Part shown: piece after piece, positions 1 to 64,000 of the stretch | Layout of the letters: every line of letters begins with the position of its first letter | Position numbering within the stretch: position 1 is the stretch's first letter | Assembly: GCA_903839085.1 (NCBI GenBank) | Contig: CAIMBE010000076.1 | Coordinates: forward strand, 1 to 64,000 | Length of the DNA: 64,000 bases | Source: an uncultured beta proteobacterium | GTDB taxonomy: Bacteria; Pseudomonadota; Gammaproteobacteria; Burkholderiales; Burkholderiaceae_C | Direction of reading: 5' to 3' | Made by a program: the position numbers and the translations under genes | The notes under the pieces: model-generated | Database searches by the model: none | The model's input: the letters and a program-made list of their open reading frames with translations, nothing else | Told to the model about the DNA's origin: nothing

Positions 1-1499
1 CGCAGCGCGTAGCCAAAGGGCGAAAACAAGAGTCGGCGCAGCAGCAGCACGCCGGCTGCCACCAGAGCCAAGGTGAGGTAGTAGTAGCTGATCTTGCTCG
101 ACAGCCAGGGCGCCGGCCAGACCCCGGTCAGCCCGTTGCTGCCGCCGGTGAAGCTGTCCCATTGAAAGGTGATGGCCCAGGTGATCTGTGCAAAAGCCAG
201 CGTCAGCATCGCCAGGTAAACACCTGACAGACGCACCGCAAACCAGCCAAAGATCAGCGCGCCCAGCGCCGCCACCAGGGGAGCCAGCAGCAGGGATGCT
301 TCCATTGGCAAACCGGCGCTGCGCGCCAGCAGCGCGGCGCCATAGGCACCCAGACCGAAATAGGCAGCGTGCCCGAACGAGTGCATGCCTGCCGGCCCCA
401 TGATGAAGTGCAGGCTGGCCGTGAACAGGGCCGCCACCAGCAGATCGATCATCAGCACCGTGGTGTAGGGCGATGCGGCTGTCACGATCGGCAGCGCCGT
501 CAGCGCCAGTCCCAGCACCCCGGCGGCGACCAGGTAGCTGCGGGAGGCGCCGCGCAGGGGTTCCTCCTGCATGCCGACGTAACGGCTCGGCGCCTGGGCC
601 CGACCCATCAGGCCCCAGGGGCGCGCCACCAGCACCGTGGCCATCACCAGGAATTCCACCACCAGAGTGAGTTTTGAAAACGACAGGCTGATGCCGGCAA
701 TCTGGACCACGCCGAGCCAGATGCAGACCGCCTTGATTTCCGCGATCAGCAGTGCCGCCGCATAAGCGCCCGGGATCGACCCCATGCCGCCCACCACCAC
801 CACCACAAAGGCCGCACCGATGGTGTTGAGGTCCATTTCCAGATTGGCCGGTTCGCGTGCCAGTTGCAGGGCGCCACCAAGTCCGGCCAGCAGGGCGCCC
901 AAGGAAAAGACGGCCGTGAAGAGCCAGGCCTGATTCACACCCAGGGCGCTGACCATGGCACGGTCCTGCGTCGCAGCGCGCACCAGCGTGCCCCAGCGCG
1001 TGCGTGTCAGCAGCAACCAGAGCAGGCCCAGCACCACCGGGCCGACCACGATCATGAACAGGTCGTAGGACGGGAACGCGCGTCCAAGAATCTGCACCGC
1101 GCCGCGCAGGCCCGGTGCCCGCGGACCGAGCAGTTCATCGGGCCCCCAGAACCAGAGCACGGCGTCCTTGATCACCAGCACCAGCGCAAACGTGGCCAGC
1201 AACTGGAACAGTTCCGGCGCCTTGTAGATGCGCCGCAGCAGCGTCATTTCAATCAGGGCACCCAGCACCCCGACCACCAGCGGCGCCAGCAGCACGCAAG
1301 GCCAGAAGCCGATCACGCCGCCCAAGCGTGCCACCAGGGTGTAGGCGACATAGATGCCGACCATGAAGAACGAGCCGTGCGCAAAATTGACGATGCGCGT
1401 GACGCCAAAGATCAGCGACAGGCCGACCGCCACCAGAAACAGCGACGAAGCACCGGCCAGCCCATTAAGCAACTGGGCCAAAAAGCCCGAAAAGTCCAT
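1..1499 (-). CDS. Branched-chain amino acid-type ABC transporter permease, probably a LivH-LivM fusion (3' end outside window)
   Basis: Reverse translation from ATG at 1499 gives MDFSGFLAQLLNGLAGASSLFLVAVGLSLIFGVTRIVNFAHGSFFMVGIYVAY (LivH-type). No ORF from this start is listed as ending inside the window, so the frame appears open to position 1, long enough for LivH+LivM. Confidence 0.75.
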   Translation of the reverse strand, partial: MDFSGFLAQLLNGLAGASSLFLVAVGLSLIFGVTRIVNFAHGSFFMVGIYVAYTLVARLGGVIGFWPCVLLAPLVVGVLGALIEMTLLRRIYKAPELFQLLATFALVLVIKDAVLWFWGPDELLGPRAPGLRGAVQILGRAFPSYDLFMIVVGPVVLGLLWLLLTRTRWGTLVRAATQDRAMVSALGVNQAWLFTAVFSLGALLAGLGGALQLAREPANLEMDLNTIGAAFVVVVVGGMGSIPGAYAAALLIAEIKAVCIWLGVVQIAGISLSFSKLTLVVEFLVMATVLVARPWGLMGRAQAPSRYVGMQEEPLRGASRSYLVAAGVLGLALTALPIVTAASPYTTVLMIDLLVAALFTASLHFIMGPAGMHSFGHAAYFGLGAYGAALLARSAGLPMEASLLLAPLVAALGALIFGWFAVRLSGVYLAMLTLAFAQITWAITFQWDSFTGGSNGLTGVWPAPWLSSKISYYYLTLALVAAGVLLLRRLLFSPFGYAL

Positions 1500-1587
1500 T
1501 CGATTCCTTCAGAAATTGCTCAAAGTATCCTGGTTCGCCATCGCGAGCTTCCCCGATCCGGCCCGATGCCTTACACGGACCCTAAAC

Positions 1588-1660
1588 CGTCATCGCGAGC
1601 GTAGCGTGGCGATCCATGGCTTCAGGGGTCATGGATTGCTTCACTTCGTTCGCAATGACG
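1588..1660. repeat. REP-like palindromic element, copy 1
   Basis: CGTCATCGCGAGCGTAGCGTGGCGATCCATGGCTTCAGGGGTCATGGATTGCTTCACTTCGTTCGCAATGACG. Confidence 0.85.
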
Positions 1661-1774
1661 GCGTGGGCTCGCAACGACGGCGTGGGCTCGCAACGACGGC
1701 GTGGGCTCGCAACGACGGCGTGGGTTTGCAATGACGGCGTGGGCTCGCGATGACGGCGTGGGTTTGCGATGGCG
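1661..1774. repeat. 19-bp tandem repeat, 6 copies
   Basis: Units at 1661, 1680, 1699, 1718, 1737 and 1756, consensus GCGTGGGCTCGCAACGACG; adjoins REP copy 1. Confidence 0.95.
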
Positions 1775-1795
1775 ATTTGTTTTGCTGGCTGGCCG

Positions 1796-3001
1796 TCAGT
1801 CGGGAGCGCGCAGCTTGGCAACCTCGGCATCGCTCGGAAGGTACTTGGCGCCGTCGAAGTAGCTGTAATCGACCATCATGCCTTTGCTGCCATCGTTTTT
1901 GGTCTTGCCCACAAACGCACCCATGGTCGACTGGTTGTCCTGGGCGCGGTAGGTGATCTTGCCAAACGGGGTGTCAACCTGCAGGCCCTTGAAGGCCGCC
2001 ACCAGCTTCTCGGTGTCGCTGCTGCCGGCTCTCTTCAGACCGGCCGCGATCGACTTGACGGCCGAGTAACCCACCACCGAACCCAGGCGCGGGTAGTCCT
2101 TGAACTTGCCCTGATAGGCCGCCAGAAAGGCCTTGTGCTCAGCCGTCTGGATGCCGTTCCAGGGATAGCCGGTCACGATCCAGCCGTTCGGTGCTTCTTC
2201 CTTCAGGGGGTCCAGGTACTCGGGCTCACCGGTCAGCACGCTCACCACCTCGCGGCCCTGGAACAGGCCGCGCGTATTGCCCTCGCGCACGAACTTGGAC
2301 AGGTCGGCACCGAACAGCACGTTGAAGATCGCGTCCGGCTTGGCGTCGGCCAAGGCCTGCACCACGCTGCCGGCGTCAAGCTTGCCCAGCGGCGGCGCCT
2401 GTTCGGCCACAAACTCCACATCGGGCTGCGCCGCCTTGAGCAGCTGCTTGAAGGCTGCTACCGCCGACTGGCCGTATTCGTAGTTGGGGTAGACAAGGGC
2501 CCAGCGCTTCTTCTTCAGCTTGGCCGCCTCCGGCACCAGCATGGCAGCCTGCATGTAGGTTCCGGGGCGCAAGCGGTAGGTGTACCTGTTGCCGCTGCCC
2601 CAGATGATCTTGTCGGTCAGCGGCTCGCCAGCCAGGAAGAAGAACTTCTTCTGCTTGGCAAAGTCGGCCACGGCCAGACCCGTGTTGGACAGGAAGGTGC
2701 CCATCAGCACGTCGATCTGTTCACGCGAGATCAGCTCTTCGGCCACGCGCACGGCATCGCCCGGATTGGCGTTGTCGTCGCGCGTGATCAGTTCGATCTT
2801 TTTGCCATTGACGCCGCCAGCCGCATTGACCTCGTCCACGGCGAGCTCCATGCCCTTCTTGTAGGGCTCCAGGAAAGCCGGCTGCGCCTTGTAGCTGTTG
2901 ACCTCCCCGATCTTGATCACCCCCTGCGCATGCGCTGCGGGCAGCAAAGCGCAGGTCATGGCAAAGCCGGCCGCGTACAGCATCGTTCTCAGCATCTTCA
3001 T
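1796..3001 (-). CDS. ABC transporter periplasmic substrate-binding protein (LivK/type I PBP family)
   Basis: MKMLRTMLYAAGFAMTCALLPAAHAQGVIKIGEVNSYKAQPAFLEPYKKGMELAVDEVNAAGGVNGKKIELITRDDNANPGDAVRVAEELISREQIDVLMG; signal peptide plus LivK-type fold motifs. Confidence 0.9.
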   Translation of the reverse strand: MKMLRTMLYAAGFAMTCALLPAAHAQGVIKIGEVNSYKAQPAFLEPYKKGMELAVDEVNAAGGVNGKKIELITRDDNANPGDAVRVAEELISREQIDVLMGTFLSNTGLAVADFAKQKKFFFLAGEPLTDKIIWGSGNRYTYRLRPGTYMQAAMLVPEAAKLKKKRWALVYPNYEYGQSAVAAFKQLLKAAQPDVEFVAEQAPPLGKLDAGSVVQALADAKPDAIFNVLFGADLSKFVREGNTRGLFQGREVVSVLTGEPEYLDPLKEEAPNGWIVTGYPWNGIQTAEHKAFLAAYQGKFKDYPRLGSVVGYSAVKSIAAGLKRAGSSDTEKLVAAFKGLQVDTPFGKITYRAQDNQSTMGAFVGKTKNDGSKGMMVDYSYFDGAKYLPSDAEVAKLRAPD

Positions 3002-3083
3002 GTCAAAGTCTCCTCATAAAAACAAAAGTTAAAACCCCAGGTCGATCAACAACATTGGAACGGGCCATTGCCAACGCCCGGAA

Positions 3084-3201
3084 ATGTCATTGCGATTGCC
3101 GCGTCGCTGCGCTCCTCGCAATGACGGCCAGCGCGGCAATCCATGGCCGCAGCGATGGTGCTCCGGCATGGATCGCGACGGCCTGCGGCCTCGCGATGAC
3201 G
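3084..3201. repeat. REP-like palindromic elements, copy 2 (tandem pair)
   Basis: GTCATTGCGATTGCCGCGTCGCTGCGCTCCTCGCAATGACGGCCAGCGCGGCAATCCATGG...GGCCTGCGGCCTCGCGATGACG. Confidence 0.8.
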
Positions 3202-3230
3202 AGTTAGGCACTTTAGCAATTGCATATCCC

Positions 3231-3815
3231 TTAGCGCAGGCCGTCCTGGCCCACGATCTCGCTGACCTGCAAACCACCAATGCGCGGCAACGGCCGCCCA
3301 CTGGCGGTGACAGCCACGGCGACCACGATCTCGTTGGCGCGCGGTGCATCGCTGACGCGAGCCTCCATTGCGTCAAAGTGGCTGCGCACAAAGGCCGCAT
3401 CCTTGTGCCCCAGCGGCACGTCCAGTGCGCTGCCAAGGCCGCCCATCTTCTTGGCCGAGGGCACCAGCGCCGCGCCTTTTTCGACCGCCTTGCGCAGCGG
3501 CGCGCCGAGCTTGGGATGAAGAATGGCCGCCGCGTGTTCCAACTCCCCGGCCTCGCCCACGATCGCACCCTTGCCGTAACTCTGCGCCTGCGCCGGCGTG
3601 ATGCCCAGCGCGTCGACACACTTCTTGCCGAGCAGGCCGCCGAGTTCTTCGCCGATGGCGATCAACGCGTCGAGCTCTGGCGCGTACTTGCCGGCGTAAG
3701 GGTTTTCAATCACCGCCATGGCCAGTGCCCGGCGCGTCGGCGGGGTGACGCGCTGACCCATTTCAATCAGGGTCTCATCAACCTGGACAATGATCTTTCG
3801 AATTTTGGCGCTCAT
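3231..3815 (-). CDS. AA_synth/DUF1185 family protein (copy 1)
   Basis: MSAKIRKIIVQVDETLIEMGQRVTPPTRRALAMAVIENPYAGKYAPELD...; homologous to the adjacent 3852-4493 product. Confidence 0.75.
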   Translation of the reverse strand: MSAKIRKIIVQVDETLIEMGQRVTPPTRRALAMAVIENPYAGKYAPELDALIAIGEELGGLLGKKCVDALGITPAQAQSYGKGAIVGEAGELEHAAAILHPKLGAPLRKAVEKGAALVPSAKKMGGLGSALDVPLGHKDAAFVRSHFDAMEARVSDAPRANEIVVAVAVTASGRPLPRIGGLQVSEIVGQDGLR

Positions 3816-3851
3816 GGTCTTTCCTTCAGATAGTGCGAATGGTGAGGGAAT

Positions 3852-4493
3852 TCAGCGCAAGCCGTCCCACTTGCCGATGGCGCTCGCAGCCAGGCCGCCA
3901 ACGCGGGCGTGAATGCGCGGCCCGGTGCTCATCGCCAGAATGTAAACAATCTCCTGGGCCGACGGCGCACCCGCAACGCGGACTTCCATCGCATCAAAAT
4001 GACTGCGCACATAACTGGCGTTGATGTGTGTCAGCGGCACGTCCAGCGCAGCCCCCGGCGCGCCGACCTTCTTGGTCGACGGCACGATCGCCAGCGCATT
4101 GCCCGGCTGGCCGGTCTTGTGCCCGTCCTGCCCCTTGGCGTAGCTGCCAAGGTCACCCTTCCAGCCCAGTAGTTCGCGCATTGCGTAGCCGCCAGGCACA
4201 TGCCAGAGCGCACCGTGCTCCAGTTCCCCGGCGGCGCCGATGATGGCCCCTTTGCCATAACCCTCGATCTGCTGGGCCGGCACCTGCATGGCGGCGAGCA
4301 AACGCCGCGCCATCTCGACGCCCACCGGTTGCAGTTCATCCATCATGGGCAGGATGTTGGGCTCATAGCGACCGGCAAAGGGATTGGTCAGCACGGCACC
4401 GATCGCGCCACGCAGCAGCGGCGTTGCCGCGACCGGACCAAACTCGTGGTGGATCTCCTCGACCTGCGTAAAGATGCGTCTGATTTCAATCAT
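3852..4493 (-). CDS. AA_synth/DUF1185 family protein (copy 2)
   Basis: MIEIRRIFTQVEEIHHEFGPVAATPLLRGAIGAVLTNPFAGRYEPNILPMMDEL...VPSTKKVGAPGAALDVPLTHINASYVRSHFDAMEVRV; same family signature as copy 1. Confidence 0.75.
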   Translation of the reverse strand: MIEIRRIFTQVEEIHHEFGPVAATPLLRGAIGAVLTNPFAGRYEPNILPMMDELQPVGVEMARRLLAAMQVPAQQIEGYGKGAIIGAAGELEHGALWHVPGGYAMRELLGWKGDLGSYAKGQDGHKTGQPGNALAIVPSTKKVGAPGAALDVPLTHINASYVRSHFDAMEVRVAGAPSAQEIVYILAMSTGPRIHARVGGLAASAIGKWDGLR

Positions 4494-4515
4494 GACTGTG
4501 CGTCCATCCCGTTAT

Positions 4516-5496
4516 TCATGCAAATACCGCGCCAGTTTGCAGCGTCGTCAGCGCGAGGCCAGTGCTCTTTGTCATTGCGAGCGCAGCGCGGCAATCCATG
4601 CATGGATCGCCACAGGCCTGCGGCCTTCGCGATGACGACCGTGCATCGCGCTGTTCGGTTGTCACGATCTGCTGCTGGCAAACCAGCGCCGCCGACCAGA
4701 TCAGGCCGGCACGCTGCAAGGCCTGCGCACGCAGCAGTCCGGCGTGCAAGGCCTGTCGCACCAGATTGGGTTCCAGCGCTGGCACATCGACGGTGACTGG
4801 AATTTCGCCCAGGTCCGAATCGTCCTTGAGCTCGCAGGCGGGTCTGCGCACGATGCGCGCATCGAGCAGATCGACGGCGTTGGCAATCACGGTTGCGGCC
4901 GCATCTGCCGCTGCCGCCGTGCCGGCCAGCACTGTCACGCTGTCGGCAATTCCGAGCGAAAAGCTGCGCCCGCGCCAGCCGCTGGTGGCCACGCCGCGCA
5001 CCGGCATCGGGCTTGTCACTTCAAACTGTCCATCACTGCGGATGCCGCTGCGCAGTGCCGGTGCATCCAGGCGCGCCAGATCGGCATAAAGACCGACGCG
5101 CACCGACTGTGACGGCGCGAGGTACAGGGCGATGTCGCCACCGTTGTTGATCCAGGCGCGCCGCACACCGGCTTTGGCATAGCAGCAGACAAGCTCCTCG
5201 GCGACGGCGCCCGCCACCGCCGCCATCGGCGTGATGTAGCTGCTGGAAAAAGGCTGGCAGGCCTGCCACATGCGTCTGGCAACCGGTCCGTGCAATGGGC
5301 AATGTCTCTGCACCGGCAAACGCAGCAGTGGCAGTTCCTGCACCAGTTCGTCGAGCACGCCCGAAAAGCGCTGCCACGCCGCTTCATGCGCTGCGTTCAA
5401 CGCGGCGGCACTGCCCTCGGCACCGATGATGATGTCGATCGGACCGTGCTGGAAATGCCAGCGACCGTCAGGGAATCGTGCGCGCGATGCAGTCAT
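4516..5496 (-). CDS. UPF0280 family protein (ApbE-like fold)
   Basis: MTASRARFPDGRWHFQHGPIDIIIGAEGSAAALNAAHEAAWQRFSGVLDELVQELPLLR...MWQACQPFSSSYITPMAAVAGAVAEELV. The C-terminal tail is encoded by a REP-like element. Confidence 0.75.
   Translation of the reverse strand: MTASRARFPDGRWHFQHGPIDIIIGAEGSAAALNAAHEAAWQRFSGVLDELVQELPLLRLPVQRHCPLHGPVARRMWQACQPFSSSYITPMAAVAGAVAEELVCCYAKAGVRRAWINNGGDIALYLAPSQSVRVGLYADLARLDAPALRSGIRSDGQFEVTSPMPVRGVATSGWRGRSFSLGIADSVTVLAGTAAAADAAATVIANAVDLLDARIVRRPACELKDDSDLGEIPVTVDVPALEPNLVRQALHAGLLRAQALQRAGLIWSAALVCQQQIVTTEQRDARSSSRRPQACGDPCMDCRAALAMTKSTGLALTTLQTGAVFA
4571..4637. repeat. REP-like palindromic element, copy 3 (inside UPF0280 CDS 3' end)
   Basis: GTCATTGCGAGCGCAGCGCGGCAATCCATGCATGGATCGCCACAGGCCTGCGGCCTTCGCGATGACG. 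Confidence 0.85.
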
Positions 5497-5511
5497 GGCC
5501 TTTTGTGCGTT

Positions 5512-7044
5512 TCAGCCGAGCATGGGCGGCTGCCCCAGCGGCCATGGATTGCTGGCAGAACACTGCAACCACTGACGCTCCAGCGGTGCACCTTCGCTGT
5601 GCCACGCGCCCCGGCGCAGCGCGTCTTCCAACGTGCGCACGTAGTCCATGTGCCCGCCCAGGGCGCGGTAGTCGGCCAACGTCATGCTGAACTCGATCGG
5701 CGCAATGATGGCCGGCGTGGGCACGGTACCAAAACTGTTGTCGGGCATGCGCATCACATCGACCATCACCGTGATGCCGCCGCCCGGCCAGACGTAGGCC
5801 GGGGCCCCGCCGCAGGTGACGTTCACAAGGGCGTTCTTGATGGCCCGCGTCAGCAGCACCGGGTTCCCGGTGACACCGGCGCGCAGGCTGCCACCGGCGC
5901 CGGCAAGGAAAAGAACGGTGGTCAGGGAGGGTTCGCAGTTTTCGCCGATGCGCTCCACCACGGCGCGCACCTCTGACGGCATCGGCTGTTCGATCGGTTG
6001 CAGCGCCTGATCGAGGATGTACCAGCCGGCATGCTCGCCCGTGGTCGAGGTCATCAGCAGGCGCAAGCCGGGCCAGGCTACTTTGGCATCCCAGCCCTCG
6101 ATGATGGCCAGCGGGTCTGCAATGTCGGTGCCGCCCCAGCCGGTTCCTGGATTGGCCACCTGAAAGTAGCGCCCGGGCGTGGACCTGCGACCGCGCATCC
6201 GGATGCCTGAGGCGCGCATGTCCAGACAGCGTCCGGCCTGATGTTCGGTAAGCACACCGGTGATGTGATCGTCGACCACGACCACTTCGTCGGCCTTGCC
6301 CAACAATTGCTCGGCGAAAATGCCCACTGTCGCCGAACCGCAACCCACGCGCATGCGCTGTTCCTCAACCCCATTGACGATCGGCGCGCGGCCGGCCTGG
6401 ATCAGCACCTCGGAGCCACCCTCGATCGAGAGCGCGACGGCCTGCTTGTTGCCCAGCGCCGTCATCATCTCGACCGTCACCCGACCCTCTTTCTTGCTGC
6501 CGCCAGTGAGGTGGTGCACACCGCCCAGGGAGAGCATCTGCGAGCCGTATTCGGCGGTCGTCACATGGCCGACCACTTCGCCCTTGCAGCGGACATTGGC
6601 CTGCTCGGCACCCAGGAACCGATCGGTATCGATCTTCACCTTCAAGCTGCAGTAGCTGAAGATTCCCTCTGTCACCACCGTCACCGTATCGACTCCCGCG
6701 ACCTTCGATGAAACAATGAACGGCGCGGGCTTGTAGTCGGGATAGGTGGTCGATGAACCGACACCGGTAATGAACACATCGTCGCCCGTCAGCAGCGCGC
6801 CGCCCCGCGCTGGCGCGGCGTCGTCAAGGCTTTCGCGCGCGGCAAAGGGAACCAGCGCCGGCTCGGCCTGGCTGAGTTCGCGCCGCAGCATCAGAACCGG
6901 ATCGACACGCACCAAGGCACCGCCGCGATTGGCATAGCGGTCGCAGGCGCCGCTGCGCCCATCCGTGATCTGGCACAGCACCGGGCACGCATTGCACGCA
7001 ATCTTCTGGCGTCGTGCAGCGTCAATCTTTGTGGGTCCAGTCAT
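5512..7044 (-). CDS. 6-hydroxynicotinate reductase-like iron-sulfur flavoprotein
   Basis: MTGPTKIDAARRQKIACNACPVLCQITDGRSGACDRYANRGGALVRVDPVL; N-terminal Cys cluster typical of the family; next to molybdenum hydroxylase and enamidase genes. Confidence 0.75.
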   Translation of the reverse strand: MTGPTKIDAARRQKIACNACPVLCQITDGRSGACDRYANRGGALVRVDPVLMLRRELSQAEPALVPFAARESLDDAAPARGGALLTGDDVFITGVGSSTTYPDYKPAPFIVSSKVAGVDTVTVVTEGIFSYCSLKVKIDTDRFLGAEQANVRCKGEVVGHVTTAEYGSQMLSLGGVHHLTGGSKKEGRVTVEMMTALGNKQAVALSIEGGSEVLIQAGRAPIVNGVEEQRMRVGCGSATVGIFAEQLLGKADEVVVVDDHITGVLTEHQAGRCLDMRASGIRMRGRRSTPGRYFQVANPGTGWGGTDIADPLAIIEGWDAKVAWPGLRLLMTSTTGEHAGWYILDQALQPIEQPMPSEVRAVVERIGENCEPSLTTVLFLAGAGGSLRAGVTGNPVLLTRAIKNALVNVTCGGAPAYVWPGGGITVMVDVMRMPDNSFGTVPTPAIIAPIEFSMTLADYRALGGHMDYVRTLEDALRRGAWHSEGAPLERQWLQCSASNPWPLGQPPMLG

Positions 7045-7073
7045 GGTTGCAAATATAGCGTGAGTTTTATTTG

Positions 7074-7246
7074 TTGATGTTTACGGAATTCAAGACACCG
7101 CTTTCGTCATCGCGAGCCCCTGAGCAGAACGTCACTGCGAGCGTAGCGCGGCAGTCCATGCCCCCGGACTTCCTGGATTGCCGCGTCGCCAAGCTCCTCG
7201 CGATGACGATCGGGACTGTCATGATTCATGGAGTTTTCGATCATGG
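7074..7246. repeat. ~173-bp direct repeat A (contains REP-like element, copy 4)
   Basis: TTGATGTTTACGGAATTCAAGACACC...CGTCATCGCGAG...CTGAGCAGAACGTCACTGCGAGCG...GGATTGCCGCGTCGCCAAGCTCCTCGC; matches 10870-11042 end to end. Confidence 0.9.
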
Positions 7247-10004
7247 CCAGAATGGCGGTGCGCACGCGATCAGGTGTGGCTGGAATGTGCCGCACGCGCA
7301 CCCCCACCGCATCGTGGATCGCATTGAGGATGGCTGGTGCGGTTGCCACCAGCGCCGGCTCGCCCACCCCCTTGGCGCCAAAGGGTCCGAGCGGCTCGTT
7401 GTCTTCCACAATGTGCACGCTGATCGGCGGGATGTCACCGACCGTCGGGATCACGTAATCATGCAGGTTGTCGGTGCGGCCACTGATGTACTCTTCCATC
7501 AGGGCCAGACCCAGGCCCTGCGCCACGCCACCGTGAATCTGCCCTTCGACCTGGGTCGGATTGATGGCACGTCCAACGTCATGCGCCGCATGAATGTGCA
7601 GCACCCGAACGGTGCCGAGTTCAATGTCGACCTCCACTTCGGCAATCTGGGCGGCAAAACCATAAGTCGCATAGGGCACGCCCTGGCCGTCGGCATCGAG
7701 CACCACCGTTGGCGGATTGAAGTGGCCCCGGCCCAGGAAAACATCACCCCGATCGCTGGCCGGCAGACGGCTCAGATCAAGCTGACGTTCGACACCTTCG
7801 TCGACGCCGCAAAGGCTGCCTGCGTTCAGGCTCAGGCTGGCGTCTGGCCCCAGACCCAGCGCCCGCAGCAACTGGCGCCGAAGATCCTCGCCGGCGAATC
7901 TGGCAGCGTTGCCGGAAACGAAGGTCTGACGCGAGGCAGAGGATTTGCCCGCGTCCTCGGTAGAATCGGTGTCGCCCATGACCTGGTCGACCAGCGCCAC
8001 CGGCAGGCCCACCGCGTCGGCAAATATCTGGGGCAGGACTGTGCCACTGCCTTGCCCGATCTCCTGCGCGCCGTTGTACAGAAACAGCCGGCCATTGCGC
8101 CGCAGCGCAGCGGTCATGCTCGAGGGATTGGCGATCACGGTGTTGCCAATGCCGTACCACATGCTGGCAACGCCGGCACCACGGCGCAAGGGGCTGGCGC
8201 CGGTCTCGGCCCGGCTGTTGAAGGCCTGCGCCCCAGCCCGTGCCGCCTGCCACGCCGGGCGCAACACCTCCAGGCACTGAACCATGCCGACGCTGGCCGC
8301 CAGCACCTGTCCGGTGGCCGTCGGCTGGCCCACGCGGATGGCATTCATGAGCCTGAATTCGAGCTTGTCGAGGCCGACCTTTTGCGCCAGTTCGTCGAGC
8401 AACGCCTCGGTCACGATGTGCGCCTGCGGCACGCCGAAGCCGCGAAAGGCGCCAGAAATTGCGTTGTTGGTAAACACCGCCCGCGTCAACGCGCGCAGAT
8501 GGGGAACATAGTACGGCCCGGTGGAATGGACCGGGACGCGGTTGGCCACGGTAGCACCCCAGCTGGCGTAGGCACCGGTGTTGAAGTCGCCATGAAAATC
8601 GAGCGCGGTGAGCCGCCCCTGAGCGTCGCAGCCGTAGCGGGCACGAATGCGCGACGGGTGCCGCTTGGTGGTCGACTGCATTGATTCAGAGCGGCTGTAT
8701 ACCGTGCGCACGGGCCGCTTCAGATGCCACGCCGCCAGCGCCAGCAAGGGCTGGATCGAAACGTCGAGCTTGCCGCCAAAGCCACCGCCCACGGCCGACG
8801 GGACGATGTGCACGGCCTGCCTGGGCAGCTTGAGCACGCGCGCCACCTCGTCCCGGTCCATGACCGGTGTCTGGGTGCAGGCGAAGATGCGCAGGCGCTG
8901 CTCTCCGTCCTGCTCGAATACTTCGGCGTAACCCGCCTCGGGCTCGATATAGGCATGCTCGACATAGCTGGTCCGGTATTCATCCTCCGCCACAAAGGCC
9001 GATTGCGCCAGATTGCCGGGGGCGTCGCCCTTGACCACACGGCCGCGGCACAGCACGTTCTCGGGTGCAAAGTCGTGCAGGAGATGACCGGTCGCCGTCA
9101 GCGCCTTTTCGCTGGTGTCGAGCGCCTCCTCCACCTGCCAGTGAATCGGGATGTCGCTCTCTGCAATCGCCTTCACCGCGTCCATCTCGCCCACGATGAG
9201 CAGCACGGCCTCGCCGCGCATGCGCACGTGGCCGTCGGCGAGCACCGGCTGATCCTTGGGTTCGGGAAAGACCGCGAAACTGTTTTCCGGCACATCGGCC
9301 GCACTGAAGACGGCCATAACCTGCGGATGGCGGCGCTTGAAAGCCGCCAGGTCACCCAGCGCAAAGGTGGCCCTTGCATGCGGCGAGCGCACCGTGCGCA
9401 GCCACAGGCAGTCGGCCGGGTACTGGTCGGCGCCGAACTTCTCGGCGCCGCTGACCTTGGCGTTGCCGTCGAGCCGGACCAGCCGTGCGCCGACCGCCTG
9501 CCCCGCCGCCGGCGCGGGCAGATCGAACTTGCCATGCGCAACGGCGAGCACCGCCTCGATGATCTTGCGGTAGCCGGTGCAACGACACAGCACGCCGGCA
9601 AGCCCGTCCTGAACCTGCTGCTCGGTCGGGTCGGAATGGCGCCGGAGCACGTCGGCTGCGGCCATCAGCATGCCCGGCGTGCAGATCCCGCACTGCGAAG
9701 CACCGTGCGCCAGAAAGGCCTGCTGCAGCCGGCTGAGCTTGCCGTCGCAGGCCAGGCCCTCGACCGTGGTCACGTCCCGACCTGCACACTGGGCCACGGC
9801 CGTGATGCACGAGCAGATCTGCTGGCCATCGAGCAACACGGTGCACGCGCCACAGTCGCCGGAGTGGCACCCGACCTTGGTGCCGGTCAGGCCCAGATCG
9901 TCGCGCAGCAGGTCCGACAGGCGTTTGGCCGGGTCGGCGAGAACCTCGACCGCCTTGCCGTTGAGGTTCAGACGGATCTTCCGCATGGCGGCGGTCTTAT
10001 TCAT
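7107..10004 (-). CDS. Molybdenum hydroxylase (xanthine dehydrogenase family), fused 2Fe-2S and molybdopterin-binding subunits
   Basis: N-terminus MRKIRLNLNGKAVEVLADPAKRLSDLLRDDLGLTGTKVGCHSGDCGACTVLLDGQ (2x[2Fe-2S] domain) followed by a xanthine dehydrogenase large-subunit-like Mo domain (PSAVGGGFGGKLD, GAFRGFGVPQ, GQGSGTVLPQI). Confidence 0.9.
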   Translation of the reverse strand: MNKTAAMRKIRLNLNGKAVEVLADPAKRLSDLLRDDLGLTGTKVGCHSGDCGACTVLLDGQQICSCITAVAQCAGRDVTTVEGLACDGKLSRLQQAFLAHGASQCGICTPGMLMAAADVLRRHSDPTEQQVQDGLAGVLCRCTGYRKIIEAVLAVAHGKFDLPAPAAGQAVGARLVRLDGNAKVSGAEKFGADQYPADCLWLRTVRSPHARATFALGDLAAFKRRHPQVMAVFSAADVPENSFAVFPEPKDQPVLADGHVRMRGEAVLLIVGEMDAVKAIAESDIPIHWQVEEALDTSEKALTATGHLLHDFAPENVLCRGRVVKGDAPGNLAQSAFVAEDEYRTSYVEHAYIEPEAGYAEVFEQDGEQRLRIFACTQTPVMDRDEVARVLKLPRQAVHIVPSAVGGGFGGKLDVSIQPLLALAAWHLKRPVRTVYSRSESMQSTTKRHPSRIRARYGCDAQGRLTALDFHGDFNTGAYASWGATVANRVPVHSTGPYYVPHLRALTRAVFTNNAISGAFRGFGVPQAHIVTEALLDELAQKVGLDKLEFRLMNAIRVGQPTATGQVLAASVGMVQCLEVLRPAWQAARAGAQAFNSRAETGASPLRRGAGVASMWYGIGNTVIANPSSMTAALRRNGRLFLYNGAQEIGQGSGTVLPQIFADAVGLPVALVDQVMGDTDSTEDAGKSSASRQTFVSGNAARFAGEDLRRQLLRALGLGPDASLSLNAGSLCGVDEGVERQLDLSRLPASDRGDVFLGRGHFNPPTVVLDADGQGVPYATYGFAAQIAEVEVDIELGTVRVLHIHAAHDVGRAINPTQVEGQIHGGVAQGLGLALMEEYISGRTDNLHDYVIPTVGDIPPISVHIVEDNEPLGPFGAKGVGEPALVATAPAILNAIHDAVGVRVRHIPATPDRVRTAILAMIENSMNHDSPDRHREELGDAAIQEVRGHGLPRYARSDVLLRGSR

Positions 10005-10845
10005 GGATTGCCTCTTCGATGGCGCGCCTGACCAGCGTCAGCGCTGCATCACGCCGGTAAGCTGCGCTGCCGCGCACGTCGTCTATCGGGCTGAGCACCT
10101 GCAAGTCCTGCGCTTCTGCCAGAGCCGACAACCCACTGGTCGCATGCCGGCCCATCAACTTTTGTTCGAGGCTGCGCAGACGTCGCGCCACTTCGGAGCA
10201 GGAGCCCACCGCAATGCCGGCGTGGCTGATGTTGCCCTCAGCATCGGTATCAATCAGCACCGCGACCATGGCGATCGAGATCACCAGATAGCGCCGGTTG
10301 CCGAGCTTGAGAAAGCTCGAGCGTGCGCGCTCGCGCCGGGGCACCAGAATGGCTGTCACCAGCTCCCCGGGCGAGCGAGCAGTGCGCCGGTTACCCAGCA
10401 CAAACTCGTTCAGTGGCACGCAGCGCCGCCCCGCGAGTGAGGCCAGTTCGACCTGCGCATCCATCGTCAGCAGCACCGCAACACCGTCTGCCGATGGCGA
10501 GGCATTGCAGACGTTGCCGGCCAGCGTGCCCATGTTCTGCACCTGGATGCCACCGATGTCGCAGGCCGCCTGTTGCAGACCACGAAATTGCGCCGGCAAT
10601 GTGGCACGCGCAATCTGGCTCCAGGTCACGGTAGCACCAAGGCGCCATTGCGCTCCTTCGTCCTGCAGGGTTCGCAGCTCGGGTAGCGCCGTGATATCCA
10701 GCACCGATTCGGTAATGGCCTGCCCGCTGCGCGCGGCGTAGAAGTCGGTGCCGCCGGCCAGAATCGTCAGCGGCTGGTTTGCCAGCGCACTCAAGGCTTC
10801 ATCCAGGCTCTTGGGCCTGAGATAAACGCAAGTCGTGCTGGTCAA
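9997..10845 (-). CDS. FAD-binding (medium) subunit of molybdenum hydroxylase
   Basis: MTSTTCVYLRPKSLDEALSALANQPLTILAGGTDFYAARSG...VQNMGTLAGNVCNASPSADGVAVLL; CoxM/XdhB-type FAD motifs; overlaps the Mo subunit start by 8 bp. Confidence 0.9.
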   Translation of the reverse strand: MTSTTCVYLRPKSLDEALSALANQPLTILAGGTDFYAARSGQAITESVLDITALPELRTLQDEGAQWRLGATVTWSQIARATLPAQFRGLQQAACDIGGIQVQNMGTLAGNVCNASPSADGVAVLLTMDAQVELASLAGRRCVPLNEFVLGNRRTARSPGELVTAILVPRRERARSSFLKLGNRRYLVISIAMVAVLIDTDAEGNISHAGIAVGSCSEVARRLRSLEQKLMGRHATSGLSALAEAQDLQVLSPIDDVRGSAAYRRDAALTLVRRAIEEAIHE

Positions 10846-10869
10846 TTCAGGCGCCTCCGGTCGAACCTA

Positions 10870-11042
10870 TTGATGTTTTCGGAATTCAAGACACCTTCTT
10901 TCGTCATCGCGAGGCCCTGAGCAGAACGTCACTGCGAGCGTCGCGCGGCAGTCCATGGCTCCACACTGCCTGGATTGCCGCGTCGCCAAGCTCCTCGCAA
11001 TGACGATCCAGACCGTCATGGTTTGTGGAATTTTCAACCATG
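10870..11042. repeat. ~173-bp direct repeat B (contains REP-like element, copy 5)
   Basis: TTGATGTTTTCGGAATTCAAGACACC...CTGAGCAGAACGTCACTGCGAGCGTCGCGCGGCAGTCCATGG...; same orientation as 7074-7246. Confidence 0.9.
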
Positions 11043-12236
11043 CGCCGCGCCCAGCACCACGGGGATTTCGGTGGCCGGTGGCGTGTTGCGGCTGCGTCCG
11101 CAGCGCACGATGCCGTCAATCATGACCATGCCGACACCTGGGATATCGCCCAGTGCAATGCTGTCGAGGAGGTCGCGCCCGGCTGAATGCTGCGCCTTGT
11201 CCATGAACACAAAGTCGGCGGCGCGCCCGACCTCGATCAGACCGCAATTCAGATTGCGCAGGCGCGCCGTGTTGCCGGTGGCGAAGCAGAACACCAGTTC
11301 CGCCGGAATCCGGCCCAGGCTCGACAACAGGGCCACCATGCGCAGGATGCCCAGCGGTTGCACACCCGAGCCTGCCGGGCCATCGGTGCCCAGAATCACG
11401 CGATGCGGACACTTGAGCTCAAGCGCGGCCCGCGCCGCTGAGATGGCCACTTTTTCGTTGCCGTTGTGAACGATTTCGATGGCCCGCGACGACTTTTCGC
11501 ACAACTCGCAGACATGGGCCTCCGACAGGGCGGTGTGCCCGCCGTTGATGTGGCCGATGACGTCGGCGTCGGCCTCGAGCACCACGTCCTTGTCGATCAG
11601 GCCGGAGCCGGGAATGGAGGGACCGCCGGTATGAATCGTGCTCTGGATGCCGTACTTGCGGGCCCAGCGAACCATCTCCGCAGCCTCATAGCCGGCCTTG
11701 ACTGAGCCCAGCCCGACCTCGCCCAGCAGCGTCACGCCCGCATCGGCCAGGTCTTTGAAGTCCTGCTCGACCATGCCCTTTTCGATGATGGGAGCGCCGG
11801 CCAGCACCTTGACGCCGCCGGGCCGGAAATTGTCGAACGCACGCTGCGCGGTGATCGCCAGCGCCTTCAGGCCCACGATGTCCTTGGGGCGACCGGGCAG
11901 ATGCACTTCGCCGGCCGAGATCATGGTGGTGACGCCACCGTTCATGGTGGAGTCGATCCAGCCGGTCTGGTTCTGCCGTGGTGTCCAGTCGCCAAAGACG
12001 GGATGAACGTGGCTGTCGATCAGGCCCGGTGCAAGGCAGGTGCGCCGGGCATCGATCACGGTGTGGGCCTGCGCGGTGTCGCAGTCCGCCTCCTTGCCGA
12101 CTGCGACGATCAGTCCGTCGCTCACGACCACGGTGTCGGCGTCCAGGATCGGCCGGTCGATGTCACCCGAGAGCAGCAGGCCAATGTTCCTGATGACAAC
12201 TTTGCCGGACTTTTCGGTCGGCATTGCAGCAGCCAT
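11034..12236 (-). CDS. Amidohydrolase, enamidase-like (tetrahydro-6-oxonicotinate ring opening)
   Basis: VIDARRTCLAPGLIDSHVHPVFGDWTPRQNQTGWIDSTMNGGVTTMISAGEVHLPGRPKD; HxH metal motif, ring-opening amidohydrolase; co-located with a 6-hydroxynicotinate reductase-like gene. Confidence 0.8.
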   Translation of the reverse strand: MAAAMPTEKSGKVVIRNIGLLLSGDIDRPILDADTVVVSDGLIVAVGKEADCDTAQAHTVIDARRTCLAPGLIDSHVHPVFGDWTPRQNQTGWIDSTMNGGVTTMISAGEVHLPGRPKDIVGLKALAITAQRAFDNFRPGGVKVLAGAPIIEKGMVEQDFKDLADAGVTLLGEVGLGSVKAGYEAAEMVRWARKYGIQSTIHTGGPSIPGSGLIDKDVVLEADADVIGHINGGHTALSEAHVCELCEKSSRAIEIVHNGNEKVAISAARAALELKCPHRVILGTDGPAGSGVQPLGILRMVALLSSLGRIPAELVFCFATGNTARLRNLNCGLIEVGRAADFVFMDKAQHSAGRDLLDSIALGDIPGVGMVMIDGIVRCGRSRNTPPATEIPVVLGAAHG

Positions 12237-12337
12237 GGCGGACTCCTTTGTTGCCGGTGCAGCCGTTGCAGTACTCCCCCCGGTGCGCCGTTTTGGTTAA
12301 GTGTTTACAACATTCAGTGTAGCAGAGCAGGGCGCGC

Positions 12338-13021
12338 TCAGGCCGGTGCCACGACGCGCAGGACGGCGTCGGTGACGAAGCGCTCCCAGTGCGACAGGGC
12401 GGCCGCGGCCTCAAGGTCCTGGCCCAGGAAGGCCGACAGCGTGAAGCGGTTGGACAGGTAGAAGTAGCACAGCGATGCGATCGTCAGGTAGACATCGCGT
12501 GCCTGCACGTCGGCGCGAAAAACGCCCTTGCCGACGCCGCTCGTCAGCACCTGCTCCAGGATCGAGATCGCGGCGGTCGAATAGTCTCGGGCCCGCATCG
12601 ACTTTGAAATATGCTTGCCGCGGTGCAGGTTTTCGCTGTTGAGCAGGGTGATGAATTCCGGGTGCTTCTGGTAGTAGTTCCAGGTGAACAGCACCACGGT
12701 CTTGAGCGACTCGACCGGCTGCTCCCGATTCAGATCGACCTTGGCTTCGGCTTCGCAGAAGCGGCGGTAGATCTCCTCGAGCGCGGCAATGAACAACCCT
12801 TCCTTGCTGCCGAAGTAGTAATAGATCATGCGGTCATAGGACCTGGCCGCTTTCGATATCTTCTCGACGCGCCCGCCTGCAAAACCGGACTTGGCAAAGA
12901 CCTTGATCGCCGCTTTCAGGATGCTCTCGCGCGTCGCCTGCGCCGCCAGCTCGCGCGCGCCGGGACGCTTGACGGACGCGGCCGACTTGCTGTTCCTGGC
13001 TTGGGGCACGGTGGTGGCCAC
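12338..13021 (-). CDS. TetR/AcrR family transcriptional regulator
   Basis: ELAAQATRESILKAAIKVFAKSGFAGGRVEKISKAARSYDRMIYYYFGSKEGLFIAALEEIY; GTG start. Confidence 0.9.
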   Translation of the reverse strand: MATTVPQARNSKSAASVKRPGARELAAQATRESILKAAIKVFAKSGFAGGRVEKISKAARSYDRMIYYYFGSKEGLFIAALEEIYRRFCEAEAKVDLNREQPVESLKTVVLFTWNYYQKHPEFITLLNSENLHRGKHISKSMRARDYSTAAISILEQVLTSGVGKGVFRADVQARDVYLTIASLCYFYLSNRFTLSAFLGQDLEAAAALSHWERFVTDAVLRVVAPA

Positions 13022-13320
13022 GACTCAGGCTCTCGGCTCAGGCACTGGCACGCAGTGGCGCCAGGCAGCCCTTGATCTGGTCCGAGCGAGGGTGCGGTGC
13101 CAGCCGGCGCAGCTCTTCGATGTGGGCGATGACGGGCATGAGGGTCTCCTGGGTCGATCGGTGTCGCAAATCTCCCCGCATGTTAAACGCTGGCCCGATC
13201 GGGCTTGCAGGGCGCGAGCGCGCGCCGCCGCGGACCTGGGCGCAGGGCCCGGGTCGAACAAAGCGGATCGGGAAAAAAGCCCATCTCATACAATGCTGCT
13301 CAAACTGTAGGAGTGAAAAC

Positions 13321-13713
13321 ATGACCATACTGGTAGCTTATGCGCCACGTCCGGAGGGGCAGGCGGCCTTGGAAAAGGGCTTGGAAATTGCGGGACGTCG
13401 CAAGGAGCGGTTGGTGGTTGTCAACGCCAGTCCGGGCGGGCGCCAGGAAGACCCGTCGATGGCCGACGTGCAGGACGTGGAGCGCGTCGAGCAATTGCTC
13501 GCCAGTTCCGGCGTGGAGGCCGAATTCAAGCAGTTTGTGCGGGGCAAGAGCGCCGTGGCGGAGATCGAGGGGCTGGTCGACTCTCTGGGCGTCACCCTGC
13601 TGATCATCGGCCTGCGCAAACGCACGGCGGTCGGCAAGCTCATTCTGGGCAGCGTGGCGCAGGAGATCCTGCTCTCGGTGGCCTGCCCGGTGCTGGCCGT
13701 CAAGGCCAACTAG
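13321..13713 (+). CDS. Universal stress protein (UspA family)
   Basis: MTILVAYAPRPEGQAALEKGLEIAGRRKERLVVVNAS...LLIIGLRKRTAVGKLILGSVAQEILLSVACPVLAVKAN; UspA ATP-binding motif. Confidence 0.9.
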   Translation: MTILVAYAPRPEGQAALEKGLEIAGRRKERLVVVNASPGGRQEDPSMADVQDVERVEQLLASSGVEAEFKQFVRGKSAVAEIEGLVDSLGVTLLIIGLRKRTAVGKLILGSVAQEILLSVACPVLAVKAN

Positions 13714-13720
13714 GTTTCAG

Positions 13721-15934
13721 TCAAGCCGCAGCGCCGGCCTGCCCGCCGGTCGCGCGCCAGGCGCGCAGATGCCTGAGCAGCATCGGTATCGCCAGCGCCG
13801 CGCCGATCAGGGTCGGCGTCAGTCCGGGTGCGATCAGGAGGATCGCCGCCACAAAGCAGAGGTATTGCTCCCAGCGTTTCATTTCGACCAGGAAGTACCT
13901 CGACAGCGCTGCCGCCAGCATCGTGATGCCCAGCACGCAACCGGTGAAAGTGACGACGAAGTCGTACCAGGTGAAGCCCTTGGCCACCAGCAGCAGCGAG
14001 GGTGAAAAGACAAAGACGAACGGCACCAGCGCCTTGGCCATGCCCAGGCGAAAGGCGGTGTTGCCGGTCTTGAACGGATCGCTGCCGGCCATGCCGGCGG
14101 CGGCGTAGGCGGCCAACGCGACCGGCGGCGTGATGTCGGCGAGCACGCCGTAATAGAAGACGAAGAAGTGCGCCACCAGCGGCTCGACACCGAGTTGCAC
14201 CAGCGTCGGCGCCGCGACCGACACCATGATGATGTAGGTGGCCGTGGTCGGGATGCCGCAGCCCATCAGAACGCAGACGATCGCGGTCATGGCCAAAGCG
14301 CAGAGCAGGGTCATCGACTGGGTGCTGGCCAGAGCGGCCGGAATCACCCAGGCCAGACCGCCGGCCATGCTTTGCGCCGCGCTGGTGATGATGAAGCTGA
14401 TCTTGAAGCCAACGCCGGTCAGCGTCACGACACCGATCACGATGCCGACGGTGGCCGCCGCGGCGCCAACGGCGAGCGCGTACTTGGCGCCGGTCTCGAA
14501 AGCTTCGATCAGTGCCGCGTGGTTGAGCCGGCCGCGGATGCCCGCAAGCCTCGAGACCGTGATCTCTGTCAACACGGCCAGCGCAAAAAGCGCCAGCTTG
14601 ATTTGCGCGTTGTGTTCGCCGTAGTCGCCAAAGGCAATCGCCAGCAGCAAGCCATGCAGACCCAGCAGCATGGCCCAGTTCTTGACGCCGTTGCCCTGGG
14701 TGGCGGTTGACAGGCCGACGATGGCGCAGGAACTGATCCCCACAAAAGCCGCCAGATAGGGGGTGCGTCCGGAGGTCAGAATGCTGATCAGCAGCAGCAG
14801 CGGAATCAGCGTCGGCCAGCGCATCTTGAGCGAGGCCTTGAGCTTGGGCATCTCGTCCGCGCTCAGGCCGCGCAGCCCATAGCGCTTGGCTTCGAAGTGG
14901 ACCTGCATGAAGACGCCAAAGAAGTGCATGAAGGCGGGCACCACCGAGGCGGCAATGATGGTCTGGTAGGGCACGTTCAGAAACTCGATCATCAGGAACG
15001 CCGCCGCACCCAGCACCGGCGGCGTGATCTGGCCACCGGTGGACGAGGCCGCCTCCACCGCCGCGGCGAAGTGGCGCTGGTAGCCGACGCGGATCATGGC
15101 GGGAATCGTGAGCGAACCCACCGTGACCGCGTTGGCGACCGAGGAGCCGCTCAGCATGCCGAACATGGCCGAGCCGAAGACGCTGACCTTGGCCGGACCG
15201 CCCGCATAGCGTCCGGCGATGCTGGCAGCGAGGTCGAGAAAAAGCTGACCCAGCCCGACCCTTGTTGCCAGCACGCCAAACAGCACGAAGTGGAAAACGT
15301 AGGTGGCGACGACGCCCACCGCAATGCCGTAGATGCCCTGGCTGGTCAGGTACTGGTGGTTGATCATCTGGCTCCAGCTCGCGCCCGCGTGCTGCAGCAG
15401 GCCCGGAAAGACGGGGCCGAGCATGGCATAGGCGGTAAAGCCGATCGCAATCAGCGGCAGCGGCCAGCCCATGCAGCGGCGCGTTGCCTCCAGCAGCGTC
15501 AAGAACAGGATCGTGCCGAACAGCACATCCCACTGGCTCGGGTTGCCGACGCGAAAGGCAATGTCGTCAAAGACGTAGGGGATGTAGAGCACGCTGGCCG
15601 CGCAGCACAGGCCCAGCAGCCAGTCGGTGAGCGGCACGCCGCCGGGTGTCCACCATGAATTGCGTGGCGCGCTGGCGGCCACTTTCTTGCTGCCGGCGAA
15701 CACCAGAAAGATCATGATCAGCACAAAGGCGAGGTGGACACTGCGGTGCGTGATTTCCTGCAGCAGGCCAAAACCAGCCGTGTAGTAATGAAAACACGAC
15801 AAGGCAATCAGCATCCACTTGACCAGCAGCGTGGCCGGCGGCACGGTCGGCCGAAAGCGCATCTCGGGGTCAAATTTCTCTTCCAACTCCTGCAGTTGCC
15901 GTTCGTCGGGCAGCGTGATGGCGGGGGTGTTCAT
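13721..15934 (-). CDS. TRAP transporter fused small/large permease (TAXI-type)
   Basis: 737 aa multi-TM protein; MLSGSSVANAVTVGSLTIPAMIRVGYQRHFAAAVEAASSTGGQITPPVLGAAAFLM is a TRAP 4TM/12TM hallmark. Confidence 0.92.
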   Translation of the reverse strand: MNTPAITLPDERQLQELEEKFDPEMRFRPTVPPATLLVKWMLIALSCFHYYTAGFGLLQEITHRSVHLAFVLIMIFLVFAGSKKVAASAPRNSWWTPGGVPLTDWLLGLCCAASVLYIPYVFDDIAFRVGNPSQWDVLFGTILFLTLLEATRRCMGWPLPLIAIGFTAYAMLGPVFPGLLQHAGASWSQMINHQYLTSQGIYGIAVGVVATYVFHFVLFGVLATRVGLGQLFLDLAASIAGRYAGGPAKVSVFGSAMFGMLSGSSVANAVTVGSLTIPAMIRVGYQRHFAAAVEAASSTGGQITPPVLGAAAFLMIEFLNVPYQTIIAASVVPAFMHFFGVFMQVHFEAKRYGLRGLSADEMPKLKASLKMRWPTLIPLLLLISILTSGRTPYLAAFVGISSCAIVGLSTATQGNGVKNWAMLLGLHGLLLAIAFGDYGEHNAQIKLALFALAVLTEITVSRLAGIRGRLNHAALIEAFETGAKYALAVGAAAATVGIVIGVVTLTGVGFKISFIITSAAQSMAGGLAWVIPAALASTQSMTLLCALAMTAIVCVLMGCGIPTTATYIIMVSVAAPTLVQLGVEPLVAHFFVFYYGVLADITPPVALAAYAAAGMAGSDPFKTGNTAFRLGMAKALVPFVFVFSPSLLLVAKGFTWYDFVVTFTGCVLGITMLAAALSRYFLVEMKRWEQYLCFVAAILLIAPGLTPTLIGAALAIPMLLRHLRAWRATGGQAGAAA

Positions 15935-15955
15935 GTTGGCCCTCGAAGCGGATGC

Positions 15956-15984
15956 AAAAAAAAACGGGCGGAGAGACCGCCCGT
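15956..15984 (-). terminator. Rho-independent terminator/attenuator between TAXI binding-protein gene and TRAP permease gene
   Basis: On the minus strand: ACGGGCGG-TCTCT-CCGCCCGT followed by a run of T; perfect 8-bp stem. Confidence 0.85.
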
Positions 15985-16009
15985 TGCCTGTCGACTTGAT
16001 GGTTCGGCG

Positions 16010-16975
16010 TTATTTTAGAACGCCGGCTTCCCGGTAGAACTTCTCGGCACCCGGGTGGAACGGGATGCCCACGCCCTGGACCGCGTTCTGCACCGTGATG
16101 TACTTGCCCTTGGCATGGCCGGCAGCCAGCGTCTTTTGCGCGGCCTCGCCGTAGAGCGCCTTGGTGATCTGGTAGACCGTTTCGGCATCGGCCTTGTCGC
16201 TGGTCACCCACTGCGCGCCAACCGCCAGCGTCCTGACGGCGGCCACGCCCTTGTAGGTGTCGGCCGGAATGTTGTCGACCGCGAAGAAGGGGCTCGCCTT
16301 GCGCAAGCCATCGGCCTGCGGGCCGTCGATCGGCACCAGTTCGATGCCGGCACCGCTCGATGCCAGCTCGGCAATCGCGCCCGCCGGGGCGCCGCCGGTA
16401 AAGAAGAAGGCATCCAGAGCGCCGTCCTTCATCTTGTCGCCGGCCTGGTTGGGCTTGATGTACTCGGGCTTGATGTCGGTTTCCCTGACGCCATAGGCCA
16501 GCAGCACGAGGCGGGCATTGATCAGGGTGCCGGAGCCGGGCTCATCGAGCGCCACGCGCTTGCCCTTGAGGTCGGCCACGCTCTTGATGTTGGAGCCCTT
16601 CTTGACCACGATGTGCAGGCTCTCGGGATACAGGTTGGCAATCATGCGCAAACCCGCGACGTTGGGCTTGCCTTCGTAAATGCCGGTGCCCTTCTGCGCC
16701 CAGGTGGCAACGTCGGACTGGCTGAAACCGGACTCCATGGAGCCGCCTGCGATGCCGTTGACATTGGCCAGCGAGCCGTTGGAGGCTTGCGCCGTGGCGA
16801 CAATCTTGCCCGGGACCGAGACCGCGTTGGCGATCATGCCGCCGATCGGGTAGTAGGTGCCGGCGGTGCCGCCGGTGCCGATGCGGAAGAACTGCTGCGC
16901 CTGGGCGCTGCCGGCCAGGGCCACGCTGCCGGCCAGGGCCAGCAGGGCGGTGTGGAGAAGACGTTTCAGAATCAT
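16010..16975 (-). CDS. TAXI family TRAP transporter solute-binding subunit
   Basis: MILKRLLHTALLALAGSVALAGSAQAQQFFRIGTGGTAGTYYPIGGMIANAVS...; TAXI family signature. Confidence 0.93.
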   Translation of the reverse strand: MILKRLLHTALLALAGSVALAGSAQAQQFFRIGTGGTAGTYYPIGGMIANAVSVPGKIVATAQASNGSLANVNGIAGGSMESGFSQSDVATWAQKGTGIYEGKPNVAGLRMIANLYPESLHIVVKKGSNIKSVADLKGKRVALDEPGSGTLINARLVLLAYGVRETDIKPEYIKPNQAGDKMKDGALDAFFFTGGAPAGAIAELASSGAGIELVPIDGPQADGLRKASPFFAVDNIPADTYKGVAAVRTLAVGAQWVTSDKADAETVYQITKALYGEAAQKTLAAGHAKGKYITVQNAVQGVGIPFHPGAEKFYREAGVLK

Positions 16976-17138
16976 GATTTTCCAGTCTGGTTAAGAGGGC
17001 TGAGGCAAAAGAACAAGCCGCCAAGAGCAGGCGCAGCTTGCGCTCTGAGTCCCCCAGGGATGCCCGCGGCGGCGCTACAAGGCAGGGCTATTTTACGCAG
17101 TCTCCAATGGCGCCTGCCGGTCGCCGCGGATCAGGCGC

Positions 17139-17852
17139 TCAGACGCCGAGAAAGGCAGACAGCCTGCCATCGGTCGCCAGCGCGCCCGACGCCCCCTGCA
17201 GCACGACACGGCCCTTCTGCAGGACCAGCGCCTGGCTGGAGCGTGCCAGCACTTTGCGGTAGTCGCGATCGACGATCAGCGTGGCGATGCCGCTGTCGCG
17301 AATCTCGCCGATCACGCGCCAGATGTCAGCCACGATCAGGGGCGCCAGTCCCTCTGTTGCCTCGTCCAGCACGATCAGCTCCGGGTGCGTCATGAGGGCC
17401 CGCCCGATCGACAGCATCTGCTGCTCGCCACCGGAGAGCTGCCCGCCCCATTGCGCGACGCGTTCCCCCAGCCGCGGAAAAGTCGACAGCACGCGCTCCA
17501 GGGTCCAGTCATTGCGACCATCGCGGCCGCGCCGCGCCGCCATCAGCAGGTTCTCGCGCACCGTGAGATTCGGGAACACGCCGCGTCCTTCGGGCACGTA
17601 GGCGATGCCCAGGCGCGCCACCGCGTGCGGCTGGAACCCCGAGGCATCCTGCCCGAACAATCCGATGTAGCCGTCGCGCTGGCGCACATGACCGAGCAGC
17701 GCGCGGATCAGCGTGCTCTTGCCCATGCCGTTGCGCCCGAGCAGGCCGACGGTCTCGCCGCGCGCGATTTTCAGGTCGACGCCGTGCAGCACATGGCTCG
17801 AACCGTACCAGGCGTGAACAGCGCGCGCGTCGACGATCAGTTCACTGCCCAT
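17139..17852 (-). CDS. ABC transporter ATP-binding protein, LivF-type
   Basis: MGSELIVDARAVHAWYGSSHVLHGVDLKIARGETVGLLGRNGMGKSTLIRALLG...LSGGEQQMLSIGRALM; Walker A and signature motifs. Confidence 0.92.
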   Translation of the reverse strand: MGSELIVDARAVHAWYGSSHVLHGVDLKIARGETVGLLGRNGMGKSTLIRALLGHVRQRDGYIGLFGQDASGFQPHAVARLGIAYVPEGRGVFPNLTVRENLLMAARRGRDGRNDWTLERVLSTFPRLGERVAQWGGQLSGGEQQMLSIGRALMTHPELIVLDEATEGLAPLIVADIWRVIGEIRDSGIATLIVDRDYRKVLARSSQALVLQKGRVVLQGASGALATDGRLSAFLGV

Positions 17853-18606
17853 CGTCGGGCTCCCCGAGGTAGGCCAGGCGCACCGCCGCGTTGTTGCGCA
17901 CAAAGTCAGGCGAGCCCGAGGCGATGACCGCGCCGTTGACCATGACCGTGATGCGCTCGGCAATGCGGAAGACGGCGTCCATGTCGTGCTCCACCAGCAG
18001 GATGGCGTGGCGCTGCTTGAGTTCGGCCAGCAAGGCCAGCATGCGTTCGGTTTCTTCGGCGCCCATGCCAGCCAGCGGTTCGTCGAGCAGCAGCACCACG
18101 GGGTTGGTCGCCAGGCACATGGCGATCTCCAACTGGCGCTTCTGGCCGTGCGAGAGCAGGCCGGCGGTGCGCTCGAGCATGCCGGCCAGGCCGGCCCGGG
18201 CGGCAGCCTCGCGCGCCGCCGTGGCGCTGACGGTGCAGCGCTGCGCATCCTGCCAGAAGGCCCAGGGCCTGGGCAGGCGCATCTGCGCGGCCAGGCGGCA
18301 GTTCTCGAACACGCTGAAGCTCGGGTAGATCGTGTTGCGCTGGTAGCTGCGCCCGAGGCCGGCGCGCGCGCGCCGCGGCTGCGCCCATTTCGTCGCGTCC
18401 TGGCCCAGCAGTTCGATGCGCCCGCTGCTGGGCTCGATTTCACCCGACAGGATGTTGATCAGGGTCGATTTGCCGGCGCCATTGGGACCGATCACCGCAT
18501 GCACGCTGCGGCGCTCGAGTTCCAGCGACACCTTGTTCAGCGCCACCAGGCCGCCCCATCGGCGCGTGAGCTCAAAGCTGCGCAGCAGCACTTCGGGTTC
18601 ACTCAT
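17842..18606 (-). CDS. ABC transporter ATP-binding protein, LivG-type
   Basis: MSEPEVLLRSFELTRRWGGLVALNKVSLELERRSVHAVIGPNGAGKSTLINILSGEIEPSSG; Walker A. Confidence 0.92.
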   Translation of the reverse strand: MSEPEVLLRSFELTRRWGGLVALNKVSLELERRSVHAVIGPNGAGKSTLINILSGEIEPSSGRIELLGQDATKWAQPRRARAGLGRSYQRNTIYPSFSVFENCRLAAQMRLPRPWAFWQDAQRCTVSATAAREAAARAGLAGMLERTAGLLSHGQKRQLEIAMCLATNPVVLLLDEPLAGMGAEETERMLALLAELKQRHAILLVEHDMDAVFRIAERITVMVNGAVIASGSPDFVRNNAAVRLAYLGEPDDGQ

Positions 18607-19603
18607 CGCCAGGCTCCGCTGCGCCGCCGCCCGCGCCCGCGCCCGGGCGTTCCAGCAGACGCCGCGCCAACTGCTGCGGCACGCCCGCCAGTCCGAGCGG
18701 CAGCAGGGCGACACTGGCGATGATCGTCATGCCCAGGCCGAGTTGCCAGTGCTTGGCGAAGTCGCCGAAGATCGCTTCCGACTTGAACAACTCCTGCAGC
18801 AAGGCAAAGGCGAACGCCCCGATGAGCGCGCCCCGCAGGTGGCCAATGCCGCCCAGAATGATCATGATCAGCACGTTGCCCGAGACATGCCAGCTGATCA
18901 GCTCCGGATTCACGTAGCCATCCTTCACCGCGAACAGGAAGCCGGCCAGCCCGGCAATGGCGCCGGAGATGACAAAGGCCGCCAATTTGTAGCCAAAGGT
19001 CGAGAAACCGGTGGCCCGCATGCGCTGCTCGTTGACCCGGATGCCGGCCAGCGCGCGACCAAAGCGCGAGCGCAGCAGCACGGCGAGAAAGCCAAATGTC
19101 GCCATCAGGCAGGCCAGCGTGAAGCTGTAAAGCACCAGCGGTCGGTCGAGGTCAAGCAGGGCGCCCAGCACCGGTTTGAAGGTCATGTAGATGCCGTCGG
19201 TGCCACCGCCCAGCGGCGTGTCGTGCGCCACGTAGTAAGCCATCTGGGCAAAGGCCAGCGTGACCATGATGAAATAGACGCCGCTGGTGCGCAGCGACAA
19301 CATGCCCACCAGCAGCGCGTAGAGCGCCGCCGCCAGCACGCAGACCGGCAAGAGCCAGAGCAGCGAGGCCGAACCGTCCTGCGGTGACAGCCGCACCGCG
19401 GCATAGGCGCCGATCCCCAGGAACGCGGCCTGTCCGAAGCAGACCAGTCCGGTGCCGCCCACCAGCAGTTCAAGGCTGAGCGCAAAGACGGCAAAGATCA
19501 TGATCTTGGTGACCAGGTCGATGCCGTATTTTCCGGCGACCAGCGGAAACAGTGCCAGCGCGGCAAAAGCCAGGACCGAGAAAACGACCTTGCTGTGTTT
19601 CAT
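18599..19603 (-). CDS. ABC transporter permease, LivM-type
   Basis: MKHSKVVFSVLAFAALALFPLVAGKYGIDLVTKIMIFAVFALSLELLVGGTGLVCFGQAAFLGIGAYAA. Confidence 0.92.
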   Translation of the reverse strand: MKHSKVVFSVLAFAALALFPLVAGKYGIDLVTKIMIFAVFALSLELLVGGTGLVCFGQAAFLGIGAYAAVRLSPQDGSASLLWLLPVCVLAAALYALLVGMLSLRTSGVYFIMVTLAFAQMAYYVAHDTPLGGGTDGIYMTFKPVLGALLDLDRPLVLYSFTLACLMATFGFLAVLLRSRFGRALAGIRVNEQRMRATGFSTFGYKLAAFVISGAIAGLAGFLFAVKDGYVNPELISWHVSGNVLIMIILGGIGHLRGALIGAFAFALLQELFKSEAIFGDFAKHWQLGLGMTIIASVALLPLGLAGVPQQLARRLLERPGAGAGGGAAEPGDE

Positions 19604-19619
19604 GTGAATAAGCCCGCGC

Positions 19620-20501
19620 CTAGCCGGCCTTGAACAGACCGCTGGGTTTCCACAGCAGGATCAGGGCCATCAGCACATAAACCAGCACCCCCGAGGCCTG
19701 CGGCAGCAGCACCTTGCCGAAGGTGTCAACGACGCCAATCAGCAGGGCTGCCAGCAAGGCGCCGCGGATCGAGCCGATACCGCCGATCACCACCACGACA
19801 AAGCAGATGATCAGCACCGTGTTGCCCATGCCGGGGTAGACCGATGAAACCGGGGCCGCAATCATGCCGGCGAAGACCGCCACCGCCATGCCGGCAGCGA
19901 ACACCACGCGGTACAGGAACTTGATGTCGATGCCGAGCGACTGCACCATCTCGCGATTGGTGCTGCCGGCGCGGATCATCATGCCCAGGCGAGTGCGCGT
20001 GAACACCAGGTACATGCCCAGCGCCAGCAGCAGGCAGACCGCCGAGATGAAGAGCCGGTACACGGGGTAGGTCATCAGGTCGCTCAGCGGCAGCGTGCCC
20101 GACAGGATGGGAGGCGGCTGCACACCGTGCACATCATCACCCACCAGCATGCTGCGCAGCTCTTCGAAGACCAGGATCAGGCCATAGGTCATGAGCACCT
20201 GCTGCAGGTGCTCACGCTCGTACAGAAAGCTGAAGAAAGCCCACTCCAGCACATAACCCGCTATCACTGCCAGCACCAGGCCGACCAGCAGCGTGGCAAA
20301 GAAGCCCCCGCCAAAGGTGGCTCCGACGATCGGCGCCAGCGCGTACGCCATATAGGCGCCGATCATGTAGAAGCTGCCGTGCGCCAGGTTGATCACGCCC
20401 ATGATGCCGAAGATCAGGGTCAGGCCCGACGCCACCAGGAACAGCAGCAAGCCGTACTGCAGCGCGTTCAGGCACTGGATCAGGAAAGTGATCAGGTCCA
20501 T
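19620..20501 (-). CDS. ABC transporter permease, LivH-type
   Basis: MDLITFLIQCLNALQYGLLLFLVASGLTLIFGIMGVINLAHGSFYMIGAYMAYAL. Confidence 0.93.
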   Translation of the reverse strand: MDLITFLIQCLNALQYGLLLFLVASGLTLIFGIMGVINLAHGSFYMIGAYMAYALAPIVGATFGGGFFATLLVGLVLAVIAGYVLEWAFFSFLYEREHLQQVLMTYGLILVFEELRSMLVGDDVHGVQPPPILSGTLPLSDLMTYPVYRLFISAVCLLLALGMYLVFTRTRLGMMIRAGSTNREMVQSLGIDIKFLYRVVFAAGMAVAVFAGMIAAPVSSVYPGMGNTVLIICFVVVVIGGIGSIRGALLAALLIGVVDTFGKVLLPQASGVLVYVLMALILLWKPSGLFKAG

Positions 20502-20550
20502 GGCTCGTCTTCAGCGGCGAAGCGCCGCAGCGCAGGGCCGCCCCCTCTGG

Positions 20551-20621
20551 TCATCGCGAGCGCAGCGTGGCGATCCATGGCTTCAGGGGGCATGGATTGC
20601 TTCACTGCGTTCGCAAAGACG
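20551..20621. repeat. REP-like palindromic element, copy 6
   Basis: GTCATCGCGAGCGCAGCGTGGCGATCCATGGCTTCAGGGGGCATGGATTGCTTCACTGCGTTCGCAAAGACG. Confidence 0.85.
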
Positions 20622-20682
20622 AGTAAACGGCGATGACGAGTAAACGGCGATGACGAGTAAACAGCGATGACGAGTAAACAGC
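20618..20682. repeat. 17-bp tandem repeat, about 3.8 copies
   Basis: GACGAGTAAACGGCGAT units at 20618, 20635, 20652 and 20669 (partial); adjoins REP copy 6. Confidence 0.93.
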
Positions 20683-20704
20683 AGTTCGGCAACTCTTGCC
20701 TTCC

Positions 20705-21865
20705 CTACATCTTGCAGCCGCGCGCCGGATCGGCCAGTGCCTTGATGGCCACGTTGACGACCTTGTTCTCCTTGCCTGTGACCTGGCGCAGGTAGATGTC
20801 CTGCACCGGGTTGTGCGCCTTGGACAGCATGAAGGATCCGCGCGGGCTGTCGATCCTGGCTTTCTCCAGGGCCGCCGTGAACTCGGCCTTCTTCGTGATG
20901 TCGCCCTTGGCCGCGGTCAGGCCGATGCCCAGCATCTGCGCTGCATCGTAGCCCTGCACGGCATAGACGTCGGGCTGGAGCTTGTAGGTCTTGGCGTAGG
21001 CCAGGCGGAACGCGTTGTCGCGCGGCGTGCCCAGGCTGTCGGCGTAGTGCAGTGCGGTGATCAGGCCGTCGGCGTCGGCGCCCTGGGCATCGAGCGTGCC
21101 ATCGGTCAGGAAGCCGGCGCCGTACAGGGGAATGCTCTTCTTCAGGCCCGCGGCTGCGTAATCCTTGACGAACTTGACGGCGGCACCGCCTGCAAAGAAG
21201 ACGTACACCGCGTCCGGCTTGAGGGCCGCAATCTCGGTCAGCAGGGCCTGGAACTCCACGCCCGGAAACGGCAGGTTGAGGTCCTTGACGATCTGGCCGC
21301 CGCCCTTCTCGAACGCCTCGCGGAAGCCTTTCACGGACTCGTCGCCGGCCGCGTACTTGTGGGTCAGGGTGACGGCCCTGCGGGCGCCCTTCTTGGCGGC
21401 AACCTCGCCCATGGCGTAGGCTGGCTGCCAGTTGCTGAAGGAACTGCGGAAGATGTTGGGCGCGCACATGGCGCCGGTCACGATGTCGGCGCCGGCGTTG
21501 GGCACGATCAGAATCGTGCCGGTGTCCTTCGCGACCTTGGCCATCGCCATCGCCACGCCGGAATGCACGCTGCCAACCAGCACGTCGACGTTGTCGCGCT
21601 TGACCAGCTTGTTGACGTTGTCGGTGGCTTTGGACGGATCGGACTCGTCATCGACCTTGACGAACTCGATTTCGCGGCCGGCCAGTTTGCCGTCCTTTTC
21701 GGCTACGAAGAGCCGAAATCCATTCTCGATGGCGATGCCGAGCGCGGCGTAGGTCCCGGTGTAGGGCAGCATCAGGCCGATCTTGAGTTTGGCCGGTGTT
21801 TGGGCCAGGCTCAAAGATGCGGCCATGGCGCAGGCGGCGAGCAGGGCAATGCGATGTGCTTTCAT
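20705..21865 (-). CDS. ABC transporter substrate-binding protein (LivK-like; probable aromatic acid uptake by context)
   Basis: MKAHRIALLAACAMAASLSLAQTPAKLKIGLMLPYTGTYAALGIAIENGFRLFVAEKDGKLAGREIEFVKVDDESDP. Confidence 0.88.
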   Translation of the reverse strand: MKAHRIALLAACAMAASLSLAQTPAKLKIGLMLPYTGTYAALGIAIENGFRLFVAEKDGKLAGREIEFVKVDDESDPSKATDNVNKLVKRDNVDVLVGSVHSGVAMAMAKVAKDTGTILIVPNAGADIVTGAMCAPNIFRSSFSNWQPAYAMGEVAAKKGARRAVTLTHKYAAGDESVKGFREAFEKGGGQIVKDLNLPFPGVEFQALLTEIAALKPDAVYVFFAGGAAVKFVKDYAAAGLKKSIPLYGAGFLTDGTLDAQGADADGLITALHYADSLGTPRDNAFRLAYAKTYKLQPDVYAVQGYDAAQMLGIGLTAAKGDITKKAEFTAALEKARIDSPRGSFMLSKAHNPVQDIYLRQVTGKENKVVNVAIKALADPARGCKM

Positions 21866-22701
21866 GTGAGGTCTCCTCGGTTGTGGTTGTGAATGAATTG
21901 TGTCACGGCTTTGATGACCTTTTCTGGTTGATCGCGATGCGGCGAGTGTCCGCAGGCGGGCAAGGACAGCAATTCGGTCTGCGCCAGGCGTTGTTTGATG
22001 CCCTGAATCTGTCGCAGGGTGCCATATTCGTCATCGAGTCCCTGCAGCGCCAGCAGGGGGCAGCGGATGCCCGCGATCTCGGCCTCGATCGACCAGGCGC
22101 GAAAAGCCGGATCGAGCCAGATCCGGTTCCAGCCCCAAAAGGGCGAGTCGGGGTCATCGTGGTATTTGGCCAGCCGAGCGCGCAGGTCGGTCTCCAGGTA
22201 GGCCTTGCGCGCCAGTTCGATGCTGCTGACCGAAAGGTCTTCGACCAGGATGTGCGGCGCGGCGACCACGGCACCGGCGACTGCGTCAGGGAACTGCGCC
22301 GCGTAGAGCAGGGCGATCGAGCCGCCGTCGCTGTGGCCATAGAGCCAGGGCGGCTGCGCCTCAGCGTCAATGGCCAGCGCGTCCAAGAGGGCGGGCAGCA
22401 CCTCCAGCGCCTGCTGGTGCATGAAATCGCTGTTCCAGATTTCATCACGGGCGCGCGGCGTGGAGCGGCCGTAGCCGGGTCGCGAATAGACCAGACCGCG
22501 CCAGCCGGCGGCGTCGCACAGTTGTTGCGGGAAATCCTTCCACATGGCAAGTGACCCCAGTCCTTCGTGCAGGAAGACCATCAGGGGTGCGCCGGCGCGA
22601 TCGGGCGAGAGCCAGACATGCTCAATGCGCACCGGGCGCTTGCGCCAGTGAATTTCAACGAATTCGGAGTCTCTTTGTGCCATCGGTTGCACAATTGGCA
22701 A
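21862..22701 (-). CDS. Alpha/beta hydrolase
   Basis: MVFLHEGLGSLAMWKDFPQQLCDAAGWRGLVYSRPGYGRS...LYGHSDGGSIALLYA; nucleophile elbow GHSDGG; 4-bp ATGA overlap with the binding-protein gene. Confidence 0.85.
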   Translation of the reverse strand: MPIVQPMAQRDSEFVEIHWRKRPVRIEHVWLSPDRAGAPLMVFLHEGLGSLAMWKDFPQQLCDAAGWRGLVYSRPGYGRSTPRARDEIWNSDFMHQQALEVLPALLDALAIDAEAQPPWLYGHSDGGSIALLYAAQFPDAVAGAVVAAPHILVEDLSVSSIELARKAYLETDLRARLAKYHDDPDSPFWGWNRIWLDPAFRAWSIEAEIAGIRCPLLALQGLDDEYGTLRQIQGIKQRLAQTELLSLPACGHSPHRDQPEKVIKAVTQFIHNHNRGDLT

Positions 22702-22718
22702 ATATGAATTATTGTGCA
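22688..22718. promoter_or_regulatory. Candidate BoxR-type operator (inverted repeat TGCACAAT-N15-ATTGTGCA) in divergent promoter
   Basis: Perfect 8-bp arms at 22688-22695 and 22711-22718, just upstream of boxR and at the hydrolase start; contains TGCA cores. Confidence 0.5.
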
Positions 22719-22747
22719 GGGATGAACGATAAGGACTGAATTCCTAC

Positions 22748-23677
22748 ATGTCAAGCACTATATTGCCTTTATCAGGGTTAACGACAGGTCAGACCGAGGC
22801 GGCGTCGCAGGAGAGGAATCCTTTTTTGACGGCGCTGGGAGAGCGTGTGCGCGCACTTCGCTCGCGCCGCGGCATGACGCGCAAGGCGCTCGCGCTCGGG
22901 GCGCAAGTCTCGGAGCGGCACCTGGCCAACCTGGAATACGGCGTCGGCAATGCATCCATTCTGGTGCTCTTGCAGGTGGCCGGCGCCCTGCAGTGCTCGC
23001 TGGGCGAACTGGTGAGTGACGTCACCAGTTCCTCGCCGGAGTGGCTGCTGATCCGCGAGTTGCTGGGCCAGCGCGACGAGGCCACGCTGCAGCGCGTGCG
23101 CGTGATGATCGGCGAATTGCTGGGCACCGGCGCTGGCCAGGCCGGGAAAAGCACTTGCGTCGCCCTGGTCGGCCTGCGCGGCGCCGGCAAATCGACACTC
23201 GGCCAACTGCTGGCCGAGGACCTTGACTTTCCCTTTGTCGAGCTGAGCCGCGAAATTGAAAAGTTTGCCGGTTGCAGCGTCTCTGAAATACAGGCGCTGT
23301 ACGGAATCAATGCCTACCGGCGCTACGAGCGCCGCGCGCTGGAGGAGACGATACAGATCTACCCGGAGGCGGTGGTCGCCGTTCCCGGCGGCCTGGTGTC
23401 GGACACCGGGACCTTCAACCAGCTGCTGTCACACTGCTCGACCGTCTGGTTGCAGGCCGACCCCGAGGACCATATGAAGCGCGTCATGGCGCAGGGTGAC
23501 CTGCGCCCGATGGCGGCCAGCCACGAGGCGATGGCTGATTTGAAGGGAATTCTGGCCGGGCGTGCCGCCTTCTACGCCAAGGCGCAGCTTCGAATTGATA
23601 CCAGCGCCCAGCCTCTGGCCGCCACCTTCCTGATTCTGCGCGAGCAGGTCAGGCGCCTTTTGCAACTGCCGGCCTGA
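22748..23677 (+). CDS. boxR: BoxR/BzdR-type regulator: XRE HTH domain fused to shikimate kinase-like domain
   Basis: ALGERVRALRSRRGMTRKALALGAQVSERHLANLEYGVGNASILVLLQVAGAL (HTH) plus VALVGLRGAGKSTLGQLLAEDLDFPFVELSREIEKFAGCSVSEIQALYGINAYRRYE (shikimate kinase-like). Confidence 0.9.
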   Translation: MSSTILPLSGLTTGQTEAASQERNPFLTALGERVRALRSRRGMTRKALALGAQVSERHLANLEYGVGNASILVLLQVAGALQCSLGELVSDVTSSSPEWLLIRELLGQRDEATLQRVRVMIGELLGTGAGQAGKSTCVALVGLRGAGKSTLGQLLAEDLDFPFVELSREIEKFAGCSVSEIQALYGINAYRRYERRALEETIQIYPEAVVAVPGGLVSDTGTFNQLLSHCSTVWLQADPEDHMKRVMAQGDLRPMAASHEAMADLKGILAGRAAFYAKAQLRIDTSAQPLAATFLILREQVRRLLQLPA

Positions 23678-23721
23678 GTTTTTGGGGGACACTGCACGAA
23701 ATCCAATTTCTTGCTATAGTG

Positions 23722-23771
23722 TGCATTATGTTGCGTGTATCGATATGAATTGGTGCACTTTTATGCGTGCA
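23722..23771. promoter_or_regulatory. Candidate BoxR operator cluster upstream of boxC (three TGCA cores)
   Basis: TGCA at 23722, 23754 and 23768; the last two form TGCA-N10-TGCA just 5' of the boxC start. Confidence 0.4.
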
Positions 23772-23789
23772 AACAATGGAGAATCGCCC

Positions 23790-25448
23790 ATGAGCATTGA
23801 TCAACGCGTTGAGTACCAGACCGATCCGTCCCGGTACCGGCACTGGAAGCTTGAGTTTGATGGCCCGGTGGCCACGCTGAAGGCCGATTTTGACGAGAAC
23901 GCCGGCCTGCGCGCGGGCTACAAGCTCAAGCTCAACAGCTATGACCTGGGCGTGGATATTGAACTCAACGATGCCGTCAGCCGCATCCGCTTCGAGCATC
24001 CGGAGGTGCGCACGGTGGTCGTGACGAGCGCCAGGGAGAAAGTCTTCTGCTCGGGCGCCAACATCTTCATGCTGGGCGTGAGCAGTCACTCCTGGAAAGT
24101 GAATTTCTGCAAATTCACCAATGAAACCCGCAACGGCCTGGAAGATTCATCGCGCCACAGCGGGCTGAAGTTCCTGGCTGCCGTCAATGGCGCCTGCGCT
24201 GGCGGTGGCTATGAGTTGGCGCTGGCCTGCGACGAAATCATTCTGGTCGATGACCGCTCCTCGTCGGTCAGCCTGCCCGAGGTGCCCTTGCTTGGTGTGT
24301 TGCCCGGCACCGGCGGTCTGACGCGGGTTACCGACAAGCGCCACGTGCGCCACGATCTGGCCGATCTGTTCTGCACCAACGTTGAAGGTGTGCGCGGCGA
24401 AAAGGCCGTCGCCTGGCGCCTGGTGGATGCCATCGCCAAGCCCGCCGTGTTTGCGCAGAAAGTGCGACAGCGCGCGCTGGAACTGGCAGAGGGAAGCGAC
24501 CGCCCGGCGCAGGCCCGGGGCGTGGCGCTCAAGCCGCTGCAGCGGGTGCTGGAGGCGGACGCGCTGCGCTACTCCCACGTGACGGTGGAGATCGATCGCG
24601 CCAAGCGCGCCGCCACCTTCACCGTCAAGGCACCGGTCGGCCCCCAACCCACTGACATTGCGGCGATCGAGGCGGCGGCCGACAGCTGGTACCCGCTGGC
24701 GATGGCGCGCGAACTCGAAGACGCCATTCTGTCCATGCGCACGAACGAGCTCGACACCGGCATCTGGCTGATCAAGACCGAGGGCGCGCTGTCCGATGTG
24801 CTGGCCATGGATGCGACCCTGCTGGCGCATCAGGGCCACTGGCTGGTGCGCGAGACCATCGGCTTGTTGCGCCGCACGCTGAGCCGGCTCGACGTTTCGT
24901 CGCGCAGCTTGTTTGCCCTGATCGAGCCGGGCTCGTGTTTTGCCGGCACGCTGCTCGAACTTGCGCTGGCCTGCGACCGAAGCTACCAACTCTCCCTGCC
25001 CGACGATTCGGCGCGCTCGCCCTGCATCGCGCTGACCGGGACGAACCTGGGCCTGTACCCCATGGTCACCGGACAAAGCCGCTTGCAGCGGCGTTTCTAT
25101 GAGGAGCGGGCGGCAATCGACGCTGTTTGCGCCGAGATCGGCAAAGCACTGGATGGCGAAGCAGCGCTGGAACTCGGCCTGGTGACTTCCAGCCCGGACG
25201 ACATCGACTGGGCTGACGAAGTGCGGATCGCGGTCGAAGAGCGCGTCAGCATGTCGCCCGATGCGCTGACCGGTATGGAAGCCAATCTGCGCTTTAACAG
25301 CCAGGAAAACATGTTCACCCGCATTTTCGGGCGCTTGACGGCCTGGCAGAACTGGATTTTTCAGCGCCCCAATGCAGTGGGTGAAAAGGGTGCGCTCAAA
25401 GTCTATGGCAAGGGCGAAAAAGCGGCCTTTGACTGGAACCGGGTGTGA
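23790..25448 (+). CDS. boxC: Benzoyl-CoA-dihydrodiol lyase (2,3-epoxybenzoyl-CoA dihydrolase)
   Basis: MSIDQRVEYQTDPSRYRHWKLEFDGPVATLKADFDENAGLRAGYKLKLNSYDLGVDIELNDAVSRIRFEHPEVRTVVVTSAREKVFCSGANIFMLG; double crotonase-like protein next to boxB and boxA. Confidence 0.95.
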   Translation: MSIDQRVEYQTDPSRYRHWKLEFDGPVATLKADFDENAGLRAGYKLKLNSYDLGVDIELNDAVSRIRFEHPEVRTVVVTSAREKVFCSGANIFMLGVSSHSWKVNFCKFTNETRNGLEDSSRHSGLKFLAAVNGACAGGGYELALACDEIILVDDRSSSVSLPEVPLLGVLPGTGGLTRVTDKRHVRHDLADLFCTNVEGVRGEKAVAWRLVDAIAKPAVFAQKVRQRALELAEGSDRPAQARGVALKPLQRVLEADALRYSHVTVEIDRAKRAATFTVKAPVGPQPTDIAAIEAAADSWYPLAMARELEDAILSMRTNELDTGIWLIKTEGALSDVLAMDATLLAHQGHWLVRETIGLLRRTLSRLDVSSRSLFALIEPGSCFAGTLLELALACDRSYQLSLPDDSARSPCIALTGTNLGLYPMVTGQSRLQRRFYEERAAIDAVCAEIGKALDGEAALELGLVTSSPDDIDWADEVRIAVEERVSMSPDALTGMEANLRFNSQENMFTRIFGRLTAWQNWIFQRPNAVGEKGALKVYGKGEKAAFDWNRV

Positions 25449-25458
25449 TCCACATGTC

Positions 25459-25694
25459 CGTCATCGCGGGGCCGCATGCCTCCACGACCCCGTCATCGCG
25501 AGGGCCGCACGCCTCCACAACTGCGTCATCGCGAGGGCATGGCCCGTGGCGATCCATGAAGTCCTGGATTGCCGCGCTGTGCTCGCAATGACAGAAATCC
25601 TCCGTCACCGCGAGGAGCGAAGCAGCGCGGCAATCGCAATGACAGAAATCCTCCGTCATTGCGAGGAGCGAAGCGACGCGGCAATCGCAATGAC
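25459..25694. repeat. Composite REP array: 32/33-bp and 51-bp tandem repeats (copy 7)
   Basis: CGTCATCGCG at 25459, 25491 and 25524; CGCAATGACAGAAATCCTCCGTCA(C/T) unit at 25584 and 25635 with partial third unit at 25686. Confidence 0.9.
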
Positions 25695-25720
25695 CTTACT
25701 CTAACTTTCAGGAGTCCAAC

Positions 25721-27145
<1,425 letters not shown>

Positions 27146-27150
27146 TCGCC

Positions 27151-28437
27151 ATGCAGACCAGCGCTGGCGTTGCCATCCGGCAGCATCTGATCGATCCCGA
27201 GGTTTGCATCCGCTGCAACACCTGCGAGGCGACCTGCCCGGTCGCGGCCATCACGCACGACTCGCGAAACTACGTGGTCGATGCCGGCAAGTGCAATCTC
27301 TGCATGGCCTGCATTCCGCCGTGTCCGACCGGTTCGATCGACAACTGGCGCACCATGGTGCGCGAGCGCGCCTACAGCGTCGAGGCGCAACTGGGCTGGG
27401 ACGCGCTGCCGCCCGAGCTGTCGGCGCAGGAACTGGCAGAGCAGGGGGTCGTCGCGAGCGAGGCACCGGCGGCCGATCCGTCGCTGGCGCCGGTCCTGTT
27501 CAGCGATGCGCCGGCCAGCAGCGCCGAGTTCAGCGCGACCCAGTACGGCGCCAGCGTGCCGCCCTGGTCGGCGGCCCATCCTTATACCAATCTCTACGGC
27601 CCCAAGGCGGCGGAGAAATCTGTCACGGCAACGGTTGCCGGCAACGTGCGCGTCACCAAGATCGGGCATGACTACGACACGCACCACATCGTGCTGGACT
27701 TTGGCGCCATGCCGTTCCCGGTGCTCGAGGGCCAGTCGATCGGCATCATCGCACCCGGCACCGATGCCGGCGGCCGACCCCATCATGCGCGGCAGTACTC
27801 GATCGCGAGCCCGCGCAACGGCGAGCGGCCCGGCTACAACAACCTGGCCCTGACGGTCAAGCGCGTGCTGGAAGACCATCAGGGCAAGCCGGTGCGCGGT
27901 GTCTGTTCCAACTACGTGTGTGACCTCAAACGCGGCGACCAGGTGCAGGTGGTCGGACCGTTTGGCAGCAGCTTCCTGATCCCGAACCATCCGCGTTCGC
28001 GGCTCGTCATGATCTGCACCGGCACCGGCAGCGCGCCGATGCGCGCCATGACCGAATGGCGGCGGCGGTTGCGCCAGTCCGGGAAGTTCGAGGGCGGCAA
28101 GCTGATGCTGTTTTTTGGCGCGCGCACCAAGGAGGAACTGCCGTACTTCGGACCCTTGCAATCCCTGCCCAAGGACTTCATCGACATCCACTTTGCCTTT
28201 TCCCGCACGCCGGGGCAGCCCAAGCGCTATGTGCAGGATCTGATGCGCAGCCGAGCGGCCGACCTGGCGCCCTTGCTGACCGACCCGAACGCCTACTTCT
28301 ACGTCTGCGGCCTCAAGAGCATGGAAGAGGGCGTGCTGCTGGCCATGCGCGACGTGGCGCAGCAGGCCGGCCTGTCATGGGACGCTGTGGCGTCGGCAAT
28401 GAAGAGGCAGGCCAGGCTGCATCTTGAGACCTACTGA
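27151..28437 (+). CDS. boxA: Benzoyl-CoA 2,3-epoxidase subunit A (ferredoxin/flavin reductase)
   Basis: [56 protein letters not shown] plus an FNR-like FAD/NAD domain. Confidence 0.95.
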
Positions 28438-29231
28438 TGGGCGCGTTTGAAACCTTGACGCTTGAGCGCCGCGGAGCCGGCGTGAGCTGGGTCACGATGT
28501 CTCGTCCGGCGCTGTTCAATGCCTTCGACGAGTTGATGATCAGCGAGCTCGGCGCCGTCTTTGACAGCCTGAGCCAGGACCCCGGCGTGCGCGTCGTCGT
28601 GCTGGGTGGGCTCGGCAAGAATTTCAGCGCCGGCGCCGATCTGCAGTGGATGCAACGCGCCAGCGCAGCGACGCAGCAATGGAATCTGGAAGATGCCAGA
28701 CGCTTTGCGGCGATGCTGGCGCGCATTGACCGTTGCGCCAAGCCAACCATCGCGCGGGTGCAGGGGGCGGCGCTCGGCGGCGGGGTCGGCCTGGCCTGCG
28801 CCTGCGACATCGCGATTGCCGCCGACAGCGCCTTCTTTTCGGTCAGCGAGGCCAAGTTTGGCATTTTGCCCGCCGTCATCGCGCCTTACCTGGTGAACGC
28901 GGTCGGCAAGCGCCAGGCCAGACGGCTGGCCTTGAGCGCAACGCGCATCACGGCGACACAGGCACTCGACATCGGCCTGGTCCATCAGGTGGTTGGCGCT
29001 GACGCACTGGACGCGGCCGTCGATGCCAGCGCCCTGGAACTGCTGGCTGCCGGGCCGCTGGCCCAAGGCGAGATCAAGCGCTTGTTCGCGCAACTGGCGG
29101 TGGGCCCGGTCGGTGACGAGGTGATCGAATTGACGGCCCAGACCATCAGCCGCGTGCGCGGCGGCGCCGAAGCGCGCGAGGGCTTTGCCGCCTTCCTCGG
29201 CAAGCGGCCGGCGCACTGGAACGAGCGCTGA
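28437..29231 (+). CDS. Enoyl-CoA hydratase/isomerase family protein
   Basis: [73 protein letters not shown]; crotonase fold; starts at the boxA stop. Confidence 0.9.
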   Translation: MGAFETLTLERRGAGVSWVTMSRPALFNAFDELMISELGAVFDSLSQDPGVRVVVLGGLGKNFSAGADLQWMQRASAATQQWNLEDARRFAAMLARIDRCAKPTIARVQGAALGGGVGLACACDIAIAADSAFFSVSEAKFGILPAVIAPYLVNAVGKRQARRLALSATRITATQALDIGLVHQVVGADALDAAVDASALELLAAGPLAQGEIKRLFAQLAVGPVGDEVIELTAQTISRVRGGAEAREGFAAFLGKRPAHWNER

Positions 29232-29246
29232 GGCCGTCGCTGAATT

Positions 29247-29492
29247 TCAGGCGTGCAGGTCTTCGTACTTTTTCATCAGCTGTTCAGGCGTCTCCACGAA
29301 ATCGGGATTGACCGAAATGCAATCGGCCGGACAAACCAGTTTGCACTGGGGCTCGTCCTCGGCGCCGACGCATTCGGTGCAGCGCAGGGCATCAATGACG
29401 TAGATGATGTCGCCGGCGGTGATGGCGTCGTTTGGGCAGGCTGGCAGGCAGGCGTCGCAAGCGGTGCAGTCTTCGGTGATGATCAAGGCCAT
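29247..29492 (-). CDS. bzdM: 2[4Fe-4S] ferredoxin, electron donor of class I benzoyl-CoA reductase
   Basis: MALIITEDCTACDACLPACPNDAITAGDIIYVIDALRCTECVGAEDEPQCKLVCPADCISVNPD; two CxxCxxxxxC-type clusters; directly follows bzdQ. Confidence 0.85.
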   Translation of the reverse strand: MALIITEDCTACDACLPACPNDAITAGDIIYVIDALRCTECVGAEDEPQCKLVCPADCISVNPDFVETPEQLMKKYEDLHA

Positions 29493-29531
29493 ATGGGTTC
29501 CTTTGGGTTCAGAATGATGCGGGTGTGAAGG

Positions 29532-30377
29532 TCAGGCCGCAACCTGCGCTTCGAGCTCGGCGAGTTTATTGTGCCTGAAGGCGCCCCAAAGCGCCGCGCC
29601 GATGGCACCGGCATAGATCGAGTCGACATGCGCGCGTGCCGTCACCGTCACTTTTTCGGCCACCATTTCTTCCTGGATCGCGGCCAGCAGGCCGCTGTCG
29701 AGCGCCAGCCCGCCGGTGATGAGCGCGGTGCCGGTCTTGATGCCGGTGATCTTGAGCAGCTTGACGATGCGCGAGGCCATCGACATGTGAATGCCCTTGA
29801 GGATGTCTGCCGTGGCGATGCCGCGTGACACCATGTTGATGACGTCGGTCTCGGCCAGCACGGCGCAGATCGAGCTCACTTTTTCCGGGTCTTTCGAGCT
29901 TTGCGAGAGCGAACCGATTTCTTCCACCGCCACGCCCAGGTAGCGCGCGATGTTTTCCAGGAACTGCCCGGAGCCCGAGGCGCACTGGCTGGTCATCTTG
30001 TAGGACAGGACCTTGCCGCGCTCATCGATGTAGATGGCGCGGCCGTTGAGCGCGCCGATGTCGACGACGGCGCGAGCCGCCGGCTCCAGAAAAATGCCGC
30101 CGCGGGCATGCGTCGTCATCGAGTAGAAGTGCCCGGTTGCGAACTTGACGTTTTCGCCCTCGCCGGTGGTGGCGACGTAGTCGACGTCGGCGCGCTCCAG
30201 GCCGGCGTCGGCCATGACGCTGGCAAAGCCTTCCTGCGCCAGTGTCATGATGTCGCGGCTGCGAATGCGCTCGCAGCGCTTGGACAGCCAGTGCTGGCTG
30301 CCGTCCTCGTCGGATCGAAACAGCACGGATTTCACGGCGCCCGAGCCGATGTCGATACCGATGGTGGTGATGCTCAT
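29532..30377 (-). CDS. bzdQ: Benzoyl-CoA reductase class I, ATPase subunit (BzdQ/BcrD type)
   Basis: MSITTIGIDIGSGAVKSVLFRSDEDGSQHW...CASGSGQFLENIARYLGVAVEEIG; BadF/BadG/BcrA/D ATPase family. ORF-track start at 30431 is probably too far upstream. Confidence 0.9.
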   Translation of the reverse strand: MSITTIGIDIGSGAVKSVLFRSDEDGSQHWLSKRCERIRSRDIMTLAQEGFASVMADAGLERADVDYVATTGEGENVKFATGHFYSMTTHARGGIFLEPAARAVVDIGALNGRAIYIDERGKVLSYKMTSQCASGSGQFLENIARYLGVAVEEIGSLSQSSKDPEKVSSICAVLAETDVINMVSRGIATADILKGIHMSMASRIVKLLKITGIKTGTALITGGLALDSGLLAAIQEEMVAEKVTVTARAHVDSIYAGAIGAALWGAFRHNKLAELEAQVAA

Positions 30378-30425
30378 GTCTGCTCTCCTCATATGCAATC
30401 GTTGGTTGACTTGTGACAGTGCAGG

Positions 30426-30496
30426 CGTCATTGCGAGCGAAGCGTGGCAATCCAGGTGTGCATGGATCGCCGCGGCCTATGGCCTCGCGATGATGG
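30426..30496. repeat. REP-like palindromic element, copy 8 (bzdP-bzdQ gap)
   Basis: CGTCATTGCGAGCGAAGCGTGGCAATCCAGGTGTGCATGGATCGCCGCGGCCTATGGCCTCGCGATGATG. Confidence 0.85.
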
Positions 30497-30529
30497 GGGC
30501 GCTGTCATGAATATCCGATGGATCAAAAA

Positions 30530-31873
30530 TCAGTTGGGGCGGTTTTCCGCGGTCTTGCCGTCATCCATCACCGCGCGCCAGGCGAAGGTGGCGCCGCCCA
30601 GCGCCCCGGTGTAGATGGAGTCGGGGTCGATGTTGATGGTCAGGTGGCCGTAGTTCTCAAAAATGAGTTCACGCAGGGACTTCACCGCTGCCTCGTTCTT
30701 GGCGACGCCGCCGGTGAAGGTGAACTGGTCGCGGATGCCGCCCGAACGCGCCAGGATCGACATCGCGCGCAGGATGATGGCGCGGTGCAGTCCGGCCATG
30801 ATGTCTTCGCGCTTGTCGCCCAGCGAGAGGCGGTCGCGCAGTTCGGCGCCGGCAAACACGGTGCAGGTGGAGTTGATGCGGATGGTCTTGGTCGACTTCA
30901 TGGCCATCGGCCCGAGTTCGTGCAAGCCCATGTTCATTTCATCGGCGATATAGCCCAGGTAGCGACCGCAACCGGCGGCGCAGCGGTCGTTCATCTGGAA
31001 GCTCTCGACGATGCCGTTGGGGTCGACCTGGATCGCCTTGGTGTCCTGGCCGCCAATGTCGAGCACGGTGGCGGTGTTCGGGTACATGACATGGGCACCG
31101 AGGCCGTGGCACAGGATTTCAGAGCGGATGTGTTCCTTTGAAAACGGCAGGCGGGCGCGGCCATAGCCGGTGCCGACGATATAGGTCTCCTCCATGTCGG
31201 TGTCCAGAATGCCCTTGATCGGCGCTTCCACCTGAGCGCGCCGCGCCGCCGTTTCGGGCATGGCGATGAAGGCGCGCTCCAGCGCCGCCAGCAGATGGCG
31301 GCGGATCGAGTCGGCGTAGACCCGGTTCTCCACTTCGATGATCGAGCGGTCGAACACGTTGAGCAGGTAGTCATAGCGTGTGCCCGCCTCCTTGGCCACT
31401 GCCTCGCCGATGGCCAGATACTGGCTGCCGGCGATGTCGCGGAAGAAATCCGATTTGCGCTTGGCGCCGGGCTTGAACAGTTCGGGCGCTTGCGCCTGCA
31501 GCCGCCGGAAAACCTCGGACAGTGCCTCGCCGACCGCGCCGGAGCCGTCGCCAAAGCGGGCGCTGGCCAGGCTGCGCTGGCAGGTTGCCTCCAGATCGCC
31601 CAGTTGCTCCAGGTATTGTTCCAGTCGGAAATCGCGTATCAGCTGGTCCAGAAAACCGTCCAGCGAGCCATTGAGCGCGTTGGTCGTGCCCAGGGCCTGG
31701 CGAAACAGGAAGAAACGGGCGTTGACCATCGCCTCCAGTTTGGCAATGGTGGCGGCGGTGTCGTAGTTGGAGCGCGAGTTGGTGATGCCGCGCCCCAGAA
31801 TGTTCTGGTTCTCGTCGATCACCACCGCCTTGGTGGTGGTTGATCCGAGGTCAATGCCGATAAAGCAACGCAT
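30530..31873 (-). CDS. bzdP: Benzoyl-CoA reductase class I, ATPase subunit (BzdP/BcrA type)
   Basis: [45 protein letters not shown]...[44 protein letters not shown]. Confidence 0.93.
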
Positions 31874-31911
31874 GAGGATTCCTATTGTCAGTTGGGGACA
31901 GAGTTTGGCTT

Positions 31912-32000
31912 TTGGGGTCAGAGCCCAAATTCGCCGAGCCTATGGCTCGCCCGGAGGGTACGTCGCAAAGCGCCGCAGCGAAATTGGTGTCTGACCCCAA
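31912..32000. repeat. Small inverted-repeat element in the bzdO-bzdP gap
   Basis: Arms TTGGGGTCAGAGCCCAAATTCG (31912-31933) and CGAAATTGGTGTCTGACCCCAA (31979-32000) are near-perfect reverse complements. Confidence 0.75.
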
Positions 32001-32024
32001 TAACCATGTCCCGCAAGGTTATTG

Positions 32025-33341
32025 TTAATGCGCCACCAGCGCATCGCGCTTGGCCTTGACCATCTGGAAATAGCTCTCCAGGCGGTTCTTCACGTTGGCA
32101 GCCGAAAAATAGCGCGGGTCGACCAGGTCGGTTTCAATAAAGGCCGCCGGCTTGCCGGTGCGCTTCTCGACCTCGCGCAAAATCAGCAACTGGCCGGCGG
32201 AAAAGCTGTTGCAGCTCTTGATCGAATTGATCAGCAGCCCGTCGGCCTGGTACTCGTCGATGTACTTGCAGATCATGTCGATGCGCGAGGGCAGGTTCAG
32301 GTTGGTGTAGCAGCCCAGGCAGTACTCGGCGAGCGACTCGAGCGGACGATCCGGGTCGTGGCGGAAACCGAAGTCGTAGAGGCCGCCGACCTTGGAGTAG
32401 GTCGAGGCCACGACCACCGCGCCTTCGTCATAGAACATCTTCCAGAAGTCGCGAAAACTGGTCCAGTTGGGCGGGCCTTCGACGACCAGGCGGTACTTCT
32501 CCTCGCCCATCGCGCCCTCCGGCGTCACCGGCCCCAGGCCGAGCCGCACCCGCTCATCGATCTCGGCGCGCAGCGTGCGGTAATACTGCGTCGCCTCGGT
32601 GGTGCCGCGAAAGGCGGTGAAGATCGGGCCGATGTAATAGACCGAGCCGAAATAGCCGTCGATCGGCGAGGGCCGGCGCTTGGCCGACTGCAGCACGGCG
32701 ACCAGATCCTCCTCGGCCTTGGCCGATTCGCGCATGTACTGGCGCAGCCGGTCGATGTCGAACTTGACTCCCGAGATGCGTTCGAGCGTCGGGATCACGG
32801 TTTCCTTGAGCTGCTTGACAACGTAGTCGCGCATATTGGGCGCGATATGGCCCTCGCTCTGGTAGGGCACATGCAGCATGACCGTTTCGCAACCGTACTT
32901 GTGGCGCACCAGTTCGAACCACTTCATGAAAGTGAAGCAGCCGGTGTAGGACAGCAGCAGCACGTCGGGCCGGGGCAGGGGCTGGCCGGTCGGGCCGATT
33001 TCGCCGCCCATCATCGATCCCAGGTCGGCCTTGACGTAGGTGCAGACGTCCTCCGACTGGCCGTCGCGCTCGGCGTCCATGATCATCTTGCCGGACTTCT
33101 TGCGCATGCCGTTCTGCAGCGCGTTGGTCTCGGGCAGGCTGCGCGCAAAATCAAAGCACATTAGCAACTCGTTGAGGTTGCCTGGCACGAAGGTCGCGGA
33201 GACCTTGCGGTTGTTGGCGTGGGCGTTTGCCAGATCCATGTAGTTCTGGTTGATGAGCTCCTTTTGCAGCCACATCGAGTCCTCTTTCTGGACGTTTTGC
33301 GGCTTCTTTACGGAAGTGGGCATGGCAATGGGGGTGTTCAT
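32025..33341 (-). CDS. bzdO: Benzoyl-CoA reductase class I, subunit BzdO/BcrB type
   Basis: MWLQKELINQNYMDLANAHANNRKVSATFVPGNLNELLMCFDFARSLPETNALQNGMRKKSGKMIMDAERDGQSEDVCTYVKADLG; HgdB/BcrB-C family. Confidence 0.92.
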   Translation of the reverse strand: MNTPIAMPTSVKKPQNVQKEDSMWLQKELINQNYMDLANAHANNRKVSATFVPGNLNELLMCFDFARSLPETNALQNGMRKKSGKMIMDAERDGQSEDVCTYVKADLGSMMGGEIGPTGQPLPRPDVLLLSYTGCFTFMKWFELVRHKYGCETVMLHVPYQSEGHIAPNMRDYVVKQLKETVIPTLERISGVKFDIDRLRQYMRESAKAEEDLVAVLQSAKRRPSPIDGYFGSVYYIGPIFTAFRGTTEATQYYRTLRAEIDERVRLGLGPVTPEGAMGEEKYRLVVEGPPNWTSFRDFWKMFYDEGAVVVASTYSKVGGLYDFGFRHDPDRPLESLAEYCLGCYTNLNLPSRIDMICKYIDEYQADGLLINSIKSCNSFSAGQLLILREVEKRTGKPAAFIETDLVDPRYFSAANVKNRLESYFQMVKAKRDALVAH

Positions 33342-33370
33342 GATGCGTGTCTCCTTGTTCTGTCAGTCAG

Positions 33371-33445
33371 TATGGATTGCCGCGCTGTGCTCGCAATGAT
33401 GCAAACCCTCGTCACTGCGAGGCCGCAGGCCGCGACAGTCCATGG
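33371..33445. repeat. REP-like palindromic element, copy 9 (bzdN-bzdO gap)
   Basis: ATGGATTGCCGCGCTGTGCTCGCAATGATGCAAACCCTCGTCACTGCGAGGCCGCAGGCCGCGACAGTCCATGG. Confidence 0.82.
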
Positions 33446-33453
33446 TTGTCGGG

Positions 33454-34635
33454 TCATGCAGCGTTCCAAAGTTTGATCGAATCGGCGAAGGTGCCGGCCT
33501 GTTCCCGGATCGGCGCCATTTGACCGGTGTTCTCGGCGTACTTGAAAGCGGTGTGCGGAATCTTGTGCTGTGTCAGCACGTCCTGCAGCATCGGGCGCTC
33601 GAGCAGCGCCGGATCGCAGAACGAGGGCGCTGCAAAGATCACGCCCTCGGCACCCATGGTCTTGACCTGCTTCATCAGGAACACGCCCTTTTGTTCGCGC
33701 GTCGTGTCGTACTTGGCCGCCGTTGTGGCCGAGCGGTGCAGGAAGGCCTTGGAGAGTTCCTGCAGGGGATTGCCGTCGGCCGGCACGTGGTCGAGCAGCC
33801 AGCGACCGACCAGCATGAAATCGTCGTCGACCACGTAGCACCCGGCCATCTCGATCGACTTGATCAGGGTCAGCGGCGGCTGCTCGCAGAAGGTGCCGTT
33901 GATGACAACACGGGCGTTGTCGCGCTTGGGCCGGGTCACCGCGTCGGTGGCGACGATGTAGTCGCGCACCAGTCGCGTGTGTTCTTCGGGCGGCAGGATC
34001 ATGCCGGCGCGCTGCAGCAGGTAGACCTCGGAGGTTGGCGCCTGCCAGGGCTTGGCGGCGCGGTAGGCATAGAGTTCGCGCAGGGCCGCGCGGTTCTCGT
34101 TGTAGACGGCAATCGACGCGTTGAGCGCATCGTCCGTGATCGGCTTGCCCGACAGCCTGGCCAGATCCTCGCGCAGGATCTGCATTTCCTCGATGTAGAA
34201 CTTGCCGCCGATTTCGTCTTCGTAGTTTTGCGGCACGTCGATGTAACGCACGTACTTGTCCTTGAACAGGATCTGCCACATGCCCGAGAGATTGCGTATG
34301 ACGTCGCAGATCGAGGGGAACAGCATGCCTTCCAGGCAGTCCAGGCGCCCCGTGAGGCCCATCTCGATGGTCGAGCGCGGGATGCGGCAGATGTAGCTCT
34401 GGTAGTAGGCATCGCCCTGAATCACCTCCAACTGGTCACCGCCACCGAGGATGCCGACCGGCAGCATGCCGGCGGCGTGGATGATCTCGCGCGGCACATA
34501 GACCGGCATGTAGCCGATCGCCTTGCGCCCGGGCACGGCCGCCTTCCATTCCTTGACGGCGTTGAAATGCAGGTCGTCAAACAGCGTCTGGCAACGCTCC
34601 AGGATTTGCTGGACAGGTGAAAGTGCAGACATCAT
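33454..34635 (-). CDS. bzdN: Benzoyl-CoA reductase class I, subunit BzdN/BcrC type
   Basis: MMSALSPVQQILERCQTLFDDLHFNAVKEWKAAVPGRKAIGYMPVYVPREIIHAAGMLPVGILGGGDQLEVIQGDAYYQSYICRIPRSTIEMGL. Confidence 0.92.
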   Translation of the reverse strand: MMSALSPVQQILERCQTLFDDLHFNAVKEWKAAVPGRKAIGYMPVYVPREIIHAAGMLPVGILGGGDQLEVIQGDAYYQSYICRIPRSTIEMGLTGRLDCLEGMLFPSICDVIRNLSGMWQILFKDKYVRYIDVPQNYEDEIGGKFYIEEMQILREDLARLSGKPITDDALNASIAVYNENRAALRELYAYRAAKPWQAPTSEVYLLQRAGMILPPEEHTRLVRDYIVATDAVTRPKRDNARVVINGTFCEQPPLTLIKSIEMAGCYVVDDDFMLVGRWLLDHVPADGNPLQELSKAFLHRSATTAAKYDTTREQKGVFLMKQVKTMGAEGVIFAAPSFCDPALLERPMLQDVLTQHKIPHTAFKYAENTGQMAPIREQAGTFADSIKLWNAA

Positions 34636-34701
34636 GCGTACTCCTATGTTGGTACTCTAAATGGTTCGTTGGATTTGCGCTGGCAAGCTATTATTGCATA
34701 A

Positions 34702-34717
34702 TGGTACTGTAATACCA
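34702..34717. promoter_or_regulatory. Palindromic candidate operator TGGTACTGTAATACCA between bzdN and the epoxide hydrolase gene
   Basis: TGGTA-N6-TACCA perfect half-sites in an AT-rich divergent intergenic region; resembles the GntR-type TGGT...ACCA pattern. Confidence 0.45.
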
Positions 34718-34797
34718 ATATTAGCCAATATTTTTTTCGAAAGGCGACTGACGAGCTGAATCTGGGTAAAACTCACAAGTCCATCAAGGAGAGCCAT

Positions 34798-35997
34798 TTG
34801 CCAACGTACACCCGCGCGTCTGTAAGCGAGTCGGTCGACCCTTTCAGGCTGGCCGTTTCCGACCAGACACTCGCCGAGCTTCGGTCACGGCTGGCCAACA
34901 CACGCTGGCCGGAGTGCGAAACCGTGGCCGACTGGAGCCAGGGCGTGCCGCTGGACCGGATCAAGGCACTCTGCGATTACTGGGCGCGTGACTATGACTG
35001 GCGACGCCTTGAGGCGCGGCTGAACGGGCTTGGCCAGTACCACACCCGGATCGACGGTTTGCGCATCCATTTTCTCCACATCCGCTCAACCAAACCCGAT
35101 GCCGCGCCGCTTGTCCTGACGCACGGCTGGCCCGGCTCGGTGGTCGAGTTCCTCGACGTGATCGGTCCGTTGACCGACCCTGCCGCCCATGGCGGCGACG
35201 CTGCAGATGCCTTCCACCTCGTGATTCCGTCGCTGCCCGGCTTCGGTTTTTCGGACAAACCCACCAGTACTGGTTGGGGCGTCGAACGCATCGCCGCCGC
35301 CTGGATCGACCTGATGAAGCGACTGGGCTATCAGCGCTACTTTGCGCAGGGCGGCGATTGGGGTGCCGCCGTGACCACCGCCATCGGCATGCTGGCCCCG
35401 CCGCAATGCGCTGGCGTCCATCTCAACATGCCGCTGGTCTATCCGGGCAGGGAAGATTTTGCGCAACTCACCGAGGCCGAGCAGTCCTCGGTTGCGGCGA
35501 TGAAGTTCTATAGAGACAGCGATTCGGGCTACGCGAAACAGCAGCGCACCCGGCCGCAGACCCTCAGCTATGGTCTGACCGACTCCCCCGCCGCGCAGGC
35601 GGCCTGGATCTACGAGAAGTTCCATGCCTGGACCGACAACCGCGGCGAGCCCGAGGACGCCCTGAGCCGCGATGCCATGCTCGACAACATCATGCTGTAC
35701 TGGCTGAGCGCGAGCGCCGCCTCATCGGCCCGGCTGTATTGGGAGAGCCTGGCATTCTTCAAGACCCAGCCGCTCGCCCTTCCGGTTGGCGTGACGATCT
35801 ACCCCAAGGAATTTTCCCGACCGTCGCAGCGTTGGGCAAAGCGCCACTTTGCCAATATCGTCCACTGGAGCGAGGTCGACAAAGGCGGGCATTTCGCGGC
35901 CTTCGAGCAGCCCGAAATCTTCGTTGCGGAACTGCGAGACTGCTTTCGAAAGATGCGGCTCCAAACCTTGCGACCTGCGACCCCGAAGCCAACATAG
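34798..35997 (+). CDS. Epoxide hydrolase (EPHX1/microsomal-like, N-terminal EHN domain)
   Basis: DPFRLAVSDQTLAELRSRLANTRWPECETVADWSQGVPLDRIKALCDYWARDYDWRRLEARLNGLGQYHTRIDGLRIHFLHIRS...LTHGWPGSVVEFLDVIGPL; TTG start likely. Confidence 0.9.
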   Translation: MPTYTRASVSESVDPFRLAVSDQTLAELRSRLANTRWPECETVADWSQGVPLDRIKALCDYWARDYDWRRLEARLNGLGQYHTRIDGLRIHFLHIRSTKPDAAPLVLTHGWPGSVVEFLDVIGPLTDPAAHGGDAADAFHLVIPSLPGFGFSDKPTSTGWGVERIAAAWIDLMKRLGYQRYFAQGGDWGAAVTTAIGMLAPPQCAGVHLNMPLVYPGREDFAQLTEAEQSSVAAMKFYRDSDSGYAKQQRTRPQTLSYGLTDSPAAQAAWIYEKFHAWTDNRGEPEDALSRDAMLDNIMLYWLSASAASSARLYWESLAFFKTQPLALPVGVTIYPKEFSRPSQRWAKRHFANIVHWSEVDKGGHFAAFEQPEIFVAELRDCFRKMRLQTLRPATPKPT

Positions 35998-36006
35998 GAA
36001 ACGCCA

Positions 36007-36906
36007 ATGAACGATGTGCGAAAGGTGCTGGAGGCCCGCTGTCCCGGGCTTTACGCCAGGATCGAAGTGATGCTGGTCGAGGCGGAGGCACGCTATAACC
36101 ATCAGAGCGGCCAGGCGCCTTCGGAATTCCTCCTCGAACACACCAGGCGCACGGCCGCCATTGCCCGCAAGATTGCCGCCATGGAAGGGGTCGATGCATT
36201 CCTTCCGACGCTGGTGGCGCTCTACCATGATGCCGGCAAGTTTCATGAGGGCGCCTACCATCAGGACCGCATCCCGGAAGAGGAGCATGCGGCGCTGCTG
36301 GCGCAGAAGATGCTCACCGAGTCCGGCCTGGAACGCGGCGCTATCGAGACGGTGCTCGAATCGCTGCGCGCCCTCTACGACGAGCGCCTGCCGTGCATCG
36401 GTGCGGCCCGCATCGTGCAGGATGCGGACCGGCTCGAAAAGCTCGGGGCGCTGGGCGTGGGGGCCTTCTTTACCAAGGCGGCCCTGCGCGGACGCGGCCT
36501 GGTCGATGCGCTGGTGCAGACACTGAGCCGGGAACTCACCTACGCCCGCTCGGCTCCGCGATCGATGTTTACCGCCTCAGGAAGAAAACTCGCCATGGAG
36601 CAGGGGCCAAGGACGATTGCATTTTTTGACCATCTTCTGGAGCAGCTCGAAAGCTGGGGAATCGCCACGTTCGAACGCCACACCATCGTTCTGGACGAGG
36701 ACTTTCGCACCCGTGACGGCGCGGTCGTGCGGGGCATGGAAGTGAGCATCGCGATGCTGCGCGCCTGCCCCGACTGCGAGGGCCCGCTGGCGCTGACGCA
36801 CTGGCGCGAGCAGGGCGTCAAGTGCGAGCGCTTCACGGCCCGCTTCCAGTGCGCTCACTGCAGCCACGCCAGCGAAACCTCGCTCTGCCTGCCGCTTCTG
36901 GCCTGA
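36007..36906 (+). CDS. HD-domain phosphohydrolase with C-terminal zinc-ribbon-like domain
   Basis: FLLEHTRRTAAIARKIAAMEGVDAFLPTLVALYHDAGKF (HD motif); C-terminal ACPDCEGPLALTHWREQGVKCERFTARFQCAHCSHAS with two CxxC knuckles. Confidence 0.75.
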   Translation: MNDVRKVLEARCPGLYARIEVMLVEAEARYNHQSGQAPSEFLLEHTRRTAAIARKIAAMEGVDAFLPTLVALYHDAGKFHEGAYHQDRIPEEEHAALLAQKMLTESGLERGAIETVLESLRALYDERLPCIGAARIVQDADRLEKLGALGVGAFFTKAALRGRGLVDALVQTLSRELTYARSAPRSMFTASGRKLAMEQGPRTIAFFDHLLEQLESWGIATFERHTIVLDEDFRTRDGAVVRGMEVSIAMLRACPDCEGPLALTHWREQGVKCERFTARFQCAHCSHASETSLCLPLLA

Positions 36907-36926
36907 TTCATCAGGCCAACCGAAGC

Positions 36927-37325
36927 TCAGTCCGCGATGACGGCCGTGACTTCGATCTCGACCTTGGCTTCGTCTTCGATCAGGTCTGCGATCTGGACGG
37001 CGCTCATTGCCGGGTAGTTGCGGCCCATGACCTCGCGATAGACAGCGCCGATCTCCTTCAAACGAGCGACGTATTCCTTCTTGTCCCTGAGGTACCAGGT
37101 CATGCGCACGACGTGCTCCGGGCCGCCGCCGGCCACGCCCACGACAGCAACGCAATTGATCAGCGCCTGCTTGATCTGCGCGACCAGATCGGCCGACTCG
37201 AACTTGCACTGCGGGTTCCAGCCGATCTGGCCGCCGACGAAGACCTGGCGCCCGCGCGCCTCGATGCCGTTGGCGTATCCCCTGGGGGCGAGCCAGCCTT
37301 CGGGTTGAAGGGTCTTGTGTGTCAT
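36927..37325 (-). CDS. RidA/YjgF family enamine/imine deaminase-like protein
   Basis: [79 protein letters not shown]. Confidence 0.88.
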   Translation of the reverse strand: MTHKTLQPEGWLAPRGYANGIEARGRQVFVGGQIGWNPQCKFESADLVAQIKQALINCVAVVGVAGGGPEHVVRMTWYLRDKKEYVARLKEIGAVYREVMGRNYPAMSAVQIADLIEDEAKVEIEVTAVIAD

Positions 37326-37786
37326 AAGCTCTCCATGAAGCGGTGAATGGCCGCGCGGATATCGTCCGGCCACGGGGTTGAACGGTGCGTCTCTAGTGAT
37401 GTGGCGACGATGCGCTGGCGCGCGCACCAGCGCAGTGTCCCGTCCGGGCCAACAATCCGGTGCTGCAGCAGCAGCGCCGACTTTCCGATGTGTTCAACGC
37501 TCAGATGAAACGCCAGTTTTTCGCCAAAGCGCGAGGGCACCAAGAAGATGCTGTCCAGGTGTGCGGTGGGGCACCCCATGCGGCGCTCCATGTGGTAAGT
37601 ATCCCAAGGTGCGCCCAGATGCGAAAACCAGTCTTCGACCACGCCATTGAGCATGACGAAGTAGTTTGGATAGAACACGATTCCCGCCGGGTCGCAATCG
37701 GAAAATCGTACCCGGTATTCGCAAACGAACTCTGCTCCCGGCTTCAGGGGCGCCTCATACCATGCGTCGGCTGGAGGGGAACTCAT
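37322..37786 (-). CDS. Acyl-CoA thioesterase (4-hydroxybenzoyl-CoA thioesterase/hotdog family)
   Basis: [99 protein letters not shown] signature. Confidence 0.92.
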
Positions 37787-38955
37787 GCTGCCTGCTTCAG
37801 CAGGTCGCGACCGACGATCAGCTTTTGCACTTCGGTCGCGCCTTCGTAGATGCGCAGGGCACGAATCTCGCGGTAAAGAGATTCGACCTTGCTGCCGACG
37901 CGCACGCCCTGTCCGCCATGCATCTGCACGGCGGCGTCGATCACGCGCTGGGCATTTTCGGTGGCGGTCATTTTGGCCATTGCCGCCTCGCGCGTCGTGG
38001 GAAGCTTCTGCACGTCGCGCCGCCAGGCGGCGCGGGCAACCAGCAGTGCAGCGGCGTCAATGTCGGTGGCCATCTCGCCCAGCCTGGACTGGGTGATCTG
38101 AAAGTCGGCCAGGGTCTGGCCGAACATCGGACGCAGGCGCACGTGGCCTAGCGCCTCGTCGAGCGCGCGCCGCGCAAAACCCAGCGCCGCCGCGGCCACC
38201 GAGGAGCGAAAGATGTCGAGCGTGCGCATCGCCACCTTGAAGCCCTCGCCCGGCGCGCCGAGCCGATTGGCCAGCGGCACTTTCATTCCCGTGAACTTGA
38301 GTCGTGCCAGCGGATGCGGTGCGATCACCTCAAGCCGCTCGGCGACCTCGAAGCCCGGCATGTCCGGCGTCACCACGAAGGCCGTGATACCGCGCGTGCC
38401 CGGCGCCTCGCCGGTGCGCGCAAAGAGGGTGTACACGTCCGCAATGCCGCCGTTGGAAATCCAGGTCTTCTCGCCATCGATGACGTAATGATCACCCTGC
38501 AGGCGCGCGCTGCATGACATGGCGCCGACGTCGGAGCCGGCGAGTGGCTCGGTCAGAGCGAAGGCCGCGATCCACTCGCCGGCCGCCACCCTGGGCAAGA
38601 CCTGCTGGCGAATTTCGTCCGACCCGGCCAGCGTGATGGCGCCAGTGCCCAGACCCTGCATGGCGAAGGCAAAGTCGGCCAGGCCATCGTGGTAGGCCAG
38701 CACCTCGCGCGCCAGGCACAGCGAGCGCGAGTCAAGCGCCGGCAGGGCGCCACCGAACCGGGCCGGTACGCAGTAGCGCAGGAAGCCGGCGGCGCCGAGC
38801 TCACGCACCAGGCGGCGGCAGGCCTGGTCGGTGTCGTGGTGGTCGATCGGCGCGCACTGCCCGGTCCAGTCAAGCAGGGCATCCGACAGTTGACGATGCT
38901 CTGGCGCGTAGAAGGGCAGGTCGAGAAAGGAGCGGTCCATGGCGTGCCTCCTCAA
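37783..38955 (-). CDS. Acyl-CoA dehydrogenase
   Basis: [68 protein letters not shown] signature motifs. Confidence 0.94.
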
Positions 38956-39797
38956 TCGCCCATGAAGGCCGGCTTTTTCTTGGCGGCGAAGGCCTCGAAG
39001 GCGCGCCGGAAGTCGCCCGTCATCATGCAGATGGCCTGCGCCTGGGCTTCGGACTCAATCATCTCCTCGATGCCCATCGCCCATTCCTGGTTGATCATGG
39101 TCTTGGTGACGGTATGCGCAAACCAGGGGCCGTCGGCCAGGCTGCGCGCCAGCTCGCGCGCCTTGACCAGCAACTGGTCAGGGCTGTGCAGGCTGTTGAA
39201 AAAGCCCCAGCTGGCACCTTCTTCGGCGCTCATGACGCGGCCGGTCATCAGCAATTCGTTGGCGCGGCCCTGCCCGATCATGCGCGGCAGCAGGCCGCAG
39301 GCGCCCATGTCGGCGCCAGCCAGGCCGACGCGGGTGAACAGAAAGGCGGTCTTGGCGCTGGGCGTGCCGAGGCGGAAGTCCGAAGCCAGCGCCAGCATGG
39401 CGCCGGCGCCGGCGCAGAAGCCGTCGATGGCGGCGATGATCGGCTGCGGTGCGCGACGCATCGCCTTCACCAGATCCCCCGTCATGCGCGTGAATTCCAG
39501 CAGTTGGGGCATGCTCATCCGCGTCAAGGGCTCGATGATCTCGAAGACGTCCCCGCCGGAACAGAAATTGCCACCCTCGCCGCTGAACACGATCGCTCGC
39601 ACGTCGCTGGCGTACTGGAGGCTGCGGAACAGATCGCGCAACTCCGCATAGGACTCGAAGGTCAGCGGATTCTTCTTGTCCGGCCGATCGAGGATGATCG
39701 TGGCAACCCGGCCATCATCATCGCACGACCACTTGAAATGGCGTGCCGGGTAGTCCTTGAATGGTCGCTTGTTGTCTTGCATGGAAAGCTCTGACAC
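38952..39797 (-). CDS. Enoyl-CoA hydratase/isomerase family protein of the ACMR operon
   Basis: [103 protein letters not shown]. Confidence 0.92.
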
Positions 39798-39875
39798 GGT
39801 GTCTCCTTCTTTGTCGTTGGCTACATCACTTCGCCGCTGGCCAGGCGACGGCCAGATCGCGGCGCGCCCGTCCCA

Positions 39876-42182
39876 TCAGGCGTTCAGCGCCAACTGAGCC
39901 GCACGCTCCAGGTTGCGCTCGAGCTGCACCTTGCCGCCAATGTACTGTTTCGGCCAGGCGGCACCGCCGTAGCCCTGCTCGGCGGCCGCGTGCAGCGTCC
40001 AGGCCGGATCGGCCAGGTGCGGACGCGCCAGCGCGCAAAGATCGGCGCGCCCGGCGGCGACGATGGTGTTGACGTGGTCGGCCTCGAAGATGTTGCCCAC
40101 CGCGATCGTCGGCACATGCAGCTCGTTGCGGATGCGTTCCGAGAACGGCACCTGGAACATGCGGCCATAGACCGGCTGCTCTTCCTTGACGACCTGCCCG
40201 GAGGAGACGTGGATGATGTCGGCGCCCGCGTCCTGGAACAGCCGTGCCACCTGCGTGGCATCGGCCGGCGTGATGCCGCCGCTGGCCCAGTCGTGCGCTG
40301 AAATCCGCACCGACATCGGCCTCTCGGCCGGCCACACCGCGCGCATGGCATTGAACACCTCCAGCGGGAATTGGCAGCGCTTCTCCAGGCTGCCGCCATA
40401 CTCGTCGCTGCGCTGATTGGTCAGCGGCGAAATGAAGGAGGACATCAGGTAGCCGTGCGCCGCATGGAACTCGACCAGATCAAAACCGGCAGCCCCGGCG
40501 CGCCGGGTGGCGGCGACGAAGTCGGCCTTCACCCGGTCCATGTCGGCACGGGTCATCGCGCGCGGCGCTTGCGACACGCCCTTGATATAGGGCAGCGGCG
40601 ATGGGGCGATCAAGGGCCAGTTGCCGGCCTCGAGCGGCTGGTCAATGCCGTCCCAGGCCAGTTTGGTGGCGCCCTTGCGGCCCGCATGGCCGATCTGCAA
40701 GCCCATCTTGGCGCCGCTGTTGGCATGGACGAAGTCAACGATGCGCTGCCAGCCGGCCTGCTGCGCATCGTTCCAGATACCGGCACAGCCGGGCGTGATG
40801 CGGCCCTCTTGCGAGACCACCGCCATCTCGGTCATGACCAGCCCTGCGCCGCCCAGAGCGCGCGCCGTGTAGTGCTGAAAATGGAAGTCGCCGGGGAGAC
40901 CGTCGGTGGCCGAGTAGATGCACATCGGCGACACCACCACGCGGTTGGCGAGCGTCATGCTGCGCAGCTTGAAGGGCGTGAACATCGGCGGCACCGGTGG
41001 CTTGGCCGGATCATCGGGCAGGCCGGCCTGCTGCTGGAACCAGCGGTCAACGCTCTCGACGTACTTGGCGTCGCGCAGCTTCTGATTGGCATGACCGACG
41101 CGCTGGCTGCCGGTGAGCACAGCGAAGGCCAACTGCTCGGGCGCCATGTAGACGTAGCGCTCGATGTCCTCGAACCAGCTCATGCGGTTGCGCGCCGCGC
41201 TTTGCAGCTTGAGGGCCTCAATCTCGCGCTCCGCCTGGTAGCGCGCCAGGCGCTCGGGCACGCTGCCCTCGCTGCTGCTCAGCACCTTGGTCAAGGCGAT
41301 GCCGTCCTCCATCGCCAGCTTGGTGCCGGAACCGATCGAAAAGTGGGCGGTGTGCGCGGCATCGCCGATGAGCACGATGTTGTCCTTGAACCAGCGCTCA
41401 CAGAGCACGCGGTTGAACTTCAGCCAGACGGCGGAGCCGCGCAGGTGGCGCGCATTGGAAACCAGGGCGTTGCCATCGAGCAGATCGGCAAACAGGTTTT
41501 CACAAAAGGCAATCGCCTCGGCTGGTTCCTTCTGGTCGAGGCCGGCGCGGTACCAGGTCGGCTCCGGGGTCTCGATGATGAAGGTCGACATCTCATCGTT
41601 GAAGCGGTAGGCATGCAGGTTGAACCAACCCCACTCGGTCTGCCTGAAGGCGAAGGTGAAGGCGGTCTCGAACTTCTTTTTGGTGCCCAGCCAGATAAAG
41701 CGATTCGTGCGCACATCGATGCGCGGGTTGAAATGCGCCTCATGCCTGCTGCGCACGGCCGACGAGGCGCCGTCGGCGGCGACCACCAGATCGTAGTTGC
41801 GGGCGTACTCGTCAGGGTCGGTGATCTCTGTCTCCCAGACCATCTTCACGCCCAGCCCGGCGCAGCGTTTCTGGAAGATTTCCTGGAGCTTGAGTCGCGC
41901 GATGCCGCAGAAGCCGTGACCGCTGGATGTGATCTTGCGGTCCTTGAAGAAGACATCAACATCATCCCAATGGCGGAAGTTGGCTTCGATCTCATCGACC
42001 ACTTTCTCGTCGGCGGCGCGGAAACCGTCCATGGTCTTGTCGGAAAAGACGATGCCCCAGCCGAACGTGTTATCGGCCGCGTTGCGGTCGAAGGTGGTGA
42101 TGTCGTGCGCCGGGTTGGCCTGCTTCATCAGCAGAGAGAAATAGAGACCTGCGGGGCCGCCGCCAAGAACTGCAATGCGCAT
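39876..42182 (-). CDS. Bifunctional FAD monooxygenase / old-yellow-enzyme reductase; 2-aminobenzoyl-CoA monooxygenase/reductase or salicylyl-CoA 5-hydroxylase type
   Basis: N-terminal [54 protein letters not shown] (group A FAD monooxygenase) fused to [59 protein letters not shown] (OYE). Confidence 0.9.
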
Positions 42183-42251
42183 GGTGTTCCTTCAATATTC
42201 GGGAGACTTTGCCTGTTTGTGCCGGGCACGGCGGGTCTCTACACAGTCAAC

Positions 42252-42286
42252 TACTATTTGCACATAATGTATAGACGTGAATAGTA
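42252..42286. promoter_or_regulatory. Candidate operator upstream of the ACMR operon (TACTATT-N21-AATAGTA)
   Basis: 7-bp inverted repeat in the AT-rich intergenic region between the MarR stop and the ACMR start. Confidence 0.35.
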
Positions 42287-42322
42287 TATAGGTAAAATAT
42301 AAAGTTCACAGCCGCGGGCTCC

Positions 42323-42832
42323 CTATGAGTTGGCCGTGATATCTTGCTTGAGTTTGCCCAGGAGACCGGTCAGCTGCTGAAGTTCCGCTGGATCCAGATC
42401 GCCAAGCAGCGAGCTGACCCACCGTTCATGCTGAACGGCCATTTTCCGGAACAGCTTGGTCCCCTTGGGGGTCAAACTGATGGCGTAGGCGCGGCGATCA
42501 TTCGGGTCGTCGCGCCGCTGGACCAGGTCTTCCTCGATCAGGCGGTCGGTCAGCGCGGTGATGTTGCCGCAGGTCACCATCAGCAGCCTCGACAATTCCT
42601 TCATTTTCAGACCTTCCGGATAGCGGTAGAGCTGAGACATGAGGTCAAAGCGTGGCAATGTGGTGTCAAACCCGCTCCGCAGTTCCGTGCGCAAACGGAT
42701 CTCCATCAGGTGGTAACAAGCCACCAGGCGCACCCACATCCGCAGGGGCGTGTGGCCATCATCGCTCAATGCGACGGGCAGCGCGACGCCAGAGCTTGGC
42801 TGCTTGCTGGCTACTCGATCACGTTTTGTCAT
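42323..42832 (-). CDS. MarR family transcriptional regulator
   Basis: FDLMSQLYRYPEGLKMKELSRLLMVTCGNITALTDRLIEEDLVQRRDDPNDRRAYAISLTPKGTKLFRKMA; MarR wHTH and wing. Confidence 0.92.
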   Translation of the reverse strand: MTKRDRVASKQPSSGVALPVALSDDGHTPLRMWVRLVACYHLMEIRLRTELRSGFDTTLPRFDLMSQLYRYPEGLKMKELSRLLMVTCGNITALTDRLIEEDLVQRRDDPNDRRAYAISLTPKGTKLFRKMAVQHERWVSSLLGDLDPAELQQLTGLLGKLKQDITANS

Positions 42833-42839
42833 AAGTCAC

Positions 42840-44750
42840 TTACGCTTTCTCTAGAATGCCGCGTTCGATAAAGTCGTCCTTGACATAGGACAGTTCGAAC
42901 TTGTCCAGGGTCTGGGCGCTGGGAATGCCATCGTCGGTCCAGCCCTTGAATTCGTAGTAGGCGTCGAGTAACTGCTTCTCGGCCACGGGGTCGCGATGTT
43001 TCCATTGGTCGGCCGGTGGCGCCTCATCGACGCGCCGCAAGCCGCGCCGGACATTGATGGCCCGGATCAGGTTGCGGTTGCGGGCGGCCACTTTCCAAAG
43101 TCCGTCCGGGTCGATGGTCTTGCCGGTGGCCAGCGTGATCAGTTCGGGCAGGTTGTGGATGTGGTAGGGCGGGCGGCCGCCGAACTGGCCACGGAAGGAC
43201 GACAGGAAGGCGCAGGTGCCGATGGCGTCATCCACGTAATGCATGGTCTCGTTCCAGTCGCAGATATGGACCGAGGCTTCAATCGTCGGGTGGGTGCGGG
43301 GCTCCCATTCCATCAGCCACTTCTTGAAGCGTTCGGGCGCGGCGACCCAGCCTGCGACGTAGGCCTCGCGCTCGGCCTTGTCGGCGATTGGGGTCTGCGG
43401 AAAAGAGCCCTCGATCTGGTTGATGGCCATCTTCTCGCCGGTGGCGTACATCAGGAAGTAGGGGTAGTTGATCATCGAGAGCTTGATCGGCACCTGCTCG
43501 AACTTCTTCATGGTGTTGTGGTCGTAGACCTCAGCCCCTTTGCCGATCTGGCGCGCGGCGTGATAGACGCCATTGGCGAGCGCGTCGCCGACGCCTTCGC
43601 GGTGAACGATCTTCTCCAACAGATAGAAGAAGCGCGCCGCGCCGGTGGCTGGAAAATCCGGCAGATCCTGGTCGGTCAGAATGCCGGCTTCATAAAGCTC
43701 GATGGCAAAGGCCATCACCTGCGGTGTCGAGTAGGCGTCCAGCCCGTACTCCTGCGTGAGGCCGATGATGTCGTAGTCGAATTCCAGGTCTTCGATGGCC
43801 GCCATGGCATAGGTCAGCTTGCTGTAGCACTTCTGGAAATAGGGGCGTCGACCCGGGTACTTGATCGCCTGATGACAATCCTTGGGGCAGTTGTAGCAGC
43901 CGGTCCAGCGCACCCGCAGCTTGTTTTCAAGTGCGAGCCAGGCCTCTTCACGCTCCTTGCTCCAGAAATTCTTGCGCCGCGCGCGCGCATTGCCCCAGGC
44001 GAAATTGTCGACGTGGAATTCGTCGCCTTCGCCGTGCGCCATGGTGTCGCCGGCGTGCGGGTTGTCGTGAATCTCCTGGACCATCGCATTGCAGATCTCA
44101 AACAGCTCGGCAGGCTTGGCGGTATAGCTGTCCTTGCTGCCGCGCACGGCGATGGCCTTGAGCCGCTTGTCTCCCATGACCATGCCAACGCCGCGTGATG
44201 CGCTGGAGTTGCCGTGCTCGATGGACGCCATGAAGACCCTGTTTTCACCGGCCAGGCCGATCGCCGCCACCTGGATGCGGGTGTCCTTGAGCTCGGCCTG
44301 AATCATCTCCGCCGTTTCCGAGGCGCCCTTTCCCTTGAGATGAGCGGCGTCGCGGATCTCGACCTTGTCATTGTTGATATACAGGTAGACCAGGCTCTTG
44401 GCCTTGCCCTGGATGATGATCTTGTCGTAACCGGCATGTTTTAGCTCAGGGCCGAAAAAGCCACCGAAGATCGAATGCGAGTAGCGGTCCGTCTGCGGCG
44501 AAATGGTGTTCACCATGGTGCGGTTGGCGCCGACCACCGGCGTGCCAAGCAGCAGCCCGGTGCTGAAGATCAGCAGGTTGTCGGGCGAAAAAGCATCCAC
44601 CTCAGGCGGTACCCGGTCCCAGAGTATCTTTGCTGCCGTGCCCTGACCACCGAGGTACAGCTCGGTCAATTTCTCGTCGGTGCTTTCGCGTTCGATGCTT
44701 CCGCTGCTGAGGTCGATCTCGAGGTTGTATCCGGTTTCTGCGTATCTCAT
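42840..44750 (-). CDS. bamB: Class II benzoyl-CoA reductase-like catalytic subunit, AOR-family W/Mo-bis-MPT protein (BamB paralogue 1, divergent)
   Basis: MRYAETGYNLEIDLSSGSIERESTDEKLTELYLGGQGTAAKILWDRVPPEVDAFSPDNLLIFSTGLLLGTPVVGANRTMVNTISPQTDRYSHSIFGGFFGPELKHAGYDKIIIQG; AOR family; next to bamC-I homologues. ORF-track start at 45005 is overextended. Confidence 0.88.
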   Translation of the reverse strand: MRYAETGYNLEIDLSSGSIERESTDEKLTELYLGGQGTAAKILWDRVPPEVDAFSPDNLLIFSTGLLLGTPVVGANRTMVNTISPQTDRYSHSIFGGFFGPELKHAGYDKIIIQGKAKSLVYLYINNDKVEIRDAAHLKGKGASETAEMIQAELKDTRIQVAAIGLAGENRVFMASIEHGNSSASRGVGMVMGDKRLKAIAVRGSKDSYTAKPAELFEICNAMVQEIHDNPHAGDTMAHGEGDEFHVDNFAWGNARARRKNFWSKEREEAWLALENKLRVRWTGCYNCPKDCHQAIKYPGRRPYFQKCYSKLTYAMAAIEDLEFDYDIIGLTQEYGLDAYSTPQVMAFAIELYEAGILTDQDLPDFPATGAARFFYLLEKIVHREGVGDALANGVYHAARQIGKGAEVYDHNTMKKFEQVPIKLSMINYPYFLMYATGEKMAINQIEGSFPQTPIADKAEREAYVAGWVAAPERFKKWLMEWEPRTHPTIEASVHICDWNETMHYVDDAIGTCAFLSSFRGQFGGRPPYHIHNLPELITLATGKTIDPDGLWKVAARNRNLIRAINVRRGLRRVDEAPPADQWKHRDPVAEKQLLDAYYEFKGWTDDGIPSAQTLDKFELSYVKDDFIERGILEKA

Positions 44751-44776
44751 CCTGGTTCCTTTCGGCCTGTCACTGA

Positions 44777-45385
44777 TTAGGGCAAAGTCGTCCTGCGACG
44801 CCCCGGAAATGCCAGCGCCTCGGTCAGCATGTAAGCCGCCTGCGCGTAAGAGGTCGGGCAAATCGCGAAGCATTCCTGGCAGTCCCAGCAGGCCTGTGCC
44901 GCCCGCTTTGGAATGAAGCTGATTTCGCGCCTGGGGCCGTTCTCGATGAAGCCGACGGCGTGCTCGCCCTTGACCTCGGCGCAGTAGCGCACGCACAGGC
45001 CGCACATGACGCAGAAGATCGGCTCCTTCTCGAAGCGGTTGCGGTCAGCGCCGTACTCGTAGGCCAGGCGCAGCAATTCCGGTGCGTCGGGTGCATGGGC
45101 CATCAGTTCCTCGATGATCACGCGGCGAATCCGGTCAACTTTTTCGGAACGAGTGCGAACGACCAGATCCTGCTCAACCGGGTAGGTGCAGGACACCACG
45201 TAGCTGGTCTTGCCGCGCGACTCGACCTCCACCATGCACAGGCGGCAGCCGCCATAGGCCTCCAGCTTCTCGTGGTGACACAGCGTCGGAATGTTGACGC
45301 CGGCCTGGCGCGCCGCTTGCAGCACCGTCGAGCCGGCATCGGCGGTGACCTCCCTGCCGTCGATCTGCAATGTGGTCGCGCTCAT
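44777..45385 (-). CDS. bamI: NuoG-like [2Fe-2S]/[4Fe-4S] protein (BamI homologue, cluster 1)
   Basis: MSATTLQIDGREVTADAGSTVLQAARQAGVNIPTLCHHEKLEAYGGCRLCMVEVESRGKTSYVVSCTYPVEQDLVVRTRSEKVDRIRR...CVMCGLCVRYCAEVKGEHAVGF. Confidence 0.87.
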   Translation of the reverse strand: MSATTLQIDGREVTADAGSTVLQAARQAGVNIPTLCHHEKLEAYGGCRLCMVEVESRGKTSYVVSCTYPVEQDLVVRTRSEKVDRIRRVIIEELMAHAPDAPELLRLAYEYGADRNRFEKEPIFCVMCGLCVRYCAEVKGEHAVGFIENGPRREISFIPKRAAQACWDCQECFAICPTSYAQAAYMLTEALAFPGRRRTTLP

Positions 45386-47040
45386 TTCGCTTCGCTCCCG
45401 GCGCCAATGCGCGCCTCGTATTCGCCCTTGAAATAGCGCAGCATGCTCTTGAGCGGATCGGATGAGGTCTTGCCCAGCGCGCACAGGCTGCCCAGACTGG
45501 TGACCTCCATCAGATCGGTCAGCCGGTCCAGATCAAATTTCTTGCCCCTGCCTTCAGCGATGTTGGTCAGGATCTTCAACATCTGCCACATGCCTTCACG
45601 GCAGGGTACGCATTTGCCGCAGGACTCCCTGACCAGGAAATCGAGCAGATAGCGTGCCACCTCGACCATGTCGGTATCCTCGTCCATGATCAGCAGGCCG
45701 CCGGCGCCGATCGGGGCGCCGAGCTTGGACATCTCGTCAAAATCGAGCGTGGCGTCGATCAGGTGGGCCGGCAGGGACCCGCCCATGGCGCCGCCGAAAT
45801 GGACCGCCTTGAGTCCCTTGCCATCGCGCACGCCGCCGCCGATGTCAAAGATCAGGGTGCGCAGCGAGGTTCCCATCGGCACTTCGACGATGCCGCTGTT
45901 GACGACGTTGCCCGACAAGGACACCAGCTTGGTGCCTTTGCTCTTTTCCGAGCCGATGCTGGCAAACCAGTCGGCACCCTTCTCGATGATCTGCGGCACG
46001 TTGGCCCAGGTCTCGACGTTGTTCAGGTTGGATGGCTTGTCCCAGATGCCCGAGACCGAGGTGCGGATGTACTTGGGTCGCGGCTCGGGCGCATTGCCCT
46101 CGATCGAGCGCATCAGCGCCGAGGACTCGCCGGAGACGAAGATGCCGACGTCGAAGTGCAGTTCGACATGGAAGCCAAAGCCGCTGCCCAGGATGTTGTC
46201 GCCAAGAAAGCCGTAGGCCTCGGCTTGTGCCAGCGCGGCCTTGACGTGCTCGACCAGCCGCGGCGCATCGTGGCGCGTGTAGACGAAACCCAGTTGCGCC
46301 CCGATGGCGTAGGCGCCGATGATCAGGCCTTCGAGCACCCTGTGCGGATTGCCGGTGAGCATGGCGCGGTCCATGAACGCGGCGGACTCGCCCTCGTGGC
46401 CGTTGACGATGACGTACTTGGTCTTCGCGGGGGCGTTGCGGGTGGTTTCCCACTTCGAGCCGGCCGGAAAACCGCCGCCACCACGGCCACGCAGGTTGGC
46501 GCGTCGGACCTCGTCGAGCACCTGCTCGGGCGTCATGCGGGTCAAGGCCTTGACCAGTGCCGCGTAGCCGCCGACGGCAAGGTAGTCCTCGATGCTCAGC
46601 GGGTCGATGCGGATGTTGTCCCCCGTCAGCAGCCGCATCTGGTGCTTGTAATAGGGCACCTCGTTCATGTGCACCGCTTTGGCGCCGGTCAGGGGGTCGC
46701 GGTAGACGCACTTCTCGAAAACCTCGTCATTCAGCGTCGCGGCGACGATGCCTGGCACGTCGTCGGGCGTCACCTCGAAGTAGCAGACGTCCCTCAGTCC
46801 GGCCACGACGTTCGGGCCCTTTTCGCAATAGCCGTGACAACCGGTCACGCGCAAATCGATCTTCGCCTCCAGGCCTTGTCTGGCGATCTCGCTCCTGAAC
46901 GCGCTGGCGACGGCCACCGAGTCCAGGCCGTCGCAGGCGGCACCGGCGCAAACCGCGATGCAGGGCCTGGCCGGGTCGCGGCGCGCCAGGATGTCGGCGC
47001 GCAGCCTGTCAAGTTCAGCCGCTGATTGGATCTTGGGCAT
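45382..47040 (-). CDS. bamH: NuoF-like NAD(P)H:FMN subunit (BamH homologue, cluster 1)
   Basis: MPKIQSAAELDRLRADILARRDPARPCIAVCAGAACDGLDS...LRGRGGGGFPAGSKWE...SCGKCVPCREGMWQM; NuoF signatures. Confidence 0.9.
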   Translation of the reverse strand: MPKIQSAAELDRLRADILARRDPARPCIAVCAGAACDGLDSVAVASAFRSEIARQGLEAKIDLRVTGCHGYCEKGPNVVAGLRDVCYFEVTPDDVPGIVAATLNDEVFEKCVYRDPLTGAKAVHMNEVPYYKHQMRLLTGDNIRIDPLSIEDYLAVGGYAALVKALTRMTPEQVLDEVRRANLRGRGGGGFPAGSKWETTRNAPAKTKYVIVNGHEGESAAFMDRAMLTGNPHRVLEGLIIGAYAIGAQLGFVYTRHDAPRLVEHVKAALAQAEAYGFLGDNILGSGFGFHVELHFDVGIFVSGESSALMRSIEGNAPEPRPKYIRTSVSGIWDKPSNLNNVETWANVPQIIEKGADWFASIGSEKSKGTKLVSLSGNVVNSGIVEVPMGTSLRTLIFDIGGGVRDGKGLKAVHFGGAMGGSLPAHLIDATLDFDEMSKLGAPIGAGGLLIMDEDTDMVEVARYLLDFLVRESCGKCVPCREGMWQMLKILTNIAEGRGKKFDLDRLTDLMEVTSLGSLCALGKTSSDPLKSMLRYFKGEYEARIGAGSEAK

Positions 47041-47049
47041 GTCGTTTTC

Positions 47050-47502
47050 CTACTCGTAGCGCCTGAGAACTTCTTCGACCTTGTCGGGTGTCATGCGAGG
47101 GTGGTGCTTGCCGTCGATGATCAGTTCCGGACCGATGCTGCAACTGCCCAGGCAACTGCCGCGCTCCACGGTAAAGCGCCCATTGGCACCGGTTTCGCCG
47201 GGCTTGAGACCGGTGAGCTCCTGCACTTTCTTCATCAGCTTGGGCGCGCCGCGCAAATGGCAGGTCATGCCGGTGCAGACATGAACTTCGTGCCGTCCCT
47301 TGGGTGTCAGGCGGAAGGTCTTGTAGAAACTGGCGATCTGCATCACCTGGCTGAACGACACCTCCAGCGCCTCGGCGACCCGCTCCATGACCTCGCGTGG
47401 CAACCAGTGGTTTTCGTGCTGGATCTCGGTCAGTGCATGGATCAGCGCACCCGGCTTGCCACGGTATTTTTCGATGATGCTGGCTATGGTTTGTTCACAC
47501 AT
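47050..47502 (-). CDS. bamG: NuoE-like thioredoxin-fold [2Fe-2S] subunit (BamG homologue, cluster 1)
   Basis: MCEQTIASIIEKYRGKPGALIHALTEIQHENHWLPREVMERVAEALEVSFSQVMQIASFYKTFRLTPKGRHEVHVCTGMTCHLRGAPKLMKKV. Confidence 0.9.
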   Translation of the reverse strand: MCEQTIASIIEKYRGKPGALIHALTEIQHENHWLPREVMERVAEALEVSFSQVMQIASFYKTFRLTPKGRHEVHVCTGMTCHLRGAPKLMKKVQELTGLKPGETGANGRFTVERGSCLGSCSIGPELIIDGKHHPRMTPDKVEEVLRRYE

Positions 47503-47641
47503 GGTGGCGGTTCACTTTGTTCTTGAAATGTGGAAGTTGCGACAGACCGCTGTGATGCCGGACTCGATAAGCCTGCCCTGGACTCCGATCCGGGATGCCG
47601 GATGTCCAGTCATGTGGGGCCGAGGGCGCCGCAGTGGGTGA

Positions 47642-47849
47642 CTCCGCGAATGTCCCCCGGCCTGCGGCCTCCTCCTTGATTTGGCAAAACCCCAAGTCCA
47701 CGCTGCGCCACCCACCGCATCGCCCTTGGCAAGCAGCGTCGGTGGTTTCTGTACATCGCACACTAATCCTGCCCGCAGGACCAGGCTGATGGGGTGCTCA
47801 GCGCAGCGGCATAAAGGCGGAGGCCGCAGGCCGGGGGACAGCCGCGGAG
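47642..47849. repeat. Long inverted-repeat (MITE/hairpin-like) element in the bamF-bamG gap of cluster 1
   Basis: Left arm CTCCGCGAATGTCCCCCGGCCTGCGGCCTCC (47642-47672) and right arm GGAGGCCGCAGGCCGGGGGACAGCCGCGGAG (47819-47849) are reverse complements with 2 mismatches in 31 bp. Confidence 0.8.
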
Positions 47850-47979
47850 CTGAGTACCCCGTCGCCCTGGTCCACCCCAAATGTTGAACAGGCATTGGAC
47901 TGTCGTCAACTCGGGAAAGTTGCATAGTCCGCCATGACACAGCGCGAAGTAACGGGTACCTTTGCAATTGCCATCTCCC

Positions 47980-48750
47980 TCAAATTGCCACGACTTGCAC
48001 TTGCTCGCCCTCGACCGTCACCACGCCGCGCTGCGCCAGTACATCCAGGAGGCGACTGACTTCCGGCAACGGCATCCTGAGGCCGGCGGCAATCTGCTCT
48101 GCCGCCATGGGCCTCGCACGTGCGTGGCCGACGATCTGGCCCATGCTCAGTTTGTCGAGGACCATCTCCCTGAACAGCGCGTCGAACTCGGCGTTGCCGC
48201 TGTATTGCTTGTGGTAGTTCTCCTCGGTGCGCACCGGCAGGCGGAAGCGCTCGCGCTCGACCAGCTTGATGTAGGGCACCAGGTCGATGGCAGCCTGCAG
48301 GCCTGCCTGGAGTTCGTCACTGCTCAGGCCCTCGGAGGAGCCCAGCGGCCCGAGGCGCTTCATGACGTCCGCGATCTGCGTCTGCGTTTCGGCGAAACGG
48401 TTTCCTTCGCCCGCCGAGACCCACTCCAGCCGCAGTCGATCCGGGTTGATGCCGATGTGCGCCAGCATGCGCTTGGCAATCATGCTGTTGCCCAGCGCAT
48501 CGTAGTTGCCCTCGGGGTTGTAATGACAATCGCCGAGGTGGCAACCGCCGACGAAGACGCCATCGGCCCCTTTGATGAAGGAGCGCAGGATGTACTCCAG
48601 ATCGACCCGGCCGGAGCACATCTGGCGTATGACGCGCAAATGCGACGGGTACTGGAAACGCGACACGCCGGCCAGGTCGGCGCCGCCGTAACAGCACCAG
48701 TTGCACAGGAAGCCGACGACGATGGGCTGGAATTGGCTCGGGGAGGCCAT
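47980..48750 (-). CDS. bamF: MvhD-like hydrogenase iron-sulfur subunit (BamF homologue, cluster 1)
   Basis: FQPIVVGFLCNWCCYGGADLAGVSRFQYPSHLRVIRQMCSGRVDLEYILRSFIKGADGVFVGGCHLGDCHYNPEGN; MvhD motifs. Confidence 0.9.
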   Translation of the reverse strand: MASPSQFQPIVVGFLCNWCCYGGADLAGVSRFQYPSHLRVIRQMCSGRVDLEYILRSFIKGADGVFVGGCHLGDCHYNPEGNYDALGNSMIAKRMLAHIGINPDRLRLEWVSAGEGNRFAETQTQIADVMKRLGPLGSSEGLSSDELQAGLQAAIDLVPYIKLVERERFRLPVRTEENYHKQYSGNAEFDALFREMVLDKLSMGQIVGHARARPMAAEQIAAGLRMPLPEVSRLLDVLAQRGVVTVEGEQVQVVAI

Positions 48751-48752
48751 GC

Positions 48753-51700
48753 TTAGCTCACTTCAAGAATGGGAATGACGCGGTTGTGGCGCAGCGACAG
48801 CGCGGCATCGATCTGATGAAACACCTCATCGTCGGTGTAGTGCTTCAGACTGATGGCGCCGGTCGGGCATTTCGAGCAGCACAGGCCGTCGCCCTTGCAC
48901 AGCACGGGGTTGACCACCGCCTTCCTGCCGCGCGGCGTGTCCTGGAACTCGATGGCGTTGTAGTTGCAAACGGAGATGCAGGCACCACACGAGACGCAGT
49001 CCTTGCCTGCCACCTCGCAGACCGCGCCCGAGGCGACGACGCTGTCTTTGGACAGCATGGTGAGGGCGCGCCCGGCCGCGGCATAGGCCTGGCTGATGGT
49101 TTCAGACAAGTGCTTCGGGTAGTGCGCCGTGCCGCACAGGTAGACGCCTTCGGCGGCGAAGTCGACCGGCCGCAGCTTGACATGCGCCTCCTGAAAGAAG
49201 CCGTCCGGCGACAGCGGCACCTTGAAGAAGCGGGCGATCTCCTGCGCGTCCGCCGGCGGGATGACGGCGGCCGACAGGACCAGCTTGTCGACATCGATCT
49301 GCAGTTTCTTGCCGAGCACCGGATCGGTTGCCGTGACCCGGATGTAGTCGCGACCACCCTCTTCGATGGCTTGCACCGTCGGCTTGTCGTTGGGCTCGTA
49401 GCGGATGAACTGGACGCTCTTGTTGGCCGCCTCACGGTAATAGTCTTCCTTGAAGCCGTAGGTGCGCATGTCGCGGAACAGCACGTAGATCTCGGCCTTC
49501 GGCCGCAGCGCGCGCATCTTCAGCGCGTTTTTCATCGCGCCGCTGCAGCAGACGCGCGCGCAGTAGTTGCGGTCTTCCTGGCGGCAGCCGACGCACTGGA
49601 TCATGACCAGGCGCTCGACGCGGTTGAGACTCTCGTCTTCGGCGCCGATCTTTTCTTCGAGTTCAAGCTGCGTGATGACGCGGTCGTTCTTGCCGTACAG
49701 GTACTCCGTCGGCCTCAACTCCTGCGCGCCCACGGCGACGATGGCGACGCCGTGCTTGATGCTGCGCAGGCGGTGCCTGGCCTTGACCCTGGTTTCGAAA
49801 TTGCCGACGTAGCCGTCGACCGCCATGATCTGGGCCTCTGTGATGACGTGGATGTCGCGGTGCTGGTAGACCTTGTTCTTCAGGTCGGCGAGGAAGGGCG
49901 GCACCGCCATGCCCTCGGCCGTGTAGCGCAGACGGTTGGCAATGCCACCCAGTTCGGCGGACTTCTCCAGCAGATAGGTTTCGTGCCCCTGGTTGGCCAG
50001 CATCAGAGCACTGGTCATGCCGGCCACGCCGCCGCCAATCACCATGGCGACCTTGTTGATCGGCAACTCGTATTCGCCCAGCGGTTGCAGCGTCCCGGCG
50101 CGCGCCACCGACATGCGCACGATGTCCTTGGCCTTGGCGCTGGCCACCTCGGGCTCCTTGGAGTGCACCCAGGAGCAGTGCTCGCGGATGTTGGCCATGT
50201 CAAAGTAGTACTGATTGATGCCGGCCTCGCGCAGCGTGTCGCGAAACAGCGGCTCATGCGAGCGCGGTGTGCAGGCGGCGATGACGACACGGTTGAGCCC
50301 CTTGTCGCGGATCGTGTCGGAGATCGCCTGGGCGGTATTGGTGGCACAGGCGAACAGGCTTTCCTCGACGTGGACCACGTTCTCCAGCCCCTTGGCGTAC
50401 TCGACGACACCCGGCACATCGACCACGCGGCCGATATTGGCGCCGCAGCGGCAAACAAAGACGCCGACCTTGGGCGTTTCGTTGGCGGTGTCACGCTCGG
50501 CCGGGTAGACGCGCTCGGTCGACAACTGGCCACGGCGCGACTTCAGCAACTGCCCGATCTGGGCGCTGGCCGCGCTGGCGGTGTAGACCGCTTCGGGAAT
50601 GTCCATCGGTCCCATGAAAGCGCCACTGACGAAAATGCCGGCTCGACTGGTCTGCAGCGGATTGAACGGATCGGTCGTGCAGAAGCCGTGGGCGTTGAGT
50701 TCGATGCCGAAAATGCGCGCGAACCTCTGCGCATCCTTGGGCGGGTTGATGCCCACCGAGAGCACCACCAGTTCGAACTCTTCTTGCCTAACGCCGTCGT
50801 CGGTCGCGTAGCGAATGGTGACGTTCTTGGTGACCGGATCCTCGCCGCCGATCGAGGTGTAGCTGCGAATGAACTGGACGCCGGGAAGGCGCTCGGCGCG
50901 CTGGTAGAAGCGCTCAAAATCCTTGCTGTAGGCGCGGATGTCGTTGTGAAAGATGCGCGCTTCCAGATCGGGCACATGGTCCTTGGCCAGGATCACCTGT
51001 TTTTGCGTGTAGGCACAGCACACCGCCGAGCAGTAGGTGTTGCCACCGGCCACGGTCTGGCGTGAACCGACGCAGTGCAGCCAGGCCACCTTGTGCGGAT
51101 GCTTGCGGTCGCTTGGACGCAGGATCTGTCCCTCGTGCGGGCCGGTGGCGGCGAGCAAACGCTCGAAGTCGAGGCTGGTGACGACGTTCTCGATGGTGCC
51201 GTAGCCGTAGTCGCCCCGAATCTTCGGGTCAAAGGTTTCGTAGCCGGGCGACAAGACGATGGCGCCGACCTTGAGGTAAACCTTTTCCGCGGTCTGCTGG
51301 AAGTCGATGGCGCCTTTTTCGCAGACGTTCTGGCAGATCGTGCAGGACTTGTTGTTCAGGTAGAGGCAGCTGTCGTCAATGTAGGTCACCAGGGGAACGG
51401 CCTGCGAGAAGTAGATGTGCACCGCCTTGCTGAGCGACAGATCCACGTTGAACGGGTCGGGCACCTTGACCGGGCAGTACTCGGTGCAAGCGCCGCATCC
51501 GGTGCAGGCGTCGGCGATGACGTAGCGCGGTTTCTTGATCAGGGTCACCGTGAAGTCGCCGGCCGCTCCCTCGACGGCATCGACCTCGGTGTAGGTCATG
51601 ATCTCGATGTTCGGGTGGCGGTCGCACTCGATGAACTTGGGCGACTCGATGCACATCGAGCAGTCGATGGTCGGGTAGGTCTTGTCGAGCTGCGCCATCT

Positions 51701-51869
51701 TGCCGCCTATGGTGGGCGCCTTGTCGACCAGGTAGACCTTGAAGCCCGCGGTGGCCATGTCCAGTGCCGCCTGAATGCCGCTGATGCCGCCGCCCAGGAC
51801 CAGCACGTCACCCAGGCAGTTGTCGCCGGTGCGCTGCGTGCGCTGCCTGAGCATTTGTTGGATGTCCAT
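48753..51869 (-). CDS. bamE: HdrA-like flavin/iron-sulfur subunit (BamE homologue, cluster 1)
   Basis: MDIQQMLRQRTQRTGDNCLGDVLVLGGGISGIQAALDMATAGFKVYLVDKAPTIGGKMAQLDKTYPTIDCSMCIESPKFIE; duplicated HdrA-like modules and 4Fe-4S motifs. ORF-track start at 52106 is overextended. Confidence 0.9.
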   Translation of the reverse strand: MDIQQMLRQRTQRTGDNCLGDVLVLGGGISGIQAALDMATAGFKVYLVDKAPTIGGKMAQLDKTYPTIDCSMCIESPKFIECDRHPNIEIMTYTEVDAVEGAAGDFTVTLIKKPRYVIADACTGCGACTEYCPVKVPDPFNVDLSLSKAVHIYFSQAVPLVTYIDDSCLYLNNKSCTICQNVCEKGAIDFQQTAEKVYLKVGAIVLSPGYETFDPKIRGDYGYGTIENVVTSLDFERLLAATGPHEGQILRPSDRKHPHKVAWLHCVGSRQTVAGGNTYCSAVCCAYTQKQVILAKDHVPDLEARIFHNDIRAYSKDFERFYQRAERLPGVQFIRSYTSIGGEDPVTKNVTIRYATDDGVRQEEFELVVLSVGINPPKDAQRFARIFGIELNAHGFCTTDPFNPLQTSRAGIFVSGAFMGPMDIPEAVYTASAASAQIGQLLKSRRGQLSTERVYPAERDTANETPKVGVFVCRCGANIGRVVDVPGVVEYAKGLENVVHVEESLFACATNTAQAISDTIRDKGLNRVVIAACTPRSHEPLFRDTLREAGINQYYFDMANIREHCSWVHSKEPEVASAKAKDIVRMSVARAGTLQPLGEYELPINKVAMVIGGGVAGMTSALMLANQGHETYLLEKSAELGGIANRLRYTAEGMAVPPFLADLKNKVYQHRDIHVITEAQIMAVDGYVGNFETRVKARHRLRSIKHGVAIVAVGAQELRPTEYLYGKNDRVITQLELEEKIGAEDESLNRVERLVMIQCVGCRQEDRNYCARVCCSGAMKNALKMRALRPKAEIYVLFRDMRTYGFKEDYYREAANKSVQFIRYEPNDKPTVQAIEEGGRDYIRVTATDPVLGKKLQIDVDKLVLSAAVIPPADAQEIARFFKVPLSPDGFFQEAHVKLRPVDFAAEGVYLCGTAHYPKHLSETISQAYAAAGRALTMLSKDSVVASGAVCEVAGKDCVSCGACISVCNYNAIEFQDTPRGRKAVVNPVLCKGDGLCCSKCPTGAISLKHYTDDEVFHQIDAALSLRHNRVIPILEVS

Positions 51870-51883
51870 GTCGGTCTCCTGGC

Positions 51884-53038
51884 CTAGAGTGCGTCGCGGA
51901 TGATTTCGGTGATGTCCTTGACCTCGATGCCGGCACCGCCATCGGGTCGGCCCAGCCGACTGTCCTCGAAATTGGTGATGCAGTACGGGCAGCAGGTGGC
52001 GATTACCTCGGCGCCGGTATCGACTGCCTGCTGCAGCCGAATGTCGGAGAAGCGCTCGCTCTTGGGCGTTTCCATCCAGATGCGGCCGCCGCCGCCGCCG
52101 CAGCACATGCTGTTCATGCGCGACTCGGCCATCTCCTTGAGTTGCAAGCCCGCAATGCTCTTCAAGGCTTCGCGCGGCTGTTCGAAAATTCCGTTATGCC
52201 GACCCAGATAGCAGGGATCGTGAAAGGTGATCGTCTTGTTGATCGGCTTGGTCAGCTTGAGGCGGCCTTCCTTGAGCAACTGAAAAATGAACTCGGAGAT
52301 GTGCATGACGTCGAAGTGCACATTGAATTCGGGGTACTCGTTCTTGAAACTGTGATAGCAGTGGGGTGAAGAGACCAGTATCTTCTTGACGCCCTTGTTG
52401 ATGAACTCGCCGATGTTGCGCCGAGCCAGGCTCTTGAACAGGGCCTCGTCGCCAGTCTTGCGTATGCTCTCGCCGCAGCAGCTTTCATCTTTGCCGAGGA
52501 TGCCGAAGTCCACCTGGGCCGCCTGCAATATCTGCACCGTGGCGGTGGCGATCTTTTTGGCGCGCGGATCGTAGCTCAGGTAGCAGCCGGGGGAGTAGAG
52601 GATTTCCATGCCCTCGGCAAAGCGCTTGACGCCCAGGTCCTTGGCCCATTCGCCGCGCTTGTCGCGTGGCTCGTTGAACGGGTTGCCCTCGGCTCTGAGG
52701 CTGGCCGCGATGCGCGGTATCGGCGCTGCCGCGCCGGCGAAGACGTCGAACTCGGTGGCCACGCGGCGCAAGGCGATGCCGGACTCGATCTGCTTGACAT
52801 CGCGCGGACAGACCAGCGGGCACTTGCCGCAGGTGGTGCAGCGCCAGATGTCCTCGTTGTCGATTTCGGTCAGACCGAGCGCTGCCTCGCGCACCAGCTT
52901 GCGCATGCTGAACTTGCCGACCCGGCTCCAGGGGCAAACGGTGTCGCACAAGCCGCACTGGTAGCAATTCTGGAAAGCACCGCCGCCGTGGTTCTTGATA
53001 ACGTCAATGATCTCTTGCTGGGGCGTTACGGTTTCCAT
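51884..53038 (-). CDS. bamD: HdrD/GlpC-like heterodisulfide reductase-type protein (BamD homologue, cluster 1)
   Basis: METVTPQQEIIDVIKNHGGGAFQNCYQCGLCDTVCPWSRVGKFSMRKLVREAALG...ESCCGESIRKTGDEALFK; two CCG domains. Confidence 0.9.
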   Translation of the reverse strand: METVTPQQEIIDVIKNHGGGAFQNCYQCGLCDTVCPWSRVGKFSMRKLVREAALGLTEIDNEDIWRCTTCGKCPLVCPRDVKQIESGIALRRVATEFDVFAGAAAPIPRIAASLRAEGNPFNEPRDKRGEWAKDLGVKRFAEGMEILYSPGCYLSYDPRAKKIATATVQILQAAQVDFGILGKDESCCGESIRKTGDEALFKSLARRNIGEFINKGVKKILVSSPHCYHSFKNEYPEFNVHFDVMHISEFIFQLLKEGRLKLTKPINKTITFHDPCYLGRHNGIFEQPREALKSIAGLQLKEMAESRMNSMCCGGGGGRIWMETPKSERFSDIRLQQAVDTGAEVIATCCPYCITNFEDSRLGRPDGGAGIEVKDITEIIRDAL

Positions 53039-53067
53039 GCGGTCTTTCGGAATCGTTTGTTTGCGAG

Positions 53068-53607
53068 CTAGAGCTTGGCGAGCTTGGCGACTGTCTCCAG
53101 CACCTTTTGCAGCCCGTACTTGTCGATCATCGACTCGACCCCGGATTCAACCTCGCCGACCTGCACCGGCTGCTCATCAACCTCCTCCTCGCGCTCTTCA
53201 TAGATCAGCGCGCCGTTGGGGCACCATTCGACGCACTTGGGCATCTTCAGCGGCGGGTTGTCCTCGCACATGTCGCACTTGAGCGGCAGGCCGGAGTCGG
53301 GCTCCTTGAACAGGTCGCGCGAGGGGCAGGAGGCACGGCAAAAATCGCAATTGCTGTATTCCTTGCCGTCGATGATGTACTTGTTCTTGCCGCTGCATTC
53401 AGCCGCCGTGTACTCGCCCGCGTAGACCGGCAGGTAGATGTCCTTCAGCGGATCGCGAATGATCTGGATGCGCGCACGCTTGGGGTTGGCGCTGCTGTAG
53501 CGCGGTCTCGCGTGGAAGGCAGAGCAGGCAAGTTCGCAGGCTCTGCAACCAATGCAATTGTTGGCATTGATGGTGATGTACTTGTTGATCCTCGTGACCT
53601 TGGCCAT
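53068..53607 (-). CDS. bamC: 4Fe-4S ferredoxin-like electron transfer subunit (BamC homologue, cluster 1)
   Basis: MAKVTRINKYITINANNCIGCRACELACSAFHARPRYSSANPKRARIQIIRDPLKDIYLPV...NCDFCRASCPSRDLFKEPDSGLPLKCDMCEDNPPLKMPKCVEWCPNGAL. Confidence 0.88.
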   Translation of the reverse strand: MAKVTRINKYITINANNCIGCRACELACSAFHARPRYSSANPKRARIQIIRDPLKDIYLPVYAGEYTAAECSGKNKYIIDGKEYSNCDFCRASCPSRDLFKEPDSGLPLKCDMCEDNPPLKMPKCVEWCPNGALIYEEREEEVDEQPVQVGEVESGVESMIDKYGLQKVLETVAKLAKL

Positions 53608-53637
53608 GGCGGTGTACCCCTGTGAAGGATGGGAATT

Positions 53638-54069
53638 TCAGGCCTCGTTGGCAGCCCCGAGCTCGCGCCACTTGTAGTCGATCACCTCGAGCAGCACGCC
53701 GTTCATCTTCTTGGGGTGCACAAAGGCGAACTCGCAGTCGCGAAACGAGCGCAGTCCGCCGATCATCGGGTAGCCCATGGCCTTGATTTCCTCGACGGCG
53801 GCTGGCGTGCTGTCGACGTTGAAGCTGATCAGCATCACGCCTTCGCCGCGTTTTTCGATGAACTTGGCGACATCGCCGTCGCTGGTTGTCGACTCCATCA
53901 GCTCGAAGCCGACGCCGTCGAGCCAGTAGCGCGCCACGCGGATCTTCTCGGGTTCGTCAACATAGGCGTCGTCGGGTCCGGTCTTGCCGAGCATCGGCTC
54001 CCAGACCTTGCGCGCCTCATCGAGGTTGCGCACTGCGATGCAGATGTGATCGAGCTTGTTGACCTTCAT
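53638..54069 (-). CDS. VOC/glyoxalase superfamily protein (methylmalonyl-CoA epimerase-like)
   Basis: MKVNKLDHICIAVRNLDEARKVWEPMLGKTGPDDAYVDEPEKIRVARYWLDGVGFELMEST...GLRSFRDCEFAFVHPKKMNGVLLEVIDYKW. Confidence 0.82.
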   Translation of the reverse strand: MKVNKLDHICIAVRNLDEARKVWEPMLGKTGPDDAYVDEPEKIRVARYWLDGVGFELMESTTSDGDVAKFIEKRGEGVMLISFNVDSTPAAVEEIKAMGYPMIGGLRSFRDCEFAFVHPKKMNGVLLEVIDYKWRELGAANEA

Positions 54070-54174
54070 TTTTGTCTCCTTCGTTGCTTGGCTTCGCATA
54101 CCGCACCATGGTCATCGCCGCCCTGGCTTGACCGATTGAAAAAAAGTATACCATGATATGAACTATTTAAATAT

Positions 54175-54194
54175 GTATATATAACGGGATATAC
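54175..54194. promoter_or_regulatory. AT-rich candidate promoter/operator upstream of the VOC-bam cluster 1 operon
   Basis: GTATAT-N8-ATATAC inverted repeat within a strongly AT-rich island (about 54140-54200) in a GC-rich window. Confidence 0.35.
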
Positions 54195-54460
54195 AAATGG
54201 GGTTTGCATTGCGTGCTGATCGACGGCATTTAATGTCGGTATCTGCCCAAGTTTGACGAGCAGAAGACCGCCTGGCGGCGTGGCTCAAAGTCAGATCTTG
54301 ATCGCAGCCAGCAAGGATTTTGGCGCGAGCATCGGCAGCATTCGCTTGAAGTTGCACGCCGGAACAGGCAGACCCACCTGTGACTCAGGCCTGTCGGCAG
54401 GATCGAGTTTCGTGAGCCAACGGTTGGCGTGTGAGCAGGACGAGCGGCTGTTTTAGGCCG

Positions 54461-55123
54461 TCAAGAGACCGGCATGATGGGGATAACGACCCGTGGTTTG
54501 GCAACTGCCTTGACAGCGCGGGCTGCGGTCTTTCGCTGGCCTGGAAAGGCCAGCGCTTCGGTCAGCAGGTAAGCGGCCTGCGCATAGGATGTCGGACAGA
54601 TCGCAAAACATTCCTGGCAGTCCCAGCATTCGATCCTGGCGACTTCCGGAACAAAGCTGATCTGGCGCACCGAGCCGTTGTCGAAGAAGCTGACCGCGTT
54701 CTTTTTCTTCACCTCGTTGCAGTAACGCACGCACAGTCCGCACAGCACGCAGAACGACGCTTCCCGTTCAAACCGGTCCCGGTTGGCGCCATACTCCTCG
54801 GCCATTTTCACCAGTTCGGGGGCGTCCGGCGCGTGCGCCATCAGTTCCTCGACCAGCACCTTGCGGATCTTGTCCACCTTCTCCGAGCGGGTGCGCACCA
54901 CGATGTCGTTCGCCACCGGATAGAGGCAGGACACGACGTGGCTGGTCCAGCCGCGCGATTCGACTTCGACCATGCACAGGCGGCAGCCGCCGAAAGCTTC
55001 GAGCTTCTCGTGATGGCACAGCGTCGGGATGTAGATGCCTGCCTGCTGCGCGGCCTGCAGCAGCGTCATGCCGGCCTTGGCCTTGACCTGCCGTTCATCG
55101 ATCTTCAAAACGATTTCGGTCAT
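54461..55123 (-). CDS. bamI: NuoG-like iron-sulfur protein (BamI homologue, cluster 2)
   Basis: MTEIVLKIDERQVKAKAGMTLLQAAQQAGIYIPTLCHHEKLEAFGGCRLCMVEVESRGWTSHVVSCLYPVANDIVVRTRSEKVDKIRK; paralogue of 44777-45385. Confidence 0.88.
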   Translation of the reverse strand: MTEIVLKIDERQVKAKAGMTLLQAAQQAGIYIPTLCHHEKLEAFGGCRLCMVEVESRGWTSHVVSCLYPVANDIVVRTRSEKVDKIRKVLVEELMAHAPDAPELVKMAEEYGANRDRFEREASFCVLCGLCVRYCNEVKKKNAVSFFDNGSVRQISFVPEVARIECWDCQECFAICPTSYAQAAYLLTEALAFPGQRKTAARAVKAVAKPRVVIPIMPVS

Positions 55124-56772
55124 TTGCTGTCGCTCCCGCCGGCAATGCGCGCTTCATACTCGGGCTTGAAATAGCGGAACATGCTTTTGAGCGGGTCGCC
55201 CGAGGTCTTGCCCAGCGCGCACAGGCTGGCCACTCCCGTCACCTCGATCAGGTCCTCCAGTTGCTCAAGATCACCGGGCTTGCCCTCGCTCTTGGCCAGG
55301 CGGCTCAGGATCTGCAGCATCTTTGCCATGCCTTCACGACACGGCACGCACTTGCCGCACGATTCCTTGGTCAGGAAGCCCATCAGGTAGCGCGCCACCT
55401 CGACCATGTCGGTGTCCTCGTCCATCAGCAGCAGGCCGCCGGCGCCGATCGGCGCGCCGAGCTTGGACATGCCGTCAAAGTCCAGCGGCGCATCGATCAG
55501 GTCGGCCGGGATCGAGCCGCCCATGGCGCCGCCGAAGTGGATCGCCTTGAGCGTCTTGCCGTCGCGCACGCCGCCGCCGATGTCAAAGACCAGGGTGCGC
55601 AGCGGCGTGCCCATCGGCACTTCGACGATGCCGCTGTTGACAACGTTGCCCGACAGCGAAATCAGCTTCGTACCCTTGCTCTTTTCCGAACCGATGCTGG
55701 TGAACCAGTCGGCACCTTTCTCTATGATCTGGGGCACGTTGGCCCAGGTCTCGACGTTATTGAGGTTGCTCGGCTTGTCCCATATGCCCGAGACCGAGGT
55801 GCGGATGTACTTGGGCCGCGGTTCGGGCGGATTGCCTTCGATCGAGCGCATCAGGGCGCTCGACTCGCCTGAGACGAAGATGCCGACGTCGAAGTGCAGT
55901 TCGCACTCGAAGTCGAAGCCGGTGCCAAGGATGTTCTTGCCCAGCAGGCCGTATTCGGCTGCCTGGGCCAATGCGTTCCTGACATGCTTTTCCAGCAGCG
56001 GCATGTCGTGGCGCGTGTACATAAAGCCCTTTTGCGCGCCGATGGCGTAGGCGCCGATGATCAGGCCTTCGAGGATCTTGTGCGGGTTGCCGGTGAGCAT
56101 GGCCCGGTCCATGAAGGCGGCCGATTCGCCTTCGTGGCCGTTGACGATGACGTACTTGGTCTTATCCGGCGCGTTGCGGGTGGTCTCCCATTTCAAGCCG
56201 GCCGGGAAGCCGCCGCCGCCGCGGCCTCGCAGGTTGGCCTTCTTGACCTCGTCGAGCACCTGCTCCGGGCTCATCGAGGTCAAGGCCTTGACCAGCGCCT
56301 TGTAGCCGTCAAGCGCCAGATAGTCGTCGATCCTCATCGGGTCCAACTTCGGGTTGTCGCCGATCAGAAGGCGCGTCTGGTGCTTGTAGAACGGCACCTC
56401 GTGCATGTGCACCGCCCTGGCGCCGGTATTGGGGTCCTGGTACACCAGACGCTCGACGACCTCGCCCTTGAGCGTGGCTGTGATGATCTCCGGCACGTCG
56501 ACCGGGCTGACCTCGAAGTAGCAGATGTCCCCGGGAGTGACCACCACGTTCGGACCCTTCTCGCAGTAGCCGTGGCAGCCGGTGGTTCTGACCTCGACTG
56601 CGTTGCCGAGCGTGGCGGCTTGCGCGACGAAGGCAGCAGCGACCGCCGCCGAGTCCATGCCGTCGCAGGCTGCGCCGGCACAAACCGCGATGCAGGGTCT
56701 TGCGGGATCCCGGCCTGCCAGGATTTCTGCTCTGAATTTTTCCAGCTCAGCGGCTGATTGGAACTTTGGCAT
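55120..56772 (-). CDS. bamH: NuoF-like subunit (BamH homologue, cluster 2)
   Basis: MPKFQSAAELEKFRAEILAGRDPARPCIAVCAGAACDGMDSAAVAAAFVAQ...; paralogue of 45382-47040. ORF-track start at 56874 is overextended. Confidence 0.9.
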   Translation of the reverse strand: MPKFQSAAELEKFRAEILAGRDPARPCIAVCAGAACDGMDSAAVAAAFVAQAATLGNAVEVRTTGCHGYCEKGPNVVVTPGDICYFEVSPVDVPEIITATLKGEVVERLVYQDPNTGARAVHMHEVPFYKHQTRLLIGDNPKLDPMRIDDYLALDGYKALVKALTSMSPEQVLDEVKKANLRGRGGGGFPAGLKWETTRNAPDKTKYVIVNGHEGESAAFMDRAMLTGNPHKILEGLIIGAYAIGAQKGFMYTRHDMPLLEKHVRNALAQAAEYGLLGKNILGTGFDFECELHFDVGIFVSGESSALMRSIEGNPPEPRPKYIRTSVSGIWDKPSNLNNVETWANVPQIIEKGADWFTSIGSEKSKGTKLISLSGNVVNSGIVEVPMGTPLRTLVFDIGGGVRDGKTLKAIHFGGAMGGSIPADLIDAPLDFDGMSKLGAPIGAGGLLLMDEDTDMVEVARYLMGFLTKESCGKCVPCREGMAKMLQILSRLAKSEGKPGDLEQLEDLIEVTGVASLCALGKTSGDPLKSMFRYFKPEYEARIAGGSDSK

Positions 56773-56780
56773 GGGATGAC

Positions 56781-57233
56781 CTAGTCGTATTGTTTCAGGA
56801 CGTCGGCGACCTTTTCCGGCGTCATCCGGCCATAGTGCTTGCCGTCGACGATCAGTTCGGGTGCGATGCTGCAACTGCCTAAACAGGCGCCGGTTGCAAA
56901 CGTGAATCTGGCGTCGGCGTCGGTCTGCCCGTCCTTCAGGCCGGTGAGTTCCTCGACCTTGGCCTGCAGCCGGGCCGCCCCGCGCAGGTGGCAGGTCATC
57001 CCGGTGCAGACGTGCACTTCGTGGCGTCCCTTCGGGGTCAGGCTGAAGGTCTTGTAGAAGCTGGCGATCTGCATCACCTGGGCGAACGGCACCGCCAGCG
57101 CATCGGCCACCTGGTGCATCACTTCCCTGGGCAGCCAGTGGTTTTCGTGCTGGATCTCCACCAGTGCGTGGATCAGCGAGCTAGGCTGGCCCCGGTATTT
57201 CTCGATGATGGCGTTGACCTTTTCTTCGCTCAT
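56781..57233 (-). CDS. bamG: NuoE-like subunit (BamG homologue, cluster 2)
   Basis: MSEEKVNAIIEKYRGQPSSLIHALVEIQHENHWLPREVMHQVADALAVPFAQVMQIASFYKTFSLTPKGRHEVHVCTGMTCHLRGA. Confidence 0.9.
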   Translation of the reverse strand: MSEEKVNAIIEKYRGQPSSLIHALVEIQHENHWLPREVMHQVADALAVPFAQVMQIASFYKTFSLTPKGRHEVHVCTGMTCHLRGAARLQAKVEELTGLKDGQTDADARFTFATGACLGSCSIAPELIVDGKHYGRMTPEKVADVLKQYD

Positions 57234-57300
57234 GGTAAGGGTGAACCTTTGGTTGCCTGTGGGTTAAGGGGACAGAACATCGCCATTGCGACATTTCTTT

Positions 57301-57379
57301 CGTCATCGCGAGCGAAGCGTGGCGATCCATGGCTTCGGGCTGCATGGATTGCCACGTCGCTGCGCTCCTCGCAAGGACG
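57301..57379. repeat. REP-like palindromic element, copy 10 (bamF-bamG gap of cluster 2)
   Basis: CGTCATCGCGAGCGAAGCGTGGCGATCCATGGCTTCGGGCTGCATGGATTGCCACGTCGCTGCGCTCCTCGCAAGGACG. Confidence 0.88.
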
Positions 57380-57420
57380 GTGCTCCTTCATGTTTCGGGG
57401 TGACGTTGATGCCATGACAG

Positions 57421-58191
57421 TCAGGCGGCCGCGGCGACCTGTGCCTGCTTGCCGTTCAGACGGACCATGCCCTGCTCCGACAGGGCAAGCAGGTGGTGCG
57501 CCACTTCCGAGTCCTGGATGCCGAGCTTGTGCGCAATGGCATCGGTCGTCGTCACATCGGCGCGCAGTGCGCCCATGATGCGACTCATGGTCAGCTTGTC
57601 AAGCACCAGTTCCTTGAACAGCGGCTCGTAGTCGGGCCGGGCGAAGAACTCCTTGTAACCGTCTTGCGTCCGCTTGGCGACCCGGAAGCGCTCGCGCTCG
57701 ACCAGTTTGTAATACGGCACCAGTTGCGTCGCCGCCTTCAGGCCGGCCTGAAGGTCGGCGACGTCGCGACCTTCCGAAGAGCCGAAAGGGCCGAGGCTTT
57801 TGATCTTGGCGCCAAATTCGTTCATGATTTCTGCGAAGCGTATGCCTTCTCCGGCGGAGACCCACTCAAGGCGCAGCCGGTCGGAATTGACGCCGATGTT
57901 CTCCAGGATGCGCTTGGCGACGAAGCTGTTGCCCAGGGCGTCGTAATTGCCTTCGGGGTTGTAGTGGCAGTCGCCCAGATGGCAGCCGCCGATAAACACC
58001 CCGTCGGCCTTCTTGGCGAAGGCGCGGAAGATGAACTCCAGGTCGACCCGGCCCGAACACATCAGTCGGATCACGCGCAGATAGGGCGGATACTGGAAGC
58101 GCGAGACGCCGGCAAGATCGGCGCCGCCATAGCAGCACCAGTTGCACAGGAAACCGACGATGACCGGTTTGAATTCGGAGGGAGCAGCCAT
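57421..58191 (-). CDS. bamF: MvhD-like subunit (BamF homologue, cluster 2)
   Basis: MAAPSEFKPVIVGFLCNWCCYGGADLAGVSRFQYPPYLRVIRLMCSGRVDLEFIFRAFAKKADGVFIGGCHLGDCHYNPEGNYDALGNSFVAKR. Confidence 0.9.
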   Translation of the reverse strand: MAAPSEFKPVIVGFLCNWCCYGGADLAGVSRFQYPPYLRVIRLMCSGRVDLEFIFRAFAKKADGVFIGGCHLGDCHYNPEGNYDALGNSFVAKRILENIGVNSDRLRLEWVSAGEGIRFAEIMNEFGAKIKSLGPFGSSEGRDVADLQAGLKAATQLVPYYKLVERERFRVAKRTQDGYKEFFARPDYEPLFKELVLDKLTMSRIMGALRADVTTTDAIAHKLGIQDSEVAHHLLALSEQGMVRLNGKQAQVAAAA

Positions 58192-58232
58192 TCTGGGTAC
58201 CTTAGGTCGGCGTTGTCAATATTCGGCGCGCA

Positions 58233-61200
58233 TCAGACTTCTTCGAGCGCGGCGTCGATCTGGTTGAACACTTCGTCGTCCGTGTAGTGCGAGAGGCTGA
58301 TGGCCGCGGTCGGACACTTGGCCACGCACAGCCCGTCGCCCTTGCACAGCACCGCATTGACCACCGCCTTCTTGCCGCGCGGCGTGTCCTCGAACGAGAT
58401 CGCGCCGTAGGTGCACACCGAGATGCAGGCACCGCAGGAGACGCAGTCCCTGGCGGCCACCGAGCACACGGCGCCCGAAGCAACCACCGTGTCGCGGGAC
58501 AGCAGGGTGAGGGCGCGTCCGGCCGCGCCGTAAGCCTGGGTGATGGTTTCCGACATATGCTTCGGATACTGCGCCGTGCCGCACAGGTAGACACCTTCCG
58601 CGGCAAAGTCCACCGGCCGCAGCTTGGCGTGGGCCTCCTGGAAGAAGCCGTCCGGGCCCAAGGGCACCTTGAACATGCGCGCCAGCTCGGCGGCGCCGGC
58701 GGCGGGGATCACCGCCGCAGCGAGCACGATGGCATCGACGTCGAGTTCGAGCTTCCTGCCCAGAATCGCGTCAAACGCGGTGACCCGGATGAAGCTGCGC
58801 CCGCCCTGTTCGAGGCTTTCGAGTTGCGGCTTGTCGTCCGGCTCAAAGCGAATGAACTTGACGTTCTGGTTGGACGCCTCGCGGTAGTAATCCTCGCGGA
58901 ACCCATAGGTCCGGATGTCGCGGAACAACACGTAGATTTCGACCTCCGGCTTGAGCGCCTTCATCTTCAGGGCGTTCTTCATGGCGCCGCTGCAGCAGAC
59001 GCGGGCACAATAGTTTCGGTCGTCGTTGCGGCAGCCGACGCACTGGATCATCACGACGCTCTGCGCCGTCATCAGTTTTTCTTCCTGCCGGGCGAGCTTT
59101 CCCTCCATCTCCAGCAGCGTCATCACCTGGTCGCTCTTGCCGTACAGGTACTCGGTCGGCTTGTACTCGGCGGCGCCGGTGGCGATGATGGCGGCGCCAT
59201 GCTTGATGGTGCGTGTGCGGCCCTTGGACTTGACCGTGGTCGTGAAATTGCCGACGTAGCCATCCACATGGGTGACCGCGGCGTCCATGATGGCGTGGAT
59301 CTTCGGATGCCGGTAGACCTTTTTCTTGAGGTCCTTGATGAAGGCCTGCACGTCCATGCCCTCGAGCGTGAAGTGGATGCGGTTGGCGACACCGCCGAGG
59401 TCCGAGGCCTTCTCGATCAGGTAGGTTTCGTAGCCCTGCTCGGCCAGCGTGTGGGCGCTGGTCATGCCGGCGACGCCGCCGCCGACCACCAGCGCGGTCT
59501 TGTCCACCGGCAGCGAGAACTCGTCCAGCGGCTCGAGCTTGCCGGCACGCGCCACCGACATGCGCACGATGTCCTTGGCCTTCTCGGTCGCGGCCTCCTG
59601 CTCCTTGGAGTGCACCCAGGTGCAGTGCTCGCGGATGTTGGCCATGTCGAAGAAGTACTGGTTGACGCCGGCCTCGCGCAGGGTGTCGCGGAACAGCGGC
59701 TCGTGCGTGCGCGGCGTGCAGGCGGCGACCACCACCCGGTTCAGGCCCTTGTCGCGGATGGTGTCGGAGATCGCCTTGGCGGTGTTGGTGGCGCAGGCGA
59801 ACAGGCTCTCCTCGACGTGCACCACGCCCGGCAAGCCCTTGGCGTACTCGGCGATGCCCGGCACGTCGACCACGCGGCCGATGTTGGCGCCGCAGCGGCA
59901 GACGAAGACGCCGACCCTGGCATCGTCCTCAGAGACATCTTTCTCTACCGGATAGACCCGTTCCTCGTTCAACTGCCCGCGCCGCGACATCAGCAGGTTG
60001 GAGGCCAGGGCGCTGGCGCCGCTGGCGCCCATCACCGCCTCGGGAATGTCCATCGGACCCTGGAAGGCGCCGCTGGTGAATATGCCCGCTCGACTGGTCT
60101 GCATCGGATTGAAGGGCTCGACCTTGCAAAAGCCGTGCTGGTTCAGCTCGATGCCAAAAACTTTGGAGAAGCGCGGGGCATCCTTGGGCGGTGCCAGGCC
60201 GACCGAGAGCACCACAAGTTCGAAGAACTCCTCCACCACCCCGTCCGGCGTGGTGTAGCGAATCGAGACATCCCCGGTTACCGGGTCTTCGCTGCCGACC
60301 GAGACGTAGCTACGGATGAAATGGACGTCGGGCAGTTTCTGTGCGCGCTGGTAGAAGCGCTCGAAATCCTTGCCATAGGAGCGGATGTCGTTGTGGAAGA
60401 TCTTGGCGTGCAGGTCGGGCAGGTGGTCCTTGGCCAGGATCACCTGCTTTTGCGTGTACGAGCAGCACACCGCCGAGCAGTAGCTGTTGGCGCCCTCAGG
60501 GTTGACCTGGCGCGAGCCGACACAGTGAATCCAGGCGATCTTGTGCGGATGCTTCTTGTCCGAGGGACGCAGGATCTGCCCCTCGTGCGGGCCGGTGGAG
60601 CAGAGCAGGCGCTCGAAGTCCATGCTCGTGACCACATTGGCGAACTGTCCGTAGCCGTAATCGTTGCGCGGCAAGGGGTCGAAGGTCTCGTAGCCGGGCG
60701 ACAGGATGATGGCGCCGACCTTGACCTTGATCTTCTCGGCTTTCTGGCCGAAGTCGATCGCGTTGTTTTCGCAGACAGTCTGGCAGATATTGCAGGTCTT
60801 GTCCTTGAGGAACAGGCAACTGTCGTCGATGTAGGTGACCAGCGGCACGGCCTGCGAAAAGTAGATATGCACGGCCTTGTTCAAGGACAGGTTCTGGTTG
60901 AACGGGTCGGGAACCTTGACCGGACAGTATTCGACGCAGACCGTGCAGCCGGTGCATTTGTCCTCGTTGACGTAGCGCGGCTTTTTCAACAGCGTGACGG
61001 TGAAGTCGCCGGGCTGGCCTTCGACGCTGTCGACGTCGGTGTAGGTCATCAACTGGATGTTGGGCTGCCGGTCGGTTTCGATGAACTTGGGCGACTCGAT
61101 GCACATCGAGCAGTCATTGGTCGGAAAGGTCTTGTCCAACTGCGACATCTTGCCGCCGACGGTGGGCGACTTCTCCACCAGGTAAACCTTGTAACCGCAC

Positions 61201-61334
61201 GACGACAGATCGAGCGCGGCCTGGATGCCGCTGATGCCGCCGCCGACGACCATCACGTCGCCCATGTTGTTGTCGTCCGCCGAACGAAGAACGTTCTGCG
61301 TGTTCCATTGCTGCTGTAAGAGTCCGAATTCCAC
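58233..61334 (-). CDS. bamE: HdrA-like subunit (BamE homologue, cluster 2)
   Basis: GDVMVVGGGISGIQAALDLSSCGYKVYLVEKSPTVGGKMSQLDKTFPTNDCSMCIESPKFIETDRQPN; paralogue of 48753-51869. Probable GTG start at 61334 (VEFGLLQQQWNTQNVLRSADDNN) with a GGCGAGG ribosome-binding site; ORF-track start at 62288 is overextended. Confidence 0.87.
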   Translation of the reverse strand: MEFGLLQQQWNTQNVLRSADDNNMGDVMVVGGGISGIQAALDLSSCGYKVYLVEKSPTVGGKMSQLDKTFPTNDCSMCIESPKFIETDRQPNIQLMTYTDVDSVEGQPGDFTVTLLKKPRYVNEDKCTGCTVCVEYCPVKVPDPFNQNLSLNKAVHIYFSQAVPLVTYIDDSCLFLKDKTCNICQTVCENNAIDFGQKAEKIKVKVGAIILSPGYETFDPLPRNDYGYGQFANVVTSMDFERLLCSTGPHEGQILRPSDKKHPHKIAWIHCVGSRQVNPEGANSYCSAVCCSYTQKQVILAKDHLPDLHAKIFHNDIRSYGKDFERFYQRAQKLPDVHFIRSYVSVGSEDPVTGDVSIRYTTPDGVVEEFFELVVLSVGLAPPKDAPRFSKVFGIELNQHGFCKVEPFNPMQTSRAGIFTSGAFQGPMDIPEAVMGASGASALASNLLMSRRGQLNEERVYPVEKDVSEDDARVGVFVCRCGANIGRVVDVPGIAEYAKGLPGVVHVEESLFACATNTAKAISDTIRDKGLNRVVVAACTPRTHEPLFRDTLREAGVNQYFFDMANIREHCTWVHSKEQEAATEKAKDIVRMSVARAGKLEPLDEFSLPVDKTALVVGGGVAGMTSAHTLAEQGYETYLIEKASDLGGVANRIHFTLEGMDVQAFIKDLKKKVYRHPKIHAIMDAAVTHVDGYVGNFTTTVKSKGRTRTIKHGAAIIATGAAEYKPTEYLYGKSDQVMTLLEMEGKLARQEEKLMTAQSVVMIQCVGCRNDDRNYCARVCCSGAMKNALKMKALKPEVEIYVLFRDIRTYGFREDYYREASNQNVKFIRFEPDDKPQLESLEQGGRSFIRVTAFDAILGRKLELDVDAIVLAAAVIPAAGAAELARMFKVPLGPDGFFQEAHAKLRPVDFAAEGVYLCGTAQYPKHMSETITQAYGAAGRALTLLSRDTVVASGAVCSVAARDCVSCGACISVCTYGAISFEDTPRGKKAVVNAVLCKGDGLCVAKCPTAAISLSHYTDDEVFNQIDAALEEV

Positions 61335-61348
61335 GTTGATGTCCTCGC

Positions 61349-62503
61349 CTAGATCGCTTCCCGAATGACTTCGGTGATGTCCTTTATCTCGATGGAGGCA
61401 CCCCCATCCGGCCGGCCCAGGCGGCTGTCCTCGAAATTGGTGGTGCAGTAGGGGCAGGCTGTCACCATGATCTGCGCCCCCGTGCCCACGGCCTGCTCCA
61501 GACGCAGATCGGAAAAGCGCTCGCCCTTGGGCGTTTCCATCCAGATGCGACCGCCCCCGCCTCCGCAGCAGAAGCTGTTCTTGCGGTTCTCGGACATCTC
61601 CTTCAACTGCAGTCCCGGCACGCTCTTGAGTGCCTCGCGCGGCTCGTCGTAGACGCCGTTGTGACGGCCGAGGTAGCAGGGATCGTGGAAGGTGACGGTC
61701 CGGGCGAATTCCTTGGTCAGCTTCAGCCGGCCCTCGTTGATCAGCTGGTGCAGGAACTCGGTGATGTGGATCACCTCGAAATTGACCTTGAACTCGCGGT
61801 ACTCGTTCTTGAAGCTGTGATAGCAGTGCGGCGACGACACCAGGATCTTCGTGACGCCGTGGCCGACAAAGTTGCTGATGTTCTGGCGTGCCAGGGTCTT
61901 GAACAGCTTCTCGTCGCCGGTCTTGCGGATGCTCTCGCCGCAGCAGCTCTCGTCGGTGCCAAGGATGCCGAAGTCGACGCCCGCCGCCTGCAGTATCTCC
62001 ACCGTGGCCTTGGCTATCTTCTTGCCGCGCGGATCGTGTGCGAGGTAGCAGCCGGGCGAGTAAAGGATTTCCATGCCTTCCTCGAAACGCCTGACGCCGA
62101 GATCCTTGGCCCAGTCGGCCCGCTTGGCGCGCGCTTCGCCGAACGGGTTGCCCTCGGCTCTGAGGCTGGCGGCCACACCCGGGATCGGCGCCGCGCCGCC
62201 GGCGAAGACGTCGTATTCGGTGGCGATGCGGCGCAGCGCGACGCCGGACTCGATCTGCTTGACATCGCGCGGGCAGACCTGCGGGCATTTTCCGCAGGTG
62301 GTGCAGCGCCAGATGTCCTCGCTGTCAATCTCGGTCAGGCCGAATGTGGCCTCGCGCACCACCTTGCGCATGCTGAACTTGTTGACCCGGCTCCAGGGAC
62401 AGACGGTGTCGCACATGCCGCACTGGTAACAGGATTTGAAAGCATCGCCGCCGGCCGCCTTGATGGCGTCGATGATTTCCTTTTGGGGGGCTGCTGTTTC
62501 CAT
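61349..62503 (-). CDS. bamD: HdrD/GlpC-like subunit (BamD homologue, cluster 2)
   Basis: METAAPQKEIIDAIKAAGGDAFKSCYQCGMCDTVCPWSRVNKFSMRKVVREATFGLTEIDSEDIWRCTTCGKCPQVCPRDVKQIESG. Confidence 0.9.
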   Translation of the reverse strand: METAAPQKEIIDAIKAAGGDAFKSCYQCGMCDTVCPWSRVNKFSMRKVVREATFGLTEIDSEDIWRCTTCGKCPQVCPRDVKQIESGVALRRIATEYDVFAGGAAPIPGVAASLRAEGNPFGEARAKRADWAKDLGVRRFEEGMEILYSPGCYLAHDPRGKKIAKATVEILQAAGVDFGILGTDESCCGESIRKTGDEKLFKTLARQNISNFVGHGVTKILVSSPHCYHSFKNEYREFKVNFEVIHITEFLHQLINEGRLKLTKEFARTVTFHDPCYLGRHNGVYDEPREALKSVPGLQLKEMSENRKNSFCCGGGGGRIWMETPKGERFSDLRLEQAVGTGAQIMVTACPYCTTNFEDSRLGRPDGGASIEIKDITEVIREAI

Positions 62504-62534
62504 GCGTTCCTATTGTGTCGTTTTATCGGAGGTC

Positions 62535-63074
62535 TTACGGTTTCGCCATGCGGGCGAAGGTGTCCATCACCTGCTGCAGGCCGTACTTGTCGATCATCGA
62601 CCCCAGGCCGATCTCGATGTTGCCGAGCTTGGGCTGGTCTTCCTCGACCTCCTCTTCGCGCTCGACGTAGATCAGCGCCTCGGCATGGCACCACTCGACG
62701 CACTTGGGCTGGTCCAGCGCCGGGGTCTCCTCGCACATGTCGCACTTCAGCGGCAGGCCCGAGTCGGGCTCCTTGAAGAGGTCGCGCGAGGGGCAGGAGG
62801 CGCGGCAGAAATCGCACTCGTTGTATTCCTTGCCGTCGATGATGTACTTGTCGCGGCCGGTGCATTCGGACTCGGTGTACTCGCCGGCATAGACCGGCAG
62901 GTAGATGTCCTTCAGCGGCAGGCGCACGATGCGGATGCGCGAGCGCGCCGGATTGTTGCTGCTGTAGCGCGGCGTCGCATGCCACGACGAGCAGATCACC
63001 TCGCAGGCCTTGCAGCCGTTGCACTTGTCGGCATCGATGGTGATCGACTTGACGATTTTCTTGACCTTAGCCAT
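62535..63074 (-). CDS. bamC: 4Fe-4S electron transfer subunit (BamC homologue, cluster 2)
   Basis: MAKVKKIVKSITIDADKCNGCKACEVICSSWHATPRYSSNNPARSRIRIVRLPLKDIYLPVYAGEYTESECTGRDKYIIDGKEYNECDFCRASCPSRD; 8-bp overlap with bamB. Confidence 0.9.
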   Translation of the reverse strand: MAKVKKIVKSITIDADKCNGCKACEVICSSWHATPRYSSNNPARSRIRIVRLPLKDIYLPVYAGEYTESECTGRDKYIIDGKEYNECDFCRASCPSRDLFKEPDSGLPLKCDMCEETPALDQPKCVEWCHAEALIYVEREEEVEEDQPKLGNIEIGLGSMIDKYGLQQVMDTFARMAKP

Positions 63075-64000
63075 TGTCGTAAATCCCCTTCTGCTCAAAT
63101 TCCTCCGCGACGAAATCCATTTCAAGTTCGTGCAGCGATTCCCTGGTCGGGATGCCCTGCTGGTTGAAGCCCTTCAACTTGTAGTACTGGTCGAGCAACT
63201 GCTTCTCCAGATCGGGGAAGCGCTTGCGCCAATGGTCCTCGGGCGGCTTGTCGTCGGCGCGGCGCATGCCGCGGCGCACATTGAGCGCGCGCATCAGCGT
63301 GCGGGTGCGCGTCGCCGACTTCCAGACATCGTCCTTGCTCATCTTGATGCCGGTGCCGGCCGTGACGAACTCCGCATAGTTGTGGATGTGGTAGGGCGGC
63401 TTCAGGGGGAACGACGAGAGACCGGCGCACATGCCCAGCGCATCGTCGATGTAGTGCATCTTCTCCATCCAGTCGACGATTTCGCAGCTGGCCTCGACCG
63501 TCGGGTAGTAGGGATTGGACATCTCCCCGCGCGGCTCCCAGTCGACGTAGTACTTCTTGAACTTCTCGTCGGGAACCTGGAACCAGTCCTTGACGAACTC
63601 TTCGCGCAACTCGCGCGTGGCAAAGGGCTCTTGCGGAAACTGGCCTTCGATCTGCGTGATGTTGATCTTCTCGCCGGTCGAGTACATCAGGTAATAGACC
63701 GGATTGAGCATGCCCAGCTTGAGCGGCAACTGCTCGTGCTTCTTTATGGTGTTGTGGTCAAACTTCTCGGCGCCCTTGCCGATGCGCCGCGCCGCCCAGT
63801 AGGTGCCGTCGGCCAGATAGTCGCCGATGCCTTCACGGCGCACCATCTTCTCCAGCAGGTAGAAGAAGCGTCCCTCGGTGTCCTCGGGCATGCCGGGGAA
63901 GTCTTCCATGGTCAGGATGCCGGCCTCCAGCAGCTCGAGGCCGAAGGCCATCGCCTGCGGTGCGGAGAAGCCGTCAACGCCGTACTCGGTGGCTTTTTGC
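63067..64000 (-). CDS. bamB: Class II benzoyl-CoA reductase catalytic subunit BamB (cluster 2, canonical-looking; 5' part outside window)
   Basis: EDTEGRFFYLLEKMVRREGIGDYLADGTYWAARRIGKGAEKFDHNTIKKHEQLPLKLGMLNPVYYLMYSTGEKINITQIEGQFPQEPF...CAGLSSFPLKPPYHIHNYAEF; frame stays open to the window edge. Confidence 0.9.
   Translation of the reverse strand, partial: QKATEYGVDGFSAPQAMAFGLELLEAGILTMEDFPGMPEDTEGRFFYLLEKMVRREGIGDYLADGTYWAARRIGKGAEKFDHNTIKKHEQLPLKLGMLNPVYYLMYSTGEKINITQIEGQFPQEPFATRELREEFVKDWFQVPDEKFKKYYVDWEPRGEMSNPYYPTVEASCEIVDWMEKMHYIDDALGMCAGLSSFPLKPPYHIHNYAEFVTAGTGIKMSKDDVWKSATRTRTLMRALNVRRGMRRADDKPPEDHWRKRFPDLEKQLLDQYYKLKGFNQQGIPTRESLHELEMDFVAEEFEQKGIYDNG

Follow-up and report, generated by a model that had tools for sequence, protein, structure and literature searches.

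A conserved genomic link between a VOC-fold protein and a variant class II aryl-CoA reductase points to a possible module for anaerobic 2-aminobenzoyl-CoA degradation

Organization of the locus

The gene analyzed here encodes a small VOC-fold protein and is located in the first 64,000 nucleotides of contig CAIMBE010000076.1 from an uncultured beta proteobacterium; this entire stretch is referred to below as the window. The VOC gene heads a cluster, bam cluster 1, that encodes eight subunits of a class II reductase, with the order VOC, C1, D1, E1, F1, G1, H1, I1, B1 (Table 1). As stated in the preliminary description of this locus, the VOC gene is co-oriented with bamC1 and lies directly upstream of it, with a gap of 30 bp (ATG at 54069, end of the stop codon at 53638, bamC1 start at 53607), and the 5' position in the cluster is occupied by the VOC gene rather than by bamB, bamB1 being located at the 3' end. 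The VOC start codon follows closely a purine-rich AAGGAG sequence and agrees with the starts of the orthologues (MKVNKxDHIC). A scan of positions 53500-54700 for promoters and terminators found no element on the minus strand, and the VOC gene and the bam cluster are presumably co-transcribed. A single copy of the VOC gene is present in the genome, and a search of plasmids produced no matches at E 1e-25.

Table 1. Genes of bam cluster 1 and its surroundings (window coordinates)
Gene or feature	Coordinates	Strand	Supporting evidence
VOC-fold protein gene, 143 aa, head of bam cluster 1	53638..54069	-	PF13669; AlphaFold2 pLDDT 90.7; Foldseek to MCE
bamC1, polyferredoxin subunit	53068..53607	-	Fer4 domains; 70% to bamC2
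bamD1, HdrBC-like subunit	51884..53038	-	CCG and Fer4 domains; 78% to D2
bamE1, HdrA-like subunit	48753..51869	-	HdrA2-type match 931 bits; 74% to E2
bamF1, FlpD/MvhD-like subunit	47980..48750	-	PF02662
bamG1, NuoE-like subunit	47050..47502	-	PF01257
bamH1, NuoF-like subunit	45382..47040	-	PF01512 and PF10589
bamI1, NuoG-N/Fer2-like subunit (inferred start)	44777..45385	-	homology to bamI2, 73%
bamB1, variant class II aryl-CoA reductase catalytic subunit, short MAHGEGDEFH loop	42840..44750	-	AFOR domains; 811 bits to BamB 4z3w; loop and clade
MarR-type regulator	42323..42832	-	PF01047
bifunctional salicylyl-CoA 5-hydroxylase/oxidoreductase family (2-aminobenzoyl-CoA monooxygenase/reductase type)	39876..42182	-	NF006101 1247 bits, cut-off 1078
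enoyl-CoA hydratase family protein, same cluster as the NF006101 gene	38952..39797	-	NF006107 476 bits, cut-off 330
acyl-CoA dehydrogenase	37783..38955	-	PF00441, PF02770
4HBT-type thioesterase	37322..37786	-	PF13279; 62% homologue beside VOC in Azonexus L055
canonical cluster 2, bamB2-I2	54461..64000	-	bamB2 continues beyond the window, as far as contig position 65028

The genes for BamC and for the D-I subunits of the class II complex are encoded together in the window, and the D1-I1 set is 62-78% identical to the corresponding set of the canonical cluster 2, which is located upstream of the VOC cluster and is followed, beyond bamB2, by a bamA fragment at the contig end. Alongside the two class II clusters, the window contains a class I bcrC gene (643 bits against TIGR02263) together with probable bcrB, A and D genes (29535-34635, minus strand); the presence of class I and class II benzoyl-CoA reductases in one genome is unusual. 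Directly downstream of bam cluster 1 are genes for a fused monooxygenase/oxidoreductase, a hydratase, a dehydrogenase and a thioesterase, a gene set that resembles the one known from Azoarcus evansii for aerobic degradation of 2-aminobenzoyl-CoA (the abm pathway); in contrast to the abm pathway, these genes come after an oxygen-independent class II reductase.

The VOC protein is unlikely to be a methylmalonyl-CoA epimerase

The VOC protein scores above the Pfam cut-offs of two glyoxalase domain models (PF13669, 52 bits versus 27; PF00903, 32 bits versus 20.6). The confident AlphaFold2 model, compared using Foldseek, displays the paired beta-alpha-beta-beta-beta fold, and the closest structures are methylmalonyl-CoA epimerases (MCE; E 1.8e-13; TM ~0.83 to the S. 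coelicolor enzyme). The initial characterization of the protein as MCE-like thus stands with respect to the fold but not with respect to family membership: the score against TIGR03081 is 74.4 bits, under the cut-off of 114.95, and catalytic residues are lost. Compared to the solved epimerases (6wf6, S. coelicolor; 3rmu, human; the best solved matches are 25-32% identical), the VOC protein shares the common fold and retains H8 and E128, which occupy two of the metal-ligand positions, whereas the second metal-binding His is replaced by a Leu/Ile/Val-type residue (L80), and E43, Q60 and S115 of the S. coelicolor enzyme by V45, E56 and F109, respectively.

These features are common to the entire VOC family, in which H8, E56 and E128 are invariant at the metal-ligand positions and V45 is invariant as well, this last position being a weaker test for an MCE given that E43 may not be conserved in the homologues from human and Bacillus either. 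The 95 aligned family members all contain an MLIS-type sequence in place of the HH motif. By contrast, the motif is present in each of the 14 MCE-like paralogues that were examined in Desulfuromonadia genomes carrying BamB; two of these genomes (G524 and G527) also carry the VOC gene together with a BamB1 of the type described below. Because the metal-binding His and the catalytic Glu of MCE are lost, we conclude that the VOC protein is most likely not a methylmalonyl-CoA epimerase, an identity that the TIGR03081 score also argues against. The suggestion that the protein epimerises a cyclic acyl-CoA is not supported, given the same, family-wide replacements.

BamB1 belongs to a separate clade of class II reductase subunits

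BamB1 belongs to the same family as BamB of Geobacter metallireducens (4z3w): the two proteins share the AFOR domains and the tungsten-ligand Cys322, as well as a BamC partner and the D-I module. BamB1 is, however, only 55-58% identical to the canonical BamB proteins of the same genomes, and its active-site loop is shorter by approximately 13 residues. The loop residues E251, H255, E257 and H260 have been described as invariant and as forming the Zn/proton-relay site (PMC12096430); among these, only H260 is clearly retained in BamB1, and counterparts of E251 and H255 are absent. In a phylogenetic tree of 80 BamB-type proteins, the 18 that have the MAHG[E/D]GDxFH loop, BamB1 of the window among them, group in one clade (SH-aLRT 98), and the 43 canonical BamB in another (support 100). 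The 18 sampled members of the former clade, hereafter GEGD-type BamB1, come from Betaproteobacteria, Desulfuromonadia and Desulfocapsaceae. The bamB paralogues of Geotalea daltonii, which were considered as a potential link to BamB1, showed no tie at the sequence level.

Further diversity is apparent in this family. BamB1-like proteins with other loops (FLHEDDEEWH, MAHEEDEEFH) are encoded in G506 (L130 and L183) and G744 (L159), and no VOC gene was seen on the respective contigs. BamB-like genes occur in tandem at five Desulfuromonadia loci (L197-L201; e.g. L197, 6855-10840), and in each pair it is the upstream gene that encodes Ser or Asn in the position of the tungsten-ligand Cys.

Conservation of the VOC-BamB1 linkage among bacterial lineages

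The linkage noticed in the window is retained in genomes of different classes and phyla. BamB1 (87-100% identity) was detected in 7 of the 90 genomes of the window's genus, and the VOC gene precedes bamC1 in the window's genome and in the four other genomes of the genus with sufficient flanking sequence; in these four, bamB1 directly follows bamC1, and D1-I1 are missing between them. The organization in Azonexus is like that in the window (VOC-C1-D..I-B1 followed by an NF006101-type gene), and the VOC gene is associated with BamB1/C1 also in Desulfuromonadia and Desulfocapsaceae. Altogether, the VOC gene belongs to the same cluster as the GEGD-type bamB1 in 14 of the 18 cases; in three more genomes (G482, G485 and G074), it is found on another contig, next to an assembly break, and in the remaining one (G034), where bamB1 is at a contig edge, no VOC gene was found. 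Among Desulfuromonadia, all 7 genomes with GEGD-type BamB1 encode the VOC protein, compared to 5 of the 34 other bamB genomes (one-sided p = 3.5e-5, ignoring kinship).

A scan of genome contigs identified 122 VOC relatives, of which 80 were retrieved (68-96% identical in the best segment) from Beta- and Gammaproteobacteria, Desulfobacterota and one Acidobacteriota MAG. Given that the bam-linked VOC proteins split between two separate supported clades, the link with bam genes was either retained or established more than once. The VOC-BamB1 linkage is far beyond chance, and conservation rules out a purely accidental association.

Genomic context of the VOC genes in related genomes

The genes that accompany the VOC gene outside the window provide clues to the pathway involved. 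A bamA gene scoring above the TIGR03200 cut-off adjoins the VOC gene in Azonexus L055 (45 bp) and in G673 (L237), is found approximately 0.7 kb upstream of it in L101, and is clustered with the VOC gene and with bcr genes of class I in L114; in L238 (98% identical to L237) and L088, the bamA homologues were identified by BLAST only. Isatin hydrolase-type proteins accompany VOC and BamB1 in L194, L195 and L052 (341 bits to isatin hydrolase A for the L195 protein), 2-oxoacid oxidoreductase subunits are encoded at the VOC loci L119, L189, L193 and L194, and an IorA-like protein was recognized by eye in L052. In three members of the window's genus, a ligase gene is divergent from the VOC gene, and the best solved relative of the one such ligase tested is anthranilate-CoA ligase (284 bits compared to 243 for benzoate-CoA ligase). 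These genes for an anthranilate-type ligase, isatin hydrolase and 2-oxoacid oxidoreductase are linked to the VOC gene in relatives, and none of them is found within the window itself. An NF006101-type gene follows bamB1 in the window, in the window's genus and in Azonexus; this model does not separate salicylyl-CoA from 2-aminobenzoyl-CoA enzymes.

Other VOC loci include genes for a B12-mutase (13 loci), CoA-transferase III, Mo-hydroxylase and acyl-CoA dehydrogenase. Those with mutase and CoA-transferase III genes resemble the anaerobic indoleacetate (iaa) pathway of Aromatoleum aromaticum, in which mutase, CoA-transferase III and acyl-CoA dehydrogenase genes likewise occur; the part of the account of this pathway considered here (PMC8360864) contains no role for a VOC protein, and genes of the iaa type were not found in the window. 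In Gammaproteobacteria (L063, L084, L093, L096-L098), the VOC gene is the last gene of an operon of this appearance, with genes for mutase, Mo-hydroxylase and CoA-transferase III. In Desulfobacterales (L058, L061, L070, L075, L078, L089 and others), a conserved operon consists of genes for an NCR-like OYE reductase, a 175-aa protein, a ferredoxin, the VOC protein, an aminotransferase and HdrA-like proteins; the OYE protein beside some of the VOC relatives is closest to 2-naphthoyl-CoA reductase. In L053 (3100-10471), UbiX-like and UbiD-like genes and two CoA ligase genes, assigned by eye, directly precede the VOC gene, and BamB1 is missing. A 3-hydroxybenzoyl-CoA pathway, brought to mind by nearby XDH-type genes, was rejected: the best matches are of xanthine dehydrogenase types, below every cut-off, and isatin hydrolase is better compatible with indole.

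A possible pathway for 2-aminobenzoyl-CoA

Because the isatin and anthranilate genes lead to 2-aminobenzoyl-CoA and BamA acts on 6-oxocyclohex-1-ene-1-carbonyl-CoA, 2-aminobenzoyl-CoA emerges as the shared theme of these neighborhoods. This context suggests that 2-aminobenzoyl-CoA originating from indole or anthranilate is broken down without oxygen by the VOC protein and the variant reductase. The substrate is probably 2-aminobenzoyl-CoA. The reading that we favor, although it falls somewhat short of even chances, is a module for the anaerobic degradation of 2-aminobenzoyl-CoA (anthraniloyl-CoA), the catalytic part of which would consist of VOC, BamC1 and BamB1. Under this scheme, BamB1C1, supplied with electrons by the D-I module, would reduce the ring of 2-aminobenzoyl-CoA by two electrons, yielding a cyclic enamine, 2- or 6-aminocyclohexa-1,5-diene-1-carbonyl-CoA. 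The VOC protein would then bind the enamine CoA ester and facilitate its conversion, through the shift of a proton and the release of ammonia by hydrolysis, to 6-oxocyclohex-1-ene-1-carbonyl-CoA. This ketone is what the ring-opening hydrolase BamA normally acts on, so that the route would not pass through benzoyl-CoA. Conversion of the enamine expected from a 1,5-reduction to the ketone by proton shift and hydrolysis would be a suitable step for an MCE-like fold. The assignment of this tautomerising or deaminating step to the VOC protein is itself only possible, on somewhat lesser odds than the module as a whole. The early proposal that the VOC protein isomerises a cyclic acyl-CoA product or marks a distinct downstream pathway fits with these findings, which point to a 2-aminobenzoyl-CoA pathway feeding BamA.

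Several observations count against such a module: the VOC gene occurs with bamA and canonical bamB in G673/G674, and with the NCR-like type III reductase and the aminotransferase in Desulfobacterales; in the window's own genome, the closest homologue of the ligase (54% identical) is encoded on another contig; and 29 of the 95 VOC loci, many of them on short contigs, contain no recognized aromatic genes within 10 kb. In addition, earlier physiological work on Azoarcus evansii describes a different route, the anaerobic conversion of anthranilate to benzoyl-CoA by reductive deamination of 2-aminobenzoyl-CoA (PMC4539516). It is accordingly conceivable, if rather unlikely, that BamB1C1 reduces 2-aminobenzoyl-CoA and the VOC protein removes ammonia with re-aromatisation, the resulting benzoyl-CoA being channeled into the ordinary pathway via the second reductase cluster; the canonical bamB cluster present in the window and in several other genomes is compatible with this route. 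However, the direct adjacency of VOC and bamA favors a product used by BamA, and the reducing power just invested would presumably be lost upon re-aromatisation.

There is a smaller chance that the VOC protein is a non-catalytic accessory of dearomatising reductases that, for example, binds a labile CoA ester or gates the BamB1 active site. The loss of one metal ligand, the high conservation of the protein between phyla (70-96%) and its association with reductase genes of the class I, II and III types are all in line with such a role, but the invariant H8, E56 and E128 suggest a retained active site. Lower still is the probability that the substrate is salicylyl-CoA (2-hydroxybenzoyl-CoA), with the VOC protein functioning as a dienol-ketone tautomerase that produces 6-oxocyclohex-1-ene-1-carbonyl-CoA. 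NF006101 is named for salicylyl-CoA, and the expected 1,5-reduction product would be the dienol tautomer of the BamA substrate; the isatin hydrolase, the 2-oxoacid oxidoreductases and the match of the ligase to the anthranilate-type enzyme point instead to nitrogen-bearing substrates. Equally improbable is an epimerase of branched dicarboxylyl-CoA, such as methylmalonyl-CoA or (2-aminobenzyl)malonyl-CoA: the fold, the 13 loci with mutase neighbors and an MCE reported to accept benzylmalonyl-CoA (PMC8360864) are outweighed by the TIGR03081 score, the metal His replaced in 95/95 family members and present in 14/14 paralogues, the alignment of V45 with E43 of MCE, and the lack of a mutase in the window.

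Implications

In the part of the literature that was searched, we found no paper that assigns genes to the anaerobic dearomatisation of 2-aminobenzoyl-CoA; the locus described here provides a concrete two-protein candidate for this process, with a predicted reaction that would be new to the VOC superfamily. BamB serves as a marker in metagenome surveys, where the MAHGEGDxFH signature would separate a second type of class II reductase from true benzoyl-CoA reductase. In the most far-reaching version of the proposal, which we consider unlikely although worth stating, BamB1C1 would be a dedicated oxygen-independent 2-aminobenzoyl-CoA reductase coupled to a new deaminating VOC enzyme that leads straight to 6-oxocyclohex-1-ene-1-carbonyl-CoA; indole and anthranilate would then be degraded anaerobically without benzoyl-CoA as an intermediate, and the same VOC protein would serve class I and type III reductases elsewhere.
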